Positions 1 to 42,026 of a stretch of 42,026 bases of DNA are shown here, piece after piece. This stretch comes from a virus: IMG/VR virus record IMGVR_UViG_3300037264_002532, positions 1-42,026 of that record, one strand, 5' to 3'. The notes under the pieces are model-generated. The model did no database searches, was not told where the DNA came from, and saw only the letters and a program-made list of their open reading frames with translations. Every line of letters starts with the position of its first letter. Positions within the stretch are counted from its first letter, which is position 1. The position numbers were made by a program, and so were the translations under genes.

Positions 1-139
1 GGAAGAAGTTGTGCATCATATTAATAAAATTAAAACTGATAACAGAATAGAAAATCTTAAACTCTGTATTAACAGAGCAGAACATATCAAACTTCATAAT
101 TTTCTTAAAACTCAACACCAACCCTAATAATATTTTCAT
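1..139 (-). pseudogene. 5' start of a phage gene interrupted by the HNH cassette
   Basis: Just downstream of the tail protein at 166-1014 there is a strong ribosome site (AAAAAGGAG) followed by ATG at 139 and codons for MKILLGLVLSF, which looks like the beginning of a signal peptide. The frame then continues as the antisense of the HNH coding sequence, so the protein-like part is only about 11-12 codons. The rest of the gene, if it survives, should lie beyond the left edge on the other side of the cassette. Inferred, not proven. Confidence 0.45.
2..127 (+). CDS. HNH homing endonuclease, 3' end only
   Basis: An open frame enters from the left edge and stops at 125-127. It encodes about 41 residues with [18 protein letters not shown], the His-His-Asn core of the HNH_3-type phage endonucleases and nearly identical to the same segment of the HNH protein at 31192-31860. 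The promoter and leader lie outside the window. It is in plus orientation while surrounding phage genes are minus, as for two other cassettes here. Its final codons run antisense across the first codons of a phage gene that starts at 139. Probably a fourth copy of the same cassette family; family assignment is firm, function as a mobile nuclease is inferred from the family. Confidence 0.85.
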   Translation, partial: EEVVHHINKIKTDNRIENLKLCINRAEHIKLHNFLKTQHQP

Positions 140-165
140 AATTTACTCCTTTTTATAAAGACAAT

Positions 166-1014
166 TTACCATTCCACTAATACTGCGCCTGCTGTTCCAG
201 CTCCGCCATTATTACTGTTTTCTCCACCTGCGCCACCTGCGCCATATCCAGAACCATTACCACCAACATCATTCAAAACATCAAGCCCGCCAACTCCCAT
301 TATGCCACTACCGCCACAACCAGTATTTAATCCATTTACGCCAACACCAGTTGCTGGACGAGTTTTTTCTATTGCTGTAGCTCCGCTAATTCCGCCAACT
401 CCACCTGCGCCACCTGCGCCACCATAAACAGTCAAAGTATCAAATACAGTATTACCACCGTCTCCACCAGCGGCAACAGTTCCGGCCGTTCCTGCCGCAC
501 CAATAGTAACTGTGTAATTATTAGTAGGCACAGTTGTATAAGGTTTTTTTACAAAACCCCCACCTGAGCCTCCACCTGCTCCTGCTACTGCCTTTTGACC
601 ACCACCTCCGCCACCAACCATAGTTAAAAAAACAGTCGTTACCCCAGCAGGAGCAGTAAAAGTGCCATCAGCAGTAAAGAGTTGTTTATGACCATAAGTC
701 GTTCCACTAATTGATATCCCTAAAGTTTCATTTCCACCATCGGTATTTTCAGTTAAAGTTATTCCTGTCCCAGCTACTAATTTTCCATTCAAATATCCTG
801 CGGTAGTATCGTTAGATGAAACTTTTGCTTTAATATCAGTATCAGTATCAGTTATTTTTTTAATACCTTTGTGCAGTTTTCTTAATTCTTCATTTAACGA
901 CACTACATCTTCTTTATAATCTTCTCCTGTAAGAATATTCTGGCCTTGAGTTTCCGCGGCGTAAGAAGTAAAAGTTAGGCTTAAAAATAGCAACAAGAAT
1001 AAAAGTTTTTTCAT
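166..1014 (-). CDS. Glycine-rich tail protein with signal peptide
   Basis: 282 residues. Residues 1-19 form a Sec-type signal peptide (MKKLLFLLLFLSLTFTSYAA). A helical or coiled segment follows (about 40-65), then a beta-rich part, then from about residue 110 a glycine-rich domain opening with FTAPAGVTTVFLTMVGGGGGG, the signature of the phage glycine-rich tail domain (Gly_rich_2 type) found in tail fibres and receptor-binding tips. It follows the nozzle-like gene at 1025 with an 11-bp gap, which fits a distal tail component. A signal peptide on a virion protein is unusual and recurs in this genome. Role in host recognition is inferred from domain type. Confidence 0.7.
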   Translation of the reverse strand: MKKLLFLLLFLSLTFTSYAAETQGQNILTGEDYKEDVVSLNEELRKLHKGIKKITDTDTDIKAKVSSNDTTAGYLNGKLVAGTGITLTENTDGGNETLGISISGTTYGHKQLFTADGTFTAPAGVTTVFLTMVGGGGGGQKAVAGAGGGSGGGFVKKPYTTVPTNNYTVTIGAAGTAGTVAAGGDGGNTVFDTLTVYGGAGGAGGVGGISGATAIEKTRPATGVGVNGLNTGCGGSGIMGVGGLDVLNDVGGNGSGYGAGGAGGENSNNGGAGTAGAVLVEW

Positions 1015-1024
1015 AAATTAAACC

Positions 1025-3391
1025 TTATATTAAAGGCTCCCCGTCTACGCTGAGCAAAATTTTATCAATGCTTAAAGAATACAAATCGCTATTTGTAATG
1101 TTCACCCGAAGCAATTCTCCTGATAATCCTCCACCTGTAAAATAGTCAGCATAATAATAAGGATATTCTGCCAAATTAATACTGAAAGTATCCGTTACTT
1201 CTTCAAATTTATTTGTTGTATTGTTAAAGTCTAACATAGTAAAAACATAAGTAAGAGTTCCCGAGCTTCCCGAGTGCAATGATGTAAATTTTCTGAGTGT
1301 TTTTCTGTATCCCGGAACGTCAAGATTTAACCATCCAGACCTCCACCTAAATGGAATAGATGTTTCAGAAGTGGAAGCTTCTTTAAAATAGGTTAATTTT
1401 ACTGTAAAATTTCCAACATTGTAAACTGTCGGTGAATGAGCGTAAGCGTCAGTAGTTAAGGAAATTCTATATTGCATCCAAACACCGGCAGTCAAGGCTG
1501 ATATATCGCTTCCTGTCGGGTCAGAATATTCCGCAGACCAGGCTGCTCCCGCCAATCCTGCTTCAGTTGATGCGCTTCTAATGGCAAAAGTAACATCATC
1601 TCCGCTTGACAACAGTCTCTCATTCCAGTATATCTTATCATACCCGCCAACAGCGGCCAAAGCGCCTGTATTCAAGGCTTGAGAGATATAACTTCCTGTC
1701 AATGAACCCCTGTCTATTGTTCCGGTTAAATCATTAATAATACCAGCCAAACTGTTTATTGTCTCTGTTCTGGCTATTTCTATCTCTGGATTATTGGCAT
1801 CTCCACCTACGGTTGTCGGAATATATCTTGCGTTAGTAAATGTTCCTGCAAAGTCAGAATGTTTATTATGCCTTATTTCGTTAATCTGTGATTTATGAGA
1901 ATAAACTTTTCCGTCCGTGGATGAACCGGAATAAAGAATATCCCAATCTGTGCCAGAGTTAAATGTAGTAAAACAATTTGCGCTAAAAGTATCTATCTCA
2001 TAAGCATTGGCCAGTAAATCAAATATAAGTATCCTATTATTGGTGGAAACAGATGTTTTTTTGGAAGGATAAGCAAGTAGATATTGGCTTTTATAATATT
2101 GCCCCCAGCAATAACCTAAATTAGACTCTAATATGTCATTAATTTCAGGAGTTACTACTTCAGAGATTAACTGCGAATTTTGCCCGTCAAATTTATATAT
2201 TCCGTCGCTTCCCAGATAAAATATCCCTAATGGAGTTTCCTGCGCTGAATACATTGCTTTACAACCGATATTAGAGAATGGGTCAGATACTTCCCAATCT
2301 GATGAAGGAGTTGCTCCGTCAGTAAAGAATTTCTGGATAGAGTTTTCTTTACCGATAGTCAACAATCCCTTTTGGTGTTTAATAAAAGTAATCTGGTCTC
2401 CGTCATCAGGACGGATATCCCAATAGTAATCTGTAGAGATGAAGTAATCTTTGTTACCATCATCACTGTAATAAAGCCGGCTGGGCGCTGGAGTGCTTGG
2501 GTCATTTGCCAAAAATAAACGGTTATAATGGATAAGGCAAAGTTTACCTTTAGGCGGAGTTGCTGAGAAAACCGTAGTGCCATTAACAGTTGGATAAGCA
2601 GCCCCTGAAGCTGTCGTATCATTATCTAATAATGTTGTAGTGGAATTGTCGGCTATTGTCCCGTTTGATAATAACTTCCAGACTCCTGCTTCTACTCTAT
2701 AAACTTTTCTTCCGGTTACAGATTCTCCACCATAAGTATCCGGGCCTATGGGTATCATTGAAAGAGAAACTTTCTTACTTGAAGGAGAAACAGAATTTGA
2801 GGCAACATTAAAAATTACTTCATAAGAAGTAGTATAAAAACTAACTTTGTAAGTGTAAGTTCCACTAGGGTTTCCTACTGTTGCTGAAACAGTAGCGAGG
2901 CAAGTCCCTAAGTAAGTAGCGGAAGCGGAAGTCCCGTCATATTTAACCGGTTGATTATAACCATCGGTTCCTATCGCAACATTATTCCAAGTAAGCCATT
3001 GCCAACGATAATTGCCAGTAGTTAAAGCAAGTATGGGAGTAAATACTCCTGTAGTATCAACTCCTGTTTCTATTTCGTCTCCATGAACAGCAATTAAAAC
3101 TTTTGTCCCATTATTAAGATAGAGGCGGTGCATACCGGTAATAGGTTCGGACGCATCAGCAGTGCCATAAGTTAATATCTGGTCTCTTTTAGAAATAGAA
3201 CCAAGTTTTATATTAAATCTTAAATTTTCGCAGATATCGCCTTGTTTACTTGGAAGGGAATAAGGAGAAATTTTTGTATTTAATCCTCCAGAAAAATCTG
3301 ATATGGAATATATTTTATTTTTGAAAGGATTATCTTGAGCGTATAATAATGCGGGAAGAAAGAATAAAAGAAATAATAGTTTTTTTATCAT
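1025..3391 (-). CDS. Putative tail nozzle / beta-propeller virion protein with signal peptide
   Basis: 788 residues, starting with a clear signal peptide (MIKKLLFLLFFLPALLYAQ). After it comes FSGGLNTKISPYSLPSKQGD followed by N-rich and KRDQ segments. This GGLN...P..L..G....N......G...KR pattern is typical of long beta-rich phage tail proteins placed after the head-tail adaptor, such as T7 gp12-like nozzles. The body is rich in short beta repeats with many G, W and Y residues. The gene overlaps the adaptor gene at 3388 by 4 bp. Size and order adaptor-nozzle-fibre support a podovirus tail hub. The family is inferred from pattern and position, so structural comparison could place it elsewhere among tail proteins. 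Confidence 0.6.
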   Translation of the reverse strand: MIKKLLFLLFFLPALLYAQDNPFKNKIYSISDFSGGLNTKISPYSLPSKQGDICENLRFNIKLGSISKRDQILTYGTADASEPITGMHRLYLNNGTKVLIAVHGDEIETGVDTTGVFTPILALTTGNYRWQWLTWNNVAIGTDGYNQPVKYDGTSASATYLGTCLATVSATVGNPSGTYTYKVSFYTTSYEVIFNVASNSVSPSSKKVSLSMIPIGPDTYGGESVTGRKVYRVEAGVWKLLSNGTIADNSTTTLLDNDTTASGAAYPTVNGTTVFSATPPKGKLCLIHYNRLFLANDPSTPAPSRLYYSDDGNKDYFISTDYYWDIRPDDGDQITFIKHQKGLLTIGKENSIQKFFTDGATPSSDWEVSDPFSNIGCKAMYSAQETPLGIFYLGSDGIYKFDGQNSQLISEVVTPEINDILESNLGYCWGQYYKSQYLLAYPSKKTSVSTNNRILIFDLLANAYEIDTFSANCFTTFNSGTDWDILYSGSSTDGKVYSHKSQINEIRHNKHSDFAGTFTNARYIPTTVGGDANNPEIEIARTETINSLAGIINDLTGTIDRGSLTGSYISQALNTGALAAVGGYDKIYWNERLLSSGDDVTFAIRSASTEAGLAGAAWSAEYSDPTGSDISALTAGVWMQYRISLTTDAYAHSPTVYNVGNFTVKLTYFKEASTSETSIPFRWRSGWLNLDVPGYRKTLRKFTSLHSGSSGTLTYVFTMLDFNNTTNKFEEVTDTFSINLAEYPYYYADYFTGGGLSGELLRVNITNSDLYSLSIDKILLSVDGEPLI

Positions 3392-4074
3392 CTCGAACTT
3401 GAAGGATTATGATATAAATTAGCCACTGGTTGCATACGAATAGTAGCGGATTTGCCACCGCTTAACTGAGTTTTCATCCACTGTGCATATGTAGAAAATT
3501 CTTTCTGAGCAATTTGTCCTTCTCCAGGTTTTCCTACTTTTGCTTTGGCTTTCCATTGCAAGAATTTTACTATCCCATAATGAAAAGGTTCTAAATATTG
3601 TAGCCCATTATACGGAGTAGAATCATCGCCTGTAAAATCATCACTGACTAAAACTACATAAACTCTTATTTCTAAATCTGCTGTTAATACAGGGTAATCA
3701 AAGTAAAGATATTTTCCTCGACGGTAATACTTCTCTGGAGTTCCTGCGCTTCTTTCTCGCCAAGTAGAATCTTCTGCGTCAAGCTCTGCAATAGTAGTTT
3801 TTATTAAAGGTTCATCATCAAAAGATACTCCACCAAAAGTTTCGTCTATATCGTAAAATTTAGGTATCTGCGAAGTTAAATCATATCTTGTGCTATAAAC
3901 AGAAGTAGTTGCAACGGAATTAAAAGCAACATCCCCAACTATGCAACGGGTAATAGCACAGATTTCCTTATCACCTTGTTTAGCCCAAACCTTTAAAAGA
4001 ACATTGCTAATTGCACGTTCTGTAATTTCTGAATTTTCAGCTCTAAGAATATCTAAAATTTCTGTTAATGTCAT
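3388..4074 (-). CDS. Head-tail adaptor (gp11/gp4-like)
   Basis: 228 residues. The N-terminal part is helical; the middle contains GTPEKYYRRGKYLYFDYPV and IRVYVVLVSDDF, the beta strand arrangement common in podovirus head-to-tail connector or tail-tube A proteins, where a GTP.YY...G..L...P block is typical. The C-terminal part is again helical (FLQWKAKAKVGKPGEGQIAQKEFSTY). It lies between capsid-region genes and the nozzle candidate, and overlaps the preceding gene by one base and the following gene by 4 bp. Called as the protein joining the portal to the tail, on sequence pattern and gene order. Confidence 0.6.
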   Translation of the reverse strand: MTLTEILDILRAENSEITERAISNVLLKVWAKQGDKEICAITRCIVGDVAFNSVATTSVYSTRYDLTSQIPKFYDIDETFGGVSFDDEPLIKTTIAELDAEDSTWRERSAGTPEKYYRRGKYLYFDYPVLTADLEIRVYVVLVSDDFTGDDSTPYNGLQYLEPFHYGIVKFLQWKAKAKVGKPGEGQIAQKEFSTYAQWMKTQLSGGKSATIRMQPVANLYHNPSSSR

Positions 4075-4418
4075 TAGGATTTCTCCATAGTTTTAATCGT
4101 GCAATAAACTATTCCTGTTAAATTTGCGTTAGTGCATTGAATTTTTACTTCATCTCCTGCTTCATTATCACAAGATCCTTGCGGCCTGAATACAAAATCC
4201 TGTTCACCGATTAAATCCGCGCTTTTAAGAACGTGGTCATAATTTGCTCCGTTCACGGAATCTCTGGTTATGGTTATTGTTTCTGTAATAGCTACAGAGG
4301 CATGTATAATTACTTCTGATAACTTAAACTTTCTTCCGATAGAAGTCGTATAGGAAAGCGACCCTATTGATAAATCCTGGCTTGTAGTTATATCTGGTTT
4401 TGTAAAATCTTTAGGCAT
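4074..4418 (-). CDS. Small beta-rich virion-region protein
   Basis: 114 residues, no family recognised. It has no signal peptide, unlike its neighbours, and is composed of alternating hydrophobic and T/S/N residues typical of a small beta sandwich. It sits between an exported protein and the head-tail adaptor in the head/tail operon, so a minor virion or decoration role is possible but only by position. Confidence 0.6.
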   Translation of the reverse strand: MPKDFTKPDITTSQDLSIGSLSYTTSIGRKFKLSEVIIHASVAITETITITRDSVNGANYDHVLKSADLIGEQDFVFRPQGSCDNEAGDEVKIQCTNANLTGIVYCTIKTMEKS

Positions 4419-4420
4419 AT

Positions 4421-4819
4421 TTACCTCGTATATTCTATCGTTACAACTGATTTTGCGCTTTGCACTATCGCTAATCCATTTGATAAATGTTTAGGATAAG
4501 GGAATACTCTGTCATTGGAACTATTAGCTACTGACTCACATTCGCCTTTCATATTGGCATTGGTTATTTGCGCGGCGGCAGTAGCGTCATATACAGCCAC
4601 TCCTGAAGCTGTTCCGCTTTCTGAGAAAGGAGCTACCGCGATACTTAATATTTTATGTATTCCAGGGATAACCGTTGATGTTGATACATAAGTGGTTAAT
4701 GAAGTAACGCTTGAATTAACGCTGGTATAAGTATCGCAAAGTGTCGTTACACTCGCCTGAGCAAAAGTAATAATTGAAAATAAAACCCCTAAAACTAAAA
4801 TACTGATTTTTTTAAACAT
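4421..4819 (-). CDS. Exported virion-region protein, paralogue A
   Basis: 132 residues from ATG 4819, chosen because AAGGAGG lies 9 nt upstream. Residues 1-21 look like a Sec signal peptide (MFKKISILVLGVLFSIITFA). The mature part is Thr/Ser/Val-rich and shares its layout with the protein at 5776-6186: VIPG....IL, then an A-rich DxxAAA block, then GE, then YP.....G..V.Q, and a final V.IEY strand. The two flank the Wzy-like membrane gene. Function unknown; it may be a periplasmic protein or a decoration protein. Confidence 0.65.
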   Translation of the reverse strand: MFKKISILVLGVLFSIITFAQASVTTLCDTYTSVNSSVTSLTTYVSTSTVIPGIHKILSIAVAPFSESGTASGVAVYDATAAAQITNANMKGECESVANSSNDRVFPYPKHLSNGLAIVQSAKSVVTIEYTR

Positions 4820-5798
4820 ACCCAAATTCCTCCTTTTTGTAACTGCTTACAATAAATAATCCCGTTAAAAATATATACGTAACCGCCTTATCAACAAAAA
4901 ACATTATGGATTGCACTGACATTATCAAAATCATAGTTATAGCTAATATCAGATGAATGTTTATTTTTATCCTTATCAATGTTAAAAAAGTAAAAATCAG
5001 ACAAAATATTGAAGCTATGATTCCTAATTGCGCGCCTATATTTAAAAAATCGTTATAACGCCAAAGCCATTTCTGCGCTTTTTCAAGGAAAATCATATTA
5101 TTATAATCAAGTGTATGGTTAAATCCGCTTCCTACGAATGGATGTTGAATAATCTGCTTAACTAATCCTTTCATTACCGGTATCTTATAAGCAAATCTTC
5201 CTAATACCGCCGTATAATTTAATCCAAAATAAACCAACCCAGCCCAGAACATCAACATAGAAATCCAGTATCTTTTTTTAATTAAGAAAAAAATAAGCAA
5301 TGCCAAAAATAAAGCCACAAACGGAGTAAAGTGCGAATCTTTTTTAAATTCATAAACCCACGGCATAATCAAAACAGGAAAAAGAAAATATAAAAACTTT
5401 ATGTTAGTGGTATATTTTATTAAGATGTATAAAAACAATATTCCGACGAGAATATAAATAAATCCTTCTGACATAAGATACATATTCTTATATCTAAAAA
5501 CTATGGACTCTTTTGATAATATAAAACTGTGAATAAAGACTCCGATTAATGACCATATAGCAATTAACCCAAGCCAGATATTTTGATAATTTCTCTTAGG
5601 CTTGAATATAAAAGTTAAACATAAAAGTAATAATGTATAGAATACGAAAAATATTTCTTTGATGTAAGTTTCCTGAATGAAATTTATAACTAACATCAAA
5701 CTGATTAGAAAATCGAATAAAGAGGGAGCTGGCTGAAAAAAATCCAGCCAGCTTTCCCTGATTCCTTTCATAAGATTACAAAGGAATTGTGTTTTCAT
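4812..5798 (-). CDS. Wzy_C / O-antigen-ligase-like membrane protein
   Basis: 328 residues with about nine or ten hydrophobic helices. Toward the C-terminus lies a long loop with KGLVKQIIQHPFVGSGFNHT and RYNDFLNIGAQLGIIASIFC. The pattern hP..G.GFN ... N.fLn....lGii is the hallmark of the O-antigen ligase/polymerase (Wzy_C, WaaL) superfamily, which joins or polymerises surface glycans at the outer face of the inner membrane. The family assignment is by motif; the substrate is unknown. The gene sits inside the virion operon and overlaps both neighbours (8 and 23 bp). A second in-frame ATG at 5771 would avoid the overlap with the upstream gene. Possible role: changing the host surface polysaccharide during infection. 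Confidence 0.6.
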   Translation of the reverse strand: MKTQFLCNLMKGIRESWLDFFQPAPSLFDFLISLMLVINFIQETYIKEIFFVFYTLLLLCLTFIFKPKRNYQNIWLGLIAIWSLIGVFIHSFILSKESIVFRYKNMYLMSEGFIYILVGILFLYILIKYTTNIKFLYFLFPVLIMPWVYEFKKDSHFTPFVALFLALLIFFLIKKRYWISMLMFWAGLVYFGLNYTAVLGRFAYKIPVMKGLVKQIIQHPFVGSGFNHTLDYNNMIFLEKAQKWLWRYNDFLNIGAQLGIIASIFCLIFTFLTLIRIKINIHLILAITMILIMSVQSIMFFVDKAVTYIFLTGLFIVSSYKKEEFGYV

Positions 5799-6186
5799 AA
5801 TAAATATTTACTACTGTCCCTGTTCCTTGCCCGACAACTATGCCCGCAGTAACATCAATCGGACGAGGATACCACTTTTCGATAGAAGTAGTATTGGCGC
5901 AGACAAGTTCTCCAAATTGATTGCTTGTGCTAAGAGAAGCAGCCGCGGCAACATCGTGAATAGATGCGGCTGTTGAACCAGCGGAAGTTACAGTCGGGCC
6001 CATATCCCAACCTAATATCCTTGATTTACCAGGGACAATGGTTGTTATAGGAACAAGCGTTGCTCCATTACCAGTTGTTTTAACAATGGTATAAACTTTC
6101 ATACTCGATGTATCACTTGCTAAGACAGGCGAGAATATAAACAATGCCAATCCTAACACTAAAAACAAACTTAACAATTTCTTCAT
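5776..6186 (-). CDS. Exported virion-region protein, paralogue B
   Basis: 136 residues, ATG preceded by AGGAGGAAAGTCA. The N-terminal 23 residues are a clear signal peptide ending VLASD. The mature domain matches the protein at 4421-4819 block by block: TTIVPGKSRIL, an A-rich IHDVAAAA block, FGELVC, YPRPIDVTAGIVVGQG and VVNIYYEN. It directly follows the major capsid gene, separated by a short hairpin. An abundant secreted or capsid-associated role is possible; no enzyme motif is seen. Confidence 0.65.
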   Translation of the reverse strand: MKKLLSLFLVLGLALFIFSPVLASDTSSMKVYTIVKTTGNGATLVPITTIVPGKSRILGWDMGPTVTSAGSTAASIHDVAAAASLSTSNQFGELVCANTTSIEKWYPRPIDVTAGIVVGQGTGTVVNIYYENTIPL

Positions 6187-6210
6187 TGACTTTCCTCCTG
6201 TTTTAGTTAA

Positions 6211-6231
6211 TAAAGGCGGATTTCTCCGCCC
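6211..6231 (-). terminator. Hairpin after capsid gene, weak intrinsic terminator
   Basis: On the minus strand GGCGGA-GAAA-TCCGCC forms a perfect 6-bp stem with a tetraloop, followed by TTTATT. It lies 13-33 nt beyond the capsid stop codon. It probably stabilises or partly ends the capsid transcript before the exported paralogue B. Confidence 0.55.
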
Positions 6232-6243
6232 TTACTTGAAAAA

Positions 6244-7164
6244 TCATAATCCTGTGCTTGCAAATCCACATCTCCAATCACTAATCGCAACTAAGAAGTG
6301 CTCCCAACCATCGAAGTAGTATCTTTGTTTAAGATTGTCAATCCAAGAAGCGAATTGAGGTTTCTGCGCCCAAACGAGTTTTAACATTTTTAAACTGGGA
6401 TAAATTATATACCAGGCTGTATCAGATCCACCCATTTTTGCAGAGAGATACTTTGCCTCAACTGGAATATATTTACCAGCATAGAGGTTAATATCTCTAT
6501 TGTCAGTTCCTGGCCTGTCATTTGCTCTTTCGTTTAATACTCTGCCAACTGCACCAGCTAAAGCAGGAGCATAGAGAAGCAAAGGTTTTTCAGTCAAGGT
6601 AATCGGATCGCCGTCCATATCGAAATGGTTATCGGCCATCTGCTTTTCAGCGGCCTCTAATCCATCGTGAGAAAACGGCCCGGACAATAAATTGTCATAG
6701 GTAACTCCTGTTTCCTCTGGATTTTTAGGATGGCTATTGTAGAAAGTGTAATAACCATCAGCTCCAGCAACACTAAATCCTTGATATAACTTAGTAGCAG
6801 TTGCTTTTAATACTGCGGTTTTTCCACCATTACCTAATGCTTCGGCATTGACTATTTTTTTCTTTAATGCCGCAATTTCCATCTGTTCGTTTACTTCGAA
6901 CGAAACATAGAAATATTTGCGGTATTTCTGTTGGGTATTGGTTTTTTCATACCCGATGATGAAGTGGTCTGATCCGGTATCGCTATCTTCATCAACTGTT
7001 TCCCATGCGCCTAACCCAGACATATTATTCGTAATATAATCTTTAGTCGGGTCTTCAATTTCATCAAACGCCACTAAATGAGCTTTGCCCGGTGCGTTAA
7101 ATTTCAGCATCGTAAACTCATCATAAATGGGTGTAAATAAATCGAGCATTTCCGCTTTTGTCAT
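6244..7164 (-). CDS. Major capsid protein (HK97 fold, Mu gpT-like type)
   Basis: 306 residues. The central part has the features of capsid proteins of this type: YTFYNSHPKNPEETGVTYDN, then LLSGPFSHDGLEAAEKQMAD, then a P..LLYAPAL block, NLYAGKYIPVEA, and a WYIIYPSLKML strand near the C-terminus. Length is at the low end for HK97-fold shells. It lies downstream of scaffold and decoration protein genes, the usual order. Its ribosome site is 27 nt upstream with a hairpin in between (see 7170-7196). Confident call. Confidence 0.85.
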   Translation of the reverse strand: MTKAEMLDLFTPIYDEFTMLKFNAPGKAHLVAFDEIEDPTKDYITNNMSGLGAWETVDEDSDTGSDHFIIGYEKTNTQQKYRKYFYVSFEVNEQMEIAALKKKIVNAEALGNGGKTAVLKATATKLYQGFSVAGADGYYTFYNSHPKNPEETGVTYDNLLSGPFSHDGLEAAEKQMADNHFDMDGDPITLTEKPLLLYAPALAGAVGRVLNERANDRPGTDNRDINLYAGKYIPVEAKYLSAKMGGSDTAWYIIYPSLKMLKLVWAQKPQFASWIDNLKQRYYFDGWEHFLVAISDWRCGFASTGL

Positions 7165-7169
7165 CGTTC

Positions 7170-7196
7170 AAAAAATAGGCTTATCGCCTATCCTCC
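7170..7196 (-). promoter_or_regulatory. Hairpin between Shine-Dalgarno and capsid start codon
   Basis: Minus strand order: GGAGG (7196-7192), then ATAGGC-GATAA-GCCTAT stem-loop (7191-7175), then TTTTTT and GAACG, then ATG at 7164. No other ribosome site lies close to the ATG. Folding of the hairpin would bring GGAGG within about 10-12 nt of ATG, as known for T4 gene 38. The stem followed by six T residues could alternatively be a terminator limiting read-through into the capsid gene. Confidence 0.5.
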
Positions 7197-7221
7197 ATTT
7201 TAGTTACAAATTGTTACTTTT

Positions 7222-7683
7222 TTAAGCTTGTGTTGCTATTACTTCAAAATGTCCAATGGCATAACCATAGGTATTTGCCAAAATTGCCTCCGCGGAGATG
7301 TCAATATCATCAATTCTGAAAACTATACCTTCGGTCTCAACATCAGAAATGTCAATATCGTCATTATTCTCAAGATTAACGCATGAACCTATCGCATCTC
7401 TTGTGATCACTGCATTAGCCGCGACTGGAACGGAATATTGAGTTTTGGTGTCAAGAGGATAATACTCAACGTATTTTGTTGAGCTATCTCCTACAACATC
7501 AGCGGCCGCTACTCCCATAAATAAAGCTGTAAAAAGAACTGCCGCATTAGTTAAATAACCGCTTCCGTTATCTTCTATGGCATCGCCTTTGACAATTGTT
7601 ACCGTAGCCGCAAGATTCCTTCTTCTTGCCGGCGGTTCGTTTACGGGTATAAACCCGTTTGCCTGGTATCTTGCTAATTTCAT
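7222..7683 (-). CDS. Capsid decoration/head protein
   Basis: 153 residues, ATG preceded by AAGGAGGGTTATCA. The sequence has TIVKGDAIEDNGSGYLTNA, LFMGVAAADVVG, KYVEYYPLD, then a long acidic beta segment ending with GYAIGHFEV. This pattern, a K-G-D strand, GVAAADV and a Y-P strand, is typical of small phage head decoration proteins encoded just before the capsid gene in the direction of transcription. It probably binds the outside of the shell. Confidence 0.6.
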   Translation of the reverse strand: MKLARYQANGFIPVNEPPARRRNLAATVTIVKGDAIEDNGSGYLTNAAVLFTALFMGVAAADVVGDSSTKYVEYYPLDTKTQYSVPVAANAVITRDAIGSCVNLENNDDIDISDVETEGIVFRIDDIDISAEAILANTYGYAIGHFEVIATQA

Positions 7684-7699
7684 TGATAACCCTCCTTGA

Positions 7700-7918
7700 T
7701 TAACGGCTTGTAATAGTCGTTTGTTCTAATTTCCCTCTTGAACCTGCGTTTTCTTGGCTAAGATTTCTTAAATTTAGCCTTACTTCCGCAGGCACATCAT
7801 TAACATTTCTTTCCCCATGCCCATATCCACACTCAGAGCATACTTTCGGCCTTTTTTTCACAAAAGGAATTTTCCCTTTGCATCTGCCACAAGTATAAAA
7901 TGAATATGGAGTAGGCAT
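7700..7918 (-). CDS. Small zinc-ribbon protein
   Basis: 72 residues with two CxxC pairs, CGRCKGKIPF and CSECGYGHGE, about 18 residues apart, forming a rubredoxin-like zinc ribbon. The remaining C-terminal half is charged and probably flexible. It overlaps the stop of the scaffold gene by TAATG and precedes the decoration protein. Role in head assembly unknown. Confidence 0.7.
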   Translation of the reverse strand: MPTPYSFYTCGRCKGKIPFVKKRPKVCSECGYGHGERNVNDVPAEVRLNLRNLSQENAGSRGKLEQTTITSR

Positions 7919-9105
7919 TATTTCTTTTTCTCTCTAAACTTTCTTAAGGCTGAATCAATCATTGACTGAGTAGCTTTACTTGTTCTCATAGTTTCTATGA
8001 TAGTATTTTCAGTTTCAGTCAATGTTTCTTTGCCTATTGGTTTTCTCGGCAAGGTAGAAACAACGCCTTCATCGGAAGAAGTTAATCTGGCAATTTCAGC
8101 GCTTAAGTTTTCAATCTGCTCCTGCATTTTATCAAGAGTAGATTTATCTTCATTGTTAGTTTCTTCCTTAAGCCTTTTTTCCATTTCTTCTGCCGCTTTT
8201 TCGGGAGCGTCAAACTCGAATTTCCAGTCAGGATTCTCTTCGGCTATCCGCATAATCGCATCGTATTTTTTATTTTCTGTTCTTAAAATACGTTCGATTT
8301 CCTCTTCGGATTTACCTTGTGTCTTTAATTCAGCCTTACGGTTTTTAACATCCAATTCAGGATGTTTTCCATAAACCTTGACTAAAGACTGCGCTTGGTT
8401 TTCGTAGAGTTTTCTTGATATGCCTTCACGTTGTTTATTGCTTAAGTTCTGGCGTTTATCAATTTCTCTGCGAAATTCCCTGCGTTGAATCCAGGCGATA
8501 GCGGCTTTCTGGTCTTCTAATAACCAGTCATCAAGTTCGCTATCTTCCATCTCCCTGCGCTTTTCTCTCTGTAAAGAAGCATCCTCTTCAAGGTATTTTT
8601 TATTTTTTTCGTGTTCTTCTTTTTCCACTAAAGCGCCTATATCTTCGCGCTTCTCTGTCTTTTCCTTACGTAAAGTTTCAAGTTCTAAACGCGTTTTTTC
8701 AGCTTCTTTCGATGATTTATCCTTAGTTTCTTTAAGTTGATTGGACAATTCATCAATGCGTTTCTGGGTTTCTTCTTTTATCCGCTTTATTTTTTCTTCA
8801 GAAGAAAGCTTCCCCTCTTCCTCTTTACGTTTGGCTTCCAGAAGTTCTACCTTGCGTTTTTTCTCAGCCTCGTCTTTAATCTCCTCGTCTTTTTTAACGA
8901 GTAACTCAGCGTCTTTCTTGGCTTGAGCTTCTGCCGCAATGCGCGTTTCTTCGGCTTTCTTCTCATCCTCCGCCCTTTTGGTTTCTAACGCTTTTCTCTC
9001 TTCTTCGGGCATAGACGCTTCTTTAGACTCCTGGATAGTGGATTTCTCTTTTTCCAAAATACCTTCGAGTTCTTTTTTCAATTCTTCCTTCTTTAATTCA
9101 GCCAT
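7918..9105 (-). CDS. Putative capsid scaffold protein, coiled coil
   Basis: 395 residues from ATG 9105, chosen because AAGGAGGATTCCA lies directly upstream; a longer frame to 9141 lacks a ribosome site. Residues about 1-200 are a nearly uninterrupted charged coiled coil rich in E, K and R, followed by W-containing helices (DWLLEDQKAAIAWIQRREFR) and a less ordered C-terminus ending in basic RKFREKKK. High helicity, charge and position immediately before decoration and capsid genes fit a scaffolding protein that drives procapsid assembly. No protease motif was seen. Called by composition and order. Confidence 0.6.
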   Translation of the reverse strand: MAELKKEELKKELEGILEKEKSTIQESKEASMPEEERKALETKRAEDEKKAEETRIAAEAQAKKDAELLVKKDEEIKDEAEKKRKVELLEAKRKEEEGKLSSEEKIKRIKEETQKRIDELSNQLKETKDKSSKEAEKTRLELETLRKEKTEKREDIGALVEKEEHEKNKKYLEEDASLQREKRREMEDSELDDWLLEDQKAAIAWIQRREFRREIDKRQNLSNKQREGISRKLYENQAQSLVKVYGKHPELDVKNRKAELKTQGKSEEEIERILRTENKKYDAIMRIAEENPDWKFEFDAPEKAAEEMEKRLKEETNNEDKSTLDKMQEQIENLSAEIARLTSSDEGVVSTLPRKPIGKETLTETENTIIETMRTSKATQSMIDSALRKFREKKK

Positions 9106-9167
9106 TGGAATCCTCCTTATTTTTACTACCAGCGCTATCATAGGTCAGCACAGTAACCTCTTTTCCA

Positions 9168-9190
9168 TAGCTAAGTTTAGAGTAGCTAAG
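9168..9190 (-). repeat. Short direct repeat upstream of scaffold gene
   Basis: The 8-mer CTTAGCTA occurs twice on the minus strand (9190-9183 and 9175-9168), 15 bp apart. It lies between the terminator at 9199-9241 and the scaffold start. No consensus -35 is visible; a TATGAT -10-like hexamer follows at about 9140. It may mark a phage-specific promoter or binding site. Confidence 0.3.
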
Positions 9191-9198
9191 CACTCTAT

Positions 9199-9241
9199 TA
9201 AAAAAGGCGCAATCAATAGATTTATCTATCAATTACGCCTT
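9199..9241 (-). terminator. Intrinsic terminator between portal and capsid operons
   Basis: On the minus strand AAGGCGTAATTGATAGAT pairs with ATCTATTGATTGCGCC, about 16 bp with a few mismatches and a short loop, followed by a run of T. It lies 27 bp after the GIY-YIG stop codon and before the scaffold gene. Confidence 0.75.
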
Positions 9242-9267
9242 CGATCAATCGTTGGTGCGTTGTTAAA

Positions 9268-9912
9268 TTATTTTAAACTTAAACTTTCCTTACTATTTCT
9301 TTCTAATCTTTCCTTTTGTCGTCGCTTATCCTGTGCTATTCTTATATTTATGGCACCTTCTGGTGTTTTAGGTTTACACATATTTAATCTTGCAATTAAT
9401 GTTCTGGGCTTACTCATCTTAATTCTTGTTTCTAAAGAACGTTTTATACCAGTGAGTGTTTTACTTATTTTAATTTTAAATTCTAAAGAACGTTTTATAC
9501 CTCTTAATTTATTTCCTATCTTTATTCTTTGTTCCAATGGTTCTCTCCTACCAATCAAAGGACTTATCTTACCTTTCATTGCTTGACTTATTTTATTTCT
9601 TGAAACCAAAGTATGTTTTCCACGAAATCCTACTCCACCGTCAGTAATATTATATAAATTTACCCTTCCTAACAATTCTCTATAATCTTTAATAAATTTT
9701 CTTTCTAAAAAATCTAACTGTTCTTTATTAGAAGCATAAACTATAAATTCACGTTTAAATGCTTCTTTGCCTTCTTTCTTAAGAGCTCTTTTAATTATAA
9801 GACCACTACCAAAATAAGAGAGACTAAACTTACCTTTTCTTTGACCTATATAAATTTTGCCATTTACTAAATTAGTGGTCTTGTAAATATATCCATAATC
9901 ATCTTTTAACAT
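9268..9912 (-). CDS. GIY-YIG homing endonuclease with NUMOD3 repeats
   Basis: 214 residues. The N-terminal catalytic domain shows GYIYKTTN and KIYIGQRKG (the GIY and YIG strands), a conserved FGSG, and FLERKFIKDYR supplying the catalytic Glu. C-terminal to this are four copies of an NUMOD3-like DNA-binding repeat (RNKISQAMKGK, QRIKIGNKLRG, FKIKISKTLTG, TRIKMSK). Such proteins cut target DNA and spread by homing. It lies in the head operon between a 47-residue gene and the scaffold. Its last codons (KESLSLK) resemble the C-terminus of that upstream gene (KESFSLNK), suggesting the insertion captured or regenerated a gene end. Confidence 0.85.
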   Translation of the reverse strand: MLKDDYGYIYKTTNLVNGKIYIGQRKGKFSLSYFGSGLIIKRALKKEGKEAFKREFIVYASNKEQLDFLERKFIKDYRELLGRVNLYNITDGGVGFRGKHTLVSRNKISQAMKGKISPLIGRREPLEQRIKIGNKLRGIKRSLEFKIKISKTLTGIKRSLETRIKMSKPRTLIARLNMCKPKTPEGAINIRIAQDKRRQKERLERNSKESLSLK

Positions 9913-9913
9913 T

Positions 9914-10057
9914 TTATTTATTCAAAGAAAAACTTTCCTTTACTTCAACTTTTTCAGATAGGTTGCCTTCGTGTAAGTTAATCCGCAGCTGGACAGATTT
10001 TTTATTATCCAAAAATTCTTTGATTAACTTAAAAAGTTTCTCTATCTTTGGATTCAT
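9914..10057 (-). CDS. Small protein, 47 residues, ending in KESFSLNK
   Basis: ATG at 10057 overlaps the stop of the upstream 85-residue gene as ATGA, which supports real translation. The protein is charged and helical at the start (MNPKIEKLFKLIKEFL) and then has a beta stretch KSVQLRINLHEG. It stops one base before the GIY-YIG gene. No family recognised; it may be shortened at the C-terminus by the endonuclease insertion. Confidence 0.6.
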   Translation of the reverse strand: MNPKIEKLFKLIKEFLDNKKSVQLRINLHEGNLSEKVEVKESFSLNK

Positions 10058-10311
10058 TCAATCTTTCTCGGCCTACCTCTTGGTTTTTCAATCTTTGGAG
10101 TTTCCGTTTTAACTTCTGCCTTAGCTTCTTTTTTTGGTTCATCAAGTGTCTTGGCAAACTCTTTAATCTTTAACTCTTTTTCTTTGCGCGCTATTTCCTT
10201 GGCCACAAATTCAGCCTTACCAAGCTTAATATTGCTTAGGTCATCGGGCATAGGATTTTCTACAACTACGCCCCTATCAGCTGCTTTTTTTGTTGCTTTC
10301 ATTTCGGCCAT
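10054..10311 (-). CDS. Small basic protein with AT-hook-like tail
   Basis: 85 residues; AAAGGATGG precedes the ATG. The middle is a charged helix (FVAKEIARKEKELKIKEFAK); the C-terminus is Pro/Lys/Glu-rich and ends in RGRPRKIE, matching the core of an AT-hook (GRP flanked by basic residues), which binds the minor groove of AT-rich DNA. It lies between portal and scaffold genes. Role unknown. Confidence 0.6.
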   Translation of the reverse strand: MAEMKATKKAADRGVVVENPMPDDLSNIKLGKAEFVAKEIARKEKELKIKEFAKTLDEPKKEAKAEVKTETPKIEKPRGRPRKIE

Positions 10312-10369
10312 CTGTTACCATCCTTTCTGTTACCAATGGAATGTTCATAGGCACATTCCAAGAAAGCCC

Positions 10370-10594
10370 TTATTTCTTTAATTCTTCTAATTTTTTTTGA
10401 GTCAACATCAGAATCCTATCTGTATCTTTTAAAGCTCGTAATGCGCCATAAGCGTTTATTAAATCTTGTGCCGCGACAAATTTATTTACTTCAGCCTGGA
10501 GTGATAATTTATGCTCTTCTAAAATATTATAGAAAGTTTTAGACATTAAAATAGATTGAAGTTCGCCTATTTCTGAACCTTTATTGTTTGCCAT
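10370..10594 (-). CDS. Small helical protein after portal gene
   Basis: 74 residues, start overlapping the portal stop codon (TAATG). It is predicted almost entirely helical (FYNILEEHKLSLQAEVNKFV ... LKDTDRILMLTQKKLEELKK). Small helical proteins at this position occur in many phages next to portal and scaffold, but no family is recognised. Confidence 0.65.
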   Translation of the reverse strand: MANNKGSEIGELQSILMSKTFYNILEEHKLSLQAEVNKFVAAQDLINAYGALRALKDTDRILMLTQKKLEELKK

Positions 10595-12804
10595 TAAACT
10601 ATTCCTCCAGGCATAGCTTCTGGCATTGCCCCTGGAAGTGCCGTTTCTTGCGCTCCTGGGGCTCCTGGAGGGGCGTTCTGCGGCTGTATAGGCATAGTGC
10701 CTTGTCTTGGCTGTCTCCCGCCTTGAGTGATAGCCTGAGAAGCCATCTGATTAGCCATTTGGTCTACTTGCGCTTGTTTTAAGAATTGCATTGCATTAAC
10801 CATTGTTTTGAAATAATGGGAATCAAAGTTAGGACGATATTCTTCATCAAGCAAATGATATTTTTCTTCTTTCTGTTTAGTATGCCCTTCTAAATGTTGT
10901 AAAGCTAATTGAGTTTCGCCTTCTGGCGGGTCAAAGTCTTTACCATTCATAAAATCATACCATTCGTTATTAAGTTGAGATTCATCAAATTTAGCCTTTG
11001 GTTTTTCACCTAAATACCTTACGACTTCATTATCAGAAAGATTAAGCATCTCTTTAAGGGTATCCGCGCATAAATTCCAGTTACCGGAAGGATTAACCTG
11101 CGGTTGAAGCCAAATCATTTGTTGTCCTGCGCCGAATGCCCACATTATCAGTTGTTTTTTATAAGCTTTAGAGCCGGCAACTACGTCAGGAGACATCTGC
11201 ACTGCGGTATCTCCGCGTAAGCTATCAATGGACAGATTTGGGAATATCTTCTTTCCATCTTCACCGATTATTCTTTCAGTTAAACCTTTTGACGGATAAT
11301 CCTGGTATAGCTCAAACCACATCCCGATTGCTTCACACAAATCATTTTGTATTCTTGATGACCATAATCCAAATCTTGTTTCAGAGTTTTTATCTATAAG
11401 TAAATCTTGTCCTAAAGTTTTTGACTGATTCCCTCTGCTCGAAAAATAACTTGCCGCGCCTGTAAGCCTTTCTAAAACCTCAAAGAGGATTCTTATGTCA
11501 CTTTCGGCCCAAGCCATAGAGCGCTGAATATTAGGGATATTTATTTTTGAGGGGTCATCAGTAGGATACATTATCAAAGGTTCTAACTCAAATTTAGCCT
11601 GGGTATATCCCTCACTCGGAGTATAAAAACCAAACGGACAATTAGTTACATATTGAAAATCCGACTTTTGGTTAAACACACAATTAAAAGCATTAACTAC
11701 AGGAGCAATAATCTGCATTAAAGAAATGCCTCTAATGTTCCCTGGTTCATTACAAAGTCCTCTCCCGACAAAAGGTATTTTACCGGAACGGTTAATCTTT
11801 CTTAAAGGCTTCCCGCTTAAAAATTCACCGTTCTCTACATCAACTATGAATCTGAATTTTTCTGTCCTGCCGCCTTTGGTATGCATCCCATACCATTCAT
11901 AGAGAGTTATAGGCAAGCGGCGCACATCTAAATCAGTCATATTGCCGGATGTTATTCCAAGCGCGGTAAGTTTTTCTTCTCCGAGTGTTCTTTCTTTTTC
12001 CGAATAAACGCGGTTATAAAGCTTTTCTTTATACTTTTTTTCGTCCTCTGGAATAAATACTTTACGTTTGATATAATCCAAAACTAATTCTCCGTCTAAG
12101 TGCAAACATTGAATAAAGAAAGAAAGCTCTTGTATATTCTTTCCATATTCAGGCATAAGAATATCATCAATATCCGCGATATTCTCAATAATACCTTTTT
12201 CAAACCTTACTTTCTCGGTCTTAATATCATATTTATAAGTATCCCCTTTTTTATTCTTTACGGGGATACGTTTATCAACCCATTCTTCCCATACTTTACG
12301 ATATATTTTCAAAAATGAAGTGCCTACTACTATGCGGTTATGAATAAAAGCGTCAACTTCAGGGAAAACATTTGCCTCTTGTTTACCCATTCCCCATTTC
12401 GTAAACTTTTCCTGATTGTTTCGATTATCTATATCATTAGTCCTTGTCGCTATAAAATTAATTGAGTCAGGATTCCAGCAAGTAGCTAATAAAGTCGCTT
12501 GATAACTATCTCCAACAGCTCTGGCAAGGCCTAAATTCCTATCCGACATCCAAGCCTTTTTAGTAAGCCCTTCAAGCGTGGAAGGCTTAACACAATGATA
12601 ATGTTTTAAATCAAGCTCTTTTTGAGAGACATAATCAGCCTGGATACTTCCTCCATAATCAACATCATCAGATACTATTTTAACGATAGCCTTGCGTTCT
12701 TCTGAGGTAAACGCGTCTGATTCCGGGGCAATTTTAATCTCTGTTTTTCTTTCAGTAGTTTTCTGGCCTGGATTTTCTTTCGGTTCTAATTTTGGTTTAG
12801 GCAT
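10594..12804 (-). CDS. Portal protein
   Basis: 736 residues. Recognisable portal features include an N-terminal helical crown region, EVDAFIHNRIVVGTSFLKIY, a D-I-DD-I-LMPEYG block, and later LFEVLERLTGAASYFSSR followed by a helical stem region. The C-terminal 60 residues are Q/P/G-rich and low complexity. Length is like that of large podovirus portals. It forms the dodecameric ring through which DNA is packaged and to which the tail adaptor attaches. It lies downstream of the terminase large subunit with three small genes between. Confidence 0.85.
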   Translation of the reverse strand: MPKPKLEPKENPGQKTTERKTEIKIAPESDAFTSEERKAIVKIVSDDVDYGGSIQADYVSQKELDLKHYHCVKPSTLEGLTKKAWMSDRNLGLARAVGDSYQATLLATCWNPDSINFIATRTNDIDNRNNQEKFTKWGMGKQEANVFPEVDAFIHNRIVVGTSFLKIYRKVWEEWVDKRIPVKNKKGDTYKYDIKTEKVRFEKGIIENIADIDDILMPEYGKNIQELSFFIQCLHLDGELVLDYIKRKVFIPEDEKKYKEKLYNRVYSEKERTLGEEKLTALGITSGNMTDLDVRRLPITLYEWYGMHTKGGRTEKFRFIVDVENGEFLSGKPLRKINRSGKIPFVGRGLCNEPGNIRGISLMQIIAPVVNAFNCVFNQKSDFQYVTNCPFGFYTPSEGYTQAKFELEPLIMYPTDDPSKINIPNIQRSMAWAESDIRILFEVLERLTGAASYFSSRGNQSKTLGQDLLIDKNSETRFGLWSSRIQNDLCEAIGMWFELYQDYPSKGLTERIIGEDGKKIFPNLSIDSLRGDTAVQMSPDVVAGSKAYKKQLIMWAFGAGQQMIWLQPQVNPSGNWNLCADTLKEMLNLSDNEVVRYLGEKPKAKFDESQLNNEWYDFMNGKDFDPPEGETQLALQHLEGHTKQKEEKYHLLDEEYRPNFDSHYFKTMVNAMQFLKQAQVDQMANQMASQAITQGGRQPRQGTMPIQPQNAPPGAPGAQETALPGAMPEAMPGGIV

Positions 12805-12835
12805 TGATTACCCCATACATCTTTTAATAACCTTA

Positions 12836-12988
12836 TCATCGTAATCCTTCCTTTTTTACTTTTTCACCGGCCGCAAATAATCTTTTCTCTATCTCAGCCC
12901 TTTTAGGGTCATTGCTAACCTTTACACCGGATAAACTTTCTCCTGCTTTTTCTATTTTTTTTAACTTGGACTTAAGGCTTGTTTTCAT
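12836..12988 (-). CDS. Small basic protein, 50 residues
   Basis: ATG at 12988 overlaps the TGA of the preceding gene as ATGA. The product is highly charged and helical (KSKLKKIEKAGESLSGVKVS ... EIEKRLFAAGEKVKKEGLR). No family recognised. Its end lies 31 bp before the portal start; the coupling suggests it is translated. Confidence 0.6.
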   Translation of the reverse strand: MKTSLKSKLKKIEKAGESLSGVKVSNDPKRAEIEKRLFAAGEKVKKEGLR

Positions 12989-13230
12989 AGTGAATCAAAT
13001 AACCTTATATTTTCTTGTCGAGTTTCTTCGTATATTTCAGGATAGCCTGTTTTTAAAATATCCATACAGGTATCGCATAATTTAATAAGATAAGGTATTT
13101 TTTTATACTCATAACATCTGATACATTTATCAGCTCCAGAAAAAGGATGCTTGTGAATTTCGTGAGCCTCTTTAAGTAATCTTACCCATTCATCAAGATA
13201 TTCTTTTGATTTTTCTAAAGTTTTTGTCAT
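12985..13230 (-). CDS. Small zinc-binding protein
   Basis: 81 residues with CIRC and CDTC pairs about 18 residues apart, a likely zinc finger, and His residues just before (HEIHKHPFSGADKCIRCYEY). It overlaps both neighbours by ATGA. Located between terminase and portal; function unknown. Confidence 0.65.
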   Translation of the reverse strand: MTKTLEKSKEYLDEWVRLLKEAHEIHKHPFSGADKCIRCYEYKKIPYLIKLCDTCMDILKTGYPEIYEETRQENIRLFDSL

Positions 13231-13583
13231 CGCTTAAACCTCGCAAAATTCATAATTCCGTTTTTTTGCGGAGTAATTAAATTATTTACCGCTTCTTTCC
13301 GCATTTCTGAAGCTATATCCATACTTATTCTTGCTTTACGTAAAAGATGGGCGATTTCACTTTCAGCTTGATTGAGTTCGCTCCGTTTGCAATTCCCGAC
13401 CAGAATGGATATTCCAAGTTGTGATTTAGGGTTACGGATTGCGGCGCAGATTAACTCATTAATCTCGATGAATGAATCGGGGTCGGAATTATATCGTGCC
13501 AATCTTTCTTCTTTAAGCTGCTCGGGAGTTTTTTGCAATTCACCTTCTGGATTTTTTTCTAACTTTCCATTATCTCCTGACAT
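13227..13583 (-). CDS. Conserved-type small protein between TerL and portal
   Basis: 118 residues, ATG about 15 bp after an AAAGGAT-like ribosome site. The N-terminus is polar, the rest helical, with FIEINELICAAIRNPKSQLG and QAESEIAHLLRKARISMDIA. No catalytic motif seen. Position suggests packaging or head assembly but this is not supported by a recognised domain. Confidence 0.6.
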   Translation of the reverse strand: MSGDNGKLEKNPEGELQKTPEQLKEERLARYNSDPDSFIEINELICAAIRNPKSQLGISILVGNCKRSELNQAESEIAHLLRKARISMDIASEMRKEAVNNLITPQKNGIMNFARFKR

Positions 13584-13611
13584 TTTTATCCTTTCTATTG
13601 TGATTTTTTCA

Positions 13612-15126
13612 TCAATACACCTTTATTCTTTCCGGTATAAAATCTTTTAATCCTTCAAAATATTTCGGGTTGCTCATAAAATAGTAACGTAAAATATCAC
13701 AATAATCCTTGTGTTTTTCCTGCACTCCGACTTTGTCCTTGCTATCTCCATCAGCGGTGAAAATATCTTTTCTGGAATATCTGCTTAAATGCTTAATCGT
13801 ATTCGGGCAGTTATCAGTAACGAAAAACTTAGGTTGCATTACTATTTCATTATCTTTCATTTCATAATGTAACATTTCCCTGACTTTAAGATGCCCGGCT
13901 TCGAGGCTGTCTAAACCGTCTTTAAATTCTAACCCGCGCTTTTTAAGTTCTTCTTTTGGAGTAGTATGCGCTTTATCATCAACCCTCTCGGCTATTCTTA
14001 TTGTCTTATTGCCAAAGTTAGGGTCAATGATACGCTTAGTTATTCGCGCGCCATAAATATCAAAAAGAGCGTCTTCTTTTTGGCGGATAATATTTACATA
14101 CTCGTCGTAGGTTTTATCGTCGGAAATCATCTCATTAAAATCACGATTAGGATATTCGTCTATACAATAAGAAGTCTGGGTTTTATGCAAGATTATCCAT
14201 TGCATAGCCCAGGGTTTACGGTCATGCGGGTCGAGTATGTGATAAATCTGCACATTATCAAGCGGCGCCTGCTCAAAAGGAATAACATGGATACGCTTAT
14301 TGAAAGCAGGATAAATTTTACCGGAGAGATTAACAGGAATACCGTAGATACGGGATTTAATCTCATCCCGTGTCATAAATTTAATTTCTTGTCTCAACCT
14401 GTCTTGGTCAATATATGGATTATCGGTATTCCATAACATATAAAACTTAATATCATTTTTCTCTGCGATTACAGGCAAATCCTCGTTAAGAATATCGCTA
14501 TGCCTGTTTTGTATCACATCACAATCCTCGAATATATCGGCTATCAAATCAGTCACGCCTTTTGTCGAGGTCATAGAGATAATCATTTCCCCGTCGCGGT
14601 CAATAAGGCGCATACGTTGCTCTTTATAAATATCATAAGGCGGCTCCTCATCATTAATAATTATGTCACAATCATCCTGTGCAAAAGATTGAACACCCTG
14701 GTCATAAGAACGAAACATAATCAATGAACCATTTTTAAATTTTAACTTGCGATTAGTAAAGCCGTTAATATCATCATAATTCCCATAAGCAATCTGATTT
14801 TTAGGCACTAAATCCCAGACCTTACGTTGCATAATATTCACACTGTCGGAGAAAGTTTCAGAACATAACCAGATACGCTGCTTAGGTTTTTCTAAACCTT
14901 TTTTTATAGCATATTCCGCAACCTCAATAGTTTTTCCTCCGCGGTTACCGCCAAAAGCACAACGAGTTTTGGCAGAGTCGTTATGAAAAGCTAATTGTTG
15001 CGGTAAATGTGTATAAAAAGCTAAAGGATTAACCCTGCGCCTGTATTCAATCTCGGCGCAAAGAAGCCTTAACTCGGCCTCGTCTTCTTTGCTTAGATTA
15101 ACTTTTTGATTTTCCAATAATTGCAT
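13612..15126 (-). CDS. terL: Terminase large subunit
   Basis: 504 residues. ATPase domain: Walker A GGNRGGKT at residues 59-66, a C-motif region SMTSTKG, and Walker B DIIINDEE at 154-161. Nuclease domain: HILDPHDRKPWAM (first catalytic Asp in a RNase H-like fold), RIIDPNFGNK, and DYCDILRYYF near the C-terminus. This is the motor that cleaves concatemers and pumps DNA into the procapsid with TerS and portal. The start overlaps terS by 29 bp. Confident. Confidence 0.92.
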   Translation of the reverse strand: MQLLENQKVNLSKEDEAELRLLCAEIEYRRRVNPLAFYTHLPQQLAFHNDSAKTRCAFGGNRGGKTIEVAEYAIKKGLEKPKQRIWLCSETFSDSVNIMQRKVWDLVPKNQIAYGNYDDINGFTNRKLKFKNGSLIMFRSYDQGVQSFAQDDCDIIINDEEPPYDIYKEQRMRLIDRDGEMIISMTSTKGVTDLIADIFEDCDVIQNRHSDILNEDLPVIAEKNDIKFYMLWNTDNPYIDQDRLRQEIKFMTRDEIKSRIYGIPVNLSGKIYPAFNKRIHVIPFEQAPLDNVQIYHILDPHDRKPWAMQWIILHKTQTSYCIDEYPNRDFNEMISDDKTYDEYVNIIRQKEDALFDIYGARITKRIIDPNFGNKTIRIAERVDDKAHTTPKEELKKRGLEFKDGLDSLEAGHLKVREMLHYEMKDNEIVMQPKFFVTDNCPNTIKHLSRYSRKDIFTADGDSKDKVGVQEKHKDYCDILRYYFMSNPKYFEGLKDFIPERIKVY

Positions 15127-15532
15127 TGGCTTTGGTTAATAATTCCGTTACTGATAATGTCGCAAATTTTTCCACTGTTGAATCCGAAAGAGAATGTTCA
15201 ATATCGGTTTTATCTCTCCAACCAAATCTATTTTTCATATTGGCATACCAATTTCCTGTCTGGAAATTTTGGTCTGATAAACTAATCCGCGATTGTTTTT
15301 CCCACCAAGCTTGACATAATAACTTTCCTATTTGGAGAGTTTCGGCAAACTCTTTCTCTCTATCTTTCAACGCATACCAAGTATCATAATTAAATTTGCC
15401 GCCTGCCAAACATAATTGCGCCCTTATCTCAACATCAGATAATCCCTCGGCGGACATATCCAAAATAATATCTCTCCAATTTTTTGGTAAGCAATCTTCA
15501 AGTTTTTTCGGCGGCCTTCCCGGTTTTGCCAT
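15098..15532 (-). CDS. terS: Terminase small subunit
   Basis: 144 residues. An N-terminal basic GRPPKKLE segment is followed by a helix-turn-helix region (IILDMSAEGLSDVEIRAQLC) of the type that binds the packaging site, a central oligomerisation helix and WYANMKNRFGWRDKT, a motif common in TerS proteins. It lies directly upstream of terL. Recognises viral DNA for packaging; call by family pattern and order. Confidence 0.8.
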   Translation of the reverse strand: MAKPGRPPKKLEDCLPKNWRDIILDMSAEGLSDVEIRAQLCLAGGKFNYDTWYALKDREKEFAETLQIGKLLCQAWWEKQSRISLSDQNFQTGNWYANMKNRFGWRDKTDIEHSLSDSTVEKFATLSVTELLTKANAIIGKSKS

Positions 15533-15533
15533 T

Positions 15534-15737
15534 TTAATATTTATATTTACTATTCTTTTTTGTTATTGATAATTTACAAATCAAACTGCAATTCTTAAAA
15601 TTAGCTAATGCCGTCAATACCTTTGCCAACTGTGTCGCGTCTGAGGTAAGTATAATCTCACTCTGCCCGTCACCATCGACTTTAATAACCTGCTTATGAG
15701 GGTTAAACTGGCAAAGAAATTCTATTTCCTCAGCCAT
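15534..15737 (-). CDS. Small protein upstream of terS
   Basis: 67 residues, start overlapping the GroES-like gene stop by one base (15737). It has alternating strands (QVIKVDGDGQSEIILTS) and a helix (TQLAKVLTALANF). No family recognised. The position between co-chaperonin and terminase suggests late expression. Confidence 0.55.
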   Translation of the reverse strand: MAEEIEFLCQFNPHKQVIKVDGDGQSEIILTSDATQLAKVLTALANFKNCSLICKLSITKKNSKYKY

Positions 15738-16042
15738 TACGAAACCATATCATTAATCCGCGCCAAAACCCAACGGTCTTTCAGCTTCAAATATTCCTCG
15801 CCTCGAAAATTAAACTTAATCCCCTCGTGCCGCTGGAATATTATTTTATCACCAATTTGCAATTTATATTTATAATCCTTACCTATTGACTCCACAACAC
15901 CAAAAATAAATCCATGATATAATTGAAATTCTCCCCTGCCGGAATTTTTTCCAAATCTCGAAGTATCGGGAATGATAATATTATTAATTTTGTCCTGATA
16001 TTGCGGTTTTACGATTACAGTATTTTTGAGGGCTTGTAACAT
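15737..16042 (-). CDS. GroES-like co-chaperonin
   Basis: 101 residues, close to the length of GroES. The family layout is clear: LKNTVIVKPQ (first strand), NNIIIPDTSRFG (equivalent of the hydrophobic mobile-loop tripeptide region, as in the IMLPEKS of other Cpn10 proteins), GFIFGVVESIG, LQIGDKIIFQRHEGIKF, then YLKLKDRWVLARI at the end. A longer loop (about residues 27-43, with GKNSGRGEFQLYHG) differs from host GroES. It would cap the host GroEL, as T4 gp31 does for capsid folding. First gene of the head operon, 63 bp after the promoter -10; its ribosome site AAAGGAGG is 16-17 nt from ATG. Confidence 0.8.
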   Translation of the reverse strand: MLQALKNTVIVKPQYQDKINNIIIPDTSRFGKNSGRGEFQLYHGFIFGVVESIGKDYKYKLQIGDKIIFQRHEGIKFNFRGEEYLKLKDRWVLARINDMVS

Positions 16043-16104
16043 AATTAAAGAAAACTCTATCCTCCTTTAGGGATAGGTTCGTATCCTTATTCCAATTTTA
16101 AATA

Positions 16105-16133
16105 AGTATAAGCTATAATTATTGATTTGTCAA
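16105..16133 (-). promoter_or_regulatory. Sigma70 promoter for the head operon
   Basis: Minus strand: TTGACA (16133-16128), 17-bp spacer, TATACT (16110-16105). Predicted start is near 16098. The leader contains CTATCC...GGATAG that can close a small loop around the AAAGGAGG ribosome site of the GroES-like gene. Confidence 0.85.
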
Positions 16134-16141
16134 GGTGCGTC

Positions 16142-16181
16142 AAAAAAAATAGCCCTTGATTAACTTTTAAGGGCTTTTTTG
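16142..16181. terminator. Bidirectional intrinsic terminator
   Basis: AGCCCTT and AAGGGCT form a 7-bp stem with an 11-nt loop, followed by T6 on the plus strand and by a T8 run on the minus strand. It ends the small-gene operon and insulates the head promoter. Confidence 0.8.
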
Positions 16182-16189
16182 TTGTTAAT

Positions 16190-16405
16190 TTAACATGATT
16201 TTAAAAGAGCCTTATCAATTACAGACATCACGTGCAGTATTTTGTTATTCGCGGATTCTGTTTTCCAGCGCAACGCCTTTAAAAAAATAATCTCATCGCC
16301 GGTAAGATAACTTCTCTTCAAAAGTAACTTAATTAGTTTTAAGCGCGGGACGCTTAATTCTACTTTTGTAAATTCACATAATCTTACCTGACTATTTTTT
16401 TTCAT
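16190..16405 (-). CDS. Small basic helical protein
   Basis: 71 residues, start overlapping the stop of the endonuclease VII-like gene by 14 bp. Leu/Lys-rich helices (LKLIKLLLKRSYLTGDEIIF) suggest a compact helical or HTH-like fold, but no family is recognised. Last gene before the terminator at 16142-16181. Confidence 0.5.
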   Translation of the reverse strand: MKKNSQVRLCEFTKVELSVPRLKLIKLLLKRSYLTGDEIIFLKALRWKTESANNKILHVMSVIDKALLKSC

Positions 16406-16928
16406 CTTTTAAATAACTTATTGCTTTATTTAAGATTTCTATAGACTCTTTAAACCCCCCAAGAGATTGATTACAAGGATTACAAAGCAGCCCCCTAACT
16501 TTTTTAGTTTGATGATTATGATCTACATTCAAGAAATACTTAAATTGATTTTGATTTATGCCACATATCGCACATTTATTATTTTGTTTCTTTGCTAATT
16601 TTTCATATTGATTAAGGGTAAGATTATAATTTCTTTTTAATCTATGCTTTCTACTTCTTAGTTTACATTTATCTTTATTTTTATAATAATAACTTTTTGT
16701 TCGTTTTAATATCTCTTTTTTGTGTAGTTTATAATAATTTTTATGAAAACCTGATAATTCATCTCTATTTTTTTCTGCCCTTATCTTATTTTGATTTTTA
16801 TGAGACTCTCTATATTTCATAATTGCTTCTTTGTGATTTTCTCTGTATTGTTTTGAATAATTTTTAATATATTCTTTATGTTCTCTTCTCCAATTAATTA
16901 AATATTCTTTATTTTTATAGGCTGGCAT
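16392..16928 (-). CDS. Endonuclease VII-like HNH protein
   Basis: 178 residues from ATG 16928, preceded by GGAAAGA; a longer frame to 17000 overlaps the upstream gene deeply. The C-terminal domain has CAICGINQNQ, LNVDHNHQTKKVRGLLCNPC and NQSLGGF, the Cys4 zinc and DHNH core of the endonuclease VII family (T4 gp49-like), which resolves branched DNA or, in many phage copies, acts as a homing nuclease. The N-terminal 100 residues are a basic repeat-like helix (KEYIKNYSKQYRENHKEAIM). It overlaps a cysteine-rich small gene by 31 bp. Whether resolvase or homing nuclease cannot be decided from sequence. Confidence 0.75.
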   Translation of the reverse strand: MPAYKNKEYLINWRREHKEYIKNYSKQYRENHKEAIMKYRESHKNQNKIRAEKNRDELSGFHKNYYKLHKKEILKRTKSYYYKNKDKCKLRSRKHRLKRNYNLTLNQYEKLAKKQNNKCAICGINQNQFKYFLNVDHNHQTKKVRGLLCNPCNQSLGGFKESIEILNKAISYLKDEKK

Positions 16929-17119
16929 TCTTTCTTTCCAAAAAAAATACATTTTAAACAATATTTTTCGTAATCGGTTAACGATTGGGAAATTCCGCAA
17001 AATACTGTTTTAGTTACTGGTTTATATGCCCCGCATTCTTTCCTTACCCCCGCTCCGTTGCAAATATCATTATCCTGGCAAGCGCAACAAATCGAATCTT
17101 TACTTATTTTTTTTTGCAT
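16898..17119 (-). CDS. Small cysteine-rich protein
   Basis: 73 residues with nine Cys, including SICCACQDNDIC, KECGAY, VFCG and YCLKCIFFGKKEC, probably zinc-binding. It overlaps its neighbours by 16 and 31 bp. No family recognised. Confidence 0.55.
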   Translation of the reverse strand: MQKKISKDSICCACQDNDICNGAGVRKECGAYKPVTKTVFCGISQSLTDYEKYCLKCIFFGKKECQPIKIKNI

Positions 17120-17400
17120 AGCGGATTTTCCTCTTTTAACTGATTAACCTGCGTCCTTAGGATATCATTATCTTCTATCTGCTGTTTACGAAAATCATTC
17201 ATAAGTTTAAAGACTTCTAAAAATTCCTCATCACGATACTCAAGATTTTTTATCCTATCCTCAAACATCTCTGTTTTAACTACCCTATCCCCTACCCAGC
17301 AAAAATCTATGACTATAATCCCAAGATATACCGGGCAGCAGACAAAGAATATAGTCAGGCAATTCTCAATGATTCGGTTCCAGTTTAGTTTCAGGGCCAT
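17104..17400 (-). CDS. Membrane-anchored coiled-coil protein, spanin-like shape
   Basis: 98 residues from ATG 17400 (GGAG 9 nt upstream). A short basic N-terminus is followed by one membrane helix (IFFVCCPVYLGIIVIDFCWV) and a periplasmic-type coiled coil (FEDRIKNLEYRDEEFLEVFK to the end). This topology is that of an inner-membrane spanin or a generic anchored coil. No lipoprotein partner lies beside it, so spanin is only a possibility. Confidence 0.5.
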   Translation of the reverse strand: MALKLNWNRIIENCLTIFFVCCPVYLGIIVIDFCWVGDRVVKTEMFEDRIKNLEYRDEEFLEVFKLMNDFRKQQIEDNDILRTQVNQLKEENPLCKKK

Positions 17401-17603
17401 CTTAAATCTCCACATTGTGTATCTATGTATTCTTTAAATTCATTATCTTTTATCTTGCAATTACAGCAACCATAATAATTAAAACACTTTCTAATACATT
17501 CAGAATATTTTTTTGTTGGTTTTTTTTCTGATGCCAAACCAAGATATAACATCAAATTAACAGAACCTAAAGCATCGGATACGACAATCTTCCGCCAAAA
17601 CAT
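17391..17603 (-). CDS. Small cysteine-rich protein, possibly frame-shifted
   Basis: 70 residues with a Cys-rich core (YSECIRKCFNYYGCCNCKIK). The start ATG has GAGG too close for a good ribosome site. A second frame, starting at 17649 with ATGA coupling and a good AAAGGAG site, encodes a signal-peptide-like start (MRYLILAGLVFMLVRNVLAE) but stops at 17557. Joined by one frameshift they would make an exported Cys-rich protein. Either the two frames are separate or one is broken. Confidence 0.4.
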   Translation of the reverse strand: MFWRKIVVSDALGSVNLMLYLGLASEKKPTKKYSECIRKCFNYYGCCNCKIKDNEFKEYIDTQCGDLRWP

Positions 17604-17649
17604 TCCTCACCAACATAAAAACCAACCCTGCCAAGATTAAATATCTCAT
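17557..17649 (-). CDS. Signal-peptide-like mini-ORF
   Basis: 30 residues, ATG overlapping the previous stop as ATGA with AAAGGAG upstream. The first 19 residues match a Sec signal peptide (MRYLILAGLVFMLVRNVLA). It ends soon after in CRIRCFRFC. It overlaps the Cys-rich frame at 17391-17603 and may be the real 5' end of that gene. Confidence 0.35.
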   Translation of the reverse strand: MRYLILAGLVFMLVRNVLAEDCRIRCFRFC

Positions 17650-17816
17650 CCTTTCTCCTTTCTTAATCTTCTCTTATGCCAGCGCCTTTGAATTTTTCTT
17701 TTTCTCCACCATGGTAAAACAGAAGCCCATAGTATTAAAGCTATAAGAGTAAATAATATAAATATCGCAAGCCATATCAGCTTAAAATGAGTAAAGTTGT
17801 AAAAGAGGGTAGACAT
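17646..17816 (-). CDS. Small single-pass membrane protein
   Basis: 56 residues from ATG 17816, which has GGAAGGA 5-6 nt upstream. One long hydrophobic helix (LIWLAIFILFTLIALILWAS) is followed by a strongly basic tail (RKRKIQRRWHKRRLRKEKG). The shape fits a small phage holin-like or membrane anchor protein. Function unknown. Confidence 0.6.
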   Translation of the reverse strand: MSTLFYNFTHFKLIWLAIFILFTLIALILWASVLPWWRKRKIQRRWHKRRLRKEKG

Positions 17817-17817
17817 T

Positions 17818-17949
17818 TTATTCCTTCCACAAAACAGCCAATCCAAATATACTACAACTAAGGCTCACTGCAATAAAAGCAATTTCCTTAGTAAGAATAA
17901 ATAAACCCATATTTATCCATAGAGCTATAAGTAAAACTTTACAATTCAC
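17818..17949 (-). CDS. Small membrane protein with GTG start
   Basis: 43 residues. GTG at 17949 is preceded by AAAAAGGAGAGTAAT. Two hydrophobic segments (VLLIALWINMGLFIL and IAFIAVSLSCSIFGLAVL) make it a two-helix membrane peptide. It ends in the ribosome site of the next gene. Confidence 0.6.
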   Translation of the reverse strand: MNCKVLLIALWINMGLFILTKEIAFIAVSLSCSIFGLAVLWKE

Positions 17950-17989
17950 ATTACTCTCCTTTTTTATGCCACTTCGTGCAACCTTGGGG

Positions 17990-18178
17990 CTACAAACGTC
18001 TCTTTTTACCAGATTTACCTTTGAGCAAAAAATCTAATTTATACACCCTCGACGATAAACACTCTAAGTGATAGATTATACCCTTTTTAGGGTAGATAAC
18101 GCGAATAAACCACCTAAATGCCTCAAATTCGGCTATTGAGAAAATTTGCACTACCCCTATTTCACTTCCCCAGCCCAA
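17990..18178 (-). CDS. Possible small protein, start uncertain
   Basis: Up to 62 residues if TTG at 18178 is the start; a GTG at 18151 is an alternative. Neither has a good ribosome site. The part from FRWFIRVIYPKKGIIYHLEC to the basic end (GKSGKKRRL) reads like protein. No family recognised; may be a remnant. Confidence 0.35.
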   Translation of the reverse strand: MGWGSEIGVVQIFSIAEFEAFRWFIRVIYPKKGIIYHLECLSSRVYKLDFLLKGKSGKKRRL

Positions 18179-18191
18179 ATATAAAGAAAAT

Positions 18192-18533
18192 TTATTTTTG
18201 CTCCGTAAACAATGGATGTCGCCAAGGAAACATATCAGTTACACTTTCCAAGTTTACAAAACACGTTCCAATAGGCTCAACTTCATTTACTTTACCGTTT
18301 TTAATAAAATCCATAAATCTGCCACTATCAGCTATCCAAGAAGCCCGATCTAACTGAAAAAATTTCCCTACTCTTTTTACTATCTTACCTACCAAATGGT
18401 ATGTTACTGTCCTAAAAAAGAAATTATGTCCCACCATTTCATCATAATTTGATATATCAATTTTTTCATCTTCTAATAATTGTGTCTTTATCCGTTCATA
18501 TGTTTCATCCGATATCTCGAGCATTTTAGACAT
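18192..18533 (-). CDS. Conserved phage-type protein of unknown function (FFRTVTYHLVG)
   Basis: 113 residues from ATG 18533, with AAAGGAG 7 nt upstream; a frame running back through the repeat array is rejected. The N-terminal quarter is helical, then comes HNFFFRTVTYHLVGKIVKRV, LDRASWIADSGRFMDFIKNG, NEVEPIG and VTDMFPWRHPLFTEQK. This set of motifs is familiar from small phage and prophage proteins of unknown role. It probably forms a small beta barrel. Located directly after the hexanucleotide array. Confidence 0.65.
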   Translation of the reverse strand: MSKMLEISDETYERIKTQLLEDEKIDISNYDEMVGHNFFFRTVTYHLVGKIVKRVGKFFQLDRASWIADSGRFMDFIKNGKVNEVEPIGTCFVNLESVTDMFPWRHPLFTEQK

Positions 18534-18558
18534 TTTTATTCTCCTTTGGTTAATAATG

Positions 18559-18801
18559 TTATACCGACTCCGACCTCGACCCCGACCCCGACCTCGACCC
18601 CGACCACAACCTCGACCTCGACCACGACCCCGACCTCGACCTCGACCACGACCCCGACCTCGACCCCGACCACGACCTCGACCCCGACCACGACCCCGAC
18701 CTCGACCACGACCTCGACCACGACCTCGACCCCGACCACGACCCCGACCTCGACCTCGACCACGAATTTCGTTCACCTATCTCTAATACCATAATATTCA
18801 C
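18559..18801 (-). CDS. Low-complexity S-R-S-G-S-W repeat protein
   Basis: 80 codons. GTG at 18801 has a strong ribosome site (GGAAGGAGG, 6 nt away), and the frame reads MNIMVLEIGERNS, then Ser-Arg/Ser-Gly/Ser-Trp dipeptides throughout the hexanucleotide array, ending ESV. All three minus-strand frames are open through the array, so openness alone says little. The ribosome site favours this frame. It may be a small gene whose body has been replaced by repeat expansion. Confidence 0.4.
   Translation of the reverse strand: MNIMVLEIGERNSWSRSRSGSWSGSRSWSRSWSRSGSWSGSRSWSGSRSGSWSRSRSGSWSRSRLWSGSRSGSGSRSESV
18565..18762. repeat. 33-unit hexanucleotide array CGACC(C/T/A)
   Basis: Thirty-three consecutive 6-bp units on the plus strand. 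Units 1 (CGACTC) and 8 (CAACCT) differ by one base; all others are CGACC plus C, T or A, never G. Unit number changes keep every reading frame. The minus strand is GG-rich every 6 nt, so two-tetrad quadruplexes are possible. Such uninterrupted arrays expand and contract by slippage. Confidence 0.95.
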
Positions 18802-18819
18802 ATTTTTCCTCCTTCCATT

Positions 18820-19002
18820 TTATCTAAATCCCCAAAATACCACTGTTATTCCCACTGTCCAAAGCACCCAAGCTATAATCTTCCAATGTAACGTTTTAAT
18901 CCGACAAGCCATCACAAACGCCGGCGCGAATAAGCATCCTGTCATAAATAATGTAAATAAAAGAATTTGTAAGGCTAAAATATGAGATTGGATGTAAGTC
19001 AT
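18820..19002 (-). CDS. Small two-helix membrane protein
   Basis: 60 residues from ATG 19002; an upstream in-frame ATG at 19041 overlaps the previous gene more. Two hydrophobic helices (ILALQILLFTLFMTGCLFAP and IIAWVLWTVGITVVFWGF) are separated by a short basic loop. No family recognised. The ribosome site is weak (AAGAAG). Confidence 0.55.
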   Translation of the reverse strand: MTYIQSHILALQILLFTLFMTGCLFAPAFVMACRIKTLHWKIIAWVLWTVGITVVFWGFR

Positions 19003-19015
19003 TTTACTTCTTTTT

Positions 19016-19198
19016 TTAGTGCGTGCTCCCTGATATGCCATAAGAAGCTCTCTTGCCTCTTATTGTTAACCTATCCTGTGCGCGCTCATACTGCTCTTTA
19101 TGTTTTTTAGAACAGAATAATTCCGACATTATCGGCCGGCCGAAGTTATCAAGTATTCGGTATCCGCATTTGTGACAAAATCCGCTTGGTTCTAACAT
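19016..19198 (-). CDS. Small zinc-finger protein
   Basis: 60 residues with CHKCGYRI and LFCSKKHKEQY, giving CxxC and C...H ligands typical of small treble-clef or MYM-like fingers. GGGAG lies 6-9 nt upstream of ATG. A 15-codon frame (19221-19268) lies between it and the RNA ligase gene, overlapping the latter by ATGA; it is too short to call. Confidence 0.55.
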   Translation of the reverse strand: MLEPSGFCHKCGYRILDNFGRPIMSELFCSKKHKEQYERAQDRLTIRGKRASYGISGSTH

Positions 19199-19264
19199 TT
19201 ATCGCTCCCTTTATTCTTAATTAGTATTTTTTTGCTTCGTAGATTTCTTTTGCTTGTTTTTCCG

Positions 19265-19834
19265 TCATCTTTTCTGTTCGTTGTCTTTTTCTGCGGTCTT
19301 TTTAAACATTAGGTTCCCTGCCTTATGGTAAATAACAATTCCCTCCGGGCGCATAAATCCGGCGCTTGCTTTTGAACCGGTTCTTCCAAGAGTAGTTAAT
19401 GTTAAGTCAATTTGCAAAGTATCAAATATTCCTGTCCATAATATCGGCACAACATAACAACATTCAGGACAATATTCCTGTTTTTCTAATAAAGATTGGG
19501 TTTTATCTTTTACCCATCTTCTACAATTAAATAAACTAAATCTTTTTTCGCCTTTAGGTAAATCATAACCTCGTTGTATGCCGCTACCCCACCATTCGCC
19601 ATAATGAGTTCCGGCGCCAAGTTTCAATAATTCTTCTTTATTTTCAATAGCCCATTTGTAAAATCCGTGATTATCAGTATGCTCATTAATCCACCCTGTC
19701 CGGCTACCAACTAAAAATTCACCATCCTCACCAATATAAATTACTCCATTAGTCCCATCAATTTTTTCACTAATTATAACTTCCCTGCTTAATCTGGGTA
19801 TTTTTTTAAATTCTACGAATTCTTTCATACTCAC
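19265..19834 (-). CDS. RNA ligase (Rnl2/RNA_ligase family)
   Basis: 189 residues, with GGAGG upstream. Nucleotidyltransferase motifs are in order: motif I SEKIDGTNG with the adenylated Lys at residue 24, motif III RFSLFNCRRW, motif IV RPEGIVIYH and motif V LMFKKT. It also has HYGEWWGSGIQRGY between I and III, as expected for this family. The protein is a short single-domain form without a C-terminal extension. Phage RNA ligases usually repair tRNAs cut by host defence; no polynucleotide kinase is seen nearby. Activity inferred from motifs. Confidence 0.85.
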   Translation of the reverse strand: MSMKEFVEFKKIPRLSREVIISEKIDGTNGVIYIGEDGEFLVGSRTGWINEHTDNHGFYKWAIENKEELLKLGAGTHYGEWWGSGIQRGYDLPKGEKRFSLFNCRRWVKDKTQSLLEKQEYCPECCYVVPILWTGIFDTLQIDLTLTTLGRTGSKASAGFMRPEGIVIYHKAGNLMFKKTAEKDNEQKR

Positions 19835-19840
19835 CTCCGG

Positions 19841-20029
19841 TTAATGTTGGGTTAGGTTAAATTTTTCTCTACGGTCAACTTCCGCAAAATTACTCTTATT
19901 GCCTGCCAAGAATTTATTGACCGCAACTACATTATCCATTAATTCCCCAAGTTCTTTCTTAGTAAGGCGTTTCTTGTGACTTGCAAACTTAGTTTTGTTA
20001 CAAATAGCCTTCCAGTCTATTCTTTTCAT
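19841..20029 (-). CDS. Small basic protein
   Basis: 62 residues, start preceded by only a weak ribosome site. Lys-rich helices (KTKFASHKKRLTKKELGELM). No family recognised. It lies between the RNA ligase and the repeat-rich gap at 20030-20187. Confidence 0.5.
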   Translation of the reverse strand: MKRIDWKAICNKTKFASHKKRLTKKELGELMDNVVAVNKFLAGNKSNFAEVDRREKFNLTQH

Positions 20030-20050
20030 TTTAATAACTTAATGCCAATA

Positions 20051-20072
20051 CATATGCTCAGCATATGCTCAG
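20051..20072. repeat. Tandem 11-bp repeat
   Basis: CATATGCTCAG occurs twice head to tail, and a related version (GCATTTGCTCAGCA) occurs at about 20403-20416 inside the neighbouring gene. The repeat junction contains the palindrome GCATATGC. May be part of a replication or regulatory region. Confidence 0.6.
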
Positions 20073-20148
20073 CAGTGCTTCCCTTAATAGGTTAATAAAT
20101 AGATAAATAAATCTATATGTTATTGTTTCTAATGAATCTATCATTTGA

Positions 20149-20196
20149 TATTGATACTGATTCATATATATTGATACAATATAGTATCTATTGATA
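20149..20196. repeat. Iteron-like repeats, TATTGATA with 20-bp period
   Basis: TATTGATA starts at 20149, 20169 and 20189, exactly 20 bp apart, in a very AT-rich tract that also holds other TCTAT/ATAGA elements. The third copy overlaps the stop codon of the DUF4373-like gene. Spacing near two helical turns is typical of iterons bound by replication initiators. A role as origin is inferred only. Confidence 0.55.
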
Positions 20197-20595
20197 TTTA
20201 TCATCAGGGTCTTTGGTAATGTTATGTCCATACTTTTCGTGCATTACATAAGCTCCTTTTTGTCTGCCTGACCTTAAGTTTTCCAGTTTAGTCATTCTAA
20301 AAATTAAAGAAGGTGAATAAAAAAATCCATCGTCTTGGACAAAAAGTTCAAATTCTTCAATGCAATCTTTAATAAATTCTTTAACTTCATTGGCTGTGCA
20401 TAGCATTTGCTCAGCAAGTGCTTCGTAAACATATTTCTTCTGGATAATTTTATAACCTGATGTTTCTCTCATTATTTCAATAATAATCCAGTAGCGTCCA
20501 TAACCTTCAATTTTATATTTTTTTATTAATGCTCGTATTTTTGGGTCTTGTCTTGCATTGTGGTCGTGAGTAAAATATCCTACATTACTTGCCAT
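20188..20595 (-). CDS. DUF4373/Lin1244-like protein, possible replication protein
   Basis: 135 residues. The N-terminus has VGYFTHDHNARQDPKIRALI, KYKIEGYGRYWIIIEIMRET and a YEALAEQM segment, the signature of the DUF4373 (Lin1244/Lin1753-type) winged-helix domain found at the start of phage replication or DnaD-like proteins. Full-length relatives generally carry an additional C-terminal region, so this copy is short: after LRSGRQKGAYVMHEKYG it ends within iteron-like DNA. It may be a truncated initiator or a stand-alone DNA-binding domain. It overlaps the 50-residue upstream gene by 11 bp. Confidence 0.65.
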   Translation of the reverse strand: MASNVGYFTHDHNARQDPKIRALIKKYKIEGYGRYWIIIEIMRETSGYKIIQKKYVYEALAEQMLCTANEVKEFIKDCIEEFELFVQDDGFFYSPSLIFRMTKLENLRSGRQKGAYVMHEKYGHNITKDPDDKYQ

Positions 20596-20737
20596 TTTTC
20601 AATAATCCTTTTAATTCTTCTATTAAATTAATATGGTTAAATTCATCATGGGCACTATTAACAAATTCTAAAGACCATATTATTTCTTGTATTTCATCTT
20701 TTGTTAATTCAATTTTATAAGTTTCTCTACCCTCCAT
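20585..20737 (-). CDS. Small acidic helical protein
   Basis: 50 residues, ATG preceded by AGGAGGGAATA. Sequence MEGRETYKIELTKDEIQEII ... NLIEELKGLLKNGK is an amphipathic two-helix protein. It overlaps the DUF4373-like gene and the leader frame upstream by 11 bp each, suggesting translational coupling. No family recognised. Confidence 0.6.
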   Translation of the reverse strand: MEGRETYKIELTKDEIQEIIWSLEFVNSAHDEFNHINLIEELKGLLKNGK

Positions 20738-20885
20738 TATTCCCTCCTAAAAATAAATATTGCCTTCGCCAGGCTAAGAACACAGACCGCTTTAGGACGG
20801 TTGCCCAACGAAGGCAATAAAAAAGCCTCGAACGAATTTTCGTCGAGGTTTCTTCTTTTTTAACTTCTTTATTATCTGTGTTCAT
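20727..20885 (-). CDS. Leader ORF containing a terminator
   Basis: 52 codons. ATG at 20885 is preceded by AGGAGAG and lies about 18 nt after the predicted transcription start. The first 20 residues (MNTDNKEVKKEETSTKIRSR) read like protein; the rest spans a terminator hairpin and a second long hairpin and reads unlike protein. It could be a leader peptide whose translation governs the terminator, or a real small gene. Confidence 0.4.
   Translation of the reverse strand: MNTDNKEVKKEETSTKIRSRLFYCLRWATVLKRSVFLAWRRQYLFLGGNNGG
20759..20818 (-). other. Second hairpin of leader, 10-bp stem
   Basis: ATTGCCTTCG and CGAAGGCAAT close a 60-nt element on either strand, with inner pairs GGGC/GCCU and ACCG/CGGU. 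It directly follows the T run of the terminator at 20819-20848 and ends 21 nt before the next start codon. The block AATAT..CCTTCGC is shared with the structured leader at 28025-28112. Confidence 0.55.
20819..20848 (-). terminator. Intrinsic terminator inside leader
   Basis: Minus strand: CCTCGACGA-loop-TCG(T)TCGAGG, 9 bp with one bulge, followed by C and six T. The plus strand also ends in a T-rich run. Only about 55 nt after the promoter start, so it fits attenuation of the downstream genes. Confidence 0.7.
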
Positions 20886-20909
20886 TTTAAACTCTCCTAA
20901 AGTTATCTA

Positions 20910-20938
20910 ATTATAAATCTAAAAATTTTCTTTGTCAA
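20910..20938 (-). promoter_or_regulatory. Consensus sigma70 promoter
   Basis: Minus strand: TTGACA (20938-20933), 17-bp spacer, TATAAT (20915-20910). Both hexamers are perfect. Upstream context AAGTGTTGACAA is the same as in the promoter of the ribbon-helix-helix gene. Confidence 0.88.
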
Positions 20939-20941
20939 CAC

Positions 20942-21112
20942 TTATTTTAGATAAACAAATCCACCATCATCAGCTTCATCTTCTTTATGTTCTTTAGCCA
21001 CTATTTTTAAAATACACCAAATCTGTGCATTAGAATTATGGATTATGATTTCATCCCCAACAGGCGTATTTCTTATTGCTTGCAATATGGCTTCAGCTTT
21101 ACTTACGGGCAT
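20942..21112 (-). CDS. Small protein, 56 residues
   Basis: ATG at 21112, weak ribosome site. Helix (SKAEAILQAIRNT), then strands PVGDEIIIHNSNAQIWCILK and an acidic tail EDEADDGGFVYLK. No family recognised. It ends just upstream of the promoter at 20910-20938. Confidence 0.55.
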   Translation of the reverse strand: MPVSKAEAILQAIRNTPVGDEIIIHNSNAQIWCILKIVAKEHKEDEADDGGFVYLK

Positions 21113-21130
21113 CTTATTTAACCCTAAGAA

Positions 21131-21280
21131 TCATGCAAATATCTTCCTGTTAAATTTCTTTTTATGTTTTATATGTAAATATACACTATCTGAAAAATAT
21201 TGAAAATAATCTCTTTCCAATTTCTTACTTGGCACAAAACAAGGGAATTTACGCCAAGGATGAGATGGTTTGGGTTTCAT
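21131..21280 (-). CDS. Small basic protein, 49 residues
   Basis: ATG at 21280 overlaps the stop of the chimaeric gene as ATGA. Sequence begins MKPKPSHPWRKFPCFVPSKK and ends in HIKHKKKFNRKIFA. No family recognised. Confidence 0.5.
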   Translation of the reverse strand: MKPKPSHPWRKFPCFVPSKKLERDYFQYFSDSVYLHIKHKKKFNRKIFA

Positions 21281-21471
21281 ACAAATAATTCCTTACGAAA
21301 TTTGTCGTGGCATTTTAAGCAAAGTGTTTCTCCGTTTCTAATTACAAATCTTAACTTAGGATATTTGGAAAAAGGTTTAAGCGGGTCAGTCAGGCACAAA
21401 TCAATACTCTTATCTGGTATCTTCTTCATCTCTTCAAGGCAATCGCCTAAGATTAATTTTATCTCCGCCAT
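21277..21471 (-). pseudogene. Chimaeric remnant: methyltransferase start joined to HNH end
   Basis: 64 residues. The first half, IKLILGDCLEEMKKIPDKSIDLCLTDP, is the N-terminus of an N4/N6 DNA methyltransferase up to the catalytic TDPP motif, which is cut after P. It continues directly as KPFSKYPKLRFVIRNGETLC and LKCH, which is the second half of a classical HNH endonuclease (H.I.PF..YP.LRF...NG.TLC..CH), lacking the catalytic His pair. Neither enzyme can be active. It looks like an in-frame deletion that fused two adjacent genes. Confidence 0.65.
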
Positions 21472-21483
21472 TTTCTTAACCTC

Positions 21484-22008
21484 CTATATTAAATCCACAA
21501 AATTTAATTGTTGAGGTAAATTCAATTTCCAAGTAAACCAAGCCGTTTGAAACCACGCTCCTGACCCTTTGCCAGAAGGAGTTATAAAATTTATTCTTTT
21601 ATTAGGAATAATTAACTCTATCCCATATTTTTTATACAATGCCCCTCGTTTTTTACCTTCCAATGCTGTCAATGGCATTAGAAAAGCAAATGGTGTATTT
21701 AATTCATAAGCCCTCATTAAAAATTCATCTTTTAATGAATAAGGGGGATTTGTAACTATGCAATCAAAGGGAAAAGACATTATATCAACAAGAAAATCAA
21801 ATCTATGCCCATATTCTCCATTTATATCTGTTCCTAAAACTCTAAATCCTGCTTCTGATAAAAATTTATACAAATTTCCATTCCCCCAAGCACATTCCCA
21901 TATTTGCCAAGTTTTATCTAAATAAGGCAATAAAATATTTAATGCCTCTTTTGGAGTTTGGAAATTATCCGATCTGCCATTACTTTGTATTGCTATTTTT
22001 TTGACCAT
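21484..22008 (-). CDS. Phage DNA adenine methyltransferase
   Basis: 174 residues. WECAWGNGNLYKFLSEAGF then RVLGTDI form the SAM-binding motif I region, and VTNPPYSLKDEFLMRAYEL is the catalytic NPPY motif IV with its following helix. LMPLTALEGKKRGALYKKYG is typical of small stand-alone phage adenine methyltransferases. No restriction partner is nearby. It probably methylates phage or host DNA at N6-adenine to avoid cleavage; target site unknown. Confidence 0.75.
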   Translation of the reverse strand: MVKKIAIQSNGRSDNFQTPKEALNILLPYLDKTWQIWECAWGNGNLYKFLSEAGFRVLGTDINGEYGHRFDFLVDIMSFPFDCIVTNPPYSLKDEFLMRAYELNTPFAFLMPLTALEGKKRGALYKKYGIELIIPNKRINFITPSGKGSGAWFQTAWFTWKLNLPQQLNFVDLI

Positions 22009-22214
22009 TTATAAACGCCGCGAATATTTAACACCTGCAAACACACCGCCATTAAAACTAAATAATATTGTCCTGTAAGATAGCCAATTATGCCCCATAA
22101 ACACTGATTAAATATAGACAAATACCATAGCCAGATTGATTTATTTCCGCAGAGCCATACAGAAATAATAGTATTTACAGAAGCTATATAACCAAGTGTT
22201 TTATAAAAAAGCAT
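21993..22214 (-). CDS. Small membrane protein
   Basis: 73 residues with two or three hydrophobic helices (LGYIASVNTIISVWLCGN, LWYLSIFNQCLWGIIGYL, YLVLMAVCLQVLNIRGVYKW). The N-x-W spacing in helices recalls small transport-like phage membrane proteins, but the family is not certain. It overlaps both neighbours. Confidence 0.55.
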   Translation of the reverse strand: MLFYKTLGYIASVNTIISVWLCGNKSIWLWYLSIFNQCLWGIIGYLTGQYYLVLMAVCLQVLNIRGVYKWSKK

Positions 22215-22515
22215 ATTGTTTATTTATTTGTTTGAGGTTTACAACAGTTTCCCTCGCCAGATTTTCCCTTATAATAATTTCTTCGTGTTCAGTTGGGGGT
22301 GGTTCTGGCATAATAACCTTGTAAAGATAAATTCCTTGTTTTAATTCTTTACAAGTCAAATCTCCACCTTTAGCAATTAAATCTTTTCTAATTTCTCTCA
22401 ATCTCTGACTCCAAGATAATTGCCCTTTACTCCCCCTAAAAAATTCAGCAATCTCGGAATTAGTTGCTTGACCTTTATTACTTAAGAATTGCCATAATCG
22501 AGATTTACTGGACAT
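22201..22515 (-). CDS. Winged-helix DNA-binding protein
   Basis: 104 residues from ATG 22515 (AGGAGG 5 nt upstream). Residues 4-65 form a winged-helix-like domain: RLWQFLSNKGQATNSEIAEF, WSQRLREIRKDLIAKGG, then the wing CKELKQGIYLYKVI. The C-terminal 40 residues are Pro/Glu-rich and helical. Probably a phage regulator or accessory DNA-binding protein; no operator identified. Confidence 0.6.
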   Translation of the reverse strand: MSSKSRLWQFLSNKGQATNSEIAEFFRGSKGQLSWSQRLREIRKDLIAKGGDLTCKELKQGIYLYKVIMPEPPPTEHEEIIIRENLARETVVNLKQINKQYAFL

Positions 22516-22537
22516 AAACACCTCCTAAAATTTGTCA

Positions 22538-22942
22538 TTAGGACTCCTTGTTAAATAGATTATGAATAACTTGAACAAGTGCTGGGATACACTCACTATC
22601 TCTGTGAGGTATAAATTCTCTAATTGTCCTTTCTACTTCTCCTAAACATTTTATCTGCCAGAGGTGGAAATCGTGAAGGGCTTGATTTCGTGCATAATCC
22701 TGTATTGTGCAACATTTAATCGTTTCAGAATAAGGACAGGGTTTTGGTTTAACTTCTTCAATAGTTATTTTTTTCGGCATCTCCACTTTCAGATATTGCC
22801 GGGCTAAGCCTTCTAAATCCTTTAGTGCTTGCATACAACTCTTTCTATCTGCCCCTGTAAGATTAAATGGGTTTCCTATGTGTAAGAAATCAAATCTTAT
22901 GTGTTTTGAGGTTTCTATTGCATTCTCAATTTTTTTGGTCAT
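22538..22942 (-). CDS. Unknown protein of early region
   Basis: 134 residues, GGAGGGAAAGA before ATG. Helical, with six Cys (three in CPYSETIKCC) and several His (LHDFHLWQIKCLGEVERTIR). No known motif. Lies between the recombination genes and the winged-helix gene. Confidence 0.6.
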   Translation of the reverse strand: MTKKIENAIETSKHIRFDFLHIGNPFNLTGADRKSCMQALKDLEGLARQYLKVEMPKKITIEEVKPKPCPYSETIKCCTIQDYARNQALHDFHLWQIKCLGEVERTIREFIPHRDSECIPALVQVIHNLFNKES

Positions 22943-23033
22943 TCTTTCCCTCCATTCTTCTTGCCTCTGGAATTAAATCCTTATCGTTCATTTTTTGTTA
23001 GCGGCTTTTTACAGAAACGCCTTAACTTGTGGG

Positions 23034-23798
23034 TTAATTTGTCCTTACTACTTCTTTATCTTCGCTAAAAATTCTAATTCCGGGGATACTTAGAGTATCT
23101 CCTGCGGCCCGCACTTCTTTGCCAATTTGAACCAAGTCAGGTATAAGATATTTTCTGGGGATTAATGATTTGTCAATTATCTCAAATTTCCAATTCTTCC
23201 GGGCCCCAATACCGTCAGTTTTATTGACTGTTGAGGCTAAAACAGGGGCTATAACCTGCACTTCTTCGGCTTGTTGCCGGCGTTCTTCGGCTATCTTAGC
23301 CGCCTTGTCTGCCTCTGCACGTGCTTTGGCGGCCGCTTCTGCCTTGCCTGCTTTAGCTAATCGTTCAGCTTCCTTTCGCGCCGCTTCTTCTCTCTTTCTC
23401 CATTCCTGTTCCTGCGCCTCTTTAATTGCCCGCTTTTTCGCTTCTTCCGCTTCCGCGGCTTTGCGGAGTTTTTCTTCGGCCTCAAACCTTATTTTTTCCT
23501 GTTCCCGCGAATAAGTTAATCTACCTGCCTCAAGGATATGATCAGCGTTACTTAATTTATCCAATGGCACAGCAAAGAAATCCTGCCATCTCTTTTTGAG
23601 TGCGTCCAATGGACGAGTTAGGCTTAATCTTAATTCTTCAATCTGTTTATATGTAGTCTTGATTGACCTGCGATAATCTCCGGCTACATCATATTCGGCT
23701 TGATTGTGAATTTTAAAGTTAGATAATTTGCCGGATATTACCTCTGCTTGTTTAACTATTGCTTGCTGTTCTGGTTTTAATTCTAATGCGTCGTTCAT
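23034..23798 (-). CDS. Coiled-coil recombination-region protein (DUF1351-like)
   Basis: 254 residues. The N-terminal third is a helical domain (AEYDVAGDYRRSIKTTYKQI, LRLSLTRPLDALKKRWQDFF). The middle, about residues 95-180, is an Ala/Glu/Lys/Arg coiled coil. The C-terminal domain RKNWKFEIIDKSLIPRKYLI, then PDLVQIGKEVRAAGDTLSIP and GIRIF, is a small conserved domain known from phage proteins encoded beside annealing proteins and exonucleases. Its partners here are two PD-(D/E)XK nucleases and a putative annealing protein. Likely accessory factor of recombination. Confidence 0.6.
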   Translation of the reverse strand: MNDALELKPEQQAIVKQAEVISGKLSNFKIHNQAEYDVAGDYRRSIKTTYKQIEELRLSLTRPLDALKKRWQDFFAVPLDKLSNADHILEAGRLTYSREQEKIRFEAEEKLRKAAEAEEAKKRAIKEAQEQEWRKREEAARKEAERLAKAGKAEAAAKARAEADKAAKIAEERRQQAEEVQVIAPVLASTVNKTDGIGARKNWKFEIIDKSLIPRKYLIPDLVQIGKEVRAAGDTLSIPGIRIFSEDKEVVRTN

Positions 23799-23799
23799 T

Positions 23800-24477
23800 T
23801 TACTTCATCCTTTCGTAGTTAGTCAATTTTTGATGGTATGAGCAATATTCACAAGTTACCGAAGCCTGCGGCAAGCCCCCTTCAAGGCATAATATTGCCT
23901 CCTTGAAAAGTTTTTCCGCATTTTCCGTATTCGGAGTTAAGAAAAATGGTTTTTGTAAAAATTCTATTAACCCATTTTCTATAGGAATGGGGTAAAAGTA
24001 AAATAATACTCCAAACGAAGCCACTTTTCTTTTTCCTAATTCCAAAAACCGCGTATAAATATCTATCTGTGATTGATAATATTTCTCACAATACGCTTGG
24101 TCGGGTTCGCTTCCTTTAGTCTTATAATCTAACATCGCATATTCTTGAGTCGTGGGATTAAACAATAAATCATCAAATGCCCCTACAAGGATATTGCCTT
24201 TTCCATCTTCCATTTGCATAGGATTAGTTTTCCAATTACGCATTGCCTTTAAATCCTTGCCCGCATATAACTGAAATCCTTGCAGTTCAGGATAATTCGC
24301 TAATGCCGGCGGCAAACTTCCACGGTAAACTTCTAACTTCTCTTTTAAAATATTATCAATTCCAATCGGCAAAGATGAGAATATGCCTCTCGGACGTGTA
24401 ATCTTTTTGTTTCTGTCCAGCCAAAAACAACATTTACAATCTTTGTATATTCCTAAAGCACTATAAGATAGTTGCAT
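23800..24477 (-). CDS. PD-(D/E)XK nuclease, Cas4/RecB-like with Cys cluster
   Basis: 225 residues. LSYSALGIYKDCKCCFWLDR at the N-terminus and CEYCSYHQKL at the C-terminus supply the Cys residues of a Cas4/AddB-like iron-sulphur fold. The nuclease core is GAFDDLLFN, then AMLDYKTKG (D...D-x-K), then YYQSQIDIYTRFLE (the Q-Y helix). Acts on DNA ends in recombination or replication. It follows a second nuclease gene after 3 bp. Confidence 0.75.
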   Translation of the reverse strand: MQLSYSALGIYKDCKCCFWLDRNKKITRPRGIFSSLPIGIDNILKEKLEVYRGSLPPALANYPELQGFQLYAGKDLKAMRNWKTNPMQMEDGKGNILVGAFDDLLFNPTTQEYAMLDYKTKGSEPDQAYCEKYYQSQIDIYTRFLELGKRKVASFGVLFYFYPIPIENGLIEFLQKPFFLTPNTENAEKLFKEAILCLEGGLPQASVTCEYCSYHQKLTNYERMK

Positions 24478-24480
24478 TTT

Positions 24481-25098
24481 TTATTTTCCTTTCAATAGGT
24501 TATTTTTACCTTTCCAGTTATAAAAATTCATAATTGATATCCACACCGTAAAGTCAGACATATCATTATAAACTTCTAATTTTGGCAAAGAATTGGGAAT
24601 TAATTGTAATCCCCAACGCTGTTTAATTTTTATTTTATAGGTTTCCAATATTGCTATTGCCTGTGCTTCAGTCTGTAAAGAGATAACCGGACTCATTGAT
24701 GTTGTAGTTTTTAATTCAATAATTGTAACTCCTGGTTTTAATTCCGCAACAATATCCGGTGTTACCCCATATCTCCACTTAACAGAACATATTGGTTTTT
24801 CGCTGTATTGAGTTAAAATTTTAGGGTGATATAACTCTATAAACTTTAACCAACTGCTGAAGTATGGGGTAACATTTTCATCAAGGCTGTCCATATTAAG
24901 TCTCCCTGCATTATGCAGAAATATTGCCTTATGCACAGCCGTTCCGATCTGTTGTTTATATCTTAAATCATCCTGATTAACCATAGACAAATCAACTAAT
25001 CCTAAATCTCTAACAATTTTAGAGAAAGAGGGAATATTGATATTATCTAAAGAATATAAATGTTCTTTTTCATTAAAAGTAAGTTTATTCTCCGGCAT
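24481..25098 (-). CDS. Phage exonuclease, PD-(D/E)XK family
   Basis: 205 residues. Pattern of this family: SFSKIVRDLGL, IGTAVHKAIFLH (catalytic H region), RYGVTPDIVAELKPGVTIIE with the D, and IELKTTTSMSP giving E-x-K, then LQTEAQAIAIL (the QxxxY-like helix). It probably resects double-strand ends to produce single strands for the annealing protein encoded just upstream, whose gene it overlaps by 14 bp. Confidence 0.75.
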   Translation of the reverse strand: MPENKLTFNEKEHLYSLDNINIPSFSKIVRDLGLVDLSMVNQDDLRYKQQIGTAVHKAIFLHNAGRLNMDSLDENVTPYFSSWLKFIELYHPKILTQYSEKPICSVKWRYGVTPDIVAELKPGVTIIELKTTTSMSPVISLQTEAQAIAILETYKIKIKQRWGLQLIPNSLPKLEVYNDMSDFTVWISIMNFYNWKGKNNLLKGK

Positions 25099-26185
25099 TT
25101 TCCTCGCCTTTTTTTAATATCTCTATTTCATGTGCCAGATAACCCATTATATCTTTAAAGATTTTGGCTTTAACTCCACGCAATAAAATGGTGTCGCTAT
25201 TACTAATTCCCTCATGCGCCTTGCCAAATTTAGACACTGTGATTAACTGCGTGCTATCCCTGGGGGATAATTGGTAATCTGTTATGTCTGATAATCCTTT
25301 TGCGGTTTTAACTTTACGGGATTTAAAATCGTGGAGCAAGCCCCACATATCAAAGATTGCTCCGTCTGGCTGCTCTAATGCCTCAAGGACATTCAATTCT
25401 TTATTGACTTCCTGCGCATCCAGGGTATCTTCGGCTATTTCCTGCTCTTGTGGTTTTTGGGTAACTGGCTGCTTTTCCTGTGGCATAGCAACCGTAGGTT
25501 TGGATGATTTAGTAACCCCATTATCCAACATCTCTGTTGGTAGATCCTCAATATCCTGAGTAAATATATCGGAAGCCGCGGTAGCTGATAAAATACCATC
25601 CACATAGGCTCTTTTTTTGGACATTTTAAGGACTGTATTCCAGGTATCAGCAATGTCGGGATTCTCCATTTTTTCTCCGATTTTACATATCTGCCAACTA
25701 CCGTCTATTTTTGCAACTCCAAAACTTTTACCACCAATCAATTCCTGTGCTTCTTTGTTTTTCCCTTCTTTTTTTAAATTCCAGTATTCCGTAGGCACGG
25801 TTTTCCCTGTAGATATTTTTTCTCCCCCACGATACCGAAATTTAGATTCCATTGTTGAGCAAGAACCTATTCCCGTTGCCAATTCTTCCCCCGATTGATT
25901 AAGAATGTGGCAATATATAGTTACTTCCCTGTGTCCATTATCAAGTTTTTCAATGATAATATCGCCATTATTATTCATAATTGGCCGCAATTTAAAAACC
26001 AAGGATAACTTTTCTGCACCTGGCTTTAATAAAGTTGGTTTATCACCACAACCAGGAATTTTCCCATAATGTTGCCCCTCTTGCATAACTTCATTCATTA
26101 CCTCTTTAATAAGGTTAACTTGTTTTCGTATATCTATTGCTGTTAATGTTTTACTTGTTACTACTTCTAAATCTTTACTCTCCAT
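25085..26185 (-). CDS. Putative single-strand annealing-type recombination protein
   Basis: 366 residues. The N-terminal 200 residues have QEGQHYGKIPGCGDKPTLLK, PGAEKLSLVFKLRPI, a GSCSTMESKFRYRGGEK block and NTVLKMSKKRAYVDGILSAT then SDIFTQDIED. The K-R-A-x-x-D helix recalls the Rad52/Sak-type annealing proteins, and the neighbouring exonuclease genes fit a phage recombination pair. The middle is a Gln/Pro/Glu-rich linker; the C-terminal 100 residues form a separate unknown domain (LHDFKSRKVKTAKGLSDI). AAAGGAGAGAGAA precedes ATG and is the same as that of the repeat gene upstream. Confidence 0.55.
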   Translation of the reverse strand: MESKDLEVVTSKTLTAIDIRKQVNLIKEVMNEVMQEGQHYGKIPGCGDKPTLLKPGAEKLSLVFKLRPIMNNNGDIIIEKLDNGHREVTIYCHILNQSGEELATGIGSCSTMESKFRYRGGEKISTGKTVPTEYWNLKKEGKNKEAQELIGGKSFGVAKIDGSWQICKIGEKMENPDIADTWNTVLKMSKKRAYVDGILSATAASDIFTQDIEDLPTEMLDNGVTKSSKPTVAMPQEKQPVTQKPQEQEIAEDTLDAQEVNKELNVLEALEQPDGAIFDMWGLLHDFKSRKVKTAKGLSDITDYQLSPRDSTQLITVSKFGKAHEGISNSDTILLRGVKAKIFKDIMGYLAHEIEILKKGEENAGE

Positions 26186-26981
26186 TTCTCTCTCCTTTTA
26201 TCTTAAAAAACAATCCTGCTTCTCTGCGGATATCACAATTGCTGTCTTTCTTGGCCTCTTCTGTGTATCCGAGCGCGCGATAGGCTTCTCTGCGGATATC
26301 ACAATCGCTGTCTTTCTTGGCCTCTTCTGTGTATCCGAGCGCGCGATAGGCTTCTCTGCGGATATACCAATCGCTGTCTTTCTTGACCTCTTCTGTGTAT
26401 CCGAGCGCGCGATAGGCTTCTCTGCGGATATCATAATTGCTGTCTTTCTTGCCCTCTTCTGTGTATCCGAGCGCGCGATAGGATTCTCTGCGGATATACC
26501 AATCGCTGTCTTTCTTGGCCTTTTCTGTGTATCCGAGCGCGCGATAGGCTTCTCTGCGGATATCACAATTGCTGTCTTTCTTGGCCTCTTCTGTGTATCC
26601 GAGCGCGCGATAGGATTCTATGCGGATATACCAATCGCTGTCTTTCTTGCCCTCTTCTGTGTATCCGAGCGCGCGATAGGATTCTATGCGGATATCACAA
26701 TTGCTGTCTTTCTTGGCCTCTTCTGTGTATCCGAGCGCGCGATAGGATTCTATGCGGATATCACAATTGCTGTCTTTCTTGGCCTCTTCTGTGTATCCGA
26801 GCGCGCGATAGGATTCTATGCGGATATCACAATTGCTGTCTTTCTTGGCCTCTTCTGTGTATCCGAGCGCGCGATAGGATTCTCTGCGGATATCCCAATT
26901 GCTGTCTTTCTTGGCCTCTTCTGGAAACAAAGATACTCCTGCAAATTTTTCTTCCCTACTTAATTCGCTCCATTTTTCCAT
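26175..26981 (-). CDS. HEAT-like repeat protein built of 22-residue units
   Basis: 268 residues from ATG 26981 (AAAGGAGAGAGAA upstream); an ORF start at 26999 overlaps the previous gene. After a 21-residue leader come ten full copies of EEAKKDSNCDIRRESYRALG-YT and a partial eleventh. Each unit fits one pair of short helices as in HEAT or LRV solenoids; variable positions are mainly N/D, C/W/Y, I/R and S/A. It ends in GLFFKIKGERNGE. Probably a protein-protein or protein-DNA binding scaffold; no catalytic residues. Confidence 0.7.
   Translation of the reverse strand: MEKWSELSREEKFAGVSLFPEEAKKDSNWDIRRESYRALGYTEEAKKDSNCDIRIESYRALGYTEEAKKDSNCDIRIESYRALGYTEEAKKDSNCDIRIESYRALGYTEEGKKDSDWYIRIESYRALGYTEEAKKDSNCDIRREAYRALGYTEKAKKDSDWYIRRESYRALGYTEEGKKDSNYDIRREAYRALGYTEEVKKDSDWYIRREAYRALGYTEEAKKDSDCDIRREAYRALGYTEEAKKDSNCDIRREAGLFFKIKGERNGE
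26236..26920. repeat. 66-bp tandem repeat array
   Basis: Ten units of 66 bp inside the repeat gene, marked by the invariant GTGTATCCGAGCGCGCGATAG on the plus strand (first at about 26264, next exactly 66 bp on). Units differ at only a few positions, far fewer than amino acid selection alone would require, so recent duplication or gene conversion is likely. Copy number changes keep the frame. Confidence 0.9.
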
Positions 26982-26992
26982 TTCTCTCTCCT

Positions 26993-27157
26993 TTAACATT
27001 TTCCTGTATAATTATCCACCAATCCTATTGGGATAACTTTACGGGATTTTCTATTATTAATAACTATTTGTAAATTTGGACATCTTACAATGAGGCAATG
27101 CTCATTAACTTTATTCTTCCAAATTTTCTTACCTATTTTGCAAGCATATCTGCCCAC
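26993..27157 (-). CDS. Small basic protein, GTG start
   Basis: 54 residues; GTG at 27157 is preceded by AAAGGTGGTGATTA. The sequence YACKIGKKIWKNKVNEHCLI ... VIPIGLVDNYTGKC is basic with four Cys and beta-like. It reads into the ribosome site of the repeat gene. No family recognised. Confidence 0.55.
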   Translation of the reverse strand: MGRYACKIGKKIWKNKVNEHCLIVRCPNLQIVINNRKSRKVIPIGLVDNYTGKC

Positions 27158-27185
27158 TAATCACCACCTTTCTTTTTTAGATTTT

Positions 27186-27356
27186 CTAAATAATCGTATC
27201 AATAACTAAATCTACAATTTCGGCAGCGGAAGGCATATCTTTTAAATTATCACCGCCATCACTACAAGCTATACAAGCACAGCTAATATTGGCTAATAGT
27301 TTATCTACTTTGTCTATCGCCTGTTGGTAATCAAAATCTTCAACTTCTAATTTCAT
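27186..27356 (-). CDS. Small acidic protein, CxCxxC motif
   Basis: 56 residues, GGAGAGTTAAAA before ATG. Acidic and helical with SCACIACSDGGDN in the middle, possibly metal-binding, and a hydrophobic acidic end. No family recognised. Confidence 0.55.
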   Translation of the reverse strand: MKLEVEDFDYQQAIDKVDKLLANISCACIACSDGGDNLKDMPSAAEIVDLVIDTII

Positions 27357-27386
27357 TTTTAACTCTCCTTTCCTTTTAAGATTTCG

Positions 27387-27512
27387 TTATACATTTTCCG
27401 GATGCAAAGGTTCATAATCTTTACTATTTTCCAGATGTTCTTTTTCTTGTTTTTCGGCTGCCTTCCTTGCAAGACAAATTTCCAATTTCTTCTTTGCGCT
27501 GATCCTTGACAT
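27387..27512 (-). CDS. Small charged helical protein
   Basis: 41 residues, ATG preceded by GAGGTAATA and placed 3 bp after the transglycosylase stop. Sequence SRISAKKKLEICLARKAAEK continues charged to the end. No family recognised. Confidence 0.5.
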   Translation of the reverse strand: MSRISAKKKLEICLARKAAEKQEKEHLENSKDYEPLHPENV

Positions 27513-27514
27513 TA

Positions 27515-28000
27515 TTACCTCGCTTTCGCTAATCTTTGATATTTCTTGATATAATTTTTAGATTCTTGCGGAATAATTCCCTTACATAATTTTCCTATGC
27601 CAGCATTGTAACAAACAAGGCGATTATCTAAAGTATCCGGTAATTTATAATGTTTTAATAGTTGCGGAATGCGCTTATTTAAATACCAATCAGCTACTTT
27701 GCGACCCATGGGGGTTGAAAATAGGGCTTTTTTGGCGATTTGAGGGCTATTGTAGGCATTATAATCATTTAAACAGACTTGGGTAACCTGAAATGCGCCA
27801 CAAGCCCCAGAACGCGAATTATAGGCTAAAGGATTATTTGACGATTCTATCTGTGAAATTATACTTAAATCAATAGCCGGACAAACCTGCGCCCTTGCCT
27901 TATTCCCAAATAACAACGACAATACCAACAGTAATAATGCTATTAAGGCAATCACCTCAAATCGGGGGAATTGAGATCCTGGACGTTCCGTAGTAATCAT
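27515..28000 (-). CDS. Membrane-anchored lytic transglycosylase (SLT lysozyme fold)
   Basis: 161 residues. Residues 15-38 form a signal peptide or signal-anchor helix (VIALIALLLLVLSLLFGNKA, then RAQ). The enzyme domain has the Goose-lysozyme/SLT pattern: SIISQIESSNNPLAYNSRSG with the catalytic Glu, GACGAFQVTQ, and LVCYNAGIGKL. It would cleave peptidoglycan in the periplasm. It is encoded away from the small lysis-type genes at 30.6-32.9 kb. It may be the endolysin or an exported secretion-type enzyme. Confidence 0.75.
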   Translation of the reverse strand: MITTERPGSQFPRFEVIALIALLLLVLSLLFGNKARAQVCPAIDLSIISQIESSNNPLAYNSRSGACGAFQVTQVCLNDYNAYNSPQIAKKALFSTPMGRKVADWYLNKRIPQLLKHYKLPDTLDNRLVCYNAGIGKLCKGIIPQESKNYIKKYQRLAKAR

Positions 28001-28001
28001 T

Positions 28002-28148
28002 TTATTTATCCTTTCCGTAAATTTGGACAGGGCTATTGGGAAACTTGCGGGTTAACCCAATAAAAAAAGACAATATACCTTCGCTCAGAAAGATATTGCC
28101 TTTACCCTGTCCATTATTATTAAATTGTATTCCCGCAGTTTTGACCAT
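28002..28148 (-). CDS. Small ORF in structured leader
   Basis: 48 residues. ATG at 28148 is 6 bp after the stop of the RHH gene; the stop TAA leaves one base before the transglycosylase ATG. The sequence MVKTAGIQFNNNGQGKGNIF ... PVQIYGKDK reads like protein, yet it spans a terminator and two further hairpins. Coding status uncertain. Confidence 0.4.
   Translation of the reverse strand: MVKTAGIQFNNNGQGKGNIFLSEGILSFFIGLTRKFPNSPVQIYGKDK
28025..28112 (-). other. Three-helix RNA element before the transglycosylase gene
   Basis: On the minus strand GGACAGGG (28112-28105) pairs with CCCTGTCC (28032-28025). Inside are a terminator hairpin with T7 and a second hairpin TATTGGG/CCCAATA (28062-28056 with 28040-28034). 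The order terminator, T run, second hairpin is the same as at 20759-20848. Confidence 0.5.
28062..28100 (-). terminator. Intrinsic terminator
   Basis: Minus strand: GGCAATATCTTTC-TGAGC-GAAGGTATATTGTC, about 13 bp with a bulge, then seven T. It lies between the RHH gene and the transglycosylase gene. Confidence 0.65.
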
Positions 28149-28153
28149 TTTAT

Positions 28154-28345
28154 TTACACAAGTGCTTTTGCTTTATTCTTTAATTTTATCTGTTTTGATT
28201 TTGATAATTTATCCCAGTCTGTTCTTTTAGTTAAAAATTCTCTTACTGCTTTACTTAATAACCAAGATAATTTTAATCCTCTAATAATTGCATATTCTTT
28301 TAAATCAAAATATTCCACTGATGATATTTTTACTGATTTATACAT
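28154..28345 (-). CDS. Ribbon-helix-helix regulator
   Basis: 63 residues, GGAGGGAACAAA before ATG. The N-terminal strand YKSVKISSVEYFDLKEYA and helices LKLSWLLSKAVREFLTKR fit the CopG/Arc fold; the last 20 residues are basic. It is the first gene after a perfect promoter and would be a likely autoregulator. The promoter at 20910-20938 shares the context AAGTGTTGACAA, so it may also be a target. Confidence 0.6.
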   Translation of the reverse strand: MYKSVKISSVEYFDLKEYAIIRGLKLSWLLSKAVREFLTKRTDWDKLSKSKQIKLKNKAKALV

Positions 28346-28364
28346 TTTGTTCCCTCCAACAATG

Positions 28365-28392
28365 ATTATATAACAACAAAGTATATTGTCAA
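28365..28392 (-). promoter_or_regulatory. Consensus sigma70 promoter for RHH gene
   Basis: Minus strand: TTGACA (28392-28387), 16-bp spacer, TATAAT (28370-28365). Both hexamers perfect; ribosome site follows about 10 nt downstream of the -10. Confidence 0.88.
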
Positions 28393-28514
28393 CACTTTTT
28401 TCTAAATAAAAACACTAATTTACACTGATTATTTATTCCCGACGCTGATAGGGTAAGGATAAATGGTCAACTGATTAAAAATAATTGATTGTAGGGCTTA
28501 TTAGGGGCTATATT

Positions 28515-28589
28515 TCAAGGAAAGATTTTTTGTAATTGCTCTAAAGAATTGATTTCGTAATGCGGAATATTAGCCAATTTGCAGAGTTT
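28515..28589 (-). pseudogene. Displaced C-terminal fragment, VRR-NUC-like
   Basis: After the HNH stop codon the same frame continues KLCKLANIPHYEINSLEQLQ and KIFP, then TGA. The end resembles the C-terminus of the VRR-NUC protein upstream of the cassette (DRIYIEAHSLQDIIDIIH): Y.E..SL......I at matching places. It looks like the original 3' end of that gene, separated by the HNH cassette. Between here and the RHH promoter (28393-28514) nothing else was recognised. Confidence 0.45.
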
Positions 28590-29042
28590 TTATTGGATTG
28601 CAAATTCAAAATTACATTTAGGACAATTAACACAATGATAGTGATGATTTCTTTTCACTAAAAGTAAGTTCTCTATCCTATTATCATCTTTTATCCCATT
28701 TTTATGATGGATAATTTCATCTTTAGTTAAATATCTACCTAAATATTTTTCCATTACAAGCCGATGTTCCAATACATAATGGTCATTTCTAAATGGATGA
28801 AAAGGAGAATATATGTGAACATACCCATTAAGAATTCTTTTACCTCCATTCCAACTAACACTTTTTTCCCCAACATAAATACCAATTTGAGCTTTGCGAA
28901 TTTTGCTCATTTCTTTTTTCCATTTTTCAGTATGGAATTTTCCTAACATTGGAGGTGGATAGGTTGCGAGTCTTTTTTTGCTAGATATACTCATTTTTAT
29001 TTTTGTTTCTATCGAATGTTTAAATCCTTTTGGCATAACCAT
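28590..29042 (-). CDS. HNH homing endonuclease, cassette C
   Basis: 150 residues. The N-terminus has a NUMOD3-like DNA-binding motif (FKHSIETKIKMSISSKKR), followed by WNGGKRILNGYVHIY, the HNH_3 core YVLEHRLVMEKYLGRYLTKD and [17 protein letters not shown], and a C-terminal Cys pair (CVNCPKCNFEF). GGAG lies 6 nt upstream of ATG. Unlike the other cassettes it is co-oriented with phage genes. Own promoter and pseudoknot-like leader (29043-29183). Confidence 0.85.
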   Translation of the reverse strand: MVMPKGFKHSIETKIKMSISSKKRLATYPPPMLGKFHTEKWKKEMSKIRKAQIGIYVGEKSVSWNGGKRILNGYVHIYSPFHPFRNDHYVLEHRLVMEKYLGRYLTKDEIIHHKNGIKDDNRIENLLLVKRNHHYHCVNCPKCNFEFAIQ

Positions 29043-29149
29043 TTTTTACTCCAATAATAAAGCGCTTTTCGGGTGTCATCGGTTTACGGTTAAGTATTCC
29101 GCCCTACTAAGCGCCAATTTTAGACATAAAAAATCCGTATTCCGATGAC
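29043..29149 (-). ncRNA. Conserved pseudoknot-like leader, copy C
   Basis: The transcript predicted to start at 29149 begins with helix A 5' strand GTCATCGGAATACGG (29149-29135), which pairs with CCGTAAACCGATGAC (29089-29075) with two mismatches. Between them lie the linker ATTTTTTATGTCTAAAA and helix B 5' strand GCGCTTAGTAGGG (29114-29102), which pairs with CCCGAAAAGCGC (29073-29062) after helix A closes. The order A-B-A'-B' is that of a pseudoknot. Same element at 30015 and 31081. Confidence 0.75.
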
Positions 29150-29155
29150 ATAAAA

Positions 29156-29183
29156 ATTATATCATAGAGATACAGAATGTCAA
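29156..29183 (-). promoter_or_regulatory. Promoter of HNH cassette C
   Basis: Minus strand: TTGACA (29183-29178), 16-bp spacer, TATAAT (29161-29156); seven bases later the leader helix begins. It overlaps the stop codon of the VRR-NUC gene. Confidence 0.85.
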
Positions 29184-29518
29184 TGTATTATATCGATAAT
29201 ATCTTGCAAAGAATGTGCTTCAATATATATTCTATCTGGAGGTTTATGGAATATTTCTTTATATTGATTTTGTTCTGGACTTAATCTTCCAGTTTCACTT
29301 TTAACCTCAATTCCATACATAATACCGTTCTTAAATGCTTCTAAATCGCATTTACCTCGGAAGGTATAAGGGTCAAAACAAAATATTTTACCACGCCTAA
29401 CACCCATTGTCTTTGTTTTACCGGCATAAGCCCCGATTGCTCGAAGATATTTTAATATTTGGAGTTGTATCCTACCTTCAGGATTATTCTTTTTTCGTAG
29501 TTTCTGATTAAATCTCAT
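29180..29518 (-). CDS. VRR-NUC domain nuclease
   Basis: 112 residues. PEGRIQLQILKYLRAIGAYA, then a G-rich turn, GKCDLEAFKNGIMYGIEVKS and ETGRLSPEQNQYKEIF follow the VRR-NUC layout: E in the first helix, D-L strand, and E-x-K. This is a PD-(D/E)XK subfamily acting on branched DNA. The stop codon is at the -35 element of the HNH promoter, and a second C-terminal-like fragment lies beyond the cassette, so the present end was probably rebuilt at insertion. Confidence 0.8.
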   Translation of the reverse strand: MRFNQKLRKKNNPEGRIQLQILKYLRAIGAYAGKTKTMGVRRGKIFCFDPYTFRGKCDLEAFKNGIMYGIEVKSETGRLSPEQNQYKEIFHKPPDRIYIEAHSLQDIIDIIH

Positions 29519-29979
29519 CTAAACAACACAATCGAAGCTATGCTTGCAATTATCAAAAATCCTCTACCCCATTCCTCAAGAACATCCCATTTTGTATACT
29601 CCGACCATATTGTAATTGAGGCAGTCAAAATTAGTGTCCGTAACAAAAATCCTAACCAATTCCCTGTAAATAAGATAACCGGCAGGATCGCCAGAGATAA
29701 CCCCAGGCCATGTAATAACCAATTCCACCATTTCGCGTCTGTTCCTTTTTTCTTCCAATATGTAGTCAAAGCGGCAAACAACAACCCAAAGTGCAGAAAA
29801 ATGGCTATAATTAAGCCCCACACCCCCCAAATCTGCGACTTTAAGCCCAATATAAGCAGGAATGCTGTTGCTATGACCGGAACACCTAAATCACGCCATT
29901 TCGTGCCAGCGGAAGTCCCACCCACTCTATAACAAATTCCCGAAATACAAGATAAAATTAACAATATTAAAATTTTCAT
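29515..29979 (-). CDS. Phage membrane protein, intact copy
   Basis: 154 residues with four to five hydrophobic helices. N-terminus MKILILLILSCISGICYRVG is followed by GTSAGTKWRDLGVPVIATAF; later LTTYWKKKGTDAKWWNWLLH and a final helix. The TKWRDLG and TYW blocks recall a small phage membrane protein type of unknown role near lysis genes. The ATG has no ribosome site because the HNH promoter begins one base upstream. An N-terminal homologous fragment lies on the far side of the cassette (30550-30669). Confidence 0.65.
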   Translation of the reverse strand: MKILILLILSCISGICYRVGGTSAGTKWRDLGVPVIATAFLLILGLKSQIWGVWGLIIAIFLHFGLLFAALTTYWKKKGTDAKWWNWLLHGLGLSLAILPVILFTGNWLGFLLRTLILTASITIWSEYTKWDVLEEWGRGFLIIASIASIVLFR

Positions 29980-29980
29980 A

Positions 29981-30008
29981 TTGACAATCTTTCAATATCT
30001 GCTATACT
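29981..30008 (+). promoter_or_regulatory. Promoter of HNH cassette A
   Basis: TTGACA (29981-29986), 16-bp spacer, TATACT (30003-30008). Predicted start at 30015, the first base of the leader helix. Confidence 0.85.
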
Positions 30009-30014
30009 AATATT

Positions 30015-30119
30015 GCTTATCGGAAGTGGTATTTTTATGTCTAAAATTAGCCGTTGTAGGTGCAGAAGTTTAATCACTTCTGATAAGCCACCGAAAGCGG
30101 CTTTAATTTTGGAGAAAAT
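30015..30119 (+). ncRNA. Conserved pseudoknot-like leader, copy A
   Basis: Helix A: GCTTATCGGAAGTG (from 30015) with CACTTCTGATAAGC (30075-30088), 14 bp with one G-U. Linker TATTTTTATGTCT, then helix B: AGCCG-TTGTA-GGTG (30049-30062) with CACC-GAAAG-CGGCT (30089-30102), and possible extension of AAAATT with AATTTT next to the GGAG ribosome site (30111). A rival local hairpin CAGAAGT/ACTTCTG (30063-30082) would compete with helix A. Order A-B-A'-B'. Confidence 0.75.
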
Positions 30120-30584
30120 ATGCCTATTGGGATTTATAAGAGAAAACCGTTCTCTGATGAACATAGAAAAAAGCTTAGTGAAGCAAGTAAAACAAGACAG
30201 ATAAAACTTTGGGATAATCTTGAATACAGAAAATATATGTCGGAAGTTCATAAAGGATATAAAATGCCAGAGTCCCAAAGAAAAAAACAACGAGAAGCAC
30301 ATCTTGGTGAAAAAGGTAGTAACTGGAAAGGTGGTAGATATAAAATGTTTGGAGGATATATTGTAGTCTATCAACCCAATCATCCTTTCTGTAGTAAGCG
30401 AGATAAAATAGTTTACGAACACCGAATTATAATGGAGAAACATCTTGGACGTTATCTTAATCCGAAAGAGCAGGTGCATCATATTAATGGAATCCGAACA
30501 GATAATCATATTAAAAATCTTAGACTTTTTTCCACTAATAGCGAACACATCAAATTCCATAGTTCTTTAATCCAAGTATCCTAA
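30120..30584 (+). CDS. HNH homing endonuclease, cassette A
   Basis: 154 residues. NUMOD3 motif FSDEHRKKLSEASKTRQ near the N-terminus, then NWKGGRYKMFGGYIVVYQPN, YEHRIIMEKHLGRYLNPKEQ and VHHINGIRTDNHIKNLRLFS, the HNH_3 catalytic core with His-His-Asn. GGAG lies 5 nt upstream of ATG. It is antisense to the phage genes. The 3' end overlaps the antisense of the membrane-protein remnant at 30550-30669. Confidence 0.85.
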   Translation: MPIGIYKRKPFSDEHRKKLSEASKTRQIKLWDNLEYRKYMSEVHKGYKMPESQRKKQREAHLGEKGSNWKGGRYKMFGGYIVVYQPNHPFCSKRDKIVYEHRIIMEKHLGRYLNPKEQVHHINGIRTDNHIKNLRLFSTNSEHIKFHSSLIQVS

Positions 30585-30669
30585 ATAGGCGATTGCCTTT
30601 AGAAGAGCCGCCAGCTCTGTATAAGCAACCACAAAGTATCGCTATTAGGGTAATTATAAATATGTTCAT
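30550..30669 (-). pseudogene. 5' remnant of membrane-protein gene
   Basis: 39 codons; ATG 30669 overlaps the lipoprotein stop as ATGA. MNIFIITLIAILCGCLYRAG and GSSKGNRLFRILG match the start of the intact protein at 29515-29979 (MKILILLILSCISGICYRVG, GTSAGTKWRDLG). After about residue 33 it continues into the antisense of the HNH gene and stops. It marks where cassette A entered the gene. Confidence 0.65.
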
Positions 30670-30866
30670 CGCAGAGCCTCTATAACCCACCTATCGGCTT
30701 GCGCGTAAGGACTGTCTAAAAATGCTTTAATACTTTCCTTATCGCCTACCCATATATTAATTGCCTGAAAAGTATTAGCTGGCTTTGGACGCCAACAATT
30801 TGTCAATGTCAGAGATACGCCGAGTAATAACGTCAAGACGCATAGCTTTTTTACGGTCATTTTCAT
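30666..30866 (-). CDS. Small lipoprotein, Rz1-like candidate
   Basis: 66 residues from the ATG at 30866. Basic start MKMTVKKL, hydrophobic stretch CVLTLLLGVSLTLTNC with a lipobox (LTNC), then a polar 40-residue mature part. Its 5' third is embedded in another frame of the preceding gene, the arrangement usual for outer-membrane spanin subunits (Rz1). The host gene of the overlap has no membrane helix, so the pair is atypical. Confidence 0.55.
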   Translation of the reverse strand: MKMTVKKLCVLTLLLGVSLTLTNCWRPKPANTFQAINIWVGDKESIKAFLDSPYAQADRWVIEALR

Positions 30867-30999
30867 TGTTGATGTCAAGTTTAAGGATTTTAATTGCATC
30901 CCTTTCTCCTTCCAGTTTTATTTTTTCATTCTTTAATCTTTCAATGCGCCCTTGAAATTGTTCTGCGATTTTCCCGAAGAATTGTCCCCAACCTGCCAT
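30775..30999 (-). CDS. Small coiled-coil protein
   Basis: 74 residues; GGGAGGTGGATT before ATG. Amphipathic start (WGQFFGKIAEQFQGRIERLK), then a charged coil to KLLASKAS. Proteins of this shape occur beside phage lysis and holin genes. Overlaps the lipoprotein gene in another frame. Confidence 0.6.
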   Translation of the reverse strand: MAGWGQFFGKIAEQFQGRIERLKNEKIKLEGERDAIKILKLDINNENDRKKAMRLDVITRRISDIDKLLASKAS

Positions 31000-31011
31000 A
31001 ATCCACCTCCC

Positions 31012-31046
31012 TTATTCAGTCTTTGGCGGCCACCCAATAAAAAATA
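31012..31046 (-). pseudogene. 3' remnant of a small membrane gene
   Basis: On the minus strand the frame ends IFFIGWPPKTE and TAA immediately before the ribosome site of the next gene. The intact membrane gene on the other side of cassette B ends IVGWVPQK. The shared I-G-W-x-P ending suggests this is the displaced original 3' end. Short, so tentative. Confidence 0.4.
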
Positions 31047-31074
31047 TTGATAAATCATTAAAACCTGTTATACT
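31047..31074 (+). promoter_or_regulatory. Promoter of HNH cassette B
   Basis: TTGATA (31047-31052), 16-bp spacer, TATACT (31069-31074); the leader helix begins 7 bases later at 31081. Confidence 0.8.
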
Positions 31075-31080
31075 GATATT

Positions 31081-31191
31081 GCTTATTAGGAACGGATTTT
31101 TTATGTCTAAAACTTGGGCTTTGAGTAAACGTAAGGACTTAACCGTTCTTAATAAGCACGTTGAAAAAAGCCCTTTTAATTTGGAGATAAT
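31081..31191 (+). ncRNA. Conserved pseudoknot-like leader, copy B
   Basis: Helix A: GCTTATTAGGAACGG (31081-31095) with CCGTTCTTAATAAGC (31143-31157), 15 bp with one G-U. Linker ATTTTTTATGTCTAAAA (31096-31112). Helix B: GGGCTTT (31116-31122) and ACGT (31129-31132) with ACGT (31158-31161) and AAAGCCC (31167-31173). ACTTAA precedes A', as in copy C. TTGGAG at 31181-31186. Confidence 0.75.
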
Positions 31192-31860
31192 ATGGTTAAA
31201 AGAATATGTAAAATATGTGGAAAATCCTTTTATACTTGGATTTCTGAAACAAAAAGAGGTAGAGGTAAATTTTGTTCTCAAAAATGTTTTCGTAAAACTC
31301 CTCAATATGGATTTCAAAAAGGACATTCTTTTATTAAAGGTGGAGAAAAAGGATGGTTTAAGAAAGGACAAACTTCTTTTAATAAAGGAAAACATCCTGA
31401 ATATATGCAAGGAAAAAATCATCATAACTGGAAAGGTGGTAGATTTAAAAATAAAAGAGGATATGTCCTTATTAAAAAACCTAATCATCCTTTTGCCAAT
31501 AACCACGGTTATGTTTCTGAACATAGATTCGTTATGGAAAAATACATTGGGAGATACCTTAACTCCCAAGAGGTAGTTCATCACATAAATAAAATTAAAG
31601 ATGACAATAGAATTGAGAATCTTAAATTGTTTGCTAACCATAGTGAACATCAAAAACAAGATACTCTTTTTGTAAAAGGCAACCAAATCGCTAAAGGCAA
31701 TCCACCTAATAATGGAAGTTTTAAAAAAGGTTTTATTCCTTGGAATAGGGATAAACATTATTCTCTTAAACATTCAGGGCAATTCAAAAAAGGTCAAATA
31801 CCTTGGAATAAAAAATCTACTTTTGAGGAACCCAACCAACTATTCCAGCACAAAGCATAG
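31192..31860 (+). CDS. HNH homing endonuclease, cassette B
   Basis: 222 residues, longer than the others. An N-terminal zinc finger ([17 protein letters not shown]) is followed by GH/GQ-type repeats ([18 protein letters not shown]), the HNH_3 core ([40 protein letters not shown]), and a C-terminal pair of FKKG.IPWN repeats likely to bind DNA. The last codons overlap antisense the end of the membrane gene at 31817-31984. Confidence 0.85.
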
Positions 31861-31984
31861 CTGTTCCTGCCGAAAATAGATTAAGTGCTTGAGCTAAATT
31901 TGTCCAAATAGTACCACAATATCCCAATCCCCAAACTAACGCACCAGAAATACATACTATTAATATCTTTTGCCAAGTTTTCAT
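31817..31984 (-). CDS. Small two-helix membrane protein
   Basis: 55 residues; GAGGTG 6 nt upstream of ATG. Hydrophobic helices [18 protein letters not shown] and [15 protein letters not shown], ending VPQK. Its 3' end overlaps the HNH gene of cassette B on the opposite strand. Unknown function, lysis-region type. Confidence 0.6.
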
Positions 31985-32038
31985 CACTTCACCTCTTTAG
32001 GCTGTATTTCTTCTTTATCTTCTTTTCACGAAAACATA

Positions 32039-32215
32039 TTAAGGTTTAGGATTATTTTCATTCGTTCTGTTACGACTAAAATACGCCATTACTACCACTA
32101 AGATAACTTCCATTACTTTGTCAGGAGGTAAAGTTTTATTAATTGATAACACAGCAAAGACAAGAGCCGTAACTATTGTAAATAAAAATCTGCCACTCAA
32201 TATTTTATTTATCAT
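32039..32215 (-). CDS. Holin-like small membrane protein
   Basis: 58 residues. ATG overlaps the stop of the upstream gene (ATGA). Two helices, GRFLFTIVTALVFAVLSIN and VMEVILVVVMAYFS, separated by KTLPPDK, with a polar tail. The pattern GRFLFT.VTALVF.....N.TLP is known from small phage membrane proteins suspected as holins or holin regulators. Function inferred from shape. Confidence 0.6.
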   Translation of the reverse strand: MINKILSGRFLFTIVTALVFAVLSINKTLPPDKVMEVILVVVMAYFSRNRTNENNPKP

Positions 32216-32358
32216 TCTTCCTCCTCTCCCAATTCCTTAATCCTCTTGGTAAACTCCTTTGCGTGCTTTCTGGCGCAGTCAAGGCATTTATCCCCATATA
32301 ATTCTATCTCTGATGCAGTTAACATTATTTTACAAATCGCACAAACTTCTATTGCCAT
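32212..32358 (-). CDS. Small zinc-finger protein
   Basis: 48 residues with CAIC and CLDC about 20 residues apart, then a basic-acidic helix (KHAKEFTKRIKELGEEEE). Start near the overlapping membrane ORF. No family recognised. Confidence 0.6.
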   Translation of the reverse strand: MAIEVCAICKIMLTASEIELYGDKCLDCARKHAKEFTKRIKELGEEEE

Positions 32359-32459
32359 ATTGCCATAATAATTAAACTAAAAAGATTAACAATTATAAGA
32401 AATATTGCTGTTGATAAAAGCGTCAGAAATGATTTAATCACAAGAAAAAGGATACTCAT
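32349..32459 (-). CDS. Very small membrane peptide
   Basis: 36 residues, hydrophobic throughout (FLVIKSFLTLLSTAIFLIIV). ATG overlaps the upstream stop as ATGA and its end overlaps the next start by 10 bp, so coupling makes translation plausible. Confidence 0.45.
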   Translation of the reverse strand: MSILFLVIKSFLTLLSTAIFLIIVNLFSLIIMAIWQ

Positions 32460-32626
32460 TTATAATCCCTCATCAATTCAGTAATCGTCTTATCTTCTGA
32501 GCGGAATTCCTTACCCTCTCTATAAATATAATCACAGCCAGAAGTCAGGCACGTTAATTTATCGTTTATGATACATTTTAAAACACTGTGGCATTTTGGA
32601 CAAGATTTTATTGTCCGCTCTTTCAT
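32456..32626 (-). CDS. Small zinc-ribbon protein
   Basis: 56 residues: SCPKCHSVLKCIINDKLTCL and SGCDYIYRE supply CxxC and two more Cys typical of a short zinc ribbon; a charged tail follows. ATGA overlap with the coiled-coil gene upstream. Confidence 0.6.
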   Translation of the reverse strand: MKERTIKSCPKCHSVLKCIINDKLTCLTSGCDYIYREGKEFRSEDKTITELMRDYK

Positions 32627-32907
32627 TTTTTAAATAAAAGTCCTACTAATGTTCCTATAAATGCGATGATTACTACTCCGCCAAGCCAATAGATTCCCGA
32701 TACTTTTTGATTTAAGAGAGATACTTTTGTAACAATGCCGTCGGATTTTTCTGAGCCATATATCAGGCTTTTCATATCATAGACGCATTTTTCTATATTT
32801 TTAGCGGAAGTTTCTATCGAAGCGGTTGTCTTTTCTACCGTATCCACGCGCGAATGAATCCTATCCGTTGTTTTTAAACATTGGTCTATACTTACTTCAT
32901 TAGCCAT
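32623..32907 (-). CDS. Coiled-coil protein with C-terminal membrane helix (XhlA-like)
   Basis: 94 residues. A helical coil (RIHSRVDTVEKTTASIETSA ... VTKVSLLNQKVSG) ends in one hydrophobic helix (IYWLGGVVIIAFIGTLVGLL) and FKK. This is the layout of XhlA/haemolysin-like phage lysis accessory proteins. Located first in the lysis-region genes after the fibre genes. Confidence 0.6.
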   Translation of the reverse strand: MANEVSIDQCLKTTDRIHSRVDTVEKTTASIETSAKNIEKCVYDMKSLIYGSEKSDGIVTKVSLLNQKVSGIYWLGGVVIIAFIGTLVGLLFKK

Positions 32908-32927
32908 TAAGAGTGTCCTTTTTTAAT

Positions 32928-33863
32928 TTATTGACTTGCCGCACCATTAATAGTTTTCACATTTCCCACCGCTACGCCATTTTTAGTTTTAACAGAAGCC
33001 CAAGGCAAACCATTAAGAGTCTTGATTACTCCAGCCGCAACCGCCGTCTTAAATTTGCTCCATATCGTAGGTGGATTGATAAAACAATACGGGTCTATGT
33101 AAAGTTGCTGGATTTCTTGGGGGGAGAGGGCACGGTTGTAGAAATACCAAAATAAAAATTTTCCTGTTGCTGAAGCAGAACCATTTGATATTCTTCTTAG
33201 GTTCAATTCAACCGTTCCTTCTGAACCAGAAGTAAAACTCCAAGCTCCAAGTGAACTTATGTCTGCAGTATACTTAAATTTACCATCTAAATACGCAGAC
33301 ATTGTGGTATTATTCCACACCCCTACTAAGATATGATATTTTCCATCAGCTACTGTATTATGACCAGTTTGGTAAGAGTCAAAAGAAACTTGATTTCCTG
33401 CACTATCTCTTGATAATAAACCCATTCCACCATAAGGCTCTATAGTAAATCTATATCCTGAATAGTTAGCACCCATTCTTGCACAATCATAAGCATTATA
33501 ATTAAATGGAATTTCTATAACCCCAGATACAATAGTTAATCTTTTATCTAAAAAATCAAATACCGAAGTATCAGTAGTGTTAGTTTTTTCTACAACAGCA
33601 TAATCATTTACTAAAGCATAACCTTTTTGAGATAAAGACCATCCTCCACTATTGAGATTAGCATTATTTCTTCCTGTCAAATTCCTTATTTTTTTCCCTC
33701 CTCCCTCATTCATCAACCAACAACCTACAATTCCCTTAGACAAGGGATGTTCCCAATTTATACTACTTCCGATAGGAGGTTTTGACGTCCAACGGTTACC
33801 ACCAGCCTGTAAGGGGGAAACGATTAGGGTAAATGCAATTAAGACTAATAATAGTTTTTTCAT
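32928..33863 (-). CDS. LamG/ConA-like fibre protein with signal peptide
   Basis: 311 residues. Signal peptide MKKLLLVLIAFTLIVSPLQA. The mature protein has HPLSKGIVGCWLMNEGGGKK at the start of a concanavalin A/LamG-like domain, DGKYHILVGVWNNTTMSAYL, DGKF, and WYFYNRALSPQEIQQLYIDP, the closing motif of that fold. The C-terminal 40 residues hold three short repeats (VIKTLNG, VKTKNGV, VKTINGA). Such domains bind sugars on tail fibres; export signal is unusual for a virion protein. Confidence 0.7.
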   Translation of the reverse strand: MKKLLLVLIAFTLIVSPLQAGGNRWTSKPPIGSSINWEHPLSKGIVGCWLMNEGGGKKIRNLTGRNNANLNSGGWSLSQKGYALVNDYAVVEKTNTTDTSVFDFLDKRLTIVSGVIEIPFNYNAYDCARMGANYSGYRFTIEPYGGMGLLSRDSAGNQVSFDSYQTGHNTVADGKYHILVGVWNNTTMSAYLDGKFKYTADISSLGAWSFTSGSEGTVELNLRRISNGSASATGKFLFWYFYNRALSPQEIQQLYIDPYCFINPPTIWSKFKTAVAAGVIKTLNGLPWASVKTKNGVAVGNVKTINGAASQ

Positions 33864-34567
33864 TAATCCCCTTCGTTTGTAACTTGGAATATTATTTCTG
33901 AATTAGCAGCAGAAGCCGTATCTTCAAAGAAAATAAATCTTGAGGGATTGTCTAAATTAGCAGTCGTGGGGTTAGTAACGCTCAATACTGTCTGCCCTGC
34001 GGCTTCATCGCCTGATAATGCTTCGCTTTCTGCTGTGCCAGTCGGGCCGCCAAAAGAAGTTATAACTGACCAATCAGCGTCGCCGGTGGTGTTGCTTGAC
34101 ACTTCTACATAAATCGTTGCCCCTGCTGTTTCGGCTACTGCTTCCGAAAGACAAGCGTCTATATAAAGCGTAGCTTGATAGTTTGGACTAATATCTATCG
34201 TTGCACCCTCTCTTACTCCTCCAGCTCCCTGTGTTACTTCAGCCCAAGCGTCAACTGCCTCAACTGCTTTTGTTAATGTAGAAATAGCGGTTATTTTTGA
34301 TAGTCTTGCCCTTGTAAATATATCCGCCGCAGTCGAGTGGGTGTTGTCGTATTTTACCCTAATCCTATTTGCTGTATCAGGAATATTAACGACATATTGT
34401 GCCACTGCCCCTGATCCAGTTGTAGCACTATCAATAAACCACATAGTAGAAGTTGCTGCGGCGTGGGCGTTTGTAAGTCCGTCTAAAATCGTAATTGTAT
34501 CAGCAGCATAAGTCTTTCCATAAAACAAGAATAAAATTAAAAACAATAATCTTGAAATATTTTTCAT
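33863..34567 (-). CDS. Exported virion-region protein
   Basis: 234 residues. Signal peptide MKNISRLLFLILFLFYGKTY then AADTITILDG. The mature part is Ala/Thr/Ser/Gly-rich beta (SKITAISTLTKAVEAVDAWA, YIDACLSEAVAETAGATIYV), with no enzyme motif. It overlaps neighbours by one and four bases in the fibre cluster. Probable fibre or baseplate component. Confidence 0.6.
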   Translation of the reverse strand: MKNISRLLFLILFLFYGKTYAADTITILDGLTNAHAAATSTMWFIDSATTGSGAVAQYVVNIPDTANRIRVKYDNTHSTAADIFTRARLSKITAISTLTKAVEAVDAWAEVTQGAGGVREGATIDISPNYQATLYIDACLSEAVAETAGATIYVEVSSNTTGDADWSVITSFGGPTGTAESEALSGDEAAGQTVLSVTNPTTANLDNPSRFIFFEDTASAANSEIIFQVTNEGD

Positions 34568-34842
34568 AGTATTAAACCCTCCTGAATACTGGTTACTGCC
34601 GTATTGAGTGCCGTTGCGTTAAAGATTGCTTTTTCTGCCTTGTAATTATCAATAGCTATCTGCATCTTTTCTTTTATCTCGTTGACTTTCTGCGCTGGAC
34701 TATCACCTGTCCGATATTCGCAAGAAAAATCTTGATTAAGAACCTCCACATCATCATCTTTCAATAAAAGGTTAAAGGTTATAGAATGTAATTTTGACTG
34801 AACATACTTTACTGATTTTTTTGATACTGTTACGTTTAACAT
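34564..34842 (-). CDS. Small protein of fibre cluster
   Basis: 92 residues without a signal peptide. Strands at the start (NVTVSKKSVKYVQSKLHSIT), then a helical end (KVNEIKEKMQIAIDNYKAEK). Could be an assembly factor for adjacent fibre proteins; no family recognised. Confidence 0.55.
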   Translation of the reverse strand: MLNVTVSKKSVKYVQSKLHSITFNLLLKDDDVEVLNQDFSCEYRTGDSPAQKVNEIKEKMQIAIDNYKAEKAIFNATALNTAVTSIQEGLIL

Positions 34843-34852
34843 ATTTCCCTCC

Positions 34853-35941
34853 TTAGGTATGGGTATAGTAAGAATTTTCTGGATTAAACATTAATTCATC
34901 AGCACTATTACAAAATCCAATAATACGGGTAGCAGAATCGGTGGTTACGGGAGCGGTTAAAACAATATCCCCTGCCGTTTCGCTGATGTATGCAGGTGCT
35001 CCTACTGTAAGAGCCGGAAATACGGTTGCAGCATTTACTTTTCCATATAGTAATATTGTAGTAGCATTGCCATCAGCAGCGGCAACCAAGACACAGATTC
35101 CTAATTTTTTATCATACCCATCAGATAAATTTGCATCCACTAATTCCCAACGACTGTCATCATTGTTTAAATAGACTAAATCACCAAAAGCCAATGTTGC
35201 CCCTGCCGTTCCAGATTCAGTAATACCAGAATATTGCCCATCTGCTGAAATTGTAGGGTCAAGAACTATGCCATTCTCACCAAGAGTTAAAGCACCTGCC
35301 ATCGTCACCCCTGTCAAAGTAGGATTGACACTAAACACCGCCAATGGAGTACCAGAGGTGGAGCCTGTTTCGTCAGTAAGTATTCCATATAATTCTGCGG
35401 AAGTGTCTATCTTATCATCGTCTATAATTGGAGATGTCAAACCGTCAAGACGGTCTAATTCAGCGGCAGTTAAAGTTGTAGGAGTTGAAGTAACAAGAGA
35501 AGTGGTAATCGTAGGAGTGGTTAGATTCCAGGAAGTAACAGATACACTGTCGGCTATTGTGCCTTTTATATCATCAGGGCCGCCGGCCCCGCCGTCTGTA
35601 ATAGCCCAGGTTATATCTGTTGAATCTTTAATATTGGCGGTTGTGTCTATGGCAGTAGAATTGACGGTAACATTATCTCCGGAGCCTGCTCCAGCCGCGC
35701 CTATTTCTACCACATTCCCGGCGGAATCCTTTGTATAAAGAGTAGTTACTCCTGCCTTATCTTTAGCGTATAGTTTAATCCCATTTGCAGAAGGAGAACC
35801 CGGATTAGCTGGTTTTTCATAGAAGAGAACAGATTGTTTTCTAACACTGATGTCTGAATTTCCATCGATAGTCAATTCTTCATCGGCAAAACAAAATACA
35901 GGCAATAAACATAAAGCTAAAACCAGTAGTTTTTTAAGCAT
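34853..35941 (-). CDS. Tail fibre-like protein with signal peptide
   Basis: 362 residues. Signal peptide MLKKLLVLALCLLPVFCFAD. The mature part has NGIKLYAKDKAGVTTLYTKD, then SAGNVVEIG, a block common at the N-terminus of phage fibre shafts, then T/S/D/G-rich triple-helix-like repeats (TLTAAELDRLDGLTS), and a C-terminal domain with GDLVYLNNDDSRWELVDANL and GKVNAATVFPALTVGAPAYI typical of fibre tips. Overlaps the coiled-coil gene upstream by 8 bp. Confidence 0.7.
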   Translation of the reverse strand: MLKKLLVLALCLLPVFCFADEELTIDGNSDISVRKQSVLFYEKPANPGSPSANGIKLYAKDKAGVTTLYTKDSAGNVVEIGAAGAGSGDNVTVNSTAIDTTANIKDSTDITWAITDGGAGGPDDIKGTIADSVSVTSWNLTTPTITTSLVTSTPTTLTAAELDRLDGLTSPIIDDDKIDTSAELYGILTDETGSTSGTPLAVFSVNPTLTGVTMAGALTLGENGIVLDPTISADGQYSGITESGTAGATLAFGDLVYLNNDDSRWELVDANLSDGYDKKLGICVLVAAADGNATTILLYGKVNAATVFPALTVGAPAYISETAGDIVLTAPVTTDSATRIIGFCNSADELMFNPENSYYTHT

Positions 35942-36809
35942 TTTTTAATTCATCCTCTAATTGTTTGAGTTCTTTCTGAATATCTCTATCCCGCACGAGT
36001 TTTTCTATTCTTAAACGCCTGATTTCTATTTCTTTATCTTTAGCTTGTTGTTCTTCAATCCTTTTTTCTAACTGCGCCTGTAACTGCTTATTTTTCGCTA
36101 TCTGTTTGGTAAGTTCGATATTCTTTCCTTCGGCTTCTTTATTTTTTGAAACAAGATTATCCTCTAAATTCTTGGTTGCTTTAATCTGGCTGTCCAAAAC
36201 AGATTTCAAACTTTCTACTTCTTTTAACTTATTCTCATAGGTAGATTTTATTTCATTTCCTTTAGTTAAAGTATCCGCGGATTTTTGTTTATCTTTTTCA
36301 ACCTCAACCTTTTTTTGAGCAAAGATTTCTATTTCTTTAGCAATTTCCAATTTTGCTTCTTTAAATATTTTTTCAGTTTCATTAAAGACTGATTTATCCT
36401 TATCAAACTTGCGCTGTTTTTCGTCTATAGCAAGATTTTTTTCTCTTAATATCTTATCAGTATTTTTATTGCTTTCGATAACGACTTTGTTCTTATGCTC
36501 AACATCTTTGTTTTTTTCTTCAATAGCCAAGAGTTCCGATTTCTTATCTTCCAAAACTTTTAATTCTGCGGCTATTTTTTCTTTAATAGATTTTAACTCA
36601 AGATTGACTTTGGCGACTTCGGATTTCTTGTCTTTTAGAATAATATTTTGATTAGATAATTCTTCCTTTGCCTTGATAGTATCTTCCAAGACTTTAAATT
36701 TCTGGTTATCTAACTTGTTAAGTTCTGCTTCCAAATCCTGTTTTTTGAATCTCATTACCCTAAGTTCGTTAGGTAAGTCTTTTAGTTCTTTGTTAATAGT
36801 ATCTGCCAT
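35934..36809 (-). CDS. Long coiled-coil protein
   Basis: 291 residues, GGAGGCCTCT before ATG region (AAGGAGG). Almost entirely charged coiled coil with 7-residue hydrophobic spacing (LNKLDNQKFKVLEDTIKAKE ... LRIEKLVRDRDIQKELKQLE). No signal peptide or membrane helix. It lies between the internal virion genes and fibre genes, so a fibre chaperone, tape-like or ejection-related role is possible. Confidence 0.6.
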   Translation of the reverse strand: MADTINKELKDLPNELRVMRFKKQDLEAELNKLDNQKFKVLEDTIKAKEELSNQNIILKDKKSEVAKVNLELKSIKEKIAAELKVLEDKKSELLAIEEKNKDVEHKNKVVIESNKNTDKILREKNLAIDEKQRKFDKDKSVFNETEKIFKEAKLEIAKEIEIFAQKKVEVEKDKQKSADTLTKGNEIKSTYENKLKEVESLKSVLDSQIKATKNLEDNLVSKNKEAEGKNIELTKQIAKNKQLQAQLEKRIEEQQAKDKEIEIRRLRIEKLVRDRDIQKELKQLEDELKNA

Positions 36810-36823
36810 TAGAGGCCTCCTTG

Positions 36824-36967
36824 TTATGATTGACCTGCAATAATAATAGGGATTATTAAAAACAATCCACCTAAATTCTTTAATGAAGATAACGTTTCAG
36901 ATGTATAGCAACTTATTGCTAAAGTAAGAAATAAAATAATCCATAAAATACTCTTGTCTTTTTTCAT
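36824..36967 (-). CDS. Small membrane protein, two helices
   Basis: 47 residues; ATG overlaps the stop of the 1339-residue gene (ATGA). Helices SILWIILFLTLAISCYTS and GLFLIIPIIIAGQ. The first could also be a lipoprotein-like signal (LAISC). Function unknown. Confidence 0.5.
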   Translation of the reverse strand: MKKDKSILWIILFLTLAISCYTSETLSSLKNLGGLFLIIPIIIAGQS

Positions 36968-39900
36968 TTCTTTTCCATAAAGAATTTACTTATTGGATAT
37001 GCTTTCATAGCTTCTTGTAATGCTTTTAATATTCTTTCTTTTGGTTCTATTTCAATGGTTTTTCTGCCAACTTTTTTCTCGCCTTTTTTAAGAATATCTG
37101 CTATCCTTGCTCCTCTTTCTATCTCGCTAACTATTACTGGCTTTAGTTGAAATTCTGTCTGTCTTTCTAAAGACCATTTTCCTTGACTGTCTAATCTGGT
37201 TATATCTGATAATGCGCCTACTGTTCCTGCTTGAGAAATTAAATCAAGTGCCTTATTGTAGATAGATATATCTTCATCATCCCATTTGGTATACCAATCT
37301 GGCGGTTCTCTGGTTTCGCCTGTGGTTTTTTCTTTAATCCAAGTAATAGTATCATATACCTTTCTATTCGCCCATATTACAAATGCACCACCCAATATAC
37401 CACTGGCAATCAACCGTAATAAAGGCAAAGGATTACTTTGTTTTAACTCATCATAAATAACTTCGTGCATTACAAATAACCCTTGTTTATATCCAAAACG
37501 TTTCAGAATAGTAAGCCATCTAAATTCAGGTTTGCTTAAAAATAAAGGTTCATTGGTAATATCTGAAAATAACTGATAATTTAAAGCCGCTATATACATA
37601 GCGTCAATCAACTTCTCATCGGATACCTTACCTTCTTTTATGTCTTTAGGATAAATCTTTAATTTAGCAAGATTATCATTAGCCCAATCTTTGCGGAGTT
37701 TCCAGGAAGCATTACGCGCGGGAAGCAATACTTTTTTAATCCATCGTTCTGTTGAAGCCGCAGTCAAAAGGGCATTTAACCTATTTACACCTCTAAACAA
37801 GTTCAGAGTAAGTAAAACATCATTTACTCTGCCAAGTAACCCATAATCTTCATAACCTAAAATTCCCTTGACTACATCAGTATAAGGAAGCCCTGTTTTT
37901 TGCACAAATAATTTAGTCTGTGGATCAACGATTAAATTTAACGCACCTCTTACAAAATTATATACTCCTTGTTTTGGAATAGTAGATATGAGTGTCTGGG
38001 TAATATTTGGAATGGTAGAAGTCCCTAATCCGATTTTCATTGTTGAGATGATACTTGCCAAAGTATTGGCTATTTCGTGTTTAGTCTTATCTTGATAAGT
38101 TTTTAATAAATCTCTTAGGATTTTTCCTTCTTGTGGATTAATTCTTTCTACAAAACGCAACCGCCTCAATAATTTTTCATTAGTTTGCCCGAAGCGTTCT
38201 ATCTCGGCTATTCTACGGGCCGCGCTTGAGAAATACCGGGTAAATAATACAGAGGCGCGCCTTTCGTAAAATTCAGGCGGCAAGGCATCTTCTATTAACC
38301 TTGGCCTTTCAAGGTGTCCATATGAAGCAATATAATCTCTATGGATGAGTTTATCTATCAGCCTGATAAGCGTAGAAGCCGACATCTTCATATCTTTTTC
38401 TTCAAGCCATTTTAACAATCTTACAATATAAGTATTGCCTGATTTTTTCTCTGATAAAATTGCCTGTTTGACATTCTGTTTTACTCCCCTGTCGCGCAAC
38501 TCAAGCATTTTGTCATATAGTTGCTTTAATCCACCATCAAGTTGCTTTTTAATATCAGGATGTATTTCTCTGGGGACATAGTTTTCTATTTTTCCAATAG
38601 GTCGCCAATGCGTGCCTGTTTCATCGGTTATTTTTACTTTTACCCCTATGGCATTAGCTTTCTGCCAAGATTCCTCTAATGACTTGCGGATTTTATTCCT
38701 TAACACCCAAAGTTTATTAAATTCCTCTTTCGGCAAATCTATATGCTTATCTTCCAGTAAATCGGTAAGTAAAGTATCATATTCCTTTTTTAGCCCCTTG
38801 AAATAATCCATCCGCATAAGCCATTCAGCTGCGCTTCGGTGCGCTTTAATATTTACATATTGAATATCATTGACTATGGATTTTGAGATAGGGTGTTTGA
38901 CTTGATATTGAACGGCGTCAAGTTTTTCTGCGATTGCCCTAAATGGTGCGGTAAGGATTTCAATATTGGCAGAGCCTGCTTCGCCCTTAGTAGGTTCAAT
39001 ATATTTCCCGCCATAACTCTCTACTGCTTCTTTTAATGTTCCTAAATTTCCTTCCTTGTCAGGCCAATTCCAATCCCTATATTCATCTAAAACATTTTGA
39101 GGAACTTTTTTACCTTCTGCCAATGCTTTAACTATTATTTTTCTATGAGCAAATAAAGGAACATTTCTGAAGGTATGCCATTCTCCTATATAATTTATAA
39201 GCGTTCCAAATCCCTTACCGCCCAATTCAGCCTTTCCTTTACCAAATTCTTCTATATTTTTTAAGGTTTCTGTATCTATTTCTGGTTTTTTAATAGGAAC
39301 ACTTGGGATTGGTTTACCCTCAACAGTGCTTACTGGCGTTACCTGCCCACCAAATCCGTATTGCCCGGTCATAGCATTAAAGTCATCTATGCTCATTAGT
39401 CCCATATCGACTAATTGTTCTCCAAGTTGATTTCTTTCGGGAACTTTGAGAGGATTAACTTCATCCTCTAATCTTTCGTTTATATATTTAATAATAGGGA
39501 TATTCTCAAATTTCGCTTGTGTCATTTGCCAAAGTTCTTTTTTTTCTCCTAACTCTACATTCTGCCCCTTGATATTCTGAAACTGGTTTTTATTTATAAC
39601 TATCTGCTCGCCATCCTGCAAAAGTATCTGCTGGTTAGAAAGTTTATAAGGGGTATATTCTTCGCCTTTCGGCAGTTTAACCTTGTTTCCGTAAATATCG
39701 GTTGCGTCGGTATCTTGAGTTATCTTAATAATGTTATCTCTACCTATAATAGCAACACCTTTCTTAAATAATTTCTGCGGGAATATATGCACAAGGCCGC
39801 CTGCGGATGGTTGCTTTCGTAGTGCCTTTTCTTTATTTAATACATCCAACAAACTGCTTTCATCAGTAATGCCTAAATGAGGATAATGTTCAGCTAAAGT

Positions 39901-40983
39901 TGAAGCCATTTCATCTAAGGGAAGCCCTGTTTTACTGCGTAATACCAAAGGCACATCTTCTCGGTATTCTTCTTTTAACGCTCCAGCAGTAGTCTTGGTA
40001 TAAGGTGATATTCCACCTTCGGATTTTATTATAGAATAAAGATTGCCTTTCCCGGGTTCACCTGTCATATATTTATCAATGGCTTTTTCCATTGCTAAAC
40101 TTTCTGCTCCCTGGGGAACAAACAGTTCTTCGGTAGTGAGGATACTGGGTTCTTGAATTGGTGCTGGTGATATTGGTTTAGGAAGCGGCCTTATATTACT
40201 TTCAAAGGGGATTATCGCTCTACTTACTTCTTCGGTGGCTTTTTCTGTAACTCCCGCAGGAGGCCTTGGGGGTATCTTAATCTTCCTTGCCCGTAAGTTA
40301 AATAACAATGCTTCTCCGGAAGGAGTATATTCCCCTACTTTTAGTATGTTTTCTCTTGGTATAGTAACTTGTGCTTCGCCATATCCAGCGGCAGTAAGTT
40401 TACCACCTAAATTCTTAATAGCATTTTCTAATAATTTCTGGGATGTTATACTTTCAACCTTACCAGCTATAAGATATTCTGAAATTATTTGAGCAGAATC
40501 TAATAAAATTTTTGCTTCTCGGCGTGGATTACGGGTTATTTCTGTTGCTTCTCCGCGTGTTTTTCTAAAAGCAGGGCCAAGGTCAATATCTGTAAGAGTG
40601 GGTTGATAAGTATATTCTTCTGGTAATTTTTCTATTTGGGTTTTAAAAACTTGTGATGCTCTGGGTAATTTAGATAAAGCTAAACTTATTCCTGTAAAAA
40701 CAGGCGCAGATATGCCCATAGGAATAGTTAATGGATGTTTTTCTATAAAATCGCCCATTACGGTAAATGGGTCAATTCCTTTGGGTGTCCATCCTGTTGG
40801 TTTAGGTTTAAATGGCGCAGGCTTAAAAACATCAGTAGGCTTAACTGCCCTAATTTCTGTTTCAGGTTTAAACAATTCCTCGGTAGTCAAAACATCTTTC
40901 TGTCCACCGAATAACTGCTCAGTAGTAAAAATACCTTGTTTTTGTCCAAACAACTCTTTTGATGTTAAAATACCATTAGGCAT
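36964..40983 (-). CDS. Large internal virion (ejection) protein with ELF motifs
   Basis: 1339 residues. Residues 5-38 hold three copies of an eight-residue motif (ILTSKELF, IFTTEQLF, VLTTEELF) and a fourth is at 281-288, each in Pro/Gly-rich linkers. The body is helical and basic with no known catalytic motif; the middle (EHYPHLGITDESSLLDVLNK) recalls helical domains of very large phage polyproteins. The last 300 residues include hydrophobic helices (LLRLIASGILGGAFVIWANR). Size, position beside virion lysozyme and helical nature fit a podovirus internal protein ejected with DNA. Confidence 0.6.
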   Translation of the reverse strand: MPNGILTSKELFGQKQGIFTTEQLFGGQKDVLTTEELFKPETEIRAVKPTDVFKPAPFKPKPTGWTPKGIDPFTVMGDFIEKHPLTIPMGISAPVFTGISLALSKLPRASQVFKTQIEKLPEEYTYQPTLTDIDLGPAFRKTRGEATEITRNPRREAKILLDSAQIISEYLIAGKVESITSQKLLENAIKNLGGKLTAAGYGEAQVTIPRENILKVGEYTPSGEALLFNLRARKIKIPPRPPAGVTEKATEEVSRAIIPFESNIRPLPKPISPAPIQEPSILTTEELFVPQGAESLAMEKAIDKYMTGEPGKGNLYSIIKSEGGISPYTKTTAGALKEEYREDVPLVLRSKTGLPLDEMASTLAEHYPHLGITDESSLLDVLNKEKALRKQPSAGGLVHIFPQKLFKKGVAIIGRDNIIKITQDTDATDIYGNKVKLPKGEEYTPYKLSNQQILLQDGEQIVINKNQFQNIKGQNVELGEKKELWQMTQAKFENIPIIKYINERLEDEVNPLKVPERNQLGEQLVDMGLMSIDDFNAMTGQYGFGGQVTPVSTVEGKPIPSVPIKKPEIDTETLKNIEEFGKGKAELGGKGFGTLINYIGEWHTFRNVPLFAHRKIIVKALAEGKKVPQNVLDEYRDWNWPDKEGNLGTLKEAVESYGGKYIEPTKGEAGSANIEILTAPFRAIAEKLDAVQYQVKHPISKSIVNDIQYVNIKAHRSAAEWLMRMDYFKGLKKEYDTLLTDLLEDKHIDLPKEEFNKLWVLRNKIRKSLEESWQKANAIGVKVKITDETGTHWRPIGKIENYVPREIHPDIKKQLDGGLKQLYDKMLELRDRGVKQNVKQAILSEKKSGNTYIVRLLKWLEEKDMKMSASTLIRLIDKLIHRDYIASYGHLERPRLIEDALPPEFYERRASVLFTRYFSSAARRIAEIERFGQTNEKLLRRLRFVERINPQEGKILRDLLKTYQDKTKHEIANTLASIISTMKIGLGTSTIPNITQTLISTIPKQGVYNFVRGALNLIVDPQTKLFVQKTGLPYTDVVKGILGYEDYGLLGRVNDVLLTLNLFRGVNRLNALLTAASTERWIKKVLLPARNASWKLRKDWANDNLAKLKIYPKDIKEGKVSDEKLIDAMYIAALNYQLFSDITNEPLFLSKPEFRWLTILKRFGYKQGLFVMHEVIYDELKQSNPLPLLRLIASGILGGAFVIWANRKVYDTITWIKEKTTGETREPPDWYTKWDDEDISIYNKALDLISQAGTVGALSDITRLDSQGKWSLERQTEFQLKPVIVSEIERGARIADILKKGEKKVGRKTIEIEPKERILKALQEAMKAYPISKFFMEKK

Positions 40984-40984
40984 T

Positions 40985-41485
40985 TTATTGTAGTATCCTT
41001 ATCAAATGCTCTTTTGAACGCCTGCCCACTTGTTTATACCAGTTACTATTTTTCAATTCATTGACAGCATTGGTATAATTTTTTTCAGTTAATGCCGCCT
41101 TTAACTTTTTAAATTGAGATAATTTATTTATACCCATATTATACGCCATATCCGTAATCACATTTTTTTGATTATTGCTCAAGCTATTAAATACTTCTTT
41201 ATTAAGATAAGACATAGCGTCTTTATGCGCTTGAGAATATAATTTATCAAAAATAACATCAGCTTCTTCTTTTTCCAATGGACGCAATCCTTTCACCACA
41301 TTTATAGGTAAAAAATCAGCTATCCTTGTATCAGAGATATTAAATCCATAACCTACAGTTTTTTTACCAACCGTGTCTATATATATCTTCGGAGAGTATC
41401 CTTCGTAATTCTTGGTAAGTTTTTTACCTGTTTCTATATAATTATTAGCAAATAACTCTTCGGTAGTTAAGGTATTATTTTCCAT
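40985..41485 (-). CDS. Virion-associated lysozyme (GH24, T4-type)
   Basis: 166 residues. N-terminus MENNTLTTEELFANNYIE carries the same LTTEELF motif as the large internal protein. The enzyme domain begins KLTKNYEGYSPKIYIDTVGK with the catalytic Glu (YEG), KTVGYGFNIS, then VITDMAYNMGINKLSQF and NSNWYKQVGRRSKEHLIRIL. There is no signal peptide, so it is probably packaged in the virion and digests peptidoglycan at entry. Confidence 0.8.
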   Translation of the reverse strand: MENNTLTTEELFANNYIETGKKLTKNYEGYSPKIYIDTVGKKTVGYGFNISDTRIADFLPINVVKGLRPLEKEEADVIFDKLYSQAHKDAMSYLNKEVFNSLSNNQKNVITDMAYNMGINKLSQFKKLKAALTEKNYTNAVNELKNSNWYKQVGRRSKEHLIRILQ

Positions 41486-42026
41486 ACATTATTGCCTTGA
41501 TATTTTGCTTTTCCTTTTGGGCTATCAATTATTTGTCCGATATAAAATTCTCCGTATTTAGTTTTTTCTTTCTTGGACATTTTCATTTCTTCTCCAGTGC
41601 GCCACATAAATTTATTGTAATAATTTATTTCTTCTGGAATAAGCGATTCACCTTGAGAGAGTTTTATCTTAATATCTTCTTCAAATTGTTTAGACTCCGA
41701 CTTTTCTTTTTCACTTTCTATTTTTCTAACCATTGGATTACCTTTAGAATCATATCCTATGGTTTCATAACCTTGTGGAACTTCTATTCCTTTATTTAAA
41801 GTAAATGGCTGATTTTCTTTTCCTCCCAACATCTCCTTCGGATAATCCTCTGTAAATTTTCTTTCTATATCATTAAGAGGCATATTGTTTGCCTGTTTCT
41901 TATCAATCTGCGCCCATTTTTGCTGTATTCTCATTTTCTGTTCTGCCGGATCAGGATAATGAGGGGTAGCTGTTCCACCTGCGCCTGCTCTTATCTCTGG
42001 AGAACCAATACTCATACCACCTTGCT
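41467..42026 (-). CDS. C-terminal part of a virion protein, open at right edge
   Basis: At least 182 residues to the stop at 41467. An ATG at 42015 has no well-spaced ribosome site and the frame stays open to the edge (QGG before M), so the gene probably starts outside. Pro/Gly-rich (EIRAGAGGTATPHYPDPAEQ), acidic-basic helices, and an end KAKYQGNNVWKIIP typical of a small beta domain. It overlaps the lysozyme gene by 19 bp; likely another internal virion protein. Confidence 0.6.
   Translation of the reverse strand, partial: QGGMSIGSPEIRAGAGGTATPHYPDPAEQKMRIQQKWAQIDKKQANNMPLNDIERKFTEDYPKEMLGGKENQPFTLNKGIEVPQGYETIGYDSKGNPMVRKIESEKEKSESKQFEEDIKIKLSQGESLIPEEINYYNKFMWRTGEEMKMSKKEKTKYGEFYIGQIIDSPKGKAKYQGNNVWKIIP

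Follow-up and report, generated by a model that had tools for sequence, protein, structure and literature searches.

Gene Organization Downstream of the Capsid Gene

The window analyzed in this study was the whole 42,026-base virus record IMGVR_UViG_3300037264_002532, from an uncultivated tailed phage whose late genes were carried on the minus strand, with terminase-like genes at 13612-15532. On that strand, the gene for the major capsid protein (MCP; 6244..7164), so assigned because its homologs matched Phage_capsid_4/Mu gpT above the cut-off, was followed after 57 nt by the gene for a 136-aa exported protein (SP1; 5776..6186). The next gene (wzy; 4812..5798) encoded a 328-aa polytopic membrane protein predicted to be WaaL/Wzy_C-like, and overlapped by 23 nt with the SP1 gene and by 8 nt with the gene for SP2, an exported paralog of SP1 that could begin at an ATG (4421..4819; 132 aa) or at a TTG (4421..4825; 134 aa). 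Behind SP2 lay the gene for a conserved 114-aa protein without a signal peptide (4074..4418), which formed the end of this slot in 25 loci. A previous sequence-only reading had described an O-antigen-ligase-like gene framed by two exported paralogs, with the three genes overlapping or nearly touching directly after the capsid gene and among the late genes, and this layout was confirmed.

Each of the SP1 and SP2 genes possessed an AGGAGG ribosome site, which in SP1 was upstream of the ATG; given the AGGAGG upstream of ATG 4819, SP2 most likely starts there rather than at TTG 4825. No ribosome site was evident for wzy itself, whose overlaps with its neighbors are arranged as in translational coupling. 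A homing endonuclease gene (phrog_314, 2e-31) was also found near the capsid genes of the window at 9268-9912, and HNH-like endonuclease genes, judged by eye, were present within the corresponding slot of two related loci (L006:10864-11616 and L057:5029-5583).

Relationship of the Membrane Protein to WaaL

The membrane protein of the window had 7-8 hydrophobic segments and carried the sequence HPFVGSG...YNDFLNIGAQLGIIA, a degenerate WaaL motif. It matched no Pfam (including Wzy_C, PF04932) or PHROG family up to E=5, and direct single-protein scans of viral contigs with either this protein or SP1 identified no relative, so that capsid anchoring was needed for finding relatives. These were collected, on metagenomic contigs, via two anchors, the capsid protein and the 114-aa protein behind the trio. 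All polytopic ORFs of at least 280 aa in the anchored loci followed the capsid gene, mostly 450-600 nt past its stop, and fell into a long (~390-420 aa) and a short (~323-352 aa) subtype, the latter including the window protein.

Wzy_C was matched by all 14 long-type members scanned (best 1.5e-13) and by 16 of 16 further siblings, that is, by 30 of 30 siblings overall. When the long-subtype profile was compared with the PDB, the sole match was the WaaL ligase 7TPG/7TPJ (3e-7 and 4e-8). The short-subtype profile had no sequence match in the PDB; its alignment with the long-subtype profile by hhalign gave a probability of 95 and an E of 2.5e-8. In VIA comparisons, a predicted model of the window protein (pLDDT only 67) was closest to 7TPG, with a Z of 8.9 across 247 aa; FtsW/RodA, which share the GT-C_B fold, came next. 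Given that VIA Z values under 13 are not decisive for helical proteins, the weight of the proposed WaaL homology lies on the chain of profiles. Foldseek alone was too weak for this protein (best probability 0.44). Judged by this profile chain, the window membrane protein is homologous to WaaL/Wzy via its phage siblings, in agreement with the O-antigen-ligase-like identity assigned in the earlier reading. The PglL_A motif (PF15864) was absent from the window protein and reached a best E of 0.11, in 2 of 14 siblings; since this is not significant, membership in the PglL group is not claimed.

Active-Site Residues and Selection

E. coli WaaL requires R215, R288, and H338, which are conserved in PglL (PMC3643930). 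In a MAFFT alignment of 37 phage homologs, which is reliable near the motifs and less so elsewhere, Arg was found at the R288 position in 35 and His at the H338 position in 32. The window protein and its near relative L003 had Lys at the former (K205 of the window, minus strand, 5184..5186) and Tyr at the latter position (Y248, minus strand, 5055..5057), and they were the only homologs in which both residues were replaced; the remaining exceptions at the His position were Gln in L029 and L034 and Asp in L061. All 37 had an acidic residue at the second position past the His. In the long subtype, the Arg-to-His spacing was 50 (R259/H309 in L033), equal to that of E. coli WaaL. Thus, most other family members look catalytically intact as judged from their motifs, and the ligase activity of the window copy is doubtful given K205/Y248 in place of Arg/His, a point that the sequence-only reading had missed when it correctly recognized the ligase family.

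The window wzy is nonetheless under purifying selection and shows no decay. Between the window and L003, with synonymous sites near saturation, wzy had a pN/pS of 0.26; the capsid gene had 0.19 and the genes of the exported proteins 0.32-0.44. With K205/Y248 at the catalytic positions, the window enzyme may have a changed chemistry or serve as a non-catalytic partner of both exported proteins. Along the latter line, the WaaL fold could be catalytically dead in the lineage of the window and act in the membrane as a docking or assembly partner of the exported paralogs, or as a dominant-negative inhibitor of the host ligase. The Lys and Tyr of the window and L003, the Gln of L029 and L034, the Asp of L061 and the persisting selection would all fit such a role, which we consider distinctly unlikely, as the invariant acidic residue after the motif and the apparently retained fold speak against it.

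Exported Proteins

SP1 and SP2 were paralogs (BLASTP 6e-13, 28% over 88 aa), and each had a predicted signal peptide of the classical Sec type: MKKLLSLFLVLGLALFIFSPVLA followed by SD in SP1 (minus strand, 6118..6186) and MFKKISILVLGVLFSIITFAQA followed by SV in SP2. Signal peptides were called with a home-made rule on the n-, h-, and c-regions, not with SignalP. Among control proteins, the rule gave no positives for portals, terminases, and scaffolds, 1/29 for the family encoded directly before the capsid gene and 1/26 for the 114-aa proteins; because it also flags some polytopic proteins, only non-polytopic calls were counted.

The predicted model of SP1 was a beta-sandwich (pLDDT 86.6). Its top VIA match was the cement protein of Helicobacter phage KHP40 (7dou, Z 8.8), with which a Bacillus Ena pilus subunit was tied, and nucleoplasmins (within about 1 Z) and the HFTV1 turret protein were close behind. 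The modeled fold points to a small virion-type beta protein without proving a role as cement. SP1 and SP2 of the window had no significant match to Pfam or PHROG, including their cement and decoration families, and a viral structure library gave numerous small beta proteins from uncultured phages, none with a function. Firmer links to the virion than the SP1 fold come from sequence matches of siblings: the exported partner in L102 matched Phage_cement_2 (PF09956) above the cut-off, and SP2 of L052 was an exported paralog of the non-exported 114-aa protein of the virion module. The exported partner in L097 had a weak match to cement or head-decoration proteins. One common profile for the window SP1/SP2 and the 114-aa protein was unsupported (hhalign probability 0.1).

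Signal peptides were also observed on other late genes of the window, all on the minus strand. A 788-aa tail nozzle-like protein (1025-3391) and a Gly-rich tail fiber (166-1014) each had a clear Sec signal peptide. The former was related to the "phage stabilization protein" of phage ctSlx955 (pairwise E 3e-6); nozzle homologs with signal peptides were encoded at L078:8080-10509, L088:8064-10484, and L080:3299-4582, and that of ctSlx955 was without one. The opposite end of the late block contained another three signal-peptide genes (32928-33863, 33863-34567, and 34853-35941), one of them with a Laminin_G_3 lectin domain (2.2e-8), close to a lysozyme gene (40985-41485).

Joint Exchange of Enzyme and Exported Proteins

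The slot had a fixed order of capsid, SP1, Wzy, (SP2), and 114-aa protein, and the types of its members were correlated. SP1 belonged to cluster 2 in 8/8 short-type loci, as did SP2 in all 6 of these in which SP2 was found (L004 was cut and L020 had none). Long-type loci had a cluster-0 SP1 and, where classified, an SP2 of cluster 3 or 5, and four loci that lacked Wzy (L009, L011, L017, and L028) kept a cluster-0 SP1 and a cluster-5 SP2. In the capsid tree, the long-type loci L051, L006, and L005 were nested in a supported short-type clade, so that the subtypes are not clades. The enzyme and the exported proteins were thus exchanged jointly, with the flanking capsid gene kept, and this co-switching of Wzy and SP types could be explained by physical linkage alone. 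Directly behind the SP2 gene of L054, a GT2-like gene and a sulfotransferase gene (PF13469, 1.8e-8) were found (L054:4218-5679).

Just within the reading frame of the window wzy, a strong hairpin was predicted (minus strand, 5727..5753), and the start of this frame folded far more stably than its shuffles (z -5.3). Hairpins of differing sequence were found at the same place in L003, L020, and L018; that of L057 was weaker, and none was present in L029 and L034. Strong hairpins also occurred at the wzy starts of L099-L102. At z<-3 relative to their own shuffles were 10 of 35 wzy starts vs. 3 of 110 control genes, and all 3 were SP genes of the same cassette. Such a hairpin could result in much less enzyme being made than exported protein.

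Recurrence beside Other Capsid Families

The sequence-only reading had called for a search for the three-gene set in other phages, and the set recurred in slot loci, with pairs of an exported protein and a Wzy_C protein also present beside further capsid families. Capsid-anchored and capsid-blind scans covered 2.9 million viral contigs (IMG/VR). The short-Wzy scan of all of them returned only contigs already known via the capsid. The long-Wzy scan yielded numerous contigs beyond those already found, and each of the 16 Wzy proteins that were tested from this set matched Wzy_C. Where assignable, the capsid types of the new loci were Phage_capsid_2, phrog_9953, phrog_1328/SU10_MCP, GP7, and a protease-capsid fusion, which together with the Phage_capsid_4/gpT type of the window make six families in all. 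The pairing of an exported protein with a Wzy_C protein is therefore repeated next to capsid genes of at least six kinds, and in nearly all loci wzy lay within the capsid gene block.

Outside the capsid clade of the window, the gene directly upstream of wzy encoded a signal peptide in 11/11 testable loci vs. 7/76 for other nearby genes (Fisher 1.1e-9, with loci of one capsid family not being independent of each other). L096 had no neighbor with a signal peptide, its upstream gene being cut by the contig end and left unscored, and in L103 the signal-peptide gene was downstream of wzy. These counts bear on the proposal that wzy is a selfish or host-derived passenger without a functional link to its neighbors, whose export would simply reflect how many late proteins are exported in this phage group. 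The signal peptides common on fiber and nozzle genes in the phage group of the window, and the retention of exported proteins by relatives without Wzy, are what such a passenger would predict. Other capsid groups, however, rarely have signal peptides except directly upstream of wzy, and the short-type Wzy was confined to the capsid slot among the 2.9 million viral contigs; we thus regard a passenger as very unlikely.

No MCP, Wzy, or 114-aa relative was found among 50,697 phage records, and a genome collection scanned with the MCP and Wzy profiles gave no match. Podovirus ctSlx955 (MW202743.1, L063) carries, after its capsid gene (7108-15939), three glycosyltransferase-like genes, a gene annotated as hyaluronan synthase and two methyltransferase genes. 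It was considered as a parallel and rejected, as its proteins missed the MCP, SP, and 114-aa profiles; among the genes tested, none was related to the capsid, SP, or 114-aa proteins of the window. On another contig, L095, two Wzy-like proteins were encoded (L095:144 and L095:4971-6107), the second of which was in a fiber-like region, beside an exported protein with a LamG lectin domain.

Proposed Glycosylation of Exported Virion Proteins

PglL genes mostly adjoin the gene of an exported acceptor, as does pilO in P. aeruginosa (PMC3643930). Given the observed homology, rule-based export signals, synteny, recurrence beside several capsid types and joint exchange of enzyme and SP subtypes, we tentatively propose, at nearly an even chance, that the trio is a cassette in which a virion-decoration-type protein is exported and a ligase of the WaaL/PglL (GT-C_B) fold glycosylates such decoration proteins. 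The decoration proteins would reach the periplasm via Sec, and the phage ligase would transfer a host undecaprenyl-linked glycan to them, as PglL/TfpO do on pilins. The glycosylated proteins would then join the virions, probably at or after lysis, which is a guess, and provide them with a host-like sugar coat.

The sequence-only reading had instead envisaged a surface-changing module that might block superinfection or change lipopolysaccharide at the end of infection. In such a module, the Wzy-like protein would alter the O antigen or compete with the host WaaL/Wzy late in infection, and the exported proteins would contribute to preventing re-adsorption of progeny or superinfection. Prophage-encoded Wzy proteins do change host surface polysaccharide (PMC9241936), as in the case of Wzy-beta of phage D3 (PMC4815439), and the exported proteins would occupy the right compartment. 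The known cases, however, are prophage genes, and in VarioGold the gene is separate from the late genes and oriented against them (PMC9658991). Here wzy belongs to the capsid block and is linked with exported proteins of the virion type, so that a purpose in changing lipopolysaccharide or preventing superinfection fits less well than the identification of the protein itself, and we consider it unlikely. Given the resemblance of the cassette to PglL/TfpO-pilin pairs, glycosylation of exported virion-decoration proteins is preferred.

Several observations argue against the preferred glycosylation model: the exported proteins are kept without Wzy in four loci, PglL_A does not reach significance, the catalytic Arg and His are replaced in the window enzyme, the capsid is built in the cytoplasm and the partners are exported, SP1 matches the Ena pilus subunit as well as it does a cement protein, and co-switching may reflect mere linkage. 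The sulfotransferase and GT2-like genes in the cassette of L054 argue for it.

Tailed phages are taken to assemble entirely in the cytoplasm. Judging from the recurrence beside several capsid genes, some phages may send parts of their virions out of the cytoplasm and coat them with host sugars. It is doubtful, and would be a broader claim, that several unrelated tailed-phage lineages export decoration (perhaps also tail) proteins, have them O-glycosylated in the periplasm by a phage WaaL/PglL-type ligase that draws on host lipid-linked glycan, and complete their virions, sugar-coated in a host-like manner, outside the cytoplasm. In the literature searched, the coverage of which was incomplete, no phage structural protein was described as being exported for glycosylation. 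If the model is true, parts of some virions would transit the periplasm and bear host-type sugars, with consequences for how phages are recognized and cleared and for their host range; new self-contained enzyme-acceptor pairs would also become available for glycoengineering. The model would also explain, in a testable way, why signal peptides are so frequent on the structural genes of phages that have not been cultivated.

Comparison with Known Systems

Like WaaL (Wzy_C, PF04932; CmWaaL 7TPG), the window protein has a predicted homologous membrane fold and the motif region HPxxGxG ... [HY]N[DE]X8G, and its long siblings share the Arg-to-His spacing of the E. coli enzyme. In contrast to WaaL, it is shorter, has Lys/Tyr for Arg/His and no Pfam match of its own, and is encoded in a phage capsid block rather than an LPS locus. 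The seroconverting prophage Wzy proteins (D3, VarioGold, and A. baumannii prophages) are likewise phage-encoded Wzy/Wzy_C membrane proteins, but they act on host surface polysaccharide; unlike these prophage morons, the window wzy overlaps its neighbors, shares the strand of the capsid gene, is flanked by virion genes and has exported partners.

The capsid cement proteins resemble the exported partners, with KHP40 7dou as the tied top structural match of SP1 and the L102 partner as a sequence member of Phage_cement_2 (PF09956). To our knowledge, known phage cement proteins have no signal peptide. The pairs of PglL or PilO (TfpO) with an adjacent pilin or ComP also consist of a Wzy_C-family enzyme adjoining an exported candidate acceptor; the phage genes differ from them in being without significant PglL_A and in that their candidate acceptors are predicted beta-sandwich, virion-type proteins, not pilins. 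The virion glycosylation of mycobacteriophages shares with the proposed model its end product, sugar on virion proteins. In mycobacteriophages, phage glycosyltransferases act in the cytoplasm, whereas a periplasm-facing ligase of lipid-linked glycan and exported acceptors are proposed here.
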